DNA from: Crossaster papposus
Lineage: Eukaryota; Echinodermata; Asteroidea; Velatida; Solasteridae
Assembly (NCBI GenBank): GCA_037893245.1
Contig: JBAIAA010000599.1
Location: 2,356,001-2,420,000, forward strand
Direction of reading: 5' to 3'
DNA length: 64,000 nt
The position numbers and the translations under genes are program-made. Of the stretch, positions 1 to 64,000 are shown piece after piece; positions within the stretch are counted from its first letter, which is position 1, and every line of letters starts with the position of its first letter. Below the pieces are notes generated by a model. That model was not told the DNA's origin, made no database searches, and saw only the letters and a list, made by a program, of their open reading frames with translations.

Positions 1-138
1 AAATTACATTTGTACTTGGTTGTCGTCGTCATTGACTATCTGAAGTATCAGTAAATACAACCACAAGAGATTCTTCATTGTAGTGAAAACAATGGTTTTT
101 CATTTGTATACATTTAAACAAGTATTTTCAACTAAAAA

Positions 139-532
139 TTAATTTTATCCATAAAAGATAAAATACGTTATACTTGGGGCACATAAAGCCTAAACTCTTT
201 TTGGCGTCGTAGGCAAAACGTTTCTAAGGTCATTCTGAAAAATTGCACGACCAGCAATAATAGCTTGGTCGTTTAGAAGGTTGCTCAAGAAGAAGGGGGA
301 AAATAAATTCCTTACCATATAAGGTTATATCTGGGAGATATGCAAATTATAGGTAAGATTGACCAATGGAGAACTGAATATATCCTACCTTGACCAATGA
401 GAAGAAAAGACAGTCCGAAGAATTTGGGTATTTAACCCAGAACACGAGGCATTTGGGCCGCCAATTTGGTTGCAGCTATCAGCAACTCAGAAAAAATTGT
501 TGACCAAAACTTCTTAAACTTTTTGTTATCAT
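139..532 (+). repeat. 5' terminal region of Ngaro copy 1, repeated at 6042-6434
   Basis: About 394 bp of non-coding sequence upstream of the gag-like ORF recur almost unchanged at 6042-6434. The only differences I noticed are single bases, for example one in a G/A run near 297 and C/T near 514. Similarity stops abruptly after TTGTTATC in both copies, which marks the deletion breakpoint in the derivative. The segment probably contains the element promoter and the left recombination site. Confidence 0.85.
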
Positions 533-686
533 CTTCACTTCCAACTCCTCCGACGCTTCGAGGCCCTGTATACCGGACAACTCTCCGTTCGTCCAACCGG
601 ACGAAACCACCTGTGGACGAAACACTTGTCGATAATCCGACAACTCCTCGTACACGTCTAACCCGACAGCTTCCGTTTAGCAAGGA

Positions 687-2246
687 GTGGAAGACTTGCT
701 GGCCACCTCTTCGGACATGCCGTACCGGAAGAACGCCGTAGCTAGCCGCCGACCCGGTCGCTCAGCTCTGCCAGATACAGTTGAAGACGGCGTGCCCCCG
801 CCAAAGAAGTATCGGAAACGCCAACCGTCTGTGAGGGGCAGAGGGCGGGGGGCTGCTGTCCCTCCCCCACACCAGGAGCCGCCTGCGAGAGAAAGAGGAC
901 GCGGGGCATGGGCCTGCGCCCTGCACCAGGAGCCGTCTGCGAGAGGCAGCGGACGCGGGGCAGCTGTGCCTGCCCTACACCAGGAACCTGTGCCGCCTGC
1001 GAGAGGAAGAGGACGCGGGGCAGGGCCTGCCCTGCACCAGGAGCCGTCTGCAAGAGGCAGCGGACGCGGGGCAGCTGTGCCTGCCCTGCAGGAACCTGTG
1101 CCGCCAACCCGTCGTGGCCGCGGTCGACCCCGAAGAAACCCAAGCTCGGTCTCGGATCCGGATGTTCTGCACTCAGAGACCCAGCCGTCAACCTCCGTCG
1201 TGGATGTGCATCCTCCTCGCAGCCATCATGATGAAAATGAACTGCTACACCATGACAACAACATGAACAATAACACTGATCCGTTCGCGGGTCCTAGTAC
1301 TAGCACTAGCGGAGTAAGGGGTGGGGGTGAGTACAATGTTAACGATTCTCATACTGCCATTCCAATCAGTGCAATTCAGCTAGGGGCGGATGTCCGCCCA
1401 GTGCCATTATTTCAAATAGGAAAGTCGTGTGCAGCGTTAGGGTTTCATGTTTCGCAATCCACGAAAGACAAAATTCGGTCAGGGGAGTACATAGATTTGG
1501 CCCCACTTTATAACGACACAGCCCATGCCGTACTTTCGCGGACAGATCAGTCCAATTTAACCTTCGGGATGGAAGGGGGCAACCTGGTCCTCAGGAAACC
1601 CGGCCCATCGCGTAGGCGCATCGAATCCTTCTCTACATGGCAATCTGCCTTTCACACATATATGTCCATTTATCTTGACCAACACACCCAGAGCTATGCA
1701 CAGCTATTAAAATACTGTGAAATTATTCGTATGGCGTCAGCACAGTTCCCCGGTTACGGGTGGCGAACATATGACGAGCAGTTTCGGTTAAAGATGGAGA
1801 TTGACCCCTCCCGTTCATGGGGGGAAATTGATATGGAACTCTGGGTGACGGTTGCAGCGGTCCCGGTAACCACTAACCAATCGGGCAATCGGTTAGGTAA
1901 CACACAAGGGTGGGCCCCGGCGTCCAAAACCGGCCGCGGAACCGGCCATTGCTTTAATTTTAACAATAACCAGGGTTGTACATTTCCTCGATGTAGATAC
2001 GCGCATACATGTAGTAAATGTATGCGCTCTGGCCACGGAGCATCTCAATGCTCGTCAGTGGGTTCAACTTTCACTGCACCGCGTAACGCATTTGCGTATC
2101 ACGCGCAGACACAACCCAGGACCCGTCAACCCAGAGTTCCAATGACTAATGCAGTAAAAGGGGGGAATTTTAGTACACCTCATAGTCATACCAATTCTAC
2201 GGGTTCTAACGCTGCCCATACTGCACCAGTCAACCCTCGTCCATGA
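687..2246 (+). CDS. gag-like nucleic-acid-binding protein (Ngaro copy 1)
   Basis: The 519-residue product is likely a structural or RNA-binding protein of the retrotransposon particle. Residues ~25-155 are low-complexity, with repeated Arg-Gly (RGRGRG) and Pro-rich modules; the underlying DNA is itself a tandem repeat (about 830-1110). Residues ~230-400 match the same region of the copy-2 protein, for example FHVSQSTKDKI versus FHVPQSVKEKI and WRTYDEQFRLK in both. The C-terminal part has a CCCH finger (C-x8-C-x4-C-x3-H, from residue ~421) followed at once by a CCHC zinc knuckle (C-x2-C-x4-H-x4-C). The ATG at 687 gives the longest frame. The frame ends in TGA at 2244-2246, and the polymerase frame continues in the same phase behind that stop. 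Confidence 0.8.
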   Translation: MEDLLATSSDMPYRKNAVASRRPGRSALPDTVEDGVPPPKKYRKRQPSVRGRGRGAAVPPPHQEPPARERGRGAWACALHQEPSARGSGRGAAVPALHQEPVPPARGRGRGAGPALHQEPSARGSGRGAAVPALQEPVPPTRRGRGRPRRNPSSVSDPDVLHSETQPSTSVVDVHPPRSHHDENELLHHDNNMNNNTDPFAGPSTSTSGVRGGGEYNVNDSHTAIPISAIQLGADVRPVPLFQIGKSCAALGFHVSQSTKDKIRSGEYIDLAPLYNDTAHAVLSRTDQSNLTFGMEGGNLVLRKPGPSRRRIESFSTWQSAFHTYMSIYLDQHTQSYAQLLKYCEIIRMASAQFPGYGWRTYDEQFRLKMEIDPSRSWGEIDMELWVTVAAVPVTTNQSGNRLGNTQGWAPASKTGRGTGHCFNFNNNQGCTFPRCRYAHTCSKCMRSGHGASQCSSVGSTFTAPRNAFAYHAQTQPRTRQPRVPMTNAVKGGNFSTPHSHTNSTGSNAAHTAPVNPRP

Positions 2247-3855
2247 CTCGATTTGAGCAAACCCACAACCCCGTTTGTTACCCCCACGCCCATTAACCAA
2301 ACAGTGTTAGATAACTGGCTGACAAAATACCCAATTGCAGATGATTGTCGCATACTAAGTAATGGTTTTAAATATGGTTTTTCGTTGGGTTATGAAGGTC
2401 CCCGTATGCCCCGTGATTCAAATTGTTTAGGTACGGCGTCAGAACGCCCAATGGTGGTCAAAGAAAAACTTGCCAAGGAAATCAGTTTAGGCAGGATTGC
2501 AGGCCCCTATAAAAATCGCCCCTTTTCTAATCTACAATGTTCCCCCATAGGTTTAGTCCCCAAGAGTATGCCCAATACCTTTCGTCTCATTCATCACCTG
2601 TCTTACCCTGCCGGTAACTCTATCAATGAATTTATTGACAGGGAACATTGTGTAGTTCACTATGCCTCGTTTGACGAGGCTGTGGATTTGGTTATGACCG
2701 TAGGGGAATCGGCTTGGTTAGCGAAAGCCGACATTAAGTCTGCATTTCGTTTGTTGCCAGTTTCACCTGCTGATTATGAATTGCTGGGGTTTTTCTTTGA
2801 CAACCATTTTTACTTTGACAAATGTATGCCAATGGGCTGTGCCATTTCTTGTTCGCTTTTCGAGAAGTTTAGTTCATTTTTGGAATTTCAAGTTAAGCGT
2901 ATGGCTGATGTATCTTTAGTCACTCACTATCTAGATGATTTTTTGTTCGTGGGCAACTCGTCCTCCTCGTGTGCAGAGTTATTAGATGTTTTCCGCACTA
3001 TGTGTACCAAGCTAAACGTCCCATTAGCGCACGAAAAAACTGAAGGGCCAGTGCAAACAATTAAATATCTGGGTTTGGAAATCGATACTGTTCGCGCCCA
3101 AGTTAAAGTCCCACAGGAGAAAGTTACCAAAACATGTGGTCAAATTCATGCTTTCTTGAGTAAGACAAAGGCCACGCTGGTGTCAATGCAGTCGCTATTG
3201 GGTTCCCTCAATTTTTTGTGCAGGGCTATCGCCCCGGGTCGTGCCTTTTTGCGGCGTTTAACAAACCTCACCATAGGCTTGAAACGGCCACATCACAAAG
3301 TTCGTATCTCCCAAGGGGCGCGTCTGGATTTACTCATGTGGTTAGAATTTCTTGTGCATTTTAATGGCGTATCGGCATTTTCAAGTAGGCACTGGGTAGA
3401 TAATGAAACACTTGCTTTGTACACGGACGCGTCCGGTAGCATAGGTTTTGGGGTGTATTTTGATGGTCAATGGATGCAAGGTCGATGGTCGGACGATTTA
3501 TTAACGAACCCGCCATCCATTGCATTCCTCGAACTGTTTCCCATAGTTGTTGCTATCCTTGGCTGGGCGTCGAGTTTCCAAAACCAAAAACTGCGGTTTA
3601 ACACTGACAACATGGCTGTTGTCCATTATTATAAACAAGCAATCATCTCCATGCCCAAGAATAATGCATCTGGTGCGCCTACTTGTCCTTGAATGTCTTA
3701 GATATAATATTGTGTTTAAAGCCGTGCATGTGCCGGGGGTACACAATGAAATTGCCGACTCTCTATCCCGTTTCCAGATGTCCCGTTTCCGCGAGCTGGC
3801 CCCACGAGCAAGTCCACTCCCAACCCCCTTACCTCACCTTCCAGCGATCTGGTAG
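2247..3855 (+). pseudogene. reverse transcriptase-RNase H, one-base frameshift
   Basis: This polymerase copies the element RNA and degrades the template. The RT active site is YLDD (HYLDDFLFVG, near 2930). The RNase H acidic residues are visible: TDAS (near 3424), the Glu in FLELFP, TDN, and the Asp of EIADSLSRF in the second frame. The frame is open up to 3692, but similarity to copy 2 leaves it near 3625 and resumes in the next phase, ending at the TAG at 3853-3855. One extra T in the ATTATTATA stretch explains the shift. There is no ATG at the start (the first candidate is a TTG at 2253), and the frame is in phase with gag behind a single TGA. Translation by stop-codon readthrough or as a fusion is therefore plausible. 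The recombinase ATG follows 8 nt after the stop. Confidence 0.85.
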
Positions 3856-3863
3856 AGAATGAA

Positions 3864-4781
3864 ATGCGCCGGCTGTTAGACGCTTCAATAGCACCAGGTA
3901 CGCATAAAACATACGCAACAGGTTGGGCATCATTTTGTCGGTTTCGCCAACAAAGCATATCAGAGGGGCCCCCCGCGAAGGCATATGAGATCCGACAGTT
4001 TATAGCTTGGCTGTCATTACAATCAATTTCCCCATCTACAATTGCGACTTACGTGTCAGCAGTTGGATATAAACACAGGTTACAAGGCTGGCCTGACCCA
4101 ACTAAGGATTTTCTAGTTTCCAAATTACTCGAGGGGTGCCGTCGCACACGCCCCTCGCGCGATTCTCGCCAACCCATTTCTTTGCCTATGCTAAATCAAA
4201 TCGTGCAGTCGCTTCCCCATGTGTGTTCATCTCTCTACGAGGCAAAAATGTTTTCAGCCGCGTTTTTAAGTGCATTTTTTGGTTTTATGCGTATCGGGGA
4301 GTTCACGGCAAATTCTCGGTTTCACACTCAACCTTCAGTGATTACTGATTCGGATGTAGAATTTTCTTACCGCGATACCCAATGTCATGTTACCATTTCA
4401 TTCAAGCAGAGTAAGAATAATCAACATGGTGATCCGCAAACCGTATGTCTAAAGCCGTCCGATAATGTTTTCCTCTGCCCCGTGTCAGCACTGCTCACAT
4501 ATGCTCGGGTACGCCCCAATCATGCAGGTTCATATTTTTGTCATTTTAACTGTACCCCGCTTACTCGCTATCAGTTTAACGGGGTATTGAAGAAAGCACT
4601 GGCATTTAATAACATACCGGCTGACCACATTAAAGGTCATTCCTTGCGCATAGGGGCGGCCTCGGCGGCATATCGAATGGGGGTCCCTCAAACAAACATT
4701 CGGGCTATGGGTCGCTGGCGCTCGGACGCGGTCAATACATATATCCGTCCTCTGCCCATTTCTCCCTGGCCAGGCGTCTAG
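3864..4781 (+). CDS. tyrosine recombinase (Ngaro-type integrase), copy 1
   Basis: The 305-residue protein would integrate the circular DNA intermediate by site-specific recombination. The N-terminal part (residues 1-95) resembles a core-binding SAM-like domain. In the catalytic part I see the first Arg in GFMRIGEF, the HxxR box in HSLRIGAAS, and the nucleophilic Tyr in NTYIRP near the C-terminus, with WRS just before it, so the R-H-R-Y set is complete. It aligns along its whole length with the copy-2 recombinase, including matching ends. The start was taken at the ATG at 3864, which corresponds to the copy-2 start (MERLLLAS versus MRRLLDAS). Another ATG lies 6 nt upstream in the same frame. 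The frame is intact. Confidence 0.9.
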   Translation: MRRLLDASIAPGTHKTYATGWASFCRFRQQSISEGPPAKAYEIRQFIAWLSLQSISPSTIATYVSAVGYKHRLQGWPDPTKDFLVSKLLEGCRRTRPSRDSRQPISLPMLNQIVQSLPHVCSSLYEAKMFSAAFLSAFFGFMRIGEFTANSRFHTQPSVITDSDVEFSYRDTQCHVTISFKQSKNNQHGDPQTVCLKPSDNVFLCPVSALLTYARVRPNHAGSYFCHFNCTPLTRYQFNGVLKKALAFNNIPADHIKGHSLRIGAASAAYRMGVPQTNIRAMGRWRSDAVNTYIRPLPISPWPGV

Positions 4782-4817
4782 CACACTTGATTAATCACAG
4801 TTAAACGTTTATCTTAG

Positions 4818-5366
4818 TCCCAGTTATTTGCTGTCATTTACCTAATAGGTCCAGTATGGATAGTGGGAGATTCCATTGTGCTTGGGGCCGAAGCCCCTTT
4901 AAATCTTCCAATGAAAGTGATGTGGCGTGGTCTAAGCGGCGCCCACCTAAGCGATTTACCACAGCTGTTGACAAGTATACCTGAACCTCCCCCGTCAATC
5001 TTGATTATTCATCTGGGAACGAACGACCTGGTGGAGGTCGACGAATTTTCTTTCAGACAACGACTAGTCCTATCAATGCGCACATGTGCCGAACAATTCC
5101 CGCATACCACATTGATATGGTCAGATTTATTACCACGTCTGTACTATTTCGGGGCTCGGTCGCAAAGCGGGATGGAGAAGAAGCGGCGCACGCTCAATCG
5201 ATGGGCGCGGTCGCAAGGTAGTTGGCTGGGAGTTAGTAATTTACACCATCCACAGTTTAAGTGGACTGAGGCCGCGTTGTATAGGTTTGATGCTATACAT
5301 TTGTCACCTGTGGGCAATCGCATATTCCGTGATAACCTGTGCCAAGCCATTTCGGCCTTTTTGTAA
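4818..5366 (+). CDS. SGNH/GDSL-like hydrolase of Ngaro copy 1, probably a spliced exon
   Basis: This looks like an esterase-type SGNH hydrolase. Block I is VGDSIV, block III is HLGTNDL, and block V has the Asp and His in DAIHLSP, so Ser, Asn, Asp and His positions are all present. The domain is ~170 residues, short but complete. SGNH hydrolases have been reported in Ngaro-type elements; their role in the life cycle is not settled. There is no ATG in front of block I. The frame is open only from 4818, and similarity to copy 2 starts at VWI(V/I)GDS, directly after a possible splice acceptor CAG at ~4852-4854. The exon may therefore be joined to upstream sequence by splicing. It starts ~35-75 bp after the recombinase stop. 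Confidence 0.75.
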   Translation, partial: SQLFAVIYLIGPVWIVGDSIVLGAEAPLNLPMKVMWRGLSGAHLSDLPQLLTSIPEPPPSILIIHLGTNDLVEVDEFSFRQRLVLSMRTCAEQFPHTTLIWSDLLPRLYYFGARSQSGMEKKRRTLNRWARSQGSWLGVSNLHHPQFKWTEAALYRFDAIHLSPVGNRIFRDNLCQAISAFL

Positions 5367-5689
5367 TGTACATATGTTTCGAACTTAATTAGTTACAATA
5401 GCGCCTAGCGAAATCGCACATCTACTAAATATAGAGTGTTGTGTGAATTTTTTGGGGCTGTCTTTCCCTTGGGACGCTATGCGTTTGGCCTAAATTGCGG
5501 GATTCAGACAGCCAGTAGTTTGTTTTTGTAAAACTTTTGTAGTCAAATGTAGTATGTATATTATTACACAGACTTGCAATCTCTCTTGCTGTTCCCCGAG
5601 AGATTATATTGTTCGATCCAGCCGTACGACGATTGAACAGCACATCTGTGTTAAGATCACATTGAAGTTAAATCATAACAGTTAAATTT

Positions 5690-5918
5690 AAAAAGAGACT
5701 CTGTCGGTCCAAGTGGGGTCACTGAGATGAACCCAAAAAAGAGGCCCTGTCGGTCCATTTAAAAGTCGGGCATCACGCTGGTGAGAAGCCCGCATGTATA
5801 CCATAGTGGGGTCACTGAGATGAACCCAAAAAAGAGACCCTGTCGGTCCAAGTAAAAGTCGGGCATCACGCTGGTGAGCCGCCCGCAGCTATACCATGGT
5901 GGGGTCACTGAGATGAAC
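5690..5918 (+). repeat. 3' terminal repeats of Ngaro copy 1
   Basis: The non-coding 3' region holds modules built around GTGGGGTCACTGAGATGAAC and GAGACCCTGTCGGTCC. Two longer versions include GTCGGGCATCACGCTGGTGAG. Copy 1 has one short and two long modules, while the derivative at 6042-7178 has four short and two long ones. They lie where split direct repeats are expected in Ngaro-type elements. Confidence 0.7.
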
Positions 5919-6041
5919 CTTCATCATATATATATGTTTGAATTTGTTTGAGGAAGTTTTTGGTCAAATAAAGAGCTGCTTTTGGCTGCAGCAAAGAACC
6001 AAGATATGTTTGTTCCACATTTTAATTGCTTCCAAGTATAA

Positions 6042-7178
6042 TTAATTTTATCCATAAAAGATAAAATACGTTATACTTGGGGCACATAAAGCCTAAACTC
6101 TTTTTGGCGTCGTAGGCAAAACGTTTCTAAGGTCATTCTGAAAAATTGCACGACCAGCAATAATAGCTTGGTCGTTTAGAAGGTTGCTCAAGAAGAAGGG
6201 GAAAAATAAATTCCTTACCATATAAGGTTATATCTGGGAGATATGCAAATTATAGGTAAGATTGACCAATGGAGAACTGAATATATCCTACCTTGACCAA
6301 TGAGAAGAAAAGACAGTCCGAAGAATTTGGGTATTTAACCCAGAACACGAGGCATTTGGGCCGCCAATTTGGTTGCAGCTATCAGCAACTCAGAAAAAAT
6401 TGTTGACCAAAACTTTTTAAACTTTTTGTTATCCCACCTCCTCCCCCTTCATTCCGCCTTAAATGGCCTGAGTGGCTGTCTGCCTAAACTAAATTGCGGG
6501 ATTCAGACAGCCAGTAGTTTGTTTTTGTAAAACTTTTGTAGTCAAATGTAGTATGTATATTATTACACAGACTTGCAATCTCTCTTGCTGTTCCCCGAGA
6601 GATTATATTGTTCGATCCAGCCGTACGACGATTGAACAGCACATCTGTGTTAAGATCACATTGAAGTTAAATCATAACAGTTAAATTTAAAAAGAGACCC
6701 TGTCGGTCCAAGTGGGGTCACTGAGATGAACCCAAAAAAGAGACCCTGTCGGTCCAAGTGGGGTCACTGAGATGAACCCAAAAAAGAGACCCTGTCGGTC
6801 CAAGTGGGGTCACTGAGATGAACCCAAAATAGAGACCTTGTCGGTCCAAGTGGGGTCACTGAGATGAACCCAAAAAAGAGGCCCTGTCGGTCCATTTAAA
6901 AGTCGGGCATCACGCTGGTGAGAAGCCCGCATGTATACCATAGTGGGGTCACTGAGATGAACCCAAAAAAGAGACCCTGTCGGTCCAAGTAAAAGTCGGG
7001 CATCACGCTGGTGAGCCGCCCGCAGCTATACCATGGTGGGGTCACTGAGATGAACCTTCATCATATATATATGTTTGAATTTGTTTGAAGAAGTTTTTGG
7101 TCAAATAAAGAGCTGCTTTTGGCTGCAGCAAAGAACCAAGATATGTTTGTTCCACATTTTAATTGCTTCCAAGTATAA
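6042..7178 (+). mobile_element. non-autonomous Ngaro derivative, head-to-tail with copy 1
   Basis: This 1.1-kb element starts at the very base after the copy-1 end. It contains the 5' ~393 bp and the 3' ~690 bp of the same family and no coding region. The interior corresponding to 533-5488 of copy 1 is replaced by ~55 bp of unrelated, C-rich sequence (6434-6486). The 3' tail ends with the same CCAAGTATAA word (7169-7178). Near-identity with copy 1 implies a recent origin. Confidence 0.85.
6690..7057 (+). repeat. expanded 3' repeat array of the Ngaro derivative
   Basis: Four ~45-bp modules (GAGACCCTGTCGGTCCAAGT followed by GGGGTCACTGAGATGAACCC) are followed by two longer modules that insert GTCGGGCATCACGCTGGTGAG and a CCGC-containing stretch. 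Compared with copy 1 there are three extra short modules, so the number is variable within the family. Confidence 0.75.
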
Positions 7179-7590
7179 TGGATGCATAAAATATGAAAAG
7201 TAGTTGAACTGGTTGGATCATGGTTGGATTTACCCCATCTTTCATCTCCTCAATAACAAAATGTATTATCTGATTTATAAACATTGCAAAATCACAATCT
7301 GCTACTTTTATTCGGTCATTCACTTATTCTTTTATTTTCCTAATTCATTTCTCGATGTACCCGTAAAAAAAATGTCCCCAGTTAATGAAAACCCCGCACG
7401 CATTTTACACCCGATGTCCTATATAATTCAACGTTCAACGTGTAGATTCTGTGAAGCCGAAGGCGCGTTTACCTACCTGCCGTAAGCGGCGCCCTTCCCC
7501 ATGGCCCAATTTGATGACGTCATCGTGTTTCCCAGGTCACCGTATAAAGAGATACCCACTGTCCTATCTTTCCCTTCTAGTATCTTTGGC
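7179..7590. other. non-coding, nothing recognised
   Basis: AT-rich sequence downstream of the Ngaro pair. Short open frames are present but none has a recognisable motif. Confidence 0.5.
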
Positions 7591-8556
7591 TACATGTACT
7601 GTACATGGCGGGAATTTCAATGGGGTATTTTCAACATGCGGGTTGTAATTGTGAGGATCAAACCACTTTAAATGCAGGAAACACATAGGCCTGGTAATTA
7701 CTTACACCAAGTATGGAGTATACAAACCAGCTTCCAGAGGGGATGTTTGTCCCTAATGATATTAGTGCCGTCCACGCATGTTTTATTACCGTCAGACATA
7801 CCAAAACGCGGATGCCTTAACTGGTGTATTCTATTTCCACCCAGAGATAGAAAAGGGGTATATTAACTCTCACATCAGAACCAAAAAACGTGCACCGTGA
7901 CCCACCCCCAAACATAACGTAAAATGGGGCAACTTTTTCATGCTGGGTAACTTTGGCCACTACATGCAAAAACAATCTTTTGTTGATGATTTTACTTGTA
8001 TTTTTGTTTTTGGTTTGTATTATTTATGTAAATAAGATTTGAAAAATAACATCAAACTGGATTTTATGTGATTTTTTTAGAAATGTTTTTCCCCAAACGA
8101 TCTGACCAAAGTTGCCCTAACCCTGAATTTCTTTAAATGATTATAAAACGTACAATACGCTTCCGAAAACTTATTCAACTCATTGTGTTTAAAAAGGGCA
8201 ATCGTCAATTTTAGCTTTTCAGAAAATTCTGGGGTGTTTGAGCAATCAAATCGATTTTTATTTGTAGTTTTTTTGTGTGCAAACGGATTTTGTTTACGGT
8301 CAAAAATGTTTGTTGGCTCAAACCCAAATCTATTGTAAAACATAACACGGAAAATATAACATTATTGTTTAATATGCAGAAATATATTGTAAATTGTCTG
8401 AAAATATTGACTAAGGTTTCCCATTTTACGGTACAATGTCCACCACACTGACACTGCGTGAGCAACGAGCAGTCGTTCGTGTTCCCTGCATTTAAATGGT
8501 TTGATCCCGACAACCTGCATGTTGAAAATACCATTACAATTCCCGCTATTGTACAT
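7591..8556. mobile_element. fold-back / TIR element, ~1 kb
   Basis: An ~80-95-bp stretch at 7591-7684 (key words GGCGGGAATT, TATTTTCAACATGC, GGATCAAACCA, AAATGCAGG) is repeated in reverse orientation at 8478-8556 with small differences. The ~800-bp centre is AT-rich and has no convincing coding frame. I read this as a decayed non-autonomous element; the exact ends and target duplication are unclear. Confidence 0.5.
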
Positions 8557-8769
8557 GTACATATCTGGTGTGTCAGTCATGCGACCGGGGGGGGGGGTAT
8601 ACTAATAATTATAATAATCATGTAGATCATATGCCAGACCTTAGGTACAGTCCCAATAGTTCATTGGATGGAACGAACACTCGCATGTGCTGATTGGCTA
8701 GTCTTGCGTACAACGGTAATTTACGGTCTAAAACGCACGAACTCTACTGGTAGTCCAGGAGCTAGCAGA

Positions 8770-9150
8770 CTTTGATCGGTATTGTTGCGTACGAAAGGTT
8801 TGACACCTGAAATGAGTAGGACTATGTGTGGGAACCCCAAAATGTGGATTCTTAAGTTTGGCACTCTCAAAATGACCCCCTTATATTTTGTATCGGTATT
8901 GTGGCGTACGAGGACCAAATGTTTGTCATATGTACTTCAAGGGAGTCTAATTTCAAAAAGCCAATTCTTAAGTTTTCAACTAATGCACTAAGCCACTTAA
9001 GAATGGCCTAATTAACGCTAATTAGCACTTTTATCGGTATTGTCACATACGAGGACACATTTTGGCTCAAAATGTACTCCAAGATATCCTGATTCCGAAT
9101 ATCTAATTCTTAAGTTTCAACTCCATGCACTAATCCACTTAAGAATGGGT
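8770..9150 (+). repeat. imperfect repeats with TATCGGTATTG starts and CTTAAG hairpins
   Basis: TATCGGTATTGT followed by G(T/C)(G/A)TACGA occurs at ~8777, ~8891 and ~9032. At ~8967-9004 and ~9110-9148 the pair TTCTTAAGT and ACTTAAGAAT flank a ~22-nt loop containing ATGCACTAA, giving two related hairpins. The same combination occurs once more inside the left arm of the element that starts at 9587. These are therefore probably decayed copies or subterminal modules of one family. Confidence 0.55.
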
Positions 9151-9586
9151 CAAAGATCGATAATTGACCTAATTACGTTTGGAATAATGTGACCCGCTCC
9201 ATCGAAATAAGGAATAAGTTTCAAAAGAGTTATGGTCTGATAAAGATGACAGGTGTATATTTATTTGCCGAATCCACATTCCGAGAAAAACAGCTCTGAA
9301 ATAAACAAAATTGACCAAAATCATACGGACAGCACAAACAAATACTTGGTCACGATTTTCACCCATGCATTCCCTTCAACGGCCGATTGCGTAAAACGGC
9401 CTCAGCGACTTATTCCTGATTACGATGGAGCGGGTTACATATGCCATTTCTCCGGAACCACATGGGGTAGAGGATTAAAATAAGGTTTAATGTGAAGGTC
9501 TAAACATTGTGGACAAGTACCAGTTGTTAAAGTAGTATTTTGTTGGTGTCTTCGTGGCTTAAACATGCAATTATGCCTAAAAGTGT

Positions 9587-11859
9587 ACCCTTTTGACCCA
9601 CCACGTGTTTAGAATTGTATCGGTATGATTGAGTACGTCCACAAAACTTATGTCAACATGTTCATCTGGCAACCCAGAATACGAAAAACTCGTTCTTAAG
9701 TGTCCATCTGATGCACAAATCCGCTTAAGAATACGAAATCGGTCAACTCATGAAAGCATGTTTAAGCTATTATGAGTTATTCCTCATGAAAAGGAGGCCT
9801 TCATCAAAAGTTTAATTTACCAAGAGCTTTTCGGAGTTCTCATGTGTATTTTAAGAATTGCTCGCATCCAATTATTAAGCTGGATAGTACAGTAACCATG
9901 TGTCTGTGTCTAGGACAATAAGACTATATTTATGCCCTATTGTTCATTGTACCTTATAAAATAAGCACGAGCTCTCGTGACAGATGAGGGCACTTGACAG
10001 AATATATTGATTGAAATAAACTTTAATTAAAAATCAAATCAAAATTACGTGTAACACTTAATATGTATTATAGTCATGTTCTCAGTTTGCGATTTGAATG
10101 GTTACAAATTATGAAATCATTCAATTCCCGGCTGGTGTATTCCCACCTTGTTTCAAATTGAATCACTCAGCTGTTATTTAGTTCTCTTCAGAAAGTCCTT
10201 CCTCTTCATCAGATGGTGCGACCTCTTGCCTTTCCTCACTCCCGTCAGTCTTCATTTCATCTTCTTCTACCAGGGTTTGCGGTAGTTGATGTCCTTCAAG
10301 TTCAAACCAGATTGGAGTGTATATCCATACCCTGACCATCATGCTTATTGATGTTTTGCATAGCTAAGAGTAGAACATTTACAAAATCTTCTAAACTACA
10401 AGCATCACAACAAATTAAAGGAGACGGAGAGATATTTCATTGTGGCGGTGTGCCAATAAAATGTAACTCGCAATTATACGGCCAGGCCTACTCACAATGA
10501 ATATTTACATACCTTTACCGTAAACAATACGGAAACCTTTTACAGGTTATTTCCACACTTTTTTTGATAATCTGTTGCTTAATAAGTTGTGGTTGATGAT
10601 GAATGTTGCTTACCAAGAATCAGTATTAACCTCCTCATCCTCTCCATGACGCTATGAACATTTTTGTAGAACAGAAACCTAACTGATCCCTTATCCAAGG
10701 GGAGACCCCCCGAACTACATGTAGTTTCTAGATGCTCTATTTTCCAAAGACTGCAGCCAACCACGATTCTTCGTTCGCAGGGCAAATAGTCGGCTTCTGC
10801 CAATTCAGTATGATTTTTAAAACGCTAAGTTTCTGGATTATGAATCATGGTATACACAAAATTGTAGCGATTTATGATACAAGCTATTCCTTACTTTACT
10901 AAATCACATTAATCTTGTCCTTATATTGAAGTCATCTATACAAGTTGCTATAAATGCAACTTGAGTTTATTCATGTCCATGGTACTTTAGCTACCAGTAG
11001 ATTTTGACATGATAATAGTCTGCCAGTTAAAATGCATATATATTTTTAAAAAATATTATAACTTACACCCGGGAACTTACATCCATGTAAGCAATGCGCT
11101 GCAGCTTTATTCATGGATAACATGTTTGGGAAATGTAAATCACCAAGATTAAGATATAATAATAATAATATACAGTAACTGCAATATTGCACCGTACTTC
11201 AAAGAAGTATTTGCATGTTTAGGCATGGGCTGGCTTGTTCGAGATGAATACGCAGATCATTATTGTATCATAGGTCAATATTTGCAATTTGTCACACTGA
11301 AGCAGATCCTTATAGTTCTTGTATTAACATAGATTCATTCTAATTCAAGTGCAGTGCAGTGCAATATTGTAATTAATGTGTTTAGTATTGTGACAGTGTT
11401 ACACGTAATTTTGATTTGATTTTTAATTAAAGTTTATTTCAATCAATATATTCTGTCAAGTGCCCTCATCTGTCACGAGAGCTCGTGCTTATTTTATAAG
11501 GTACAATGAACAATAGGGCATAAATATAGTCTTATTGTCCTAGACACAGACACATGGTTACTGTACTATCCAGCTTAATAATTGGATGCGAGCAATTCTT
11601 AAAATATACATGAAAACTCCGAAAAGCTCTTGGTAAATTAAACTTTTGATGAAGGCCTCCTTTTCATGAGGAATAACTCATAATAGCTTAAACTTGCTTT
11701 CATGAGTTGACCGATTTCTTATTCTTAAGCGGATTTGTGCATCAGATGAGAACGAGTTTTTCGTATTCTGGGTTGCCAGATGAACATGTTGACATAAGTT
11801 TTGTGGACGTACTCGATCATACCGATACAATTATAAACACGTGGTGGGTCAAAAGGGTA
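9587..11859. mobile_element. 2.3-kb element with ~470-bp inverted terminal arms
   Basis: The left arm (9587-10058) and right arm (11395-11859) are reverse complements over almost their full length, with few differences (for example an AATTCTAAAC/ATTATAAAC variant near the outer end). Both outer ends read TACCCTTTTGACCCACC. If the first TA is the target duplication, the inverted repeat starts with CCC. The ~1.3-kb centre holds only one short candidate exon. Arms of this length and identity indicate a fold-back or long-TIR DNA transposon mobilised in trans. Confidence 0.8.
10178..10363 (-). CDS. short candidate terminal exon inside the 9.6-11.9 kb element
   Basis: A minus-strand frame of ~61 codons (first ATG at ~10342) ends in a Glu/Asp-rich tail (residue pattern VEEDEMK...SDEEEGLSEEN, then TAA). 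Its upstream end is preceded by TTAG, a possible splice acceptor. The composition looks more protein-like than the surroundings, but I do not recognise a family and the frame is short. It could be a chance frame. Confidence 0.2.
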   Translation of the reverse strand, partial: LCKTSISMMVRVWIYTPIWFELEGHQLPQTLVEEDEMKTDGSEERQEVAPSDEEEGLSEEN

Positions 11860-12717
11860 CCTCTGGGCTACGTACGTGAAACTAGTTGAACGAGCAAGAA
11901 CAATATATTAGCGTCATTGTTAAAACTACTGAATAATTATGAGGCGAGGGGTCTAGAGCCGCCTATTTATGATAATTATCAAAAAATATACGCGTCCAGG
12001 GCAGCCCAAATCGTACCAAATTCGGTTGGGGGTCTCCACTTTATTTTAGGGGTTACACGTTTAGTTTGTTTGCCATTCTGTAAACTAGAGTATTATTTTA
12101 TTTTAATATTCAAGAATATTATCAGCCTTTTTTTAAAACCCTTGAGGAATTCATTCTAAGAGAGGGTACATTTGGGTGAAATATATGGTATATTTTACCG
12201 AACTAATACTACCTAAAAAAAAAAATTAATATATTCCGCAAATTAAATTGTAAAATCCTGGTGGGGGCGGGGGCGGGTGGGGGCTGCGCATTATTTAAAC
12301 CCCAGTACACGTCAAGGTCACAATTAATGGGGCACTGGGTATGGGTAGACGAAACATTTGACTATTTGCATTTTTTCTCTTTGTATGTATAATTTGTTCA
12401 AAAAAAACCCAAAAAACACAAAACCCTAATACATGTAGACTTGATGACAAGTCGTTAGATTGTCGGGTTTAATCCGTGTATTTCAGTCGAAGTTTATCGG
12501 CACGGCTGGTTTAAGACTAGTAACGTGCCATATCTAATGACTTGATTAATACGTTCTCGCACCGTTATTCATATATGCGTGCAGCGCAATACATATGCAA
12601 TGTATTTCTGCGGTGAGATCCAATGGCGCACTGGTATGCAAATGAAGACTCATCCATTCCGTTATATGGGGAGTTCTTCTCAATACTTTAGGAACATGTT
12701 TCTAGATCTGGCGATGT
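11860..12717. other. non-coding, nothing recognised
   Basis: AT-rich sequence with one G-rich patch (~12260-12288, GGGGGCGGGGGCGGGTGGGGG), a possible G-quadruplex former. No coding frame or repeat family was recognised. Confidence 0.45.
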
Positions 12718-12736
12718 TTACCCAGGAGAAAATTCC

Positions 12737-13143
12737 CATTGGGTCCCGTTGAATGGGACCCAACTGGATCCCGTTCAACGGGATCCCATTGGAAAATGAG
12801 ACATTTTCAATTGGGTCCCGTTGAACACAATCCCATTGGGTCCCGTTGAATACAATCCCATTGGGTCCCGTTGAATAACATCCCATTGAATCACATCCCA
12901 TTGGGTCCCATTGAATCAAATCCCATTGGGTCCCGTTGAATCACATCCCATTGGGTCCCGTTGAATCAAATCCCATTAGGTCCCGTTGAATCACATCCCA
13001 TTGGGTCCCATTGAATCAAATCCCATTGGGTCCCGTTTAATCACATCCCATTGGGTCCCGTTGAATCCATCCCATTGAATCCATCCTATTGGGTCCCGTT
13101 GAATACAATCCCATTGGGTCCCGTTGAATACAATCCCATTGAA
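12737..13143 (+). repeat. satellite A, ~25-bp unit
   Basis: Tandem units of CCCATTGGGTCCCGTTGAAT plus a 3-5 base tail (CACAT, CAAAT or ACAAT). Frames such as MGSHPYPTG and NGTQWD in this stretch are products of the repeat. The array is interrupted at 13144 by the TIR element. Confidence 0.9.
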
Positions 13144-13159
13144 TACCCCATAAAAAAAG

Positions 13160-13676
13160 TGACTGGGATCCCACTGAAAATCCCACCGGGATCCCACTGG
13201 GATCCCTGTGGGATATATAGTGGGATCCCACCGGGAATTTTTGTCGGGATTTTTAAGCGGGATAATTGGGATCCCATTGGGATATGAGATGGGATCCCAT
13301 TGGGATATGAGATGAGATCCCACCTGGATTTTGGGGTGGGATCCCGCAATTTCTGGATCCTGGGATATCCCGATCCCAGTGGGAATCCCACTTGGATTTT
13401 GGTGGGATCCCGGTGGGATTCCCGATCCAAGTGGGAATCCCACTGGGATCCCACTGGGATCCAAGTGGGAATCCCACTGGGATCCCACTGGGATCCCAGT
13501 GGGATATGGGTGGGATCCCACCGGGAATTTTTGTCGGGATTTTAAAGCGGGATAACCGGGATCCCGGTAGAAATCCCATCTGGATGGGATCCCACCTGGA
13601 TTTTGGGGTGGGATCCTGCAATTTCTGGATCCTGGGATATCCCGATCCCAGTGGGAATCCCACTTGGATTCTGGTG
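13160..13676. repeat. satellite B, GGGATCCC palindromic array
   Basis: Dense repetition of GGGATCCCACTGGGATCC and variants (AAGTGGGAATCCCACT, CCGGGATCCC). Because the word is its own reverse complement, both strands give long spurious frames. Some larger blocks also repeat, such as TGGATTTTGGGGTGGGATCC at ~13324 and ~13588. Confidence 0.9.
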
Positions 13677-14261
13677 TAAAACTGTGAAAACGTTAACAGA
13701 AAACTGGTTAATGTCTATCAATGTTTAATGTTGGTAAGATTTAACCTAGTGCGGAGGGGTTGTTCGGTGTGAAGAAGGGAGGTCTTCGTGAGATGCAGGC
13801 GTCAATCCTGATGTTTGGGGGGCAGGGGATAAGGGCACACAGGATCAAAGGATAGATGTGCGTCCAGCTTGCCGTTTCTCAATTTTAATGATGACTCTAG
13901 CAAACTGCTGGGTCCGAAGCACCTGTGAAAGTTGGGCAGGCACTCATAAGTTTCCATTAACAAATTAAGATTGGATTAGAATGATCACCATTTCTCAATA
14001 AAATGACTAAAAATATAAATGCAAATGCACAATTTATCTACGATAAAAAATAAGACACTACGCAGGCAAGACGACTGTGTTGTACAAATAAGAATGAAAC
14101 CACAAATACACAGGTCAACCTTAACACTTGCACACACTCGCACACACAATGTTTATGAACTCATTCATCCCTAAATGCACAACACAATCTCAAAACCTAT
14201 ACAAACTTCAAAAATAAGAATTATTGTTTTTGACATGCAAGTCCACCTCATACACCTTATA

Positions 14262-14710
14262 CAGAGATGCCAACCCTCCCGATTTTGCCGGGAGGCTCCC
14301 GGAAAATCAACTAAACTCCCGACCTTACGGGCACATAAGATATCTTCCCAGATTTGCAATATTAATGCGCCTTTATTTTTTGTATTCTCATTTTTGCATA
14401 CTACAAAATATCAATGAGTCCAGATTTTTGGAGTCGGATATTTACGAATCAAATCTGTCAAATCTATTTTGTGAAAAAACAATTGTTTTTGTGTGTGTAA
14501 TAATTGTTTTAATTTTTGTTTGTTCGGTATGTATTTGGTCGTGTGTTAATGTGCTTAGTTTTGCAGTGCATTATGCATGCAAGCAACTCTGTTCAACGTG
14601 CAACATGTCATGACGGATACTACCGTGAAAGCAAATAAAACGAACAAAAAATGTACTTTACAATTAGTCAAATCCTCCCTGACAACAGGATTCAAAAGTT
14701 GGCATCTCTG
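14262..14710. mobile_element. 449-bp MITE, CAGAGATGCCAAC ends
   Basis: The ends are CAGAGATGCCAAC and its exact reverse complement GTTGGCATCTCTG. CTTATA directly flanks both sides (14256-14261 and 14711-14716). The CAG start suggests a hAT-like non-autonomous element, although the visible flanking repeat is 6 bp rather than 8. Short frames inside are not considered genes. Confidence 0.75.
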
Positions 14711-14716
14711 CTTATA

Positions 14717-16735
14717 TTAATCCAATAAAATAATGACCTCATCTTAATGTAATGAGTTACCGTCCATACACAGGCGTACCACACATGATCATGCTATACA
14801 CATAATCATGTTAATGCTATATACATACATAGATGTCATGTCATGTGTATTTTGTGACAGTGCCCCCTAAATCATCTCTTAAAAATCGCCATTTAGACTT
14901 TAAAATCTTCTCCAAAAGTATTACCATACCACTCTATAATCATGGGCTGATAAAATATGAGGGTTTATAGAGAACAACAATTCCATTATTTTGTAAAATA
15001 AAAGCAATGAAAATCGTGTTATAATTATGATGCATTTACCTGTGAAGGTAGGGCAGGCACTGCATGCTAGGCAGGCTATATGCAGCCCACATGGTCTGGT
15101 AGTTGTAAAATAGAACGTACAGTTCGTGTCCAGTGAGTAATTAACATGCGAAATTAAAACATGGGCCTAAGACAATTTAAAACTAAAGTAGCACTGACAC
15201 AAATGTAAAGAATGTTTTTAAAGAATTACAAATTAAAATAAAGTCCAAGTCCCACTTTGGGTAACACAATTGAACTACATGTTACAAAGTCAAACAAGTT
15301 TGGTCACTGCTGGGGCAAATGTATACATCGTACATTTAGGCGGGAATAGTTACATGAGATCGAGCAGGAACAACTAAACTCGTAGTATAATCAGAGTAGC
15401 AATATCGGACAAATTTTACAATATAAATAATGAAATAAATATATATTATAGTATTTTAATTTATTTATTCTGAAAAGTTACAAAACTGTTTATTTACCCT
15501 ATTAAAATAAACATTTAAAAGAACAGTAATCGAAGAAGCCTGGGCTGCCACATAATTGTACATCATATCTGTGTATAACGTATGGCAGCTTTTGTAACAT
15601 TAGACAACAACACTCGGCAAATCTTTAAAAAATAATCATTTATTGTCAAATTAAAAACAAGATTCTTGTACAATTGCAAATAAAACACATTAAAGATGGA
15701 AATATGAATGTAAGTACATGTACTACTTTTCTTTACAAATAGTTAGGTTAAAAGCAGTTTTTTATGTAAAATGAGTGCCGGTCGGAAGCAGTGTTTTTTA
15801 TCAGGAGTGGTGGGCGGAAATCCTCCGTGCTGGTCGGGCCCGCCCGGTGCCGACCACCGCAGCTATATAAACGCTGAATTACCGGAAGCACAATTTATAT
15901 GGCATAAAAAGGGTAAATCTATATTATTCACAATAAAATAATGAAAAACAACACATTATACTATCACAATAAAATAATGAATAATTAATACATAAATCAT
16001 GAATAGCACCCATTGATAGTTTTAATCATTACGCTGGTTGGCTGAAACCTGGTCACGTGGGGTTATAAATACTGGAGTACATGAACATTCTTGTCTGGTT
16101 ACAGTGCCCTCTGCAGGGTAAAAAGGCTTGATCATCATAAAACAAAAACGGACATATTTTGGACAAGGTGCGTTATAAAACTCCAATAATAGACTGGCCT
16201 TTGAGTGACCAGAAGACGTCCTATTTCTCTCGGGGCATAGATGTGCACTAGTGACCTCATTGCCAGTCTCTACATGCTAGAAAGGTGCCTTAATTGTGAT
16301 TCTTCTCAATAGCAGCTGGAGGATGAGGGTTATCTAGGTTCAGACATGTTGTAATTCTTCCAAATAGGCACTTGGATTCGGAAAGACAAATTAGCATAAG
16401 TTTTTAGGTAATAAGGAGACAGTGGCACTTGGAGAGCCATTTCAAGTGTCTTGCTACCCTAAAAAACGATATTTGGGAGTTATTTTTGTCCAAGAATGAC
16501 AGATTTTGGTCTAAATAGCATAAATCTCGAAGATCTTAGAGAAAAGGGTTAGGGTAAACAAGTTAGGACTGTTTTAAGTTTGTGTACATCTATCTCTATG
16601 GGATTGTCTCCCCAATTGCCTATTTCAGTATTTGGAGGTACCGGGTATGATAATTATACCGTGTGTGATAGAAATACAGCAAGTTATGATAAAAGAACCC
16701 ACAGTCGATCATGCCGGTCAATTCCATTGGTCAAC
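14717..16735. other. non-coding interior of the 3.84-kb element
   Basis: AT-rich sequence without a long frame. A GC-rich stretch at ~15776-15862 (GGTCGG and CCGACC words around GGGCCCGCCCGG) could form a hairpin. No family was recognised. The same sequence recurs in the second copy at +4488 to +4482. Confidence 0.5.
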
Positions 16736-16984
16736 TATAGGATCCCAGTCTCAAGTGGGATTTCATCTCAACTGGGATCCCACCTCAACTGGGATCCTAC
16801 CTTCTTACCTCAACTGGGATCCCACCTCAACTGGGATCCCACCGGAAATCGGGATTCCACTGTGATCCCACTATCATCCCACTTTGCATCCCACCGGGAT
16901 GATGATATCCCAGTGGGATACACCTATCCCGCCGGGATCCTAGTGGGATCCCACTTTCATCCCAGTCACTTTTTTTGAGGGGTA

Positions 16985-17631
16985 CAACCCCATAGGGTCC
17001 CGTTGAATCAAATCCCATTGGGTCCCGTTGAATACAATCCCATTGGGTCCCGTTGAATAACATCCCATTGAATCACATCCCATTGGGTCCCATTGAATCA
17101 AATCCCATTGGGTCCCGTTGAATCACATCCCATTGGGTCCCGTTGAATCAAATCCCATTGGGTCCCGTTGAATCACATCCCATTGGGTCCCCATTGAATC
17201 AAATCCCATTGGGTCCCGTTGAATCAAATCCCATTGGGTCCCGTTGAATACAATCCCATTGGGTCCCGTTGAATAACATCCCATTGAATCACATCCCATT
17301 GGGTCCCGTTGAACACAATCCCATTGGGTCCCGTTGAATACAATCCCATTGGGTCCCGTTGAATAACATCCCATTGAATCACATCCCATTGGGTCCCATT
17401 GAATCAAATCCCATTGGGTCCCGTTGAATCACATCCCATTGGGTCCCGTTGAATCAAATCCCATTAGGTCCCGTTGAATCACATCCCATTGGGTCCCATT
17501 GAATCAAATCCCATTGGGTCCCGTTTAATCACATCCCATTGGGTCCCGTTGAATCCATCCCATTGAATCCATCCTATTGGGTCCCGTTGAATACAATCCC
17601 ATTGGGTCCCGTTGAATACAATCCCATTGAA
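16985..17631 (+). repeat. satellite A, middle array
   Basis: The same ~25-bp unit as at 12737, in the same orientation. It contains the junction of the tandem duplication near 17300. Confidence 0.9.
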
Positions 17632-20600
17632 TACCCCATAAAAAAAGTGACTGGGATCCCACTGAAAATCCCACCGGGATCCCACTGGGATCCCTGTGGG
17701 ATATATAGTGGGATCCCACCGGGAATTTTTGTCGGGATTTTTAAGCGGGATAATTGGGATCCCATTGGGATATGAGATGGGATCCCATTGGGATATGAGA
17801 TGAGATCCCACCTGGATTTTGGGGTGGGATCCCGCAATTTCTGGATCCTGGGATATCCCGATCCCAGTGGGAATCCCACTTGGATTTTGGTGGGATCCCG
17901 GTGGGATTCCCGATCCAAGTGGGAATCCCACTGGGATCCCACTGGGATCCAAGTGGGAATCCCACTGGGATCCCACTGGGATCCCAGTGGGATATGGGTG
18001 GGATCCCACCGGGAATTTTTGTCGGGATTTTAAAGCGGGATAACCGGGATCCCGGTAGAAATCCCATCTGGATGGGATCCCACCTGGATTTTGGGGTGGG
18101 ATCCTGCAATTTCTGGATCCTGGGATATCCCGATCCCAGTGGGAATCCCACTTGGATTCTGGTGTAAAACTGTGAAAACGTTAACAGAAAACTGGTTAAT
18201 GTCTATCAATGTTTAATGTTGGTAAGATTTAACCTAGTGCGGAGGGGTTGTTCGGTGTGAAGAAGGGAGGTCTTCGTGAGATGCAGGCGTCAATCCTGAT
18301 GTTTGGGGGGCAGGGGATAAGGGCACACAGGATCAAAGGATAGATGTGCGTCCAGCTTGCCGTTTCTCAATTTTAATGATGACTCTAGCAAACTGCTGGG
18401 TCCGAAGCACCTGTGAAAGTTGGGCAGGCACTCATAAGTTTCCATTAACAAATTAAGATTGGATTAGAATGATCACCATTTCTCAATAAAATGACTAAAA
18501 ATATAAATGCAAATGCACAATTTATCTACGATAAAAAATAAGACACTACGCAGGCAAGACGACTGTGTTGTACAAATAAGAATGAAACCACAAATACACA
18601 GGTCAACCTTAACACTTGCACACACTCGCACACACAATGTTTATGAACTCATTCATCCCTAAATGCACAACACAATCTCAAAACCTATACAAACTTCAAA
18701 AATAAGAATTATTGTTTTTGACATGCAAGTCCACCTCATACACCTTATACAGAGATGCCAACCCTCCCGATTTTGCCGGGAGGCTCCCGGAAAATCAACT
18801 AAACTCCCGACCTTACGGGCACATAAGATATCTTCCCAGATTTGCAATATTAATGCGCCTTTATTTTTTGTATTCTCATTTTTGCATACTACAAAATATC
18901 AATGAGTCCAGATTTTTGGAGTCGGATATTTACGAATCAAATCTGTCAAATCTATTTTGTGAAAAAACAATTGTTTTTGTGTGTGTAATAATTGTTTTAA
19001 TTTTTGTTTGTTCGGTATGTATTTGGTCGTGTGTTAATGTGCTTAGTTTTGCAGTGCATTATGCATGCAAGCAACTCTGTTCAACGTGCAACATGTCATG
19101 ACGGATACTACCGTGAAAGCAAATAAAACGAACAAAAAATGTACTTTACAATTAGTCAAATCCTCCCTGACAACAGGATTCAAAAGTTGGCATCTCTGCT
19201 TATATTAATCCAATAAAATAATGACCTCATCTTAATGTAATGAGTTACCGTCCATACACAGGCGTACCACACATGATCATGCTATACACATAATCATGTT
19301 AATGCTATATACATACATAGATGTCATGTCATGTGTATTTTGTGACAGTGCCCCCTAAATCATCTCTTAAAAATCGCCATTTAGACTTTAAAATCTTCTC
19401 CAAAAGTATTACCATACCACTCTATAATCATGGGCTGATAAAATATGAGGGTTTATAGAGAACAACAATTCCATTATTTTGTAAAATAAAAGCAATGAAA
19501 ATCGTGTTATAATTATGATGCATTTACCTGTGAAAGTAGGGCAGGCACTGCATGCTAGGCAGGCTATATGCAGCCCACATGGTCTGGTAGTTGTAAAATA
19601 GAACGTACAGTTCGTGTCCAGTGAGTAATTAACATGCGAAATTAAAACATGGGCCTAAGACAATTTAAAACTAAAGTAGCACTGACACAAATGTAAAGAA
19701 TGTTTTTAAAGAATTACAAATTAAAATAAAGTCCAAGTCCCACTTTGGGTAACACAATTGAACTACATGTTACAAAGTCAAACAAGTTTGGTCACTGCTG
19801 GGGCAAATGTATACATCGTACATTTAGGCGGGAATAGTTACATGAGCAGGAACAACTAAACTCGTAGTATAATCAGAGTAGCAATATCGGACAAATTTTA
19901 CAATATAAATAATGAAATAAATATATATTATAGTATTTTAATTTATTTATTCTGAAAAGTTACAAAACTGTTTATTTACCCTATTAAAATAAACATTTAA
20001 AAGAACAGTAATCGAAGAAGCCTGGGCTGCCACATAATTGTACATCATATCTGTGTATAACGTATGGCAGCTTTTGTAACATTAGACAACAACACTCGGC
20101 AAATCTTTAAAAAATAATCATTTATTGTCAAATTAAAAACAAGATTCTTGTACAATTGCAAATAAAACACATTAAAGATGGAAATATGAATGTAAGTACA
20201 TGTACTACTTTTCTTTACAAATAGTTAGGTTAAAAGCAGTTTTTTATGTAAAATGAGTGCCGGTCGGAAGCAGTGTTTTTTATCAGGAGTGGTGGGCGGA
20301 AATCCTCCGTGCTGGTCGGGCCCGCCCGGTGCCGACCACCGCAGCTATATAAACGCTGAATTACCGGAAGCACAATTTATATGGCATAAAAAGGGTAAAT
20401 CTATATTATTCACAATAAAATAATGAAAAACAACACATTATACTATCACAATAAAATAATGAATAATTAATACATAAATCATGAATAGCACCCATTGATA
20501 GTTTTAATCATTACGCTGGTTGGCTGAAACCTGGTCACGTGGGGTTATAAATACTGGAGTACATGAACATTCTTGTCTGGTTACAGTGCCCTCTGCAGGG

Positions 20601-21466
20601 TAAAAAGGCTTGATCATCATAAAACAAAAACGGACATATTTTGGACAAGGTGCGTTATAAAACTCCAATAATAGACTGGCCTTTGAGTGACCAGAAGACG
20701 TCCTATTTCTCTCGGGGCATAGATGTGCACTAGTGACCTCATTGCCAGTCTCTACATGCTAGAAAGGTGCCTTAATTGTGATTCTTCTCAATAGCAGCTG
20801 GAGGATGAGGGTTATCTAGGTTCAGACATGTTGTAATTCTTCCAAATAGGCACTTGGATTCGGAAAGACAAATTAGCATAAGTTTTTAGGTAATAAGGAG
20901 ACAGTGGCACTTGGAGAGCCATTTCAAGTGTCTTGCTACCCTAAAAAACGATATTTGGGAGTTATTTTTGTCCAAGAATGACAGATTTTGGTCTAAATAG
21001 CATAAATCTCGAAGATCTTAGAGAAAAGGGTTAGGGTAAACAAGTTAGGACTGTTTTAAGTTTGTGTACATCTATCTCTATGGGATTGTCTCCCCAATTG
21101 CCTATTTCAGTATTTGGAGGTACCGGGTATGATAATTATACCGTGTGTGATAGAAATACAGCAAGTTATGATAAAAGAACCCACAGTCGATCATGCCGGT
21201 CAATTCCATTGGTCAACTATAGGATCCCAGTCTCAAGTGGGATTTCATCTCAACTGGGATCCCACCTCAACTGGGATCCTACCTTCTTACCTCAACTGGG
21301 ATCCCACCTCAACTGGGATCCCACCGGAAATCGGGATTCCACTGTGATCCCACTATCATCCCACTTTGCATCCCACCGGGATGATGATATCCCAGTGGGA
21401 TACACCTATCCCGCCGGGATCCTAGTGGGATCCCACTTTCATCCCAGTCACTTTTTTTGAGGGGTA
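17632..21466. mobile_element. 3.84-kb TIR element, copy 2
   Basis: Second copy of 13144-16984, produced by the tandem duplication, 6 bp shorter. It has the same TACCCC ends, satellite B arrays (17648-18164 and ~21220-21440) and MITE. Confidence 0.75.
18750..19198. mobile_element. 449-bp MITE, second copy
   Basis: Copy of 14262-14710 carried along by the duplication, with the same CAGAGATGCCAAC ends and CTTATA flanks. Confidence 0.75.
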
Positions 21467-21840
21467 CAACCCCATAGGGTCCCGTTGAATCAAATCCCAT
21501 TGGGTCCCGTTGAATACAATCCCATTGGGTCCCGTTGAATAACATCCCATTGAATCACATCCCATTGGGTCCCATTGAATCAAATCCCATTGGGTCCCGT
21601 TGAATCACATCCCATTGGGTCCCGTTGAATCAAATCCCATTGGGTCCCGTTGAATCACATCCCATTGGGTCCCCATTGAATCAAATCCCATTGGGTCCCG
21701 TTGAATCACATCCCATTGGGTCCCGTTGAATCACATCCCATTGGGTCCCGTTGAATCAAATCCCATTGGGTCCCGTTGAATCAAATCCCATTGGGTCCCG
21801 TTGAATCAAATCCCATTGGGTCCCGTTGTACGTGATCCTA
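21467..21840 (+). repeat. satellite A, right array
   Basis: Tandem ~25-bp units ending at ~21840, where GTACGTGATCC begins non-repetitive sequence with a few degenerate units (for example CCCAATGGGATCC near 21850). Confidence 0.9.
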
Positions 21841-23685
21841 TTCAATGGAACCCAATGGGATCCACTACATAGAATCTTATTGGTATAAATGGGATACACA
21901 AATGTATACCAAATGGGATCTCTATTAAATGTTGATCACAAAGTGAATGAAATTTCGCTATGGGTGTGTAGCCTATAATCAAAAGAAACACAATAGGAGG
22001 CATATATATATTAACAAATATATCAATTGTTATTTTTTTAGAAACTTGAGAATATAGCACACTAAAAATAAACCTGAATGTTTGTTTTCAATAAAGCACT
22101 CAACGTTTTGTACAAATGTCAATCCATAACCATGTCAAAGTGCATATAGACGAAAAATTGTTAATTATGGTGCATTATTTCATGAGTAAGTCTCTGTCTG
22201 ACAATGGCCAAAACTGAATGATGTAAATATCATAATCGCACACAAAAACTGAACATTACAAAAATAAATGGCAAGAACCTAATGGATCTCAACCAAAAGC
22301 ATTATAACTGAAGACAATACACATGTGATGTGATGTGATCTGATATCACAAGGTGAAATTGTCTGTCGTCAATTATGCGGCTCACAGATGCGCGCTGCAT
22401 ACAATATGAAAGAACACAACACATTTTACTGTGTGAAGGGTTTTCCCAGATCAGATCACATCACATATCATCAGGAAATTGTAAAATGGCAAGAACTGAT
22501 GAATGGATCTCTAACAAACGTGTTAAAAGTACTGTAACTGACATACATTTCAGGAAATGTCAATGGCAAGAACTCAGAATGGATCTAAAGCACCTTATTT
22601 AAACTAAACATATGGTACATGTACATGTATCATTTTATCAGTAAATTTGAAAATGGCAAGAACTAAATCAATCTCATTCACAAGACACTACGATCTCTTT
22701 AACAATTCAAGAACTAATAGTGTTATGTCAATCAAAAGCATGTACCGCAAGCTGAACACAGCCACTTAACCGGCCCCCACCCCACAACAAATGTTTGGCA
22801 AAATGTACTGTACATGTATTTCACAAACATTGTGTCTGCTTTTTGTGCCAGAAAAACAATATCAACACTGGGTTGTTATTAAAAACTGTAGTCGTCTATA
22901 AGAAACCCATACTATGTAATGATTGCGAACACTCAATGCAGTACACTGTATGTGGGTTAATTAGCTACTAATTTCATCTTTTGGGTTTAAATGTATTGTA
23001 GTTTTTCAGAAGATGGCTAAACTGACCAATCCTGAAAACTGCAAGTGCAAAATTTAAACCCAACTAAAGTTACCCTACCCAAAGTCGGTTTTGGCTTGGG
23101 TCGGATTTGTATCATCTGAAATAAAAAAAATAAAAATAACTGACATGGATTAATATACAAACAAAAGGTTAAACAGAACAAGAACTAGAAGGCTAGGTAA
23201 AAAGAAAATATTGTAAAAAATACTAAAAATATACACGTTTGTATATTTTTTTTAACATACAAAATCACATAATAACATTAGCATGACATTACACGTTTTA
23301 TGTACAGCACGTGCATGATCAAGTTTACATGGGCCTTACAGTGCGTCTCTCAAAAAAACAGTGCTTTTAACTCTTTTTTTCCTCTTTTTTTCGTAAGACA
23401 CGCATCTGGGGATTAGTTTTAGCCACATTATCTCTGCTAGATGACAGTCCGTGGTTGGAGTTCGTGGACGGGCAAATACATCAAACGTCTGCAGGCCAAT
23501 TGGGTTAGACATTCCCTAAAAGCGGGAGTTTCAAACCCTGTCTCTGGTTTTGGCGATGCGATGACTGGTTTGTGTATTGCAACAGTGGTCCCTTTGTTTT
23601 TAGTTCACACAGTGATTGATTATTACCGGTGATAATATGCCGTCCCCTCTTTGTTTTCCTTTTTTACGGAAAAAAGAGGAAAACA
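21841..23685. other. non-coding; degenerate AAATGGCAAGAAC repeats
   Basis: AT-rich. The phrase AATGGCAAGAAC, often followed by ATGGATCT, recurs at ~22266, ~22484, ~22563 and ~22652. ATGTGATGTGATCTGAT (~22327) and its near-complement ATCAGATCACATCACAT (~22449) could form a hairpin. No gene was recognised. Confidence 0.5.
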
Positions 23686-24235
23686 AGAGTTAAAAATCAC
23701 GCTCTGGAAAGACCAGTTAAACAGCCACTTTCTAGCATACCCACTAGTTAACGTACAATTACAGATTTATCTTCGGCAGAACAGTCACAAATACAATCCA
23801 TATGATACGTGTCAGCAAAACCTTTTTCCGCGTCTCAAAAAAATAACGAAAAGCACGGAGGGGTTCTGTTGAAACTTGTACACCCCCCATTCCTACAGAC
23901 TGCAATCTCGCAGAAAAAAGTGGCCTGAACAGACCTCCCATGAAGCGTATATCACTGGGAAATAAAACTTAAATTAGGAATTACGCTCTGGGCGGGATAG
24001 TTACGCAACCACACTGCTGGCATACCAGCACATCATAAATTATGCAGATTTATCTCTGTAGACCAGCCACTACCTAAAATCCAATGATACTTTACGCAGC
24101 AGAACTGCTTCAGCATCTCCAAAAAAAATAACGAAAAGGATGAGAAAAAGTTCTGACTTGTGAAAACTCCCATAAACACCCTCCCCTTCCCACATAGAAT
24201 GAGTTCTGATTCACTGCAGCTTACTCTAGAATTGA
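23686..24235 (+). repeat. two diverged ~290-bp direct repeats
   Basis: Segments from ~23690 and ~23980 share, in order, TTACGCTCTGG-like, GACCAG, a CAGATTTATCT word, an AATCCA/TGATAC stretch, the CTCAAAAAAAATAACGAAAAG word and a GTTCTG...AAACT tail. They are diverged copies of one unit of unknown origin. Confidence 0.5.
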
Positions 24236-24499
24236 TCAAAAAAACCAAAAACAAAATTAACTGATCATTCCTTGAAGTATGCCTGCATAAACCGGTCTCT
24301 CTGTGCTATACCTTCTTGCAAAAGCACTTCATTAGGATTATAATAGCCTCACAGAAAAAGAAAGAAAATTCCACAAAACCCAGTATTACACGTCCTTAAC
24401 GTTAATGTCCTTCCCAGGTGACCGAGAATCGCTCCAAAAATTTAAAAAACCGTGACTGACATGTATGATTACGCTACTTAATAACACAATTTTCGGAAA

Positions 24500-24675
24500 C
24501 TGGAGGAATTACAGGTTTTATAGGTGAGAGGAAATCCCCGTTATGGTAAAAACCCATGGAGTCTAACAGGGACTGGAAACCCAATTCACATAATTGGCTT
24601 AGGCGGGATTTGAACCTGGGTCACAGGGGTAGAATGCGAGGAAAGTACCACTCCGACAGCTTGACTCCCTAATAT
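24500..24675 (-). mobile_element. tRNA-derived SINE-like remnant
   Basis: On the minus strand AGCTGTCGGAGTGGTACT (A-box-like) is followed ~35 nt later by GGTTCAAATCCCGCC, a near-perfect B box. The following TTGGGTTTCCAGTCCCTGTTAGACTCC...TGGGTTTT stretch is a tail of the kind seen in invertebrate tRNA-SINEs. The spacing and lack of a clean acceptor stem argue against a functional tRNA. Confidence 0.5.
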
Positions 24676-24711
24676 TAATCATAATTTCAAAGTGAACAAA
24701 GAAAATGGCAA

Positions 24712-24766
24712 GACGAGACTTTAACCTGCGACCAGACCGGCACTTTACCAATTGAGCTTCTCTTGT
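24712..24766 (-). mobile_element. second tRNA-like fragment
   Basis: The minus strand reads GAAGCTCAATTGGTAAAGTG (A-box-like D arm) followed by GCAGGTTAAAGTCTCGTC (decayed B box), but the anticodon and variable region are missing. This is probably a SINE fragment. It overlaps the false N-terminus of the transposase frame. Confidence 0.4.
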
Positions 24767-24799
24767 TTATTTGTGTATATTCATATTATATTTACACAG

Positions 24800-27178
24800 G
24801 ATGTGCAACCAGACAATTTTGATGGCAATGAGAGTGTCTCATCTGCTGGACTGAGCAGCTCAGATGCAGATTACTTATCTTCAAGTGACGACGATGATCC
24901 AACTGACCACTCGGATTCAACCAGTGAAGAGGATGGACATTCAAGCGAAGAGGAAGGTCATGGATTCGATGTTGATGAAACTCTAAACAACCCATTATGC
25001 CCAGGAATAGCTACTACTCGTGCAGAGGCATTGTTGTTGGTAATGTCCTTTGTGATGAGGTACGCTCTTTCCTCAGTAGCACTTGTTGGCCTTCTAAAGC
25101 TTATCAATGAACTGTTCGGACGACCCGTGTTAGTGGCAACAAAGTTTCTGTGCCAAAATATATTCAACAACAAGAGCCTTAGCTTTGTTTTCCATTTTTA
25201 TTGCCAACATTGCTTTAGTAAAGTTTGCACCTATCAAGAGGCCAGACCACATAGCATTCCTTGCCCTCAATGTCAGAGACCTTGTTTGGTGAAGAATCTA
25301 TCAAACGGTAATTTCTTTGCAACAACAAACTTGGGATTTCAATTTAAATCTTTATTTGAAACCCCCAACATTGCCAGAAATCTCTCCTACCGACGTACAC
25401 GAAATAAACTTAATCCTGATGGCATTGAGGATATATTTGATGGCGAAATCTATAAGAAGATGTGCCAGCCTGGGCAGCCTCTGTATAATGATACCAATTT
25501 TTCATATTCTTTTAATAGTGATGGGATGCCTGTATTTAAATCCTCTAAGTATTCGTTATGGCCAATTTATTTGATGTTGAATGAACTTCCTCCCAAACTA
25601 AGAAACGACAATTTAATTTTGGCAGGTGTTTGGTTTGGGAAGACTGAGCCGAAAATGAATATCTTTTTGAAAGAATTTGTTTCGGAAGCAAATAAGCTGA
25701 TAACTGAAGGTGTTCTTTGGAACGACAATGGGCAAGTTGTTCATAGTAAGTTGTATGGCATTTCATGCATTGTAGATGCACCAGCACGTGCAACTATGCA
25801 AAACACCATTCAATTTAATGGTTACATGGGTTGTGGGCTGTGTTATCATCCAGGAGTAAATGTTGAAAGAACAGTGAAATATCCCATCGATGTATGTGAT
25901 TATACTGAACGCACTGATCCTGAAATGTTGCAGGATATGATGACGGCTACTGATGAAGACCGGATTGTTAGGGGGGTAAAAGGACCCAGCCCTCTCATAA
26001 ATATTCCATACTTTCCCATTGTATGGGGCTTTCCTGTCGATTTCATGCACTGTGTCCTCCTTGGTGTGATAAGGCAGCTCACAGAATTATGGTTCGAGTC
26101 CCCTGCCGCAAGTGCATTTTACATTGGTTCAGCCAATAATGTGGTACGGTTAGATACCTTGCTGAAAGGAGTAAAACTTCCAAGTTTCATTCCTCGAGCT
26201 CAAAGGCCAGTATCAGAGCGGAAGTTCTGGAAGGCAAGTGAATGGTACACTTGGCTGTTGTTCTTGTCTCTGCCTTGCCTTTTGGGTGTCCTTCCAAATG
26301 ACTATTTTATTCACTTATGTACACTGATTGAAGGAATCTTTTTGCTACTCCAGAAGTCAGTTTCAGAAGCAGATGTTAATAGAGCAGACGTCCTCCTATA
26401 TTCATTTGTAGCAAACATGCAAATCTTGTATGGCCCAACAAGTATGACGTTTAATGTTCATTCCCTCACTCATCTGCCAAGAGGTGTACAGTTGTGGGGA
26501 CCCCTTTGGACGCACTCGTGTTTTCCGTTCGAAGCAGCGAACGGTAAAATTAAAGCCCTCCTTTGTGGCAATCGAGGTATTATAATGCAAACCATGTATA
26601 AATTCCTCATGGTTAAATCACTTCGTACTTTTAAATTGGCTTACAGAATATCTAATCGGACAAATACCTTCTGTGAAAATGTGTTGTTTGCAAGCAAATC
26701 AGTGCCATCGCAGGTTGTAGGTGAAATTAAGTTATTTGGAGTTGGTCAGATGATTTATTTAACACAACAAGAAGTAGCTGCCATTCAGTCAAGTGACTTT
26801 ATTGTTGGTAACGAGGTGTTGACGTTCAATAGAATGTCTATAAGGGGGCTGTCTTTTCACACTGTGCATTACCATAAATCTAAAACCAGAAATAACACAA
26901 TTGTTTCAACTGAAGGTGGGACAGTTGGAGAACTTCAAAGAATAATATGTACTGGCAACAATGAATGTATAATTCTGTTTAAAGAAATTTGTCTTGCTCC
27001 TGCAAATTCATTTTGTAACAGGGAGGTTGGTTGTGAAGTTAGTCACATCAAAGTATGCATTGATTTTCCAGACCGCATACATGTAGTTCTTGCTTCATCA
27101 GTTGTCAGAAGCTGCATATTCATAAAGTTAAGAAATCGTACTTATGTTTGCTTCCCTCCTAATTTTGTTGCTGTGTAG
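24800..27178 (+). CDS. EnSpm/CACTA-type (tnp2 family) transposase, main exon
   Basis: The ~792-codon open frame resembles animal EnSpm proteins with a tnp2-type transposase domain. After an acidic Ser/Asp/Glu-rich N-terminus (frame residues ~20-75) there is a zinc-ribbon-like set CxxC...CxxC (from ~150). Then come the family signatures ILAGVWFGKTEPKMN (~290), a DAPARA segment (~341), GYMGCGLCYHPG (~357), DFMHCVLLG (~429) and HSLTHLPRGVQLWGPLW (~569). The ATG at 24752 is rejected as the start: it lies in a tRNA-like fragment, and a good splice acceptor (TATATTTACACAG) ends at 24799. Upstream exons were not found. The frame is uninterrupted, so decay is limited. CACTR ends were not found nearby. 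Confidence 0.75.
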   Translation, partial: DVQPDNFDGNESVSSAGLSSSDADYLSSSDDDDPTDHSDSTSEEDGHSSEEEGHGFDVDETLNNPLCPGIATTRAEALLLVMSFVMRYALSSVALVGLLKLINELFGRPVLVATKFLCQNIFNNKSLSFVFHFYCQHCFSKVCTYQEARPHSIPCPQCQRPCLVKNLSNGNFFATTNLGFQFKSLFETPNIARNLSYRRTRNKLNPDGIEDIFDGEIYKKMCQPGQPLYNDTNFSYSFNSDGMPVFKSSKYSLWPIYLMLNELPPKLRNDNLILAGVWFGKTEPKMNIFLKEFVSEANKLITEGVLWNDNGQVVHSKLYGISCIVDAPARATMQNTIQFNGYMGCGLCYHPGVNVERTVKYPIDVCDYTERTDPEMLQDMMTATDEDRIVRGVKGPSPLINIPYFPIVWGFPVDFMHCVLLGVIRQLTELWFESPAASAFYIGSANNVVRLDTLLKGVKLPSFIPRAQRPVSERKFWKASEWYTWLLFLSLPCLLGVLPNDYFIHLCTLIEGIFLLLQKSVSEADVNRADVLLYSFVANMQILYGPTSMTFNVHSLTHLPRGVQLWGPLWTHSCFPFEAANGKIKALLCGNRGIIMQTMYKFLMVKSLRTFKLAYRISNRTNTFCENVLFASKSVPSQVVGEIKLFGVGQMIYLTQQEVAAIQSSDFIVGNEVLTFNRMSIRGLSFHTVHYHKSKTRNNTIVSTEGGTVGELQRIICTGNNECIILFKEICLAPANSFCNREVGCEVSHIKVCIDFPDRIHVVLASSVVRSCIFIKLRNRTYVCFPPNFVAV

Positions 27179-27758
27179 AAATAACATCTTGTTGCATATG
27201 AAAGAACATGGTCCATATACCCCGCTAAATGCATCAGAATGCACTAATGGTAAAAAGTTGTTGCAACGCATTTGTCCTGGTATTATGTGTTTTGTACCAG
27301 GCTTGCTGGTCGGTATCGAGCATAATCGTACACAATGCAACATAATCCACTGTTGCATGTTGTTGTATTTAGCATGGTTCTACATGTATTTCAGCATGTC
27401 ACAAGAAACTTGGAGTGATGCAGCATGGAAATATATGTAAGCGACTCTCTCGCAGCTGACATCTGTGGGTTTGCTACCCATCGGATGCGGGCCTGAACCC
27501 GCTTGGGATTGATGTTTGTTAAAAACAATCCCGCGCCGCCCTAAAGTCCGGTCAATGTCAAAATAATCATGGCGCAAACTGGTTAAAGGGAATACCCATG
27601 TACAATTTGTATAGGGGACAGTTAATGTTAATGCAACCAGGACAGTGTATCTTACTCATTTGCAACATTGATTGGATGTGATTGATAATTGATTAATTGA
27701 AGAACCCTTCTATTGTTTGAAAAGAAACCATTTTACTATTTGAAGGACCAATTTGTTC
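27179..27758. other. non-coding downstream of the tnp2 exon
   Basis: No gene recognised. A short GC hairpin (GCGGGCCTGAACCCGC, ~27487) is the only structured feature seen. Confidence 0.4.
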
Positions 27759-28203
27759 AATTGTGACCAGCTCTACAAAAAGGTGTATTATGTCGCAAAA
27801 AAAGAAATTGAGTTATATACATGGGTTGAAACTACCACAACATAAGCTTTCTTTTGGTATATAATAGAGCTCCATAGCCCCTCCCATTTTGGACATATGA
27901 CGTGTTTACATATTGATTACTTCCTTGGAGTCCAAATTACACAACTGAGAAAACAGGCTTTGAAATAGCCGGCTCTGTTGCACAACAACAGAACGATGCA
28001 CACAAAATGATATTTGTTTCCCCACTTTATTCATCAAAATAAATATTTCTTTGAATGAAACCTGAAACTGTAGGTATTAAAGATGTCATTCATGACAAAA
28101 AATGAAAATCACATTTTGATGAAATGTTTACCCTCTCAACGTTCCATTACATGATAGTGCGTAGTGCGACTAAATACACCTTTTTGTAGAGTTGGTCACA
28201 ATT
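27759..28203. mobile_element. 445-bp MITE
   Basis: The ends are 31-bp inverted repeats with one mismatch, starting AATTGTGACCA and ending AAAGGTGTATT. Partial similarity continues inward (GTCGCA on both sides). There is no coding capacity, and no clear target duplication beyond A/T-rich bases. Confidence 0.7.
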
Positions 28204-29089
28204 AAACTAAATTACTAACTACCGGTACAAAGATACATTGTACATATGCATTTAGTTCTTGTAATATATTTTTATTGTATAAAAACTTTCCATTTATCTA
28301 TTTCAAATGAACGTTTGTGAATTGTATACTTAAAGGTAGGATACACCCTTGGCAATTGCTTGAATTATCATGAATAGGTAGATTTGAGAGGTTGTAATTT
28401 ATAGTAAATATCGTTTAACTGACCTGTCCGAAGTTTTACAATCATAGATGCCGAAAAAAGCACGAATAACAGCGTTTGTTTTCAACTGGCGTCGAGCAGT
28501 TTCTTATGACAGACGGCGAACGCAATTTTTTTGTTATACAATCCTATTTTTCAGAATAATTACAGGATATCTAGCGCAATCATTTTGCTGGATGCCTAGA
28601 ATCATTATTTACTTTCAGATGAGTAAGATATTTCTTAATAATTCGGCAGTACATTTTTTCGATATCTGCAAATGGTGTAAATTGTAATCAGAATTTGTAT
28701 TTATATACTGTTCTTGTTGCTCAATAGAGCTTGTAAAGACCACAAATAATCAAAGTGCAGTGATAACCTTCACATAAACACATGCTTGCACTGTAGTCTT
28801 TTTCATACACTGTATTGTATATCCAAGCCATGATGTTTGAGTTGTGTTAATTACAATAAATGGATTCTTCATGGGTTGTAATAAATGTACCACAACACTT
28901 GCAAAAAGATTTTATTTCATGTCTGATGTTTGATGAGGTTGTAGCAATTATTAAACGAGAGCAAACACTGTCCTCTCCAAAATCATTTGAAACCATGAAA
29001 TGTAATCCATTCTCCCACAATTAATGCATCCTAAAGATTCCAATGACTTTATGATATTCCATACATCTTATTAATGGGACTATTGAGTA
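28204..29089. other. non-coding, nothing recognised
   Basis: AT-rich. The 79-residue frame at 28448-28687 has no recognisable motif and atypical composition, so it is not annotated as a gene. Confidence 0.4.
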
Positions 29090-29669
29090 AATTCAACTGG
29101 AGTACTTGATCCAGTTGGGTCCTGAGGTACATCCAAACAAAATGAATGGATTATGTTATATTCCTTTTTTCAAATCTGCAAGTGACATAATGGGCAGGCC
29201 TGCAACTTTTTCTCGGATCAGCTGATTTCCTATTTTTTCTTTAACTTCCCAGTTGCATTCCTGAATAAGATTCAACTGTCATTTTGTACAGAGGTCAAGT
29301 TGGGTTCCGTTTAATATGTCCCATTGAAGGTAACGAGATCTATTATATTCTATTAATTCCAGTTGGGTCCCATTAAAAAAACTCGGTGGAATTCAACTGG
29401 TACACGAAGTCCAGTCTAATATGTCCCATTGAAGTTATCGGGATCTGTTGAATCCTGTTAACAATCTCATTGGGACTTAATGGGATTCAACTGGAATACG
29501 ACGTCCGGTTTAATATGTCCCATTGAAGTTAACGGGATCCATTATATCCCATTAATTCCAGTTAGGTCCAGTTGAATCCCGTTAACAATCTCATTGGGAC
29601 TTAATGGGATTCAACTGGAACACGACGTCAAGTTTAATATGTCCCATTGAAGTTAACGGGATCATTATA
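29090..29669. repeat. satellite C, left segment (~122-bp unit)
   Basis: Units contain, in order, CCAGTTGAATCCCGTTAACA, TCTCATTGGGACTTAATGGG, ATTCAACTGGAACACGACGT, TTAATATGTCCCATTGAAG and TTAACGGGATCCATTATATC. The array stops in mid-unit at 29669, where Ngaro copy 2 is inserted, and resumes at 36001. Confidence 0.85.
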
Positions 29670-29808
29670 CTCAGACTCAAATAATTGACCTCTACACACA
29701 ATTTCTTTGTTTTTGAAACTTATGCCACAGCGAAAGAGCACGTTTATTGCCGGACACCGATTGTAATGGCAATCCGGTTCACTGTATTATTGATTATCAA
29801 AAATTAAT

Positions 29809-29940
29809 GGGCACACCAGGCCCGAACCATGGGCACACCAGGCCCGAACCATGGGCACACCAGGCCCGAACCATGGGCACACCAGACCCGAACCATGGGC
29901 ACACCAGACCCTAACCATGGGTACACCGGACCCGAACCAT
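29809..29940. repeat. six 22-bp tandem repeats
   Basis: The unit is GGGCACACCAGGCCCGAACCAT with minor changes in the last three copies. It lies in the 3' terminal region of Ngaro copy 2, so it is probably part of that element. Confidence 0.85.
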
Positions 29941-30013
29941 CCCACGGATGTTGCACATTCCGTCTGGGATTGAACATACATGAGAATAAGTGGCTTGAAA
30001 ATACAAATGAATT

Positions 30014-30205
30014 AATCATGAATTCAAGGTTTCCCACTGATGTTGAACATTCAGTCAGGAGTACACGTATAGCCTCTTGCGAAAGGAGAGCACTATAATA
30101 CTGGAATGAACTTTATCATGAATTACATTTCCCACTGATGTTGAACATTCAGTCAGGAGTACACATATCCTCTTGAGAAAGGAGAGCACTATAATACTGG
30201 AATAC
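30014..30205. repeat. two ~98-bp direct repeats, Ngaro copy 2 3' region
   Basis: TTCCCACTGATGTTGAACAT starts copies at 30031 and 30129. Both continue through CAGTCAGGAGTACAC and GAAAGGAGAGCACTATAATACTGGAAT. A diverged third version (GGATGTTGCACATTC) may lie at ~29943. Confidence 0.8.
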
Positions 30206-30360
30206 ATTTTACTGATTTACAAATCCAACAGGTAACTGGTAATGATGTCAATTGCCCAATTATATAAACATGGAAAATTGGGTTGCTGGTTGTCTGTGTC
30301 CGCCAGCAAAATGCCACACGTGCAACGCACGCCCCACAGGAGAAAGACAACCAGGGAAAC

Positions 30361-30361
<1 letters not shown>

Positions 30362-30397
<36 letters not shown>
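30362..30397. repeat. 36-base C homopolymer
   Basis: An uninterrupted run of 36 C (G on the element's sense strand), 29 bp beyond the hydrolase stop. The run length is liable to sequencing and replication error. Confidence 0.9.
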
Positions 30398-30426
30398 ACC
30401 ATGGCAACAGCATTAAGGCAAGCAAG

Positions 30427-30966
30427 CTACATGCAGGACAATATACACTGACGCAGGTTTTCTACAAAGATGCTAATGCCCGAAGGGGACAGGTGAACTC
30501 CATCATACAAGTACAAGGAGCAATCAGACCACACAAACTGAGGGTGATGTAAACAGAATGCCTTTGGCAGTTTGGCACAAGCGGATCTGGCCCACCTATT
30601 GATAGTGCGGCGTTTACGTTCTAATGCTGGTTGGGAACGCGCACCAAAGTAAAAAACGCGAGGGAGGATGTCCGACCAAACCACCGTCATATTAGGGTAC
30701 CAACTTGCGCAATCATTGAGCATGACCGCGACTCTCATTCTAAAACCATACTCATCTATATTGACCAAGTCATTTGTCCCAATATGAATAATAAGCAAAC
30801 GCGGGGGAGTAAGAGTCTTGTCTACACTAGCCAACAGCCCAGAGAGATCGGAAACTCCGGCCCCGCCCTTTCCTTTCCAAAGCACATTCACAGACAGGTT
30901 GAGAGGTTCCTCTGCCCGTCGGACGATGGAGTCCCCAATAATCCATACGAAATCTAATGCAAGATT
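30427..30966 (-). CDS. SGNH/GDSL-like hydrolase of Ngaro copy 2
   Basis: SGNH hydrolase with block I IGDSIV, block III HIGTNDL and block V DGVHLSP. It aligns with the copy-1 hydrolase, including the conserved VWSDILPRVFYFGARSQ and RRTINRWARS stretches. The open frame begins at 30966 after a TAA and has no ATG ahead of block I. Similarity begins at FVWIIGDS, just behind TTGCATTAG, a possible splice acceptor. Both copies thus share a hydrolase exon without its own start. Confidence 0.78.
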   Translation of the reverse strand, partial: NLALDFVWIIGDSIVRRAEEPLNLSVNVLWKGKGGAGVSDLSGLLASVDKTLTPPRLLIIHIGTNDLVNIDEYGFRMRVAVMLNDCASWYPNMTVVWSDILPRVFYFGARSQPALERKRRTINRWARSACAKLPKAFCLHHPQFVWSDCSLYLYDGVHLSPSGISIFVENLRQCILSCM

Positions 30967-31050
30967 TTAAAATAAAAACAAAAACAACAACCCCAGACCT
31001 GTCAGTGACCGCACGTAGCAAGCAGACGGGACCGAGTCTGTAAATGATGA

Positions 31051-31986
31051 CTACGAGTCGTTCAGTCCCCCAAAATTGCAAGTCGGTAATGGCCGAATAT
31101 ATGACAGAAAAGCATTAGAACGCCAACGCCCCATAGCCTGAATGTCAGCGTTAGCCACCCCCAACTGTGATGCAGAAGATGCCGCCCCAATGCGAAATGA
31201 ATGGCCCCGAATATGGGCCCCCTGCAGACCCGCAAATTCAACAGCCTTCCGCAACACAGCATTGAACTGATACTGTGTTAATGGGCTGCCATCAAAATGG
31301 GAGAAAAAGGGGCCAAGAAAAGCAGGGCGAATTGCAACAAACCGCTGTAGCGCCAAAACAGGGCATAGAGACTTGTCGGCAGACTGCACCAGGCGAACGC
31401 ATTGAGGGGGGCCACGCTGATTGTTCTTAGAATTACGAAAATGAATAAGAACAGTTGCACTATGAAACTGATTATCAGGCTGGCAAAACTGTAAATCATG
31501 AAAACTGAGAACAGATTGTTGACAATAATGACTAGAAACAACAGCAAATTCCCCAACCCGCATAAAACCAAAAAATGCACTCAGAAAAACAGCCCGGAAT
31601 AAAATCATCTCAAATTGTGAGGAACACACCGCAGGTAACGAATGCAACACTTGTGCCAACAGTGGGAGGGAAATAGGTAGCCTATTATCCAAACTCGGGT
31701 GGAGTCTACGTGCGCCTTCAATTAACTTTGACGCCAAAAAATCCTTTGTTGGATCTGCCAGCCCCCTTAACTTATGGAAGTAACCCACTCCTGATACATA
31801 TGTTGAGATAGACGAGGGTGATAAACCTCTTAAGGACAGCCAAACTACAAAGTGTCGAATTTCTTCGACGGATGCTGGCGTATCACTTGCGAGAGGGTGC
31901 TGCCGGGATTGATTGAAAGCTCGCCATGCCGTCGCGTAAGTCTTGTGCGTGTTAGCTGAAACTGAGGCCAAAAGTAAACGCTCCAT
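31051..31986 (-). CDS. tyrosine recombinase of Ngaro copy 2
   Basis: The 311-residue integrase-like recombinase has the catalytic Arg in GFMRVGEF, HxxR in HSFRIGAAS and Tyr in LSYIRP, so the set is complete. The N-terminal domain (ANTHKTYATAWRAF; RHFVVWLSLRGLSPSSIS) matches copy 1. The ATG at 31986 lies 8 nt after the polymerase stop, the same spacing as in copy 1. The frame is uninterrupted. Confidence 0.9.
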   Translation of the reverse strand: MERLLLASVSANTHKTYATAWRAFNQSRQHPLASDTPASVEEIRHFVVWLSLRGLSPSSISTYVSGVGYFHKLRGLADPTKDFLASKLIEGARRLHPSLDNRLPISLPLLAQVLHSLPAVCSSQFEMILFRAVFLSAFFGFMRVGEFAVVSSHYCQQSVLSFHDLQFCQPDNQFHSATVLIHFRNSKNNQRGPPQCVRLVQSADKSLCPVLALQRFVAIRPAFLGPFFSHFDGSPLTQYQFNAVLRKAVEFAGLQGAHIRGHSFRIGAASSASQLGVANADIQAMGRWRSNAFLSYIRPLPTCNFGGLNDS

Positions 31987-31994
31987 TTCTTGGA

Positions 31995-33494
31995 CTACCA
32001 GATTAGGGGAATTGGAGGCAACGGCGTCATCACCGGGTCGGCCTGTGGAGCGACCTGACGGAATCGATCCATCTGAAATCGGGACAAAGCATCCGCCACG
32101 TCATTAAAACGCCCTGGCACATGAACTGCCTTTACTGATATATTGAATCGCAGGCACTGCAATACGAAAGGGCGGACCAGCTTCATAATGTGTGCACATC
32201 GGGAAGATTTCTTATTGAATATTTCGACGACTGCCGCATTATCCGAATGAAAAACAACTTTATGACCAGCCAAGAGCGGCGCCCAGCACAGTAGAGCAAT
32301 GTACAGTGGAAAAAATTCCAGAAATGCAATAGACGGGGAACTACGCCTTAGCTCCGCTGGCCACCGTGCTTGAACCCATTTGCCCTGGAAGTAAGCACCA
32401 TACCCCACACTACCGGCAGCATCCGTAAACAACGACAGGCTGTCACTGGATGCCCACTCGTCCTCAGCAAACACTGTTACACCGTTAAAATGAGATAAGA
32501 ACTCTAGCCAAGTAAGTAAATCTAGCCTAGCACCTTTGGATATGCGCACCATGTGATGGGGACGGGACAGACCTTGCGAAAGCGTAATCAAGCGACGCAA
32601 AAAGGCCCGTCCGGGTGGGATGGCCCGGCACAGGAAGTTGAGGGACCCAACAAGAGATTGAATGCAACGGAGACTAAGCCTGCGCTTTTGCAGTACTTGC
32701 TCGATAAGAACCGATGTAGCCAAAACCTTATTGGGCGGGACCCGCACCGTGCTATCTATAGTGTTAATTTCCAAGCCTAAAAATGTGATTACTTGCACAG
32801 GACCAACTGTTTTCTCGTCTGCCAAGGGGACCCCTAAATCAGCACAGATGGATTGGAAACTAGCTAGCAGCTGCGCACACTGCACATAGGTTGTACCAAC
32901 AAACAAAAAATCATCTAGATAATGCGTTACAAATACAGAATGGGCTGCAGATTTAACTTGAAACTCTAAAAAACTACTAAACTTCTCAAACAAAGAACAG
33001 GCAATACTACAACCCATGGGCAGACACCTATCAAAGTAAAAGGAACCTTCAAAAGTAAACCCCAACAGCTCATAGTCCAGTGGGGATACTGGAAGCAAAC
33101 GAAAAGCTGACTTAATATCTGCCTTAGCCAGCCATGCGCCTTTGCCAGCCCGTACAGCCAACGACACTGCTTTGTCAAACGAGGCGTAATGCACCGTACA
33201 GAGGTCCTTATTAATGAAATCATTGATCGAGTGACCTAGTGGGAACGAAAGGTGATGGATGAGGCGGAATGAATTGGGCTCCCGCTTTGGAACTAAACCA
33301 ATTGGTGAACATTGTAAGTTACAGAAAGTTCGGAGTGAGAAAGGCCCCGCTATCCTGCCCTGTGAAATTTCCGAGGACAGTTTCGCACGTACCACTTGAG
33401 GGCGCTCTATTGCCGAGGACAGACAATGTGAGTCACGTGGACCACGAGGGCCATCGTAGCCTATAGAAAAACCTGTTGTAAACCCGTTTAGCAA
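31995..33494 (-). CDS. reverse transcriptase-RNase H of Ngaro copy 2
   Basis: The RT active site is HYLDDFLFVG. The RNase H acidic residues are TDAAG, Glu in FLEFFP, HSDN and Asp in DVADALSRF, and the frame is intact. The listed start is a TTG; the phase stays open upstream through the gag stop at 33555-33553, continuing as KKRLLHYPLVNEAQ. The true N-terminus is therefore probably made by frameshifting or by another mechanism that joins it to gag (the polymerase is +1 relative to gag). The protein ends in TAG, 8 nt before the recombinase ATG. Confidence 0.88.
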   Translation of the reverse strand: MLNGFTTGFSIGYDGPRGPRDSHCLSSAIERPQVVRAKLSSEISQGRIAGPFSLRTFCNLQCSPIGLVPKREPNSFRLIHHLSFPLGHSINDFINKDLCTVHYASFDKAVSLAVRAGKGAWLAKADIKSAFRLLPVSPLDYELLGFTFEGSFYFDRCLPMGCSIACSLFEKFSSFLEFQVKSAAHSVFVTHYLDDFLFVGTTYVQCAQLLASFQSICADLGVPLADEKTVGPVQVITFLGLEINTIDSTVRVPPNKVLATSVLIEQVLQKRRLSLRCIQSLVGSLNFLCRAIPPGRAFLRRLITLSQGLSRPHHMVRISKGARLDLLTWLEFLSHFNGVTVFAEDEWASSDSLSLFTDAAGSVGYGAYFQGKWVQARWPAELRRSSPSIAFLEFFPLYIALLCWAPLLAGHKVVFHSDNAAVVEIFNKKSSRCAHIMKLVRPFVLQCLRFNISVKAVHVPGRFNDVADALSRFQMDRFRQVAPQADPVMTPLPPIPLIW

Positions 33495-33552
33495 CAGCTG
33501 GGCCTCATTAACGAGGGGATAATGTAAAAGTCGCTTTTTCAGAGCTGCAATT

Positions 33553-35433
33553 TTAATTGGCGTTGGGAGGACGAAAAGAATTGTTGGCTGGCGTAGCAGG
33601 GGCTGACTTTGGTTTGTTTATTGTTGGTGCAGAAACAAAGGCATTCCTACCGATACGCGCCCGCGGTGTGCGCGACTGCGCTCCCGCAGCGCCACCAGCA
33701 TTGACCCCACGCCCGAACTGACCCCCCACCCGACAGCGGGTAGCACCATGGCCCGGGCGCACACACCTAGAGCAAGTATGGGCAAATCTACAGTCCGAAA
33801 ATTGACAGCCGGAATGTGAATTAAAAGCGAAACAGTAACCAGGCCGAGATGGTGTGGACCGAGCCCCCGATGCAGGGTGATGCAGCGCGCCCCGGACTAC
33901 AGGGGAAGTAACGCCCACAGCCGCAACTGTGAGCCACAACTCAAAATCAATTTTTCCCCATGATCGTGAAGGATTTGCCTCTTGTTTGAGGCGGAACTGC
34001 TCGTCATAAGTACGCCACCCCAGGCCCGGGAACTGCAAGGAGGCAGTGCGAATTATTTCTGCGTATCGCAGCATTTCTGCCCAACGCGTAGAATGCTTCG
34101 TTAAAAATACGGCCATGTAAGTGTGAAAGGCTGACTGCCATATGTCAAAAGATTCGATCTTCTTTCGGTGAGGACCAGGTTTTTTAACTACAAGGTGTCC
34201 CCCCTCTACTGCCAAGGTTAGATCTGTCTTAGTGTCAGCCGACTTGGCCAACACTGCGCTAGCTGCATCGTTTAAAAGCAAAGAAAAATCTACAAATCCC
34301 CCTTGCCAAATTTTCTCTTTTACTGACTGAGGAACATGAAAACCCAGGGGAGTCTGAATTGAAGCCGCTAGCTCCGGGTGGTCGAGAGTTAGAGGCTGGC
34401 ACGACATATCTCGACCTAGGTCTATTGGATTAACATTACATGGAGGACAAGGTCTAGTATTAACATTACCATGGTTATGCATCTGACAGTCACATAACTG
34501 ACTCAACTCACCACCAACCCCTAACAGCCCATGGTGACTGGATACGGAACCATGTCCATCATGTCCATGCGGCGGCGCTCCTGCGGCTGCAAATGGAGCG
34601 GCTGCGGACGTGGCCTGGATCATGCATGAAGATGCGGCAGCGGCAACAGTAGGCCTAGGCCCGAAGCTACAGTTAATGTTATGCTGCACATGCCCTGCAT
34701 TCGGCGATGCCGCGTACACAGCACTACCCGAAGGGATTGACGAGGCAGACAGAGACTGTCCGAAAACTGGCACCCGCGACGCCGTACCGCCACACGAATG
34801 ATGGGTCCCCGCTGCCGGATTAACGTTGATGTTAGCCGCCGACGTGTGTGCTGAAGAAAAGCTTGAGGAAAACTCCGTCACTGGCACCGGAACAGGAACC
34901 GGAACGTCGAGACCAGCATCACGCTGAAGTGGTGGCCGATAGTTGTCATGGTTGGCGCCGGCGTTACCGTCAAGCACCGACGACCCAGCCCGACCCAGGC
35001 TGGTACTAGGCGCCACCGCTGGTGAAACCATAGTAGCACTAGCAGGAACCGGCACTGTATACCCGCCGACTGACGTGGCCATATTGGACGGTAGCCAGGG
35101 GGATCTGCCAGCCGTAGAAGTCATGCCCATGGTGGCGCTAGCTGAGAAAATGGGCGGGGTCGGGAACAGCAAGGTTGGGGGGCCGCTGCCAGCCCCACGC
35201 GCAGCGGAACCTGGGCCGGAGATCTCCCGCAGCACTTCAGCCGGACGAGATGGTGGCACCCCCTGTGGGAGGGGGAACGGTGTCGGCGCTCCACGCCGAG
35301 CTCGAGCGGCCGCCTTCCTCACCGTGGAACCATCGGTTGCCGTTCTTTTGCGCTTCAGCGCCGCTGCCCTAACTGCAGTGTCTGTAAAACGGGCCGGGCG
35401 ACGCCGAGAGCGCTGAAGGTCGCTACGATTCAT
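33553..35433 (-). CDS. gag-like protein of Ngaro copy 2
   Basis: The 626-residue protein starts with a basic Arg/Lys-rich N-terminus (residues 1-50), followed by a long Ala/Ser/Pro/Gly-rich low-complexity region (~50-330). A conserved part shares WQSAFHTYM and GWRTYDEQFRLK with copy 1. At the C-terminus lie a CCCH finger (C-x8-C-x4-C-x3-H) and a CCHC knuckle (CSRCVRPGHGATRC). The ATG at 35433 gives the full frame. Its coding DNA is more GC-rich than the surroundings. Confidence 0.82.
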   Translation of the reverse strand: MNRSDLQRSRRRPARFTDTAVRAAALKRKRTATDGSTVRKAAARARRGAPTPFPLPQGVPPSRPAEVLREISGPGSAARGAGSGPPTLLFPTPPIFSASATMGMTSTAGRSPWLPSNMATSVGGYTVPVPASATMVSPAVAPSTSLGRAGSSVLDGNAGANHDNYRPPLQRDAGLDVPVPVPVPVTEFSSSFSSAHTSAANINVNPAAGTHHSCGGTASRVPVFGQSLSASSIPSGSAVYAASPNAGHVQHNINCSFGPRPTVAAAASSCMIQATSAAAPFAAAGAPPHGHDGHGSVSSHHGLLGVGGELSQLCDCQMHNHGNVNTRPCPPCNVNPIDLGRDMSCQPLTLDHPELAASIQTPLGFHVPQSVKEKIWQGGFVDFSLLLNDAASAVLAKSADTKTDLTLAVEGGHLVVKKPGPHRKKIESFDIWQSAFHTYMAVFLTKHSTRWAEMLRYAEIIRTASLQFPGLGWRTYDEQFRLKQEANPSRSWGKIDFELWLTVAAVGVTSPVVRGALHHPASGARSTPSRPGYCFAFNSHSGCQFSDCRFAHTCSRCVRPGHGATRCRVGGQFGRGVNAGGAAGAQSRTPRARIGRNAFVSAPTINKPKSAPATPANNSFRPPNAN

Positions 35434-36000
35434 GACGAGGACAGTTTAAAAATATGTACCAAAAGACTGAGTTTGTAAAGACCGGACCGGAAATATTCCA
35501 CGAAAAGTAAACGTAAGCAAAAAACAACGGAAAAGTAAGTAGACCAAGCGAAAAGAAGGCGAAAAGGAAACGAAAATTAATCCAATCAAAATTAAATTGC
35601 TCTGCACTCTTTGAGTGGCTGCGACAGAGTGACCAAAAACTTTGGCTCATACTAAAACCTACGCGTCTCCACGCGGGAGCGACCAATATGATTGGCTGGA
35701 AGTTTTGCTGAGCCTAATTTGCATATGCGCATTATATCATTTTGCATAATTATACCATATTTGGAGATGCGCATTGCGTGACCTTCCTTGGCTACCGATG
35801 TAAACATAACTTGACCTTGCTAAGATACACATACATGTACGCATATTTGCGCATGAAATAATGCACTGAAAGCTCCGGTGTATAAAGTTTGTTAACCTGA
35901 ATTATTATTTGATTGTTCTTGAGGGCTTTCACCACACTTTTATAAGGGAGCCATTCGCTGCGTATAATAACTTTTACCCTGCATGCTGAGGTAAAAGGTG
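35434..36000 (-). promoter_or_regulatory. 5' non-coding region of Ngaro copy 2
   Basis: Sequence between the satellite junction and the gag ATG, where promoter and left recombination site are expected. At ~35967-36003 ATAACTTTTACC and GGTAAAAGGTGTTAT face each other across ~14 nt and could form a hairpin at the very end of the element. No TATA box was assigned. Confidence 0.45.
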
Positions 36001-37018
36001 TTATATCTCATTAATTCCAGTTATAGACTGGGTCAATTTTCCAAAAAAATCAACCCTGAAGGCAAATTGTGTTAATTTATGGCATACAAGCTTTTTAGGG
36101 GTATTGAGGGGTGCTGAACTCAAATTTGCTGTATGCCAAGCTCAAAAATGTCCCATAATGCCTCAAAATTCAAAAATCCAAGATGGCCGCCACTGTTGAG
36201 TTAAAATGTATTTATGTGCATATCTTGTTTACCTAACAAGGTAGAAACTTAAATTAAATTTCCTTTTTTAGGTAATCACGTATGGGGAATCCAATGCCAT
36301 AAACAGTTTGAGAATAAAATGTGAAGAAATTGATTTAAACTAATATTTAATGCAAAAAAAATATGTTTTTTGTTGAAGATTAATAATAAATCAAAACGAT
36401 AATATTCAGCAGGTTAATCCTATGTATCCAGGGATGATTTACTTACCTTTCAGGTGTCTTTCTTTGCAAATAATTATGTTCAGGAATAATGTACTTACTA
36501 ACTTTGCAATTCTTTTTACATTGCAAATTGTTGAATTGCAGATAATTGTATCAAATACGCCGTAATAAAGTAGTTGATGTTAATGTGATGGACCAGAACA
36601 CCACCATAATTGTTGTTCATTAAAGTTCCATTCCACACTTTCACCCGCTGACCTCCGTTATTACTTACCGCTTTATTTGTAATGTTTATTTACTAACAAA
36701 GGTTTAGCGCCCTCACACTCACAGACGCATAAGCATCCACAGAGGACTCAACCCAAACATGTCTATTGTTTCTCTCCATGGTTCTGGTAAATACATGTTT
36801 ATTATTTTCCTACTGTTCAACCAGTGCATAACACATTAATATGGAATAATTTATTGTTATTTCATCAAGTATCTTGTGGTTTTCTGTTTTATAAAACATG
36901 TAGTTTAGATTGATTTGTATAACTTTGTATAACTTAGTATTAGATTGTATTACTAAAGGTGGTATTACCAACTCTTTTTATTGTAGGTCTGAATTAATCT
37001 ATCATCAGTAACAGAAAA

Positions 37019-37912
37019 ATGGCTGAAAGCACAGACCGTACTCGAAAAAGACCAGTGTCACTGGATCTACAATTATGCATCATATGCCAGAAGGAAACTA
37101 ACCAAAAGCTCATGACTGTCAGCAGTGATGGTCTCCAGTCAGTTGATACTATTAGGCAACTCCGGTCAAAATTAAACAATGACAATTTCCGAGAGGCAAC
37201 CGATCGACTTACTGGGATATTTCGTACAGACTCACCTCCACCATTCTTGTGGCATAAGGACTGCCGGTCTAGTTACATGAGTAAATGTAAAGTTGAGAGA
37301 TTAAGGAGTGCTGGGTTGAAAGAAATGAACGACCAATGTTCGTCTGCATCCAGATCAACTCATCTGCAAAATGTTAGTTTACGGAGCAAAACACCACAGA
37401 TAGATTGGAGGCAGTGTATCTTTTGTCAACATGATCAAAAAGAAACGCTTCATCTCATACAAGAAATGAAAGTCAGCAGAAGAATATTGGAAGCAGCGAA
37501 GTATGACCAAATCTTAAGAGTTCAACTAGCTTGCGTACATGATTTTACTGCTGCAGATGGGACATATCACAGAAGTTGCATCGTCCAGTTCGAACGTAAG
37601 ACCAAACGCATAGCAAATATATCACCCCAGAGCTCAGATATTACGTTAGCCTGGCTTTGCCAAGAACTTGAACAATCAGCAGAGCAAGGTGATATACTGG
37701 ATCTCACAAATGTGTGGGACAGGTACTGCACAATAGCTAGTAACGCTCAGATAGATATACCACCTTCATTTCTCAGTCGGAGGAACACATTCAAGGACAA
37801 AATAGCCGACCGTCTTGAGGGCATATTTGAAGTTGTTGTACTGCATGATCAGCCTAGAAATGAGCCTCGTACTGTATTGGTTCCAACCAAATTCCGGCAT
37901 ATTCCAGTATAA
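37019..37912 (+). CDS. Cys/His-rich N-terminal ORF of the FEN1/CXC element
   Basis: The 297-residue frame is preceded by a good splice acceptor (CTTTTTATTGTAG, ~36987). It contains two copies of a Cys/His module. The first is CIICQ (residue ~20) with WHKDCRSSY (~80); the second is CIFCQ (~139) with YHRSCIVQF (~184). Each pairs CxxC with HxxC ~50-60 residues later, suggesting two zinc-binding domains. The frame ends in TAA at 37910-37912 and is in the same phase as the next ORF, whose ATG is at 37916. Probably this is the N-terminal part of one ~1540-residue protein split by a single stop. I do not recognise a named family. Confidence 0.65.
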   Translation: MAESTDRTRKRPVSLDLQLCIICQKETNQKLMTVSSDGLQSVDTIRQLRSKLNNDNFREATDRLTGIFRTDSPPPFLWHKDCRSSYMSKCKVERLRSAGLKEMNDQCSSASRSTHLQNVSLRSKTPQIDWRQCIFCQHDQKETLHLIQEMKVSRRILEAAKYDQILRVQLACVHDFTAADGTYHRSCIVQFERKTKRIANISPQSSDITLAWLCQELEQSAEQGDILDLTNVWDRYCTIASNAQIDIPPSFLSRRNTFKDKIADRLEGIFEVVVLHDQPRNEPRTVLVPTKFRHIPV

Positions 37913-37915
37913 GCG

Positions 37916-40900
37916 ATGGTGAAAGAAGACACCACCGATAAAGTCATCCCTTCATTGGAACAAGAAGATACTGATACATTCTTGACCATGGTTCACGTGG
38001 CATTGCAAATCCGTGGTGACATGTTGTCACATCCCAAGCCAGAAGGGATAGACATCAGCGAAGACAGGGCAATAAACAGCATACCTGATAGCCTGTACAT
38101 GTTTCTGAACTTGTTACTAGGTGGTCAGCGTCTACTGGAGGAGGATGAACTGGACGAGGATAAGAATGAAGCCAGACGGCGGCTTAGAATCATCAGCATT
38201 GCTCAGGATCTTATGTACACAGCCAATGGAGACAAGTTCCTCACTCCGAAGCATATAGGATTGGCCAGTTCCCTTCATCAAGCTACACGTTCGAAAGAGC
38301 TGGTGAACATGTTTCACAAGGCAGGTCATGTCATGAGTTATCGAGATGTAATCAAACTTGACACTGCGCTGGCAAAGAAGACATTAGAAACCATAGATGA
38401 CGATGGTGCCGTTGTTCCCCAAAATCTAGTAAGGGGACGCTACGTCCATTTCTCCACGGACAACGTAGACATTAATGAGTACACTCTGGATGGAAAAGGA
38501 ACCTTCCATGCCACTCAAGTGGCTGCCTGGCAACGTGGTCCTCCTGAAGATGATATCCTCAGTGGGATAGATATTTCTAAGACAGGATCATTCCAAATCC
38601 CTGAGGCGATGACTGACATCATACCTGCATCAAACAGAGGAATTAAGGAGCGTCCATTCAGCGGTTTGATCGCAGCCGATTGTTTTACACAGTCATCTGA
38701 GGAATGTCTTTCAGCACAGAATGCGCACGCAACTGACATGGCCTTCATCATATCCCGGTCATCCCACAAACCAATGCCTTCCTGGACATTTTACAATCAA
38801 AAGGCAAGCACAGTTAACCCTGAGAAAACTACAGTTGGGTACCTACCTATCATACAGAATCCTGCATCTGAACTCGAAACTTTGAACACAGTTGTCAAGC
38901 GAGTGCTTCATGTGGCCAAATCGATGGAACAAAAGCATGTCGTACTGACAGTGGACGAGGCGCTTTACCCAAAGCTGCTTGAATTGAAGTGGTCAGTAGA
39001 AGAGTACAAGGACGTGCTTATACCTTGCCTCGGAGGACTTCACATTGCCATGAACTTTCTTGGTGTAATAGGGCGACACATGAGTGAGTCTGGCCTGAGT
39101 GAGCTATGGGTAGGGTGTGATCTTTTGGGATCCAATGCTGCGCAGAATGTCATGAAAGGAAAGGGGTACGCACGTGCCGTCAGGACACATAAACTTACCC
39201 TTCAGGCCCTTTGGCAACTACTCCTCCCACGGCTTTATACGTACCTAGATGGAGTTGATGTTACACTGAGAGACGAACTCTCAAATGTCTGCACAACCAT
39301 AGACGCCGACCACATTGCACAGATGGTTGACAAACTGACAACCGACAGATTTCAGCAGCCCATGAAAGAGTTCCCGGCAGCTCTTGCAGTTGATGACCCG
39401 AATGCTGAATTCTGGTGGAACTATATGACTATGGTCAGCATCCTACTCTGCTTCACAAGAGCGCAACGTGATGGATCTTGGGATCTCCACCTATATGCCT
39501 TCAAGCGTATGCTGCCATTCCTCTTCAGGTACGATCATGTTAACTACGCCAGGTGGGGTACTGTATACTTGGCTGAGATGTCGGCTCTCCCACCAGAAGT
39601 CCTCCGTGAGTTTCAAGAAGGCAACTTTGTAGTAAAACGCAGCGATCGACGCTTCAATCAGGTTTCGGCCGACCAAAGTACGGAATGGCTAAATGCTACA
39701 GGAAAAAAGAGTGGAGGCTTAGTAGGTATCACGAGAATAGCATCCGCACTCAGTAGATGGACATTGTCATACAATCTGAGAACAGTTATAGCTTCTCAGA
39801 CAAAAACATTGCTGAGCCTGACAATGGACGATGAAGACGATGAGTACACACACAATGAGTGCACGATAAGCAGGATGGAGAAAGACGACTCTGATGAAGG
39901 CAGCCTTGTTGTATCAATGGAACAGCATGGCTTGTTTCAAGATGGCAGTGGCAAATTGAAGAACATAATCACCAAGGATGTGGTCACGCCTGTGATTCAA
40001 GAATCTCTGCTTAGTGCGGAACACCTCGGACGGGCGCAAATGAAAGTCTTTGTAAACAAACGTCTGTGTGAACCTCCAGAAAGTAAACAGCACCTGGATC
40101 TAAAATCACCCATTCAAAAAAATAACGCCAAGACATTTGCCTCTTTGTACGAAGTCGTGAAACCTTCCAAAAGCAAGCAAAACACTATCAAAGTGGACAT
40201 GAATATTCTACAAAGGCTTTTAACAGCTTATAAAGCAGGGCGTGAGGTAAACCTAGAAAACATCCTCCAGCATGAACTCATGACCATCCCACTATCTTTG
40301 GCCACAACCAGTGGTAGTCTACATTCTACCAACAAGTCTGTGTTAGCAAACATTCTGACACAAGAAGTCCAAACTCCAGCAAATGTTACACTCGATCAGC
40401 CCAGCTGCCTGCTTATTGATGGCCAAGCACTCGTGATGGCAGTTGGAAAGCCGCCTGACATTAGAACGTTCGGAGACTATGCCAACACATTTGCTAACAC
40501 TGTGTTCAAGATGGGAGCAGAATACCAGAGGATCGACGTAGTCTTCGACAGGTACCAAGGAGAATCAATCAAAGCAGGTACAAGGACCAAACGGAAGCAG
40601 CGCCACCGACCGGTACGTCGTGTAATAGAAAATGAATCATCAGTTCCTCTCCCGTCAGACTGGTCTAGCTTTATGGCTCTCGAGGAAAATAAAGCAGATC
40701 TCGCACTACTACTTTCAAACCACCTGATTGAACACAGCCCGACAGATAAACCAGTGGTTGTAGTAGCTGGTGGGTTCGCCGAAGCGACCACTGTCAAGTC
40801 ATCTGATCCAGATCTTGAAGTCTCCTCTCTGAGGGCTGACCACGAAGAAGCTGATACCCGGCTGATTTTGCACTGCATCCATGCTCATATGGAAACGATA

Positions 40901-41638
40901 GTTGTGTCAGTACGTGATACAGATGTGCTTCTTTTACTTCTAGCACACTATGACAGAATGGGATGTACATCTCTCTACATGAAAGCCGGGACATCGAAGG
41001 CTCCAAAGTATTTACCAGTTCATGAAATTCGAAATTTGTTATCTCCTGATCTAGTGGACACACTTCTTGCCTTCCATGCTGTAACCGGCTGTGATAGTGT
41101 TTCTCAGTTTAGTTGCCACGGAAAGAAAACAGCCTGGAAGGTGTTCGAGCAACATCACACTGATCTGATTGGTCTTGGCAAAGGCCCTCTCACAAAAAAC
41201 ATCGCTATATCAACAGAAAAATTCATTTGTAAGATATATGGCGTGCCCAAAGTAGATACATGCAACAAAGCACGAGTCAAGTTGTTTTGTATTGGTCGTG
41301 CACAAGAGACTCTGCCACCAACCTCAGATGCAGCAACGTTTCACATCATGCGTTCACACTATCAAGCAAGTGTCTGGAATCAAGCACACCTGCCATATCC
41401 TGATCTTCCTCCAGTGACCGAAATGGGATGGATGCACTTGGACGGTCAGTTAGTGCCACGGCTACTCTCTCTGCCACCTATCCCTAAAGCTTGCAGGGAG
41501 ATCACCTCATGTGGTTGTACAAAGGGATGCCTTAGCTTGCGCTGCAGCTGCAGGAAAGTTCGCATGAAATGCATCGAGGCGTGCAACTGCAGGAAACTTG
41601 ACGACAACTGCCGGAACACTCATGACGACCAGGAATGA
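37916..41638 (+). CDS. large protein with FEN1/XPG-like (PIN-fold) motifs and a C-terminal CXC domain
   Basis: 1240 residues. Residues ~145-220 hold a conserved-looking segment (DNVDINEYTLDGKGTFHATQ). From ~831 the order of acidic motifs matches FEN1/XPG nucleases: LLIDGQAL; VVFDRY followed by basic KAGTRTKRKQRHR (compare VFDG and the following Lys/Arg stretch in FEN1); HEEADTR at ~975; RDTDVLLLL at ~999; VTGCDSVSQF at ~1056 (compare the FEN1 GCDY motif). The Asp/Glu residues of a two-metal nuclease centre are therefore present. Residues ~1193-1236 form a Cys-rich CXC domain of tesmin/TSO1 type (CGCTKGCLSLRCSCRK, CNCRK), known to bind DNA. Similar uncharacterised proteins are, to my knowledge, common in invertebrate genomes. 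The nuclease role is inference. Confidence 0.65.
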   Translation: MVKEDTTDKVIPSLEQEDTDTFLTMVHVALQIRGDMLSHPKPEGIDISEDRAINSIPDSLYMFLNLLLGGQRLLEEDELDEDKNEARRRLRIISIAQDLMYTANGDKFLTPKHIGLASSLHQATRSKELVNMFHKAGHVMSYRDVIKLDTALAKKTLETIDDDGAVVPQNLVRGRYVHFSTDNVDINEYTLDGKGTFHATQVAAWQRGPPEDDILSGIDISKTGSFQIPEAMTDIIPASNRGIKERPFSGLIAADCFTQSSEECLSAQNAHATDMAFIISRSSHKPMPSWTFYNQKASTVNPEKTTVGYLPIIQNPASELETLNTVVKRVLHVAKSMEQKHVVLTVDEALYPKLLELKWSVEEYKDVLIPCLGGLHIAMNFLGVIGRHMSESGLSELWVGCDLLGSNAAQNVMKGKGYARAVRTHKLTLQALWQLLLPRLYTYLDGVDVTLRDELSNVCTTIDADHIAQMVDKLTTDRFQQPMKEFPAALAVDDPNAEFWWNYMTMVSILLCFTRAQRDGSWDLHLYAFKRMLPFLFRYDHVNYARWGTVYLAEMSALPPEVLREFQEGNFVVKRSDRRFNQVSADQSTEWLNATGKKSGGLVGITRIASALSRWTLSYNLRTVIASQTKTLLSLTMDDEDDEYTHNECTISRMEKDDSDEGSLVVSMEQHGLFQDGSGKLKNIITKDVVTPVIQESLLSAEHLGRAQMKVFVNKRLCEPPESKQHLDLKSPIQKNNAKTFASLYEVVKPSKSKQNTIKVDMNILQRLLTAYKAGREVNLENILQHELMTIPLSLATTSGSLHSTNKSVLANILTQEVQTPANVTLDQPSCLLIDGQALVMAVGKPPDIRTFGDYANTFANTVFKMGAEYQRIDVVFDRYQGESIKAGTRTKRKQRHRPVRRVIENESSVPLPSDWSSFMALEENKADLALLLSNHLIEHSPTDKPVVVVAGGFAEATTVKSSDPDLEVSSLRADHEEADTRLILHCIHAHMETIVVSVRDTDVLLLLLAHYDRMGCTSLYMKAGTSKAPKYLPVHEIRNLLSPDLVDTLLAFHAVTGCDSVSQFSCHGKKTAWKVFEQHHTDLIGLGKGPLTKNIAISTEKFICKIYGVPKVDTCNKARVKLFCIGRAQETLPPTSDAATFHIMRSHYQASVWNQAHLPYPDLPPVTEMGWMHLDGQLVPRLLSLPPIPKACREITSCGCTKGCLSLRCSCRKVRMKCIEACNCRKLDDNCRNTHDDQE

Positions 41639-42360
41639 GTACACGTGTGCACATCTACATCTACTGCAGATATGGTAAACTCATGTAAATTACGTACAAT
41701 TAAATTCTTGTCATTGCTGTCATTTTACAAACAAATTGCTTGTCAAATGTTGGCTTAGGTAGAAGTGTGTGTCAGTGTTACTCGAGTATACCTTTGCTAA
41801 GCCAACATGGGTATTGCATCCATGAAGTTTTCCACTTACTTTAAACCAAATGTAATATGCCCTTTTAACCAACAAAAGGATGGTCTGTTTATTTGTTTTT
41901 TGTTTAGATGATCTTCCTGTCAAGCGGTCTATGTTCCTAGTGGGGAAGGAGAGCGATGAGCGTGCGGATCTTATTCGGTCGAAAAATTAGTAATCTTAAA
42001 AAGGGAACATTTTGGCGTTAAATACAAGTTTAAACCAGTTTCTTAACATTTTATCTCAAAACTGTTTGTGGCATTGGATTCCCCGTACATGATAACCTTA
42101 AAAAGGTAATTTAATTTAAGTTTCTACCTTGTTTAGTAAAAAAGATATGCACATAAATACATTTTAACTCGTCAGTGCATGGCGGCCATCTTGGATTTTT
42201 GAATTTTGAGGCATTATGGGACATTTTTGAGCTTGGCATACAGCAGATTTGAGTTTAGCACCCCTCAATACCCCTAGAAAGCTTGTATGCCATAAATTAA
42301 CAGAATTTGCCTTCAGCACTCTAAATATGCACATTTTTACAACTTTTGCCTAGTCTATTA

Positions 42361-44033
42361 TAGGTCCAGTTGAATCCCGTTAACAATCTCATTGGGACTT
42401 AATGGGATTCAACTGGAACACGACGTCCAGTTTAATATGTCCCATTGAAGTTAACGGGATCCATTATATCCCATTAATTCCAGTTGGATCCCTTAAAAAA
42501 TCTCAGTGGGAGTAATGGATTCAACTAGAACACCAAGTCCACTTGGGTCCAGTCTATTATGTCCCATTGCTGAAGTTAACGGGATCCCATTATATCCCAT
42601 TAATTCCAGTCCGGAATCTCGTTAACAATCTCATTGGGACTTAGATTCAACTGGAACACAAAGTCCACTTGGGTCCAGTCTATTATGCCCCATTGAAGTT
42701 AACAGGATCCATTATATCCCATTAATTCCAGTTGAATCCCGTTAAAAATATTATTGGGACTTAATGGGATTCAACTGGAACACAAAGTCCACTTGGGTCC
42801 AGTTTAATATGTCCCGTTGAAGTTAACGGGATCCTTCATATCCCATTAATTCCAGTTAGGTCCAGTTAAATCCAGTTAACAATCTCATTTGGACTTAATG
42901 GGATTCAACTGGAACACAAAGTCCACTTGGGTCCAGTCTATTATGCCCCATTGAAGTTAACAGAATCCATTATATCCCATTAATTCCAGTTGAATCCCGT
43001 TAAAAATATTATTTGGGACTTAATGGGATTCAACTGGAACACAAAGTCCACTTGGGTCCAGTTTAATATGTCCCGTTGAAGTTAACGGGATCCTTCATAT
43101 CCCATTAATTCCAGTTAGGTCCAGTTGAATCCCGTTAACAATCTCATTGGGACTTAATGGGATTCAACTGGAACACAACGTCAAGTTTAATATGTCCCAT
43201 TGAAGTTAACGGGATCCATTATATCCCATTAATTCCAGTTAGGTCCAGTTGAATCCCGTTAACAATCTCATTGGGACTTAATGGGATTCAACTGGAACAC
43301 AACGTCAAGTTTAATATGTCCCATTGAAGTTAACGGGATCATTATATCCCATTAATTCCAGTTAGGTCTAGTTGAATCCCATAAGTCCCAATGAGATTGT
43401 TGACGGGAATCCCGTTAACAATCTCATTGGGATTCAACTAGAATACGAAGTCCAGTTTAATATGTCCAATTGAAGTTAACGGGATCCATTTATATATCCC
43501 AGTAAGGTCCAGTTGGATCCCATTAAAAATCTGTGGGATTATTGGGATTCAACTGGAACACGAAGTCCACTTGGGTCCAGTCTAATATGTCATTGAAGTT
43601 AACGGGATCCATTATATCCCATTAATTCCAGTTGAATCCCATTAACAATCTCATTGGGACTTAATGGGAACACGACGTCCAGTTTAATATGTCCCATTGA
43701 AGTTAACAGGATCCATTATATCCTATTAATTCCAGTTAGGTCCAGTTGAATCCTGGAACACAAAGTCCAGTTGGGTCCAGTTTAATATGTCCCGTTGAAG
43801 TTAACGGGATGCATTATATCCCATTAATTCCAGTTAGGTCCAGTTAAATCCCATTAACAATCTCATTTGGACTTAATGGGATTCAACTGGAACACAAAGT
43901 CCAGTTGGGTCCAGTTTAATATGTCCCGTTGAAGTTAACGGGATCCCATTATATCCCATTAGGCCCAGTTGGGTCCAGTTAAGTCCAGTTAAGTCCCATT
44001 ACAAATTTCAACGGGATTCAATGGGATTCAACT
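42361..44033. repeat. satellite C, right segment (~122-bp unit)
   Basis: About 13-14 imperfect units of the same repeat as 29090-29669, with variation such as TGTCCCGTTGAAG versus TGTCCCATTGAAG and some truncated units. Near 43376-43430 a short inverted duplication occurs (CCCATAAGTCCCAATGAGATTG followed by its complement). The array ends in the 19-bp terminal repeat at 44034-44052. Confidence 0.88.
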
Positions 44034-44052
44034 GGAATTTTCTCCTGGGTAA

Positions 44053-45751
44053 CGACCAACACACTCAGCTAGGTCAATTGCGTGTTGCAATAAAATATAT
44101 CATTGTGATACACTTGATTTATTTGAGTTGTGTATGCTCTATTATTACTTTTGTAATGTTACACAATACAAAGTACGAACCCTTGAAGTAATGAGAATGA
44201 ATTGATCTACGTAGAAAAAGAATAGTAGCTAAACACCTCTTTCAACCGCATGTGTTGTACGAGATCTGTAAAGGTGGTTTAAAAACACTGCAGGCGTACA
44301 CATGTTGGTATAGCGCACGACCGAGAAAACGAATTTAATATCACAGGAAACGAAGTTAATATCACAAAAACAATCCAGTTTGATCAGGAAAATTAAGTTA
44401 AACATAAAAACACCCAAGAATGACATGTATACGCCAAGTTTGAATGTTAGGTAGACCTATTTTCGGGAAAAGATACGAGACATTCGTGTGAGACGATGCA
44501 ATGCAGTGCACGTATTTACAAGATGTTCTAAAAAAAAAAATAGAAAAGTTTTTTTTGAGGGAAAGAATTCCACATCATAATCTTATGCACAAACAAAATT
44601 TAGTTGGTCAATTAAGCTTCCGTAGTTTACTGATGGTTAAACAAAATAAGTTTTGACATTCGCTGTCATCTGTTATCCCTCTGTCATATTAATGGGAGCA
44701 GTTCGTCCTGTGACTTGTGCAGCCGTATTAATAAGCTGTACAGCCTGACATCTCAGTAGCAAGAAGTGGACTTGGGTAAACCAATTAGCTGTAGTGTACA
44801 AAAAAAGAAAATATACAGGTATAAATTAAATGCCAAGTAATAATGTTGCAACATTAGGTGGCTCTACACTTCCAGAATTGTGAGAGAAAAAACTGACCAT
44901 TACATTTATGCACGTCAAATAGTTCATGACACAATATGTTGTGTACACAAATTACCACCATGAACCAAAGTCAACGGGACAGTCTTCGTGGAATGTGTAC
45001 AACATTGATCTGAAAATACCTGTATTGTGGAATTCAATCCTTTGTAAAGGGTACCCTAGACCAACTGATTCTACTGTTCTTTCGAAATATTCAAGTTTTT
45101 CTCTCAGAAAGGACCACAATAATAATGAACAAATCCCGCTGAAAACAAAAATAACATTTTCGCCTAGAGCAATGTTCTCCTAAATCTCACTTAAAACCGT
45201 AGTTCTGACATTTTCTACACGGATAGTTAACTGATCGTACAGTCTGCGAGTTTATATAATAAATTTAATTATTTACAAAGGATTTTAATGCAATTTTACC
45301 CACCATCGCTGCTGCCACTGTGTCACTCTCGACGGTCTACGGTACGCATGCACGAACTTGCGAATGCGAAGGCAACACAAGTTTCACGGCTCTCTATCCT
45401 ATTAATGTACGCTCGAATTATCCAGTTTGTAGAGATCAGTGGTACCGGATACCAGTACAATACGCGAAGCAGCGTAGAATACATGCTGTATAAAACTGCT
45501 CATAAATTTGTATCCCTCTGGAATCTGAACCAATCAGAGTGCTCGCATAGAATTCGCTAGCGATTGTCATAGGTTGTGTACAAAACTGAAAACGAATTGT
45601 CCAAGTCGGTAATTTAACTTCGAAATTGGAAACGAGGCAACCGCAACCTCCCCCCTGTATATACCGAGTGGACCGCTATTACCGACTTGGCACCAAGTCT
45701 ATAATACATGAAGTGTTCAAGCCCAAAATCAGAAATCAGGACATAAACAAA
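44053..45751. other. non-coding, nothing recognised
   Basis: AT-rich sequence without a supported gene. Short frames (for example 44926-45183) have no recognisable motifs. Confidence 0.45.
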
Positions 45752-48531
45752 CAGTCAGTCCGCAGCGCACTGAAAAGCCGTTCCTTTTATGTGCGATTTA
45801 TGCATGGCACTTTGTGCGTGACCTTGTTTTTGAATACTTAATGAGCTGGCGACAACGCCTGGAATTTGGTCCGAAACATCCGTTTTATTCACTGGCTGTC
45901 AATATTATATATATTTTCTTTTGGATAAGGAAACATTTTGTTATATTATCAAAACAGATTGGAAATTATATGACATTTAGAGGGTGAAATTTATAACGTA
46001 AAAAAAGCTCCCGAACCAACAAATTGACCTTTAAAAAAAGACGAATTTTGTTCATTTTCTGGCAGCGGCCACAACCCAATTTCACACTGATGTTAAAGAT
46101 AATTTCATATTCTATCACAAAACTGTAGTTTTGGGGTTGATTTTAACTTAGTCCAGTCAGGGCGCAGAAAATTATAACGTTCTCAATAAATTAACAAACG
46201 GAACATCCCGCCATGACAGTCCATAGTCTTTCTGCGCCCTCATTGGTCGAAAATGACGTCATTGAAAAAGGCTTCGTGGTAACGTGTAGTTCATGCACAT
46301 TTCAATACGCAGTTGTTTTTTGTGTATTTTTTTAATTGTAAGCTCAAGCGAAAAGGATTTATCTGCTATTCAGGTTTTTTTTTAACAGTGGACTGATTAA
46401 AAAAATAATAATATTGCCTGCATAATACAATGTATACAGCCAAAAAAATTAAAACAAGCGACAAATGAAGTCGTTGTTTAAAATTTATTGATAACAATAA
46501 CATTGATAAATAAAAATGTTTACAATAATTTATATCTGTATTGTGAGGTTGGTTTATAAAAGAAACTGCAATTTATATCTGAAACTTGAATTGTATCGCT
46601 TACATTAATATACCGTGACCCTGTTGATGTTATATGGCTTGAATAAAATTGTTAAATTAAACCCTGAAATTGTTAAAACTTATTTTAATTACATCAGCTA
46701 TTACAGGTACATAAATACAGATTGAAGAAATGACAACAATTAGGGTTGGTAATACAATAATAAATGTTTAGCAATTAGTCAAAACATCAACAAAAATGGC
46801 CAACATAGTGAAGATGATAACTACCATCATCTTTGGCATAATGTTCAATGGGCAAACCATTGAGATTTATTATAACAGTAAATAAAGTTTGTTTTATCTT
46901 TGCTTGATGTTTTTGGCATAGTTTCTTTGGCATTAAATTATTGTAAATATTAAATTACAATGTATACCCGCTTCTAACATTGCAAAAACAAAAGATTTAA
47001 AATAAGACATAAATTTTGCTAATATAAATGTTAATGCACATAAATTATATCACTGATAATAGAAATAATACAATCTGCATTCATAAAGTTATATGCTGTT
47101 TGTGTCAAATTTACATTGTTGCTAAAAACTTTGTTGGCATAGTTTTGGGCATTAAGTCCTAGATGATTTGACAAACTTACCCGACTCGACCAGACTCGGT
47201 TTTGATCTGTTTTAGCTGCACTGTGTTTGCACAACACTGACTCAAAGTCATGTATATTATTTAAAACACTAAAATCCAAAAACATTTACATGTAGGCCTA
47301 CATGTACAAAGAACGTGCTGCATATCCACCAGTACATTTAAATCTTCAACTATTTTCAACACTTCTTTGGAAACCCAACTCTAGATCATTTGTCCCAACA
47401 TGAATCATTACAAATACAATATGTCAGGCACAGTTGTTAAGTTGATGTCATGCTGATGGAGCAGATACTTTCTAAGGCCAGAAATTGTAGTACCGCGACG
47501 AGTCACTGCCTGAAAATCAACCAACTTTAGTAGTGATGTTCTCTTTGAGATACTTTGTGAGAGAATATCCAAGGACAAGAGCTTTGCCTTTGGCCTTCTG
47601 TGGCTCCTGACATGCTGACAATGGCTGCGATGGCTGCGATGGCTGCGATGGCTGCAAGGGGGATGGCGGTGGGCATGGCCATGGTGGTGGACGGCATGAA
47701 TGCTACCTAGTATAAGAAACATATTGGAAGACAGAAATAGGAACTATGAAGTTTAGCACAATAATAGTAACTACATTTATGATTAGTAAATAATGTTAGA
47801 ATTTTGAACAAAAACATAGACCTAAGTCGTTTTTATACATGAAAGAAAAATCAATTCGTATGCATGACAAGAAGGCAGAAACCTAACTTGATAATATAAA
47901 TAAAGCCACACAAAAAACAACAAAATAATTATGTTTCTGTTGGCTACTGTGCAATTAGTGGATATGCACTAGATGGTTCTAGTGCATATCCAGCACATGT
48001 ACGTGTACACACGTGCTTGTGTGCATAATGAAATACGTACGTTCTGCGTATGTAAAGCCGAAAGACATGGCCGAAAAAGTTGAAATCGCGCGCACGAAAA
48101 TCGTCGCAAAATACATGAAAAAAATGTCGCCACAGGCTAAATTGTATATCAAACGAAAGATCATTGCTTCCTTTATCGATGTGTAGTGATCATTTTTGGC
48201 AATATTTGTTAGTCCAGTCAGGGCGCAGAAACTAAACACACGACAACAACATTTCTTAAAATTATACTCGAACTTCGAGTGAACAAAATTCTGCCAAAAA
48301 CACACTGAATCTCGTCATATTTTATATCATTCGATTCAGAAAATCGTTCGCTTTCCACTTACCACGCCATCTTGGATAATCACTGCTTCGTTTGCAACGT
48401 GTAGCTCGTGAAAACAAAGCGGTCGAACTCTCGAAATAACTCGCGTAAATCTCGTGGCCGATTTGCGACGCCGGCCCTGCAAATAAAATTCGGGATATGA
48501 CCTCATTAACGAGTGCGCTGCGGACTGACTG
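45752..48531. mobile_element. 2.8-kb TIR element, CAGTCAGTCCGCAGCGCACT ends
   Basis: A perfect 20-bp inverted repeat brackets the unit (45752-45771 and 48512-48531), and CAAA flanks both sides (45748-45751 and 48532-48535). The interior is AT-rich, contains AGTCCAGTCAGGGCGCAGAAA twice as a direct repeat (46150 and 48211), and has one decayed coding region. The superfamily is uncertain. Confidence 0.65.
47374..47722 (-). pseudogene. decayed SGNH-hydrolase-like fragment
   Basis: On the minus strand a 104-residue frame reads through a His/Arg repeat (SHRSHRSHR, from a GATGGCTGC microsatellite). It continues into LSLDILSQSISKRTSL and VTRRGTTISGLRKYL, resembling the block I/II region of SGNH domains with Gly-Asp-Ser replaced. 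After a stop, another phase gives VMIHVGTNDLELG, a clear block III, at 47374-47412. A frameshift therefore separates two parts of one domain. It could be a retrotransposon or element-borne hydrolase; too little remains to tell. Confidence 0.45.
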
Positions 48532-48535
48532 CAAA

Positions 48536-49041
48536 AGGTCATATCATATCAGGGGCTTTGCACTTTTCGTTCTAGATTGTATTTTGTTTTTCAGCGTCCA
48601 GGGACCGGATGTGCGTGTTTGTATGTGTATACATTGTATATGTACATACACTGTTGGGCATGTGTACGTGTATTAATGTCGATCAGAGCGCCGGTCAATA
48701 CGAAACCATGGAGGAATAAGAAGGGCCATACGAAACAGGGCAGTCTTCGTAAACAGTTCATGATTTCATCGTGGATAAATATCTTGTCAAATATCAAGAT
48801 GAATCATTTCGCCGAGGATGTTTTTCTTCATATGCCATCGTTGACGGTAGGTGTTTATGTTCCGTATTTCATTTAGTTTTTGTATATGTTGTAAATGATA
48901 TAGGCCTAGGCCTATCACTACAAACAAATTTCGACCGTCAATCGTTTATCACTAGTATTGATACTAGGCCCAATAATTGTTAGTATCGTGTACCTGTTCA
49001 AAATAAATTCATACGATAAATTGTGATACAGACATGAGTTT
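48536..49041. other. non-coding flank of the Tc1-like element
   Basis: No gene recognised. TACATGTACAT-type words and GGCCTAGGCCTA (~48903) are present, but nothing supports a function. The 3' end of the Tc1-like element was not located. Confidence 0.4.
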
Positions 49042-49078
49042 TTATCTCTTTATTGCAGGCGTGGCTCTGAAAAGAGTC
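49042..49078 (-). promoter_or_regulatory. histone-type 3' stem-loop and purine-rich downstream element
   Basis: The minus strand reads GACTCTTTTCAGAGCC at 49078-49063, followed by ACG. The metazoan histone mRNA stem-loop is GGCTCTTTTCAGAGCC followed by ACC, so only the second stem base differs. Upstream CCAAAAC and downstream AATAAAGAGA (~14 nt on) fit the usual flank and the U7-binding purine-rich element. It begins ~18 nt after the transposase stop codon. Confidence 0.65.
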
Positions 49079-49096
49079 GTTTTGGTTTTTGGTTGG

Positions 49097-49730
49097 CTAG
49101 TGCCCTGACGCCTTTCCCCGCCTTTGGATTACGGCTGGAATCACTTTGTGCAGGTGGTTGATGTAGCGCCTGCATTTGTCAGGTGTCATCTTGGTGTTCC
49201 AGAAATTACGGATGCCTTGAATGAGCTGCTCCTTGGTAGACGGTTTGACGTGCCTTCTCAAGTGGCCTTTAAGCTCTGCCCATACAGACTCGATCGGATT
49301 TAAATCGGGACTTTCTGCCGGAGTGTTCCACCAATTTATACCTAGTTCTGCAATAACGCGCCGCGCTTCCCCACAACAATGAGTGGGACAGTTGTCCTGT
49401 TGAAAACGGTGGCCAAAATAAAAAATTCTGGTCAGAAACGGGTGCAGCCAACGACGGAGAATAGTGTTGGAATAGAAATTTTCGTCCATAATGCCATCGA
49501 AAATCCCTATAGCTGTTGCCCCTCGCTTACTTATCCCTGCCCAAACATGGACTTTCAGCGGGTGTTTTGGTTTCCCCTTGAGGACAGCTGGTTGGTGCAA
49601 TTTTCGTAAACACTTTTTGGTATGCCGCTCGAGCTGAATTGAGCTCCCGTCTGACCAGATGACATCATCGAACGTGTCATGGTTATCAAGACACCGCTGC
49701 GCAAACTGAAGGCGTTTGGGCTGGTTGGTA
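49097..49730 (-). pseudogene. Tc1/mariner transposase, C-terminal two thirds (DD34E)
   Basis: This is the catalytic part of a Tc1-like transposase. The first Asp is in VIWSDGSS, the second in FQQDNCPTH and the Glu in SPDLNPIESVW, with 34 residues between the second Asp and the Glu. The frame enters the 11.7-kb insertion at 49731; residues upstream of TNQPKRLQFAQ in this frame come from the inserted element. The N-terminal part is at 61433-61823. With one TA removed, the two parts rejoin in phase and total ~340 residues, the normal Tc1 length. The gene was evidently intact when it was interrupted. Confidence 0.88.
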
Positions 49731-49798
49731 TGGAACGCCAAAGAGGCATTTAATGTGATCATCGAATCGGTGATATACTTTCACGATCGGTGATGGAC

Positions 49799-50207
49799 TT
49801 TTGTAATCGAGTGATGGTCTTTTGTTCGCGATCGGTGATCGCCCTTTGCGAGCGGTGATGAACTTTTGCGAGCGGTGATGAACTTTTGCGATCGGTGATG
49901 AACTTTTGCGATCGGTGATGAACTTTGCGATCGGTGATGAATTTTGCGATCGGTGATCAACTTTTGCGAGCGGTGATCAACTTTTGCGAGCGGTGATGAA
50001 CTTTTGCGATCGGTGATCAACTTTTGCGATCGGTGATGAACTTTTGCGAGCGGTGATGAATTTTGCGAGCGGTGATGAACTTTTGCGAGCGGTGACGAAC
50101 TTTTGCGAGCGGTGACGAACTTTTGCGATCGGTGATCAAATTTTGCGAGCGGTGATCAAATTTTGCGAGCGGTGATGAACTTTTGCGATCGGTGATGAAC
50201 ATTTCCT
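49799..50207 (+). repeat. left subterminal array, ~20-bp GCGATCGGTGAT units
   Basis: About 20 units of CTTTTGCGA(T/G)CGGTGATGAA with variants GATCAA and GACGAA. The array follows the unique TIR and matches the right array in inverted orientation. Arrays in this position often serve as transposase-binding sites; that role is inferred here. Confidence 0.9.
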
Positions 50208-51649
50208 TCCCCAAAATCAGTACAACTGCTTGTATTTTAATCCTAGACAATCCATCTTCCATGTTCATATCTTTTCCTGCCTAACCACATAATACAAAAG
50301 CTCCTATTTTTCATATTAGTATTTGCTTCTCTTTTTTCAAGGTAGCCAAAACACAACCTAAAAAAATTACGAGTAAATACTTCAAATCTAAAGCATTTAC
50401 TAATATTTATTCATACCAAATGGAGCAAATACTATATTCTAGCAAATGCTGGAAATTAGCAAATACTTTCCAGTCAAACCTTTTGCTTCATTTTTATTCA
50501 TACAGATTCCAGTAAATCGGCTTGAAAATTAGTAGTAAAAGCAAATGCTAGTTTTTATTCATACGGCCCATATTAAACTCGGTGACCTGCCAACTGGTCA
50601 TGGCCAGGGTGCACTGTAAATATTGTATTTACGGTACACCATAACAGATTTCGATGTTGCTTGTTATAGCCTTATAGCTAGCTATGCTACTGCCAAGTGT
50701 CTGTCTTTATTCAGAGTTGCCATAGGTACATTGTTAATACACAGTGTAAACTATAATAAGAACATAAAGAGAAAGTTAATGGCCTGCTTGTCATCAAGCT
50801 GGCACGGCCTGGCTCAAGCCTAGTGACCTTAGGAGTGATCTTAGCTGAGTTATACATGTAGATAAGCATAATCAGCACATCACACATTATTTAATAGGTT
50901 GTTGCTGTAAACAAAGTTATTTAAAAGATACATGATGTACATAAAAATGTTTAAATTTCCAAATGTCATATCAAGATAAGAAAACAAAGTCTGAAGGCTA
51001 TGTAGTCACGGTTTGTAGAGTTCATGAGAGTCCTTTGTTACATTATATATACCGTTTCAGTTGATTAATCTATTATAGGTTTTCCCGGCCAATTTCATCA
51101 CAAATTTATTCAAATTCACGCCATTCCTTCTGTGACAGATGGAAACGGGCTCTTCAAGTCTTGAGATGGAATTCATGTTTTTATTCTTTCATGATCAATG
51201 GCATGCATGTACGCGCAACCAGCGCTGTGGAAAAAATTCTCAAGAACAGCTTTCGTGCCTGTCAGTGGCTACTTCAAGACTGAACCATTGGACCACATGA
51301 CATGTGGGCCTGTGCTTCGCATTCCTGGGCAACTATCAAGGGATTATAAGAGGCAATAAACAAGAGTAACTAAAACCTAATGAATAATAATGAGTTGGGG
51401 GCAGTGAGTATAATGGTGATTACTTTAGCAGAGGATTGGAATGTGGTTGACCCTGTGGCTCTAGTACTTGGTTGTATCATGGAGGAATTATTCCTCCATG
51501 TACATGTACAATGTACATAGAAATAGTACCCTATTTGTACTGCTGCTTTGTTCGGGCTTCAGAATCTATACTAGGTTTAGATATGGGAGAGAATCTTTGC
51601 TCCGAACCAGGACTACGAAGCCTCACCCATTCCCGCAATATCTCGCCCC
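50208..51649. other. non-coding interior of the 11.7-kb element
   Basis: AT-rich, no supported gene. A run of AGCAAATAC/AGTAAATAC words at ~50320-50560 is a weak repeat. Confidence 0.45.
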
Positions 51650-51679
51650 AAATACCTCACCCATACCTCACCCATACCT

Positions 51680-52659
51680 CACCCGTACCGCATCACCCGT
51701 ACCGCATCACCCGTACCGCATCACCCGTACCGCATCACCCGTACCGCATCACCCGTACCGCATCACCCGTACCGCATCACCCGTACCGCATCACCCGTAC
51801 CGCATCACCCGTACCGCATCACCCGTACCGCATCACCCGTACCGCATCACCCGTACCGCATCACCCGTACCGCATCACCCGTACCGCATCACCCGTACCG
51901 CATCACCCGTACCGCATCACCCGTACCGCATCACCCGTACCGCATCACCCGTACCGCATCACCCGTACCGCATCACCCGTACCGCATCACCCGTACCGCA
52001 TCACCCGTACCGCATCACCCGTACCGCATCACCCGTACCGCATCACCCGTACCGCATCACCCGTACCGCATCACCCGTACCGCATCACCCGTACCGCATC
52101 ACCCGTACCGCATCACCCGTACCGCATCACCCGTACCGCATCACCCGTACCGCATCACCCGTACCGCATCACCCGTACCGCATCACCCGTACCGCATCAC
52201 CCGTACCGCATCACCCGTACCGCATCACCCGTACCGCATCACCCGTACCGCATCACCCGTACCGCATCACCCGTACCGCATCACCCGTACCGCATCACCC
52301 GTACCGCATCACCCGTACCGCATCACCCGTACCGCATCACCCGTACCGCATCACCCGTACCGCATCACCCGTACCGCATCACCCGTACCGCATCACCCGT
52401 ACCGCATCACCCGTACCGCATCACCCGTACCGCATCACCCGTACCGCATCACCCGTACCGCATCACCCGTACCGCATCACCCGTACCGCATCACCCGTAC
52501 CGCATCACCCGTACCGCATCACCCGTACCGCATCACCCGTACCGCATCACCCGTACCGCATCACCCGTACCGCATCACCCGTACCGCATCACCCGTACCG
52601 CATCACCCGTACCGCATCACCCGTACCGCATCACCCGTACCGCATCACCCGTACCGCAT
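51680..52659 (+). repeat. perfect 14-bp minisatellite, 70 copies
   Basis: The unit CACCCGTACCGCAT repeats without visible variation for 980 bp, exactly 70 units. Degenerate CACCCATACCT units precede it. All three plus frames stay open because 14 is not a multiple of 3 and the unit has no stop, which creates two long but spurious ORFs. Confidence 0.95.
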
Positions 52660-53073
52660 CACCCGCACGAGGACACCCGCACGACGTCACCCGCACGACG
52701 TCACCCGCACGACGTCACCCGCACGACGCCACCCGCACGACGCCACCCGCACGACGCCACCCGCACGACGCCACCCGCACGACGCCACCCGCACGACGCC
52801 ACCCGCACGACGCCACCCGCACGACGTCATACGCACGACGCCACCAGCACGACGCCACCAGCACGATGCAACTCGCACAGACGCAACCCGCACAGACGCC
52901 CCACGCACAAAGCCCCACGCACAAAGCCCCACGCATAAAGTCCCACGCGCAACGCCACACGCGCAACGCCACACGCGCAACGCCACACGCGCAACGCCAC
53001 ACGCGCAACGCCACACGCACAACGCAACACGCACAAAGCCACACGCACAACGCCACACGCACAACGCCACCAC
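52660..53073 (+). repeat. diverged 14-bp units continuing the minisatellite
   Basis: The same 14-bp period continues with drifting units: CACCCGCACGACGT, then CACCCGCACGACGC, then CACGCACAAAGCC-type, then CACACGCGCAACGC. Blocks of identical variants show successive local expansions. Confidence 0.9.
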
Positions 53074-54560
53074 CCATCCAGTAAAGCGGGGAACTCCAAG
53101 CCTTTCTGATGGCGCTTTGCCGTAAATGCTAACGTATTTTTCGACAGACGCGGTGGAAATACGTGCAATGAAAACCAACTTATATTTGAAAGTCGACGGG
53201 GGCGGGCGCATCCATTCGGACTATCGATGCTAACCAGATCGGCCGGGGTCTCGTATGGAGTGCGAATTTTGATTCTGAAGGACCAGCCCCGAGTTAGAAT
53301 ATCCGACATTTGCGAGTAGCGCGTTGCAGTTTGATACTGTGGGTGGCCAGAGGCAGATAGCCCTACATAACGAGGCATCAAAAACCGAGAGTTAGAAGGG
53401 CGAGGAATACTACCTAATGAGCGACAGTTCGAACGATCCGGCGCAATTGCAACCTTCAAGATATATTAAATATACATGTACATTTTCCTTGCTCAAAGGT
53501 GCCAAGGAGCGTCGATGACGGGCATATTTTTTCGGGGTCTCGTGTCGTCACTCCTCGCTTAAAACTCCGCCCTCGCTTTCGGGAACATCTCGACAGACTT
53601 GCAGACGCCAAACAAGTATGGAAGCAAAATAGCGCGGAACTGGAAAATGTATACCCAGCACGATGTGTGGCAGTGGGGTACCCCCCTCGTATCCTTATAC
53701 TTTACACGCAGTCAACACTATTGTAACCAAACCCATCCCCCCTTGAAACCTAAAAGGAATCCCTGAGATTCCAGGAACACAATGGTTAACACAAAGGAGG
53801 GGGAGGGGGGTTTCTCAGCCACATATCGTGCTTCATATGGTGAAATGCGTCCTGAGTAAACATACAAGACCGTCCCATACCTTAAACGCTGTTTATTTAG
53901 ATGATAAATTAATTTTGCAGATGAGCTTTTAATTACAAGTCCGCAAATATGCGCAGAACCAAAAAAAATGCTGCGTATGGGACTTATCTCGTCGCTGAGT
54001 TGCACACATAAAGCGCCTCGTTTCCTCAAATTTCACCCTGTGGACCAATGCCTACCGTAACCGTATCTAGTTAATATCTATTTTATTGTTATTATTGCCA
54101 TTACCACTTTAGTCAGGCACTTTTTTACACATAAACAGATAACAATACAAAGAAAGGGTTGTTTCATTCTCAGGAAGACCATGTGACGTTAATTTACTAT
54201 GAATACAGGCCCCCCACAATGTCTATTTATGTTTAATTGGATTCATCCATACGTTGGAAACGGGCAGTTTTGCAGAACGGCTGCACCGATGGACAGTTGC
54301 TGACCCGCTGATGACACGCAATTATCGCCAGGTTCAGTGGGGACCGTGGAAACAACAACACAGCTTTTCACCATCGAAATGGTTCTTAGGATCTGTGAAG
54401 AAAAATTTGACTTCGATCAATAATTAAACGTCATTTAAGAAACTGAAAGCAAAATAAAGTACACTTCGTTAAAAATCTTGTACAATTTAGGCCAAACTGG
54501 TTATTGATGGCAACTACTTTACGTGCCACTATCTTTTTTTAAAATAATTCTTTTGAGGTA
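53074..54560. other. non-coding interior, no supported gene
   Basis: Minus-strand frames at 53074-53459 extend from the minisatellite and lack recognisable motifs. Nothing else was identified. Confidence 0.4.
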
Positions 54561-54569
54561 AATGAGACT

Positions 54570-56690
54570 TCTGTTGTCTCTCATGCAGAGGCCCGTCCTC
54601 TGAACTTAATCAGTTACATTCAAATTTAACACGCAGGGCCTATCCATTGCGGAACTTCTATTTGTCTCAAATGCAGAGGCCCGTCCTCTGATCTTAATCA
54701 GTTAAATTCAAATTTAACACGCAAGGCCTATCCACTGCGGAACTTATATTTGTCTCTCATGCATAGGCCCATCCTCTGATCTTAATCAGATACATTCAAA
54801 TTTAACACCAGGGCCTATCCACTGCGGAACTTCTATTTGTCGCAAATGCAGAGGCCCATTCTCTGATCTGAATCAGTTATATTCAAATTTAACACGCAGG
54901 GCCTATCCACTGCGAAACTTCTATTGTGTCTCATGCAGAGGCCCGTCCTCTGATCTTAATCAGTTAAATTCAAATTTATACGCAGGGCCTATCCACTGCG
55001 GAACTTCTATTTGTCTCAAATGCAGAGGCCCATCCTCTGATCTTAATCAGTTAAATTCAAAATTTAACACGCAGGGCCTATCCACTGCGAAACTACTGTT
55101 GTCTCATGCAGAGGCCCGTCCTCTGATCTTAATCAGATACATCCAAATTAAACACGCAGGGCCTATCCACTGCGGCACTTCTATTTGTTTCAAATGCAGA
55201 GGCCCGTCCTCTGACCTTAATCAGTTAAATTCAAATTTAAAACGCAGGGCCCTACCACTGCGGAACTCCTTTTGTCTCAAATGCAGAGGCCCGTCCTCTG
55301 ATCTTAATCAGATACATTCAAATTTAACACGCAGGGCCCGTCCACGCGGAACTTCTATTGTCTCTCACGCGGAGGCCCCACCTCTGATCTAACAATAAAC
55401 ATGTTAGATTAAAAATTCAACACACAGGGCCTGCCCACTGCGTAACTTCTATTTTCTCTTATCCTCTGATGTTATCCATGTAAGATAAACATTCAACACC
55501 CGGGGCCCGTCCCCTGCGTAACTTATATTCCCTCTTAACCTCTGATCTTAACAATGTTAGATTTAAATTCAACACACGGGGCCCATCCTCTGCGTAACCT
55601 CTATTCTCTCTTATCCTTTGATCTTTACAATGTTAGATTTAAATTCAACACGCAGGGCCCATCCACTGCGCAACTTCTAATTCCCCTTATTCTATAATCT
55701 TAACAATGTTAAATTTAAATTCAACACGCAGGGACCATCCACTGCGCAACTTATATTTCCGCTTATTCTATAATCTTAACAATGTTAGATTTAAATTTAA
55801 CACACAGGGCCCATCCACTGCGCAACTTCTAATTCCGCTTATTCTATAATCTTAACAATGTTAGATTTAAATTCAACACGCAGGGCCCATCCACTGCGGA
55901 ACTTCTAATTCCTCTTATTCTATAATCTTAACAATGTTAGATTTAAATTCAACACGCAGGGCCCATCCACCGCGCAACTTCTAATTCCTGTTATTCTATA
56001 ATCTTAACAATGTTAGATTTAAATTCAACACGCAGGGCCCATCCACTGCGCAACTTCTAATTCCTCTTATTCTATAATCTTAACAATGTTAGATTTAAAT
56101 TCAACACGCAGGGCCCATCCACCGCGCAACTTCTAATTCCTCTTATTCTATAATCTTAACAATGTTAGATTTAAATTCCACACGCAGGGCCCATCCACCG
56201 CGCAACTTCTAATTCCTGTTATTCTATAATCTTAACAATGTTAGATTTAAATTTAACATGCAGGGCCCATCCACTTCGCAACTTCTAATTCCTGTTATTC
56301 TATAATCTTAACAATGTTAGATTTAAATTCAACACGCATGGCCCATTCACTGCGTTACTTCTATTCTCTCTTATCCTTTGATCTTAACCATTGGTAGATT
56401 TAAATTCAACACACACAGAGCCTGTCCACTGCGTAACTTATATTCTCTCTTATCGTCTGATCTTAACAGTGTTAGATTTAAATTCAGCACACAGGGCGCG
56501 TCCGCTGCGTAACGTATAGTTATCTCTCATCCTCTGATCTTAACTACACTAGATTAAAAACCAAAACGCAGGGCCCGTCCACTGCAAAACTTATTATCTT
56601 AACCATGTTAGTTTACAATTGAACACACAGGACCCATCCACTGTTCTCTCTTATGCAGAGGCCCGTCCTCTGATCTTAACCACGCTAGTC
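54570..56690 (+). repeat. satellite of ~90-bp and ~76-bp related units
   Basis: The first ~9 units (to ~55390) are ~90 bp and contain GCAGAGGCCCGTCCTCTGAT, CTTAATCAGTTA, ATTCAAATTTAACACGCAGG and GCCTATCCACTGCGGAACTT. Later units (~55390-56470) are ~76 bp, with TCTTAACAATGTTAGATTTA, AATTCAACACGCAGGGCCCA and TCCACTGCGCAACTTCTAAT. The last units revert to the longer form. There are ~25 units in all. The GAGGCCCGTCCTC and CCGCAGTGGA-type words could form hairpins. Confidence 0.88.
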
Positions 56691-59600
56691 TAGAGTAAAA
56701 TTGTGCATTGTAGTACAACTCGACAAACAGAAGCCGGTCACGCCTTTCTGCATTATACGCGCCACCAAAAAGGGCCACGAACGTGTAACTGGGAGTAGCT
56801 GTCCTCCGACTGATGAACCTGATACTAAACAGCAATGCGCATCATTTCCGCGCGTAAATGCGTTCAAATGACTGTACTCATAAGACTGCCAGCACTAAGA
56901 AACGTGCCGCGAGGCTGCCATCCGCCTAAGTTACAGGCACACGCATGCTCAAGGCGCTAAAACTCATTTGAGGGTCCACTCCCCGTTTTGTTTGAATTTC
57001 AAGGCCCCTTTTTTTTGTTGAGGCCCATCCTAAAACACGAATGCTGCCAACAAGAATGCATTATAGCTCTTCACTATGGACAATCATGATTAAATCTGAT
57101 ACGCCGCGCTAATAGGGCGCTATCGACAAACTGATATTTTAAAAACCAATAACGCTACCAACATCTACGAGCCGTAACTCACTCTTTAGGTCCCAAACCG
57201 AAGAGGAGAATTTCAGATAGTACAAAACAAAACCCTCCGCGCTTAACATATTGCGAGGTAAAAAACCTTTTCCTGGGGAAGGATCTTAAGGGTGCAAAAC
57301 ACTTACAGAGTGTTGCTGGACTTGTTGACATACTCAGACTATTTGCTTGGAGTCCCGAGGTCTGACCGGAGATATGGAGCACTTGCCAAGGGGTTCGCCG
57401 ACAACGCACTTAGATCCCTTTTCAATTAAGCCAAATGAACCGTACTTACAACTATTAAAACCACCCTCGCATGCAAACTCCCATTATTTCTATTTTCTCC
57501 ACAGCGGGAGGAAAGCCTCTTCACTAATTGTTCATCTCTCTCTGTTGCCATGCAATGCCATTTTGTGTTTTAGTTTGCCCCTCCGTTTTCTGCTTTGTCT
57601 CTTTTTGTTCTGGTATTCCTTCCATAAACCGTCGTTGTCACCCTTAGCCACCCATATTTATATACAGTATTACCCAGGTGAAAGCGATAAAACCCAAATA
57701 AGACCATTGTTACAATTTAAACCTTTTTACCACTGACCTTAAATTACTTTGACCTCAACACCTCACCTTGACACGATCACACATGCCACATTTGATTGAA
57801 AACTGGACTCCAAGTTTTCAAATGAAAAAAAGGTTTTAAACTTAACCGGCCTATTTTAAAACTTTACCACAAATGGCCTTAGACCTCAGAAGTTGAACTT
57901 GAAAACCACTCTCGTACCGTGAGATAACGGTATATCATCTCCGACCGAAACGAGATTGGAAATGAAAAGCAATGTAATGACAGCCATCAATTATCGGGGT
58001 TATATTATATATATAACAGCGTTGACCAAACAGCAATGGCCAAACTCTCAATCGATCAAATAATCTAATTAGCCTTGGTCCACAAAGAAGTTCATTGCCC
58101 ACAATAATTGTTATCTTCTATCGAAGATCTATAATAAGGCTAACAATTCCTGTACTGAGACTAAATATTGTTATAGGTTGCTCACAAGCTACACGGTTCA
58201 TATCCTATACTGATCCGGGTACCCTGGGACGATCGAGACCCCTTTTAAAACGTACAATTTACTTCTTTGTAAACTTCTTTGTAATTGGAACGTGTAAGGC
58301 TTGCCCAGAGCGGGCCTGATCCTTCTTACTATGCAAAATTGGCACTGTCCTGGGACGGACCATGGCGGTTACGCATGCCGGCTTGTCCGTGTCTTAGGAC
58401 ACAATAATATTGTGCGGAATGACCTGAAACAAACCATGCCCCTTGGCTGTTTCTCCCGGGTAATAAGCAAGGCTTGAAATTTGAATAAGTTTCTGCTTAA
58501 ATAGCGCATAAAATGGCTTCCTCCCAAAAATTTGAAAACCGTTGCATCGCATTATTATACACAATCATATTTAACACATGGGTTCATTTTTACATTTATG
58601 ATCGAAATGCATCTGTCGAAGGAGGCACTTAGCAAGTGAACGCATGCTGACATAACCGGCAGTGATCTTGGACTCTAACAATACCAAAAGCTTCAATTTC
58701 AATACGGTTGGTTTTGGGGTGTTTTTTTTTAACAACGATTGTTTGCAACAAACGGGCTAAACATACTAGTATCGTCTTATTGTTTAGAGAGACTTTTCAA
58801 GTTTTCATCAACAATTATTATTATTTTTTTTTAAAACAGGGACAGAACTATGACTGTTGTGTCTGATTTTATGGTCGGTAAAAAATACCCTATTTTCTTA
58901 CTAAACAAAGTTGTGCAGAATACTGTGCCGGTTTGGTGACAAGATATGTGATTTAGTACCTATCTTCAAAATGTGTGGTTCTTTTTTAGTTACCTAAAAC
59001 AATTAGGAACACTCAAAATATCTTCTATTCCGAAAGCAGGCTCATAAAAATAATGCCAAGCGAAAAGCACATAAATGCCTCATTAAAAGTGTAATGACCT
59101 CAAAAGCCAAAACGATCTAACCCCCGACCAAACATGCGTTGCTATAGTAAACTCAAAGGCAATTTGCATGTCAAAACCCCTGCTCCATACCAGAGCAAAG
59201 GCGCCCGACCAGAACATGTGGCACTCTGACTATCGAAAACAAACATCACATGCAAAACGTGAGCATAAAGCAAAGTTATGCAACAACGGGTACGTGTATG
59301 CATTATAATTTACGTGGTTTTTTGGGGCTGTTTTTTCTTCAAAATATCCCGAAACAGTCAGAGTCGCCGTGTTGGCCCAAAACTACTGCCAAAAAGAACA
59401 TTACTATTATACGGGGCACTCCTCCGTGCACACAAAACTTCGTGAATTGTTGCGGCTGCGAAGCCGTCAACCCGCTCATGACTTCGCTGCGTACCTCATT
59501 AATGACTACGCTGCAATCTGACTGGCTATATACAATGCGAGAGCACACACTAGGCTCTATGATATTTCATTCCCATAGTATGAAATAGCACCAAAGTCCC

Positions 59601-60944
59601 AACATTTAGATTATACGGGCTTTCCTACAGATATGTAGCGGAAATATATTATTTCAACACAGAGTTTAGTAAACATTTAGTAGCATAAATAACATAACTT
59701 CATTTGGACATATTAAAGCCTACATTCCTGGCCCTAATTAATTACACAAGTAGACCAGCCATTTTGCATAGACCATTGTGGTGCTCTCACATTCCATTGC
59801 CACGCATCAGTGCTGCCACTCCCTACCGCACAAATTGTTATCTTTAGCACGAAGGCTCCATGCCAAGCATGGCAAGTATGCTGGCGCACCCTGGAGACAT
59901 CTTCTAAACTCTGCCGAAGCAAACGCAAAACGTAAGGTAAAACAAGAATATTTCCACTTTTATAAGAATACAATTGTCTCAGAGCACGGCTCTATAAACC
60001 AAATCGACACGCCCCTTTTCAAGGAGGGTTACTTCAGTTTGAGCTGCGCCAACAAATAAATTAATAAGTGGTTTGATCCTACCTCATTTCTCCATACAAT
60101 TCAAGAAAGGGTCTTCAAACTAGCACAAATGTCCAATCTCGCAAACACAAGCGCGATTGACTTTTACTGGGATGGCAAAATAAACCTTCCCAGAAATGAC
60201 CTCTCTTGAATCCTGGGTTGCTGCCATGCCGCGGTATAAAACACGGCCCGAGGCTGGCTATCGGACCGGCCGCGAAGACGGAAACGTCCGGCCATGACGA
60301 AACCAGACTTAACACTGACAGTATCTTATGTTGCGCCCTCACTAGCCGCAGTGCAAATAGTGTTGAAGGCTGATGCAACGGAGCATTAATTTTCAAATGA
60401 AATTAAATAAACCGGGTATTAAATTGATTGAAATTATGTTTAAATTCGCCGGGGAAACCTAGGCTATATTAACATTAAACGGGTATCAAGAGTTAGAAAG
60501 CAATCAGTCGATATAATGTGCGTTGGCATTTCTAAACATTTTCAAACAAGTTATGTCGTTACGAAGAAATATTTGATTAATTCATTGATCTTGGGTATTC
60601 TTTTTATTAATAAAGCTTTCATTTTGGTTTACATTGGCCATTTACATTAACACGTATACTACAATATCTAATCTAGTCTACTTTGCTAACTCTACAGGAT
60701 ATATAAATCACAACACCTTCTTTTGGACTGTATACTGATATTAAGTTGTATGGACATTGAAACAATTGTTCAATTTTGATTCAATCATAAATACATAAAA
60801 CAGCTTATCCGTTCCTATTGGACGAGCGGCCGTCAGAACCTTCGCTATCGTCAAATGCGTAATATGAGTCCGGTTTTCACACTACCCGAGGCACATTCTG
60901 TGCATCATATCACACAGTCCATCTCATATAGCGAAAGACCATCA
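56691..60944. other. 4.2 kb non-coding interior, nothing recognised
   Basis: Open frames up to 129 codons exist (for example 57347-57736 and 59250-59588) but show no conserved motifs. Several minus-strand frames are equally unconvincing. The segment at ~59490-59523 (CTCATTAATGACTACGCTGCAATCTGACTGG) resembles the right end of the 45.75-48.53 kb element and may be a diverged relic. Confidence 0.4.
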
Positions 60945-61340
60945 CCGATCGAGCTCCGTCAACAATCACGTAAGGTTCACCACTGGTAGCAAAAGTTGAT
61001 CACCGATCACGCGCCCCATCAACGATCGCGGGATAAATTCATTCACCCCTCGCAAAATGTCATCACCACGCGCAAAATTCCATCACCGATCGCAAAAGTT
61101 GATCATCGATAGCGAAAGTCCATCACCGATCGTGAATATGCAACACCTGTTACGCCCATCAGCGATCACGTGGAAAAGTTGATCACGCGCTCGCAAAAGT
61201 TGATCACGCGCTCGCAAAAGTTGATCACCAATCGCAAAATTCATCACCAATCGCAAAGTTCATCACCGCTCGCAAGAGTTCATCACCGCTCGCAAAAGGT
61301 TATCACCGCTCGCAAAGGTTGATCACCGATCGCGAACAAA
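60945..61340 (-). repeat. right subterminal array of the 11.7-kb element
   Basis: Units of TTCATCACCGATCGCAAAAG and variants, the reverse complement of the left array. It is more diverged toward the interior (~60945-61150) and regular near the terminus. Confidence 0.88.
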
Positions 61341-61432
61341 AGACCATCACTCGATTACAAAAGTCCATCACCGATCGTGAAAGTACATCACCGATTCGAT
61401 GATCACATTAAATGCCTCTTTGGCGTTCCATA

Positions 61433-61823
61433 GGGTGGCCTCTCGGATGAGCTGGCAGTACTGTGTACCCCTCGAGACCCATCCGAGTTTTGCAACAGCC
61501 CGCCGAATGCTGGACTGCCCAATATTGACACCGGTTTCCCGGTGAATACTGTCCTGCAGGTCCTGCGCTCTAAGTTCATTGTCGCGCTCAAGCTCGCCAT
61601 CGATGATGTCAAGAATTTGAAGCGTAATTTTGCTTTTGCGGCCAGCGATTGGCAGATCACTAAGACATCTAGTCCCCCGCACCTTCTTTAAGAACTTACA
61701 TATGCCACTCTTGGAAACAATCAAACCGTTACAAAGGAGGTCAGCTTGTATCGCCTTAGCACACAGGCCTCGGGCATTCAGCTGTACGATGCGACGACGA
61801 GTGGCCGCGCTGTAACGTGCCAT
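61433..61823 (-). pseudogene. Tc1/mariner transposase, N-terminal DNA-binding part
   Basis: The frame starts at the ATG at 61823 (MARYSAATRRRIVQL). It contains two helix-turn-helix regions separated by a GRKSK motif equivalent to the GRPR AT-hook-like linker of Tc1 proteins, then RRAVAKLGW. It runs to QLIREAT at the insertion site; the rest of the frame (61432-61368) is inserted sequence. It is the missing N-terminus of the transposase at 49097-49730. Confidence 0.87.
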
Positions 61824-62113
61824 GACGACCAGGGACTAAAGCAGAATGGCAAGGTGAGTGTAAATATCGGTATTTATATATAAAATTGTCGCGGTAAAAT
61901 CGCGTTTGCATCGCGATTTAATGATTCAATCGCGTTTGTTTCGCGTTTTTATTAGACCTACTTTGCCAACTATCGAAATCAAGATAAAAGAAAAAACGCT
62001 CTAGTCCATTAGGCCACGAGAATAACAGTTTTTTGAAAAAACATGAGGCTTTTTTTCATTATTCATTATTCATTATTCATTTTTTTTCACTGTTGTTTTA
62101 CATAATATACAAG
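61824..62113. other. 5' flank of the Tc1-like gene
   Basis: Non-coding. It contains ATCGCGTTTGCATCGCGATTTAATG...ATCGCGTTTGTTTCGCG words, a short CGCG-rich repeat, and a TTATTCA microsatellite at ~62056-62080. The Tc1 terminal inverted repeat was not located. Confidence 0.4.
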
Positions 62114-63104
62114 CAGTGGCTTAGCCAAGGGGGAACAGTAAAAAAAAAATTCGATATCAGGTGTGGGGTGGGGTGGTCTAACAGGCCTCGCGGCAGACTT
62201 TTCGGGCGCCAGAAAATTTTGCAAAAAGGGGTGGGTCTAACTGGATTTTGGAATGAAAAAAAAAAAATTCAACAAAAAAGGTGGGTCAAAACACCTGACT
62301 TGAACTACAAAAAAATATTTCACTCCATTTTTCGCCATTTTCAAGCATTTTGTTAAAATTTTCGTGATCAGTGACAGCGTCAGTGATCGAATTTTCAATC
62401 GAGAAAAAATAAAAAACTTACGGGCATTCTCAATTTCAAGTCCGTTTTGACTGCTCTCACGGTGTCAGTGTCGGGCGACGATCCTATTCTTAATATGCGG
62501 CCGCCGCATTCTGAATGAAGAGCGACAACCGGCGTAATTTACGGGTAATTGTCGAATTTTCCAACTCGGAAACATTGAATCTTTGAAAACGAAAGTGAAG
62601 ATAATAGTACGCTGGACTCCGAGGAACTGAGGACCGGATGCGGACTGAGACTGGCGCCGGGCGCCGGGGATGATTATCAGTGAATAACTGCTGCAGCAGT
62701 TCGCGAAAGTGAACGGACACAGATTCGTCTATATCTGTCTGAACGAGCAGATTTCCATGGTCAAATTCAGAATGATCTCGAAAGTCGTTCCGAAAATTTC
62801 GATCTCGTCACGAATTATCTCCTGTCGAATTCCGAAAAATATATCCCGTTAAAGGGGTGGGTCCGAACTTGAGTTGGTGAAATGAAAAAAATATTTCCCG
62901 TTAATTTAAAGGGGTGGGTCCGAACTCCAGTTAATGAAATGAAAAAAAAATATTCCGTAAAAGGGGTGGGTATGGCATCCGGATATCATTTTCAAAAAAA
63001 AATATCCGTAAGGGTGGGTGGGTCAACGCCGAAAATTTCGTTGGAATTTTCTGACCCGATATCGAGAAATTTTCTTCCTGATGCCCCTTGGCTTAGCCAG
63101 AGTT
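62114..63104. mobile_element. hAT-like non-autonomous element, ~1 kb
   Basis: The left end CAGTGGCTTAGCCAAGGGG and the right end (reverse complement CTCTGGCTAAGCCAAGGGG) form an imperfect TIR. TATACAAG (62106-62113) and TATACATG (63105-63112) form an 8-bp target duplication with one mismatch. The CAGTGGC start and 8-bp duplication fit hAT. Inside, AAGGGGTGGGTC(C/T)GAACT followed by AAATGAAAAAAAATAT recurs at least three times at 62850-62960, and related GGGGTGGGTC words occur at ~62226. No coding frame is supported. Confidence 0.7.
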
Positions 63105-63590
63105 TATACATGAACAATATATGTGATTGGGCTTTCGGTTTGACGTATGCGTGGCCGATTATTAAGAATGTGCAATCTATTTCGCAGCAAATCGATTTGT
63201 CATTGTGTCACGGCCTGAATTGAATATTCCTTTTCATTTGTTATAATTTAAATTCGGATATTCTGCATTCAATTTCAATAAAGTACATATGGCTGTATAA
63301 TTCACGATACAACTTGGATTAAATCATTAATAAATCAATGTATCGTGGGACTAATTGATCATTCATGTGTTGGCTCTTAAATTTATTTTAACCCTAACCA
63401 TCGCAAATCCTCCAAAATCCTCTTTGCAAATTGAAGGTTTTTACAGGAATGAGGTCACTTGGAAGTTGATGCATCAGATGAATTTGCAGGATTGAGGTTA
63501 CTTAGAAATTTATCCAAATGAGGATTTTAAAGAATTGAGGTTATTTTGTTTTTGTTAATGACTTCTCTATCATTTTATCAGTTCAATTGT
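63105..63590. other. non-coding, nothing recognised
   Basis: AT-rich. GAGGTTACTT/GAGGTCACTT with GGAAGTT or AGAAATT recurs weakly at ~63450-63540. Confidence 0.4.
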
Positions 63591-63743
63591 CTATCCGTCA
63601 ATGAACTGTCCATCAAGACATGAGTGGTTGATGTCCAGTCTATTTGCTACATCTAAGTAGTCCGCGTCGTCAGCCTCAAAGGCATCGATAAGACGATTTC
63701 GATCAACATCCGAGACTCGTCTGTATCTCCCTCTTGCCGCCAT
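63591..63743 (-). pseudogene. truncated transposase N-terminal helix-turn-helix fragment
   Basis: A minus-strand frame of 50 residues starts with MAARGRYRRVSDVDRNRLI and continues with DAFEADDADYLDVANRLDIN before stopping. It resembles the homeodomain-like HTH at the start of IS630/Tc1-type (DDE_3) proteins, where the second helix is followed by a third that is missing here. No catalytic domain lies nearby in this window. It could be an exon end or a relic. Confidence 0.4.
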
Positions 63744-64000
63744 TATTGGACAATTTTAGGGGGCATAAAGTACAATCTAGCTATATGATGCGATCGTGGC
63801 AAATGCTGAGCAAATACAAATTTTTGATCTTTAACTTAGGGGTTTATATAGCATTTATTTGGTATGTTTCAAAAACGAGACCACCTGGTTTAATTTCCCA
63901 TATGTTACTTTTGATAAAACATAAATGGATTCCAACTTTTGACCAGGCATACAAATGCGTAGAAAATCGGCTGCACATTTCGTCACCGTTTTCACGAAGA

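Follow-up and report, generated by a model that had tools for sequence, protein, structure and literature searches.

A recently mobile, probable AcademX transposon family with a predicted DDE transposase and a FEN1/XPG-like nuclease in Crossaster papposus

Overview

A 6,334-bp transposon occupies positions 36024-42357 (+) of the window, by which we mean the whole 64,000-nucleotide stretch of Crossaster papposus DNA analysed here (contig JBAIAA010000599.1, positions 2,356,001 to 2,420,000). It is a mobile element that has moved recently, and its family very probably belongs to the nuclease-bearing AcademX lineage of the Academ superfamily, a placement made by description rather than by sequence alignment. 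Since a transposase, an XPG-like nuclease, and 3-bp target duplications together fit AcademX, the element appears to represent a new family within a known group and not a new type of mobile element.

Boundaries and genomic copies of the element

The element begins with TAGACTGGG, ends with CCTAGTCTA, and is flanked by TTA on the left (36021-36023) and on the right (42358-42360); comparison of the flanks of its copies identified these triplets as target-site duplications. The left (36024-36358, +) and right (42010-42357, -) terminal inverted repeats (TIRs) were delimited by an inverted-repeat search and a comparison of the ends. They contain a 137-nt pair at 97% identity (36056-36192/42180-42316) and a 168-nt pair at 87% identity (36191-36358/42010-42177), and the common part of the outermost ~32 bp is mainly the terminal TAGACTGGG/TAGACTAGG. 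The sequence-only reading had described a unit delimited by inverted repeats and TTA flanks within a satellite. Its coordinates are exact to the base, and the host repeat is a 124-bp satellite.

The first 1,477 bases of the element were used as a query against the species' own assembly (1.02 Gb, 1,841 contigs). Full-length matches to this query were found at eight loci, including the window copy, together with one left-truncated copy. Over the whole element, the other seven full copies are 99.1-99.6% identical to the window copy and the left-truncated one is 97.5% identical, and pairs of full copies are 0.13-0.40% apart when only substitutions are counted. All eight copies share both termini and carry perfect 3-bp duplications of varied sequence (TTA, TTA, TAC, GAA, CTA, AGA, AGA, and TGG). 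They break at the identical two bases, and their 400-500-bp flanks are dissimilar between copies. Eight matching triplets would be expected by chance at ~4e-15, assuming equal base frequencies. Since the breakpoints are common and the duplications are present in every copy, the TIRs and boundaries are not due to chance, and chance inverted repeats are ruled out as an explanation. Copies with the same TIRs and target duplications at other insertions, both of which the earlier reading had proposed to look for, are thus present in the genome. Two loci with short partial TIR matches (L017 and L018) showed no intact terminus.

When the flanks of the window copy are joined, they read CCAGTTATAGGTCC, versus CCAGTTAGGTCC in five satellite units across the join among the units listed; a sixth listed unit aligned with a larger gap. 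An extra TA at 42361-42362 lies directly after the right target duplication and is absent from nearby satellite units. The satellite core without TA has six exact occurrences in the window and one with one mismatch, and the TA-containing form of the joined flanks was not found in the genome when as many as two mismatches were allowed in a stretch of 30 bases. An empty site for the window insertion, which had also been proposed as a check, was not found in the window at up to three mismatches or, within the limit just given, in the genome. The simplest reading of the TA is a slip before or after the insertion, and filler bases at the junction are possible.

Several other repeats are present in the window. 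Two retroelements (687-5366, +, and 30427-35433, -) carry reverse transcriptase and tyrosine-recombinase (phage-integrase) ORFs and are DIRS/Ngaro-like by layout; the latter also contains a GDSL-lipase ORF, and an ORF of similar appearance, judged by look only, is present in the former. An 808-aa ORF at 24752-27178 (+) matches Transposase_21 (tnp2, E 1.7e-8) and represents a CACTA/EnSpm-like transposase. Tc1/mariner-like pieces are located at 49097-49762 (-) and 61368-61823 (-), where a DDE_3 domain was matched at E 5.5e-14 and a helix-turn-helix below threshold, and a 14-bp tandem array at 51679-52665 comprises 70.5 copies with 100% identity.

Reading frame and predicted domains

The element contains one long gene region, as the sequence-only reading had recognised. 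In the window copy, a TAA at 37910-37912 splits it into two frames of the same phase: an N-terminal frame of 297 aa from the ORF list (37019-37912, +), in which Cys/His modules were recognised by visual inspection of the translation and the consensus, and a 1,240-aa frame (37916-41638, +) with the transposase, nuclease, and CXC domains. This stop is missing from three other copies. The frame is uninterrupted over 1,539 aa in three of the eight copies (L010, L012, and L013) and spans 1,534 aa in a fourth, and it is interrupted in four copies, the window copy among them. Because it is split by the stop codon, the window copy would depend on an uninterrupted copy.

In structure modelling, the large domain that follows the Cys/His modules and precedes the nuclease takes the RNase-H fold of a DDE-type transposase. 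The predicted domain covers residues ~172-628 of the 1,240-aa frame (38429-39799, +), with D182 or D185, D347, and E590 as its acidic residues, and a Pfam DUF6589 match (residues 296-595) lies inside it. The model shows a confident RNase-H fold with the P-element transposase as the best solved match, and D347 and E590 are kept in 57 of 57 alignment rows. In a comparison with VIA-align, the best 36 of the 50 listed matches are DDE transposases, RAG1, or retroviral integrases. Foldseek alone gave no significant match for the domain (best E 0.42, RAG1), a PDB sequence search with the 1,240-aa frame returned nothing at E up to 1, and PDB searches with both alignments returned nothing at E up to 10. 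The DDE assignment is founded on the second look with VIA-align and on residue conservation.

The earlier reading had described the unit as being without a known transposase, and proposed a kind of transposon whose movement relies on a structure-specific nuclease, with no DDE transposase. The conserved acidic residues of the nuclease agree with this proposal, as does the failure of Foldseek and sequence searches alone to reveal the DDE domain. However, the absence of a DDE transposase is contradicted by the RNase-H-fold model with its P-element match, the VIA-align matches, and the invariant D347 and E590, and we regard movement by the nuclease alone as highly improbable; the claim of a transposase-free transposon is corrected here. 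Prediction ties DUF6589, a Pfam family of unknown function, to the catalytic domain of a DDE transposase, so that the family could be re-annotated. DUF6589 was not mentioned in the results of our literature search.

The FEN1/XPG-like nuclease domain is located at residues ~806-1168 (40331-41419, +). Its predicted fold matches EXO1, FEN1, and XPG, and is PIN-like with an acidic active site. The acidic motifs at residues 835, 878, 977-980, 1001-1003, and 1060 (D835, D878, E978, D980, D1001, D1003, and D1060) are conserved, and we take their acidic residues to pair with single FEN1 residues. The FEN1/XPG-like assignment, which the earlier reading had derived from motif order, was borne out by fold comparison, and so was the structural match to PIN-like nucleases whose absence would have spoken against that reading. 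The tesmin/TSO1-like CXC domain of the earlier reading (41492-41611, +) also found agreement, since Pfam gives a weak match at the expected C-terminal position (PF03638, E 0.016), which covers the last 52 residues and scores 16 bits where the cut-off is 23.5. The CXC cysteines are kept in 45-48 of the 57 rows, the remainder being nearly all gaps. Both active sites, of the DDE and nuclease domains, are conserved across distant relatives.

Related proteins and further families

With the window frame as the query, 95 related proteins were found at E <= 0.001 (7,992 candidates scored), and a distant relative as the query gave 472, of which 120 were listed. Hosts among the matches listed include the corals Porites and Oculina, the sea urchin Diadema, the sea cucumber Apostichopus, the amphioxus Branchiostoma, the annelid Capitella, the fish Coilia, and the crab Chionoecetes. 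Two related proteins come from bins labelled Sedimenticola and are probably host contamination. A search with a profile built from ten relatives recovered nothing but the first sequence of the profile itself. A 745-aa gene model of Chionoecetes opilio (P0095) combines pieces resembling the transposon protein with a pseudouridine-5'-phosphate glycosidase domain (PF04227), and is either a gene-model chimera or a captured fragment.

A translated search of the same genome gave at least 40 matches, including the window family, with relatives 40-53% identical; this number is a lower bound since 37 of 2,613 candidates were scored. The twelve relative loci that were read fall mainly into three multi-copy families, and 11 of them have the CCAGTCTA right end, which is missing from L038. 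Extra upstream DNA was examined for five relative copies (C639, C119, C1186, C302, and C140). C639 and C119 belong to a second family in this genome, with ~440-bp TIRs at 93-94% identity, the left end TAGACTGGG, TAGACTGG termini, and the duplications CTT/CTT and ATA/ATA. Another family, containing C1186 and C302, has ~320-bp TIRs at 81%; C302 retains the TAGACTGG terminus but has a non-matching triplet (CTA/ATA), and the left terminus of C1186 is altered. C140 has an inverted repeat, and its left terminus was not found. Among these five copies, the duplications match in two, do not match in one, and are not judgeable in two. L033 and L034, whose DNA was read without the added upstream stretch, diverge on the left with no recognisable terminus.

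The gene therefore lies inside TIRs in two further families, which argues against the situation that the earlier reading had named as refuting, namely a gene lying outside the TIRs in other copies. The same result bears on the idea that the TIR unit is non-autonomous and has captured a nuclease gene of the host, for which the interrupted frame of the window copy might speak. Full-length fused relatives are common and the gene is enclosed by TIRs in the further families, and on these grounds the captured-gene explanation is rejected; the three copies with an uninterrupted frame also stand against it, and its probability seems negligible.

Possible roles of the two catalytic domains

The intact gene would encode a single protein of ~1,540 aa, in which N-terminal Cys/His modules are followed by the DDE transposase, the FEN1/XPG-type nuclease, and the CXC domain. 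The Cys/His and CXC modules may bind the TIRs. In a cut-and-paste reaction, the DDE domain would cut the TIR ends and join them to the target with a stagger of 3 bp, and the nuclease may trim 5' flaps or branched strands, acting either on the excised ends or on the gap at the insertion. It is conceivable, if rather unlikely, that transposition also requires the nuclease as a second catalyst, one that shares strand cleavages or end trimming with the DDE domain in one polypeptide. If true, such a two-nuclease transpososome would have no counterpart among the cut-and-paste elements characterised so far. We know of no experiment on the role of the nuclease of such elements in transposition, and the near-identical copies, some of them uninterrupted, make this family suited to such experiments.

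Comparison with known systems

The nuclease resembles the FEN1/XPG/EXO1 5' nucleases in its fold, in the acidic pattern of its active site, and in the basic residues of its arch, whereas it is fused to a transposase and is 10-16% identical to the chains among the matches listed. The predicted DDE domain resembles the P-element and hAT (Hermes) transposases in its RNase-H fold and in a long helical insertion that precedes the final acidic residue, while its identity to them is 7-8%. P-element and hAT (Hermes) transposases are not known to have a nuclease domain, and their duplications are 8 bp.

Kapitonov and Jurka in 2010 and Kojima in 2020 are said to have described the AcademX nuclease as being of XPG type and Academ proteins as carrying a Cys-rich finger. 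Our literature search returned no paper with Academ and XPG both as whole words, and nothing related on CXC/tesmin, XPG/PIN/RNase H, and transposons. The likeness of the element to named Academ elements is known by description and not by direct sequence comparison, which leaves room for a separate undescribed superfamily whose likeness to AcademX reflects convergence or a remote relationship. To our knowledge, however, no other eukaryotic superfamily carries an XPG nuclease. The transposase, the nuclease, and the 3-bp duplications all match the AcademX description in the excerpted text of PMC10045372, and a separate superfamily is therefore improbable.

According to the same excerpt, AcademX encodes a nuclease and a transposase and makes 3-4-bp duplications, AcademH encodes a helicase and makes 9-10-bp duplications, and the duplication lengths are related to these proteins (PMC10045372). 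Excerpts of two other sources name Academ as one of the superfamilies that have a DDD/E transposase (PMC9587614) and give an average of 5,565 bp for curated bivalve Academ elements (PMC10294476). AcademH, which is allied to the element by superfamily name, is rejected on duplication length, with 3 bp in all eight copies versus 9-10 bp; Pfam matches of the window protein and of six relatives include no helicase, the check for a second gene being that of the ORF list. Compared by description only, no difference from AcademX was found, and the element shares with that lineage its 3-bp duplications, its TIRs, a nuclease by predicted fold, and, by prediction only, a DDD/E-type transposase.
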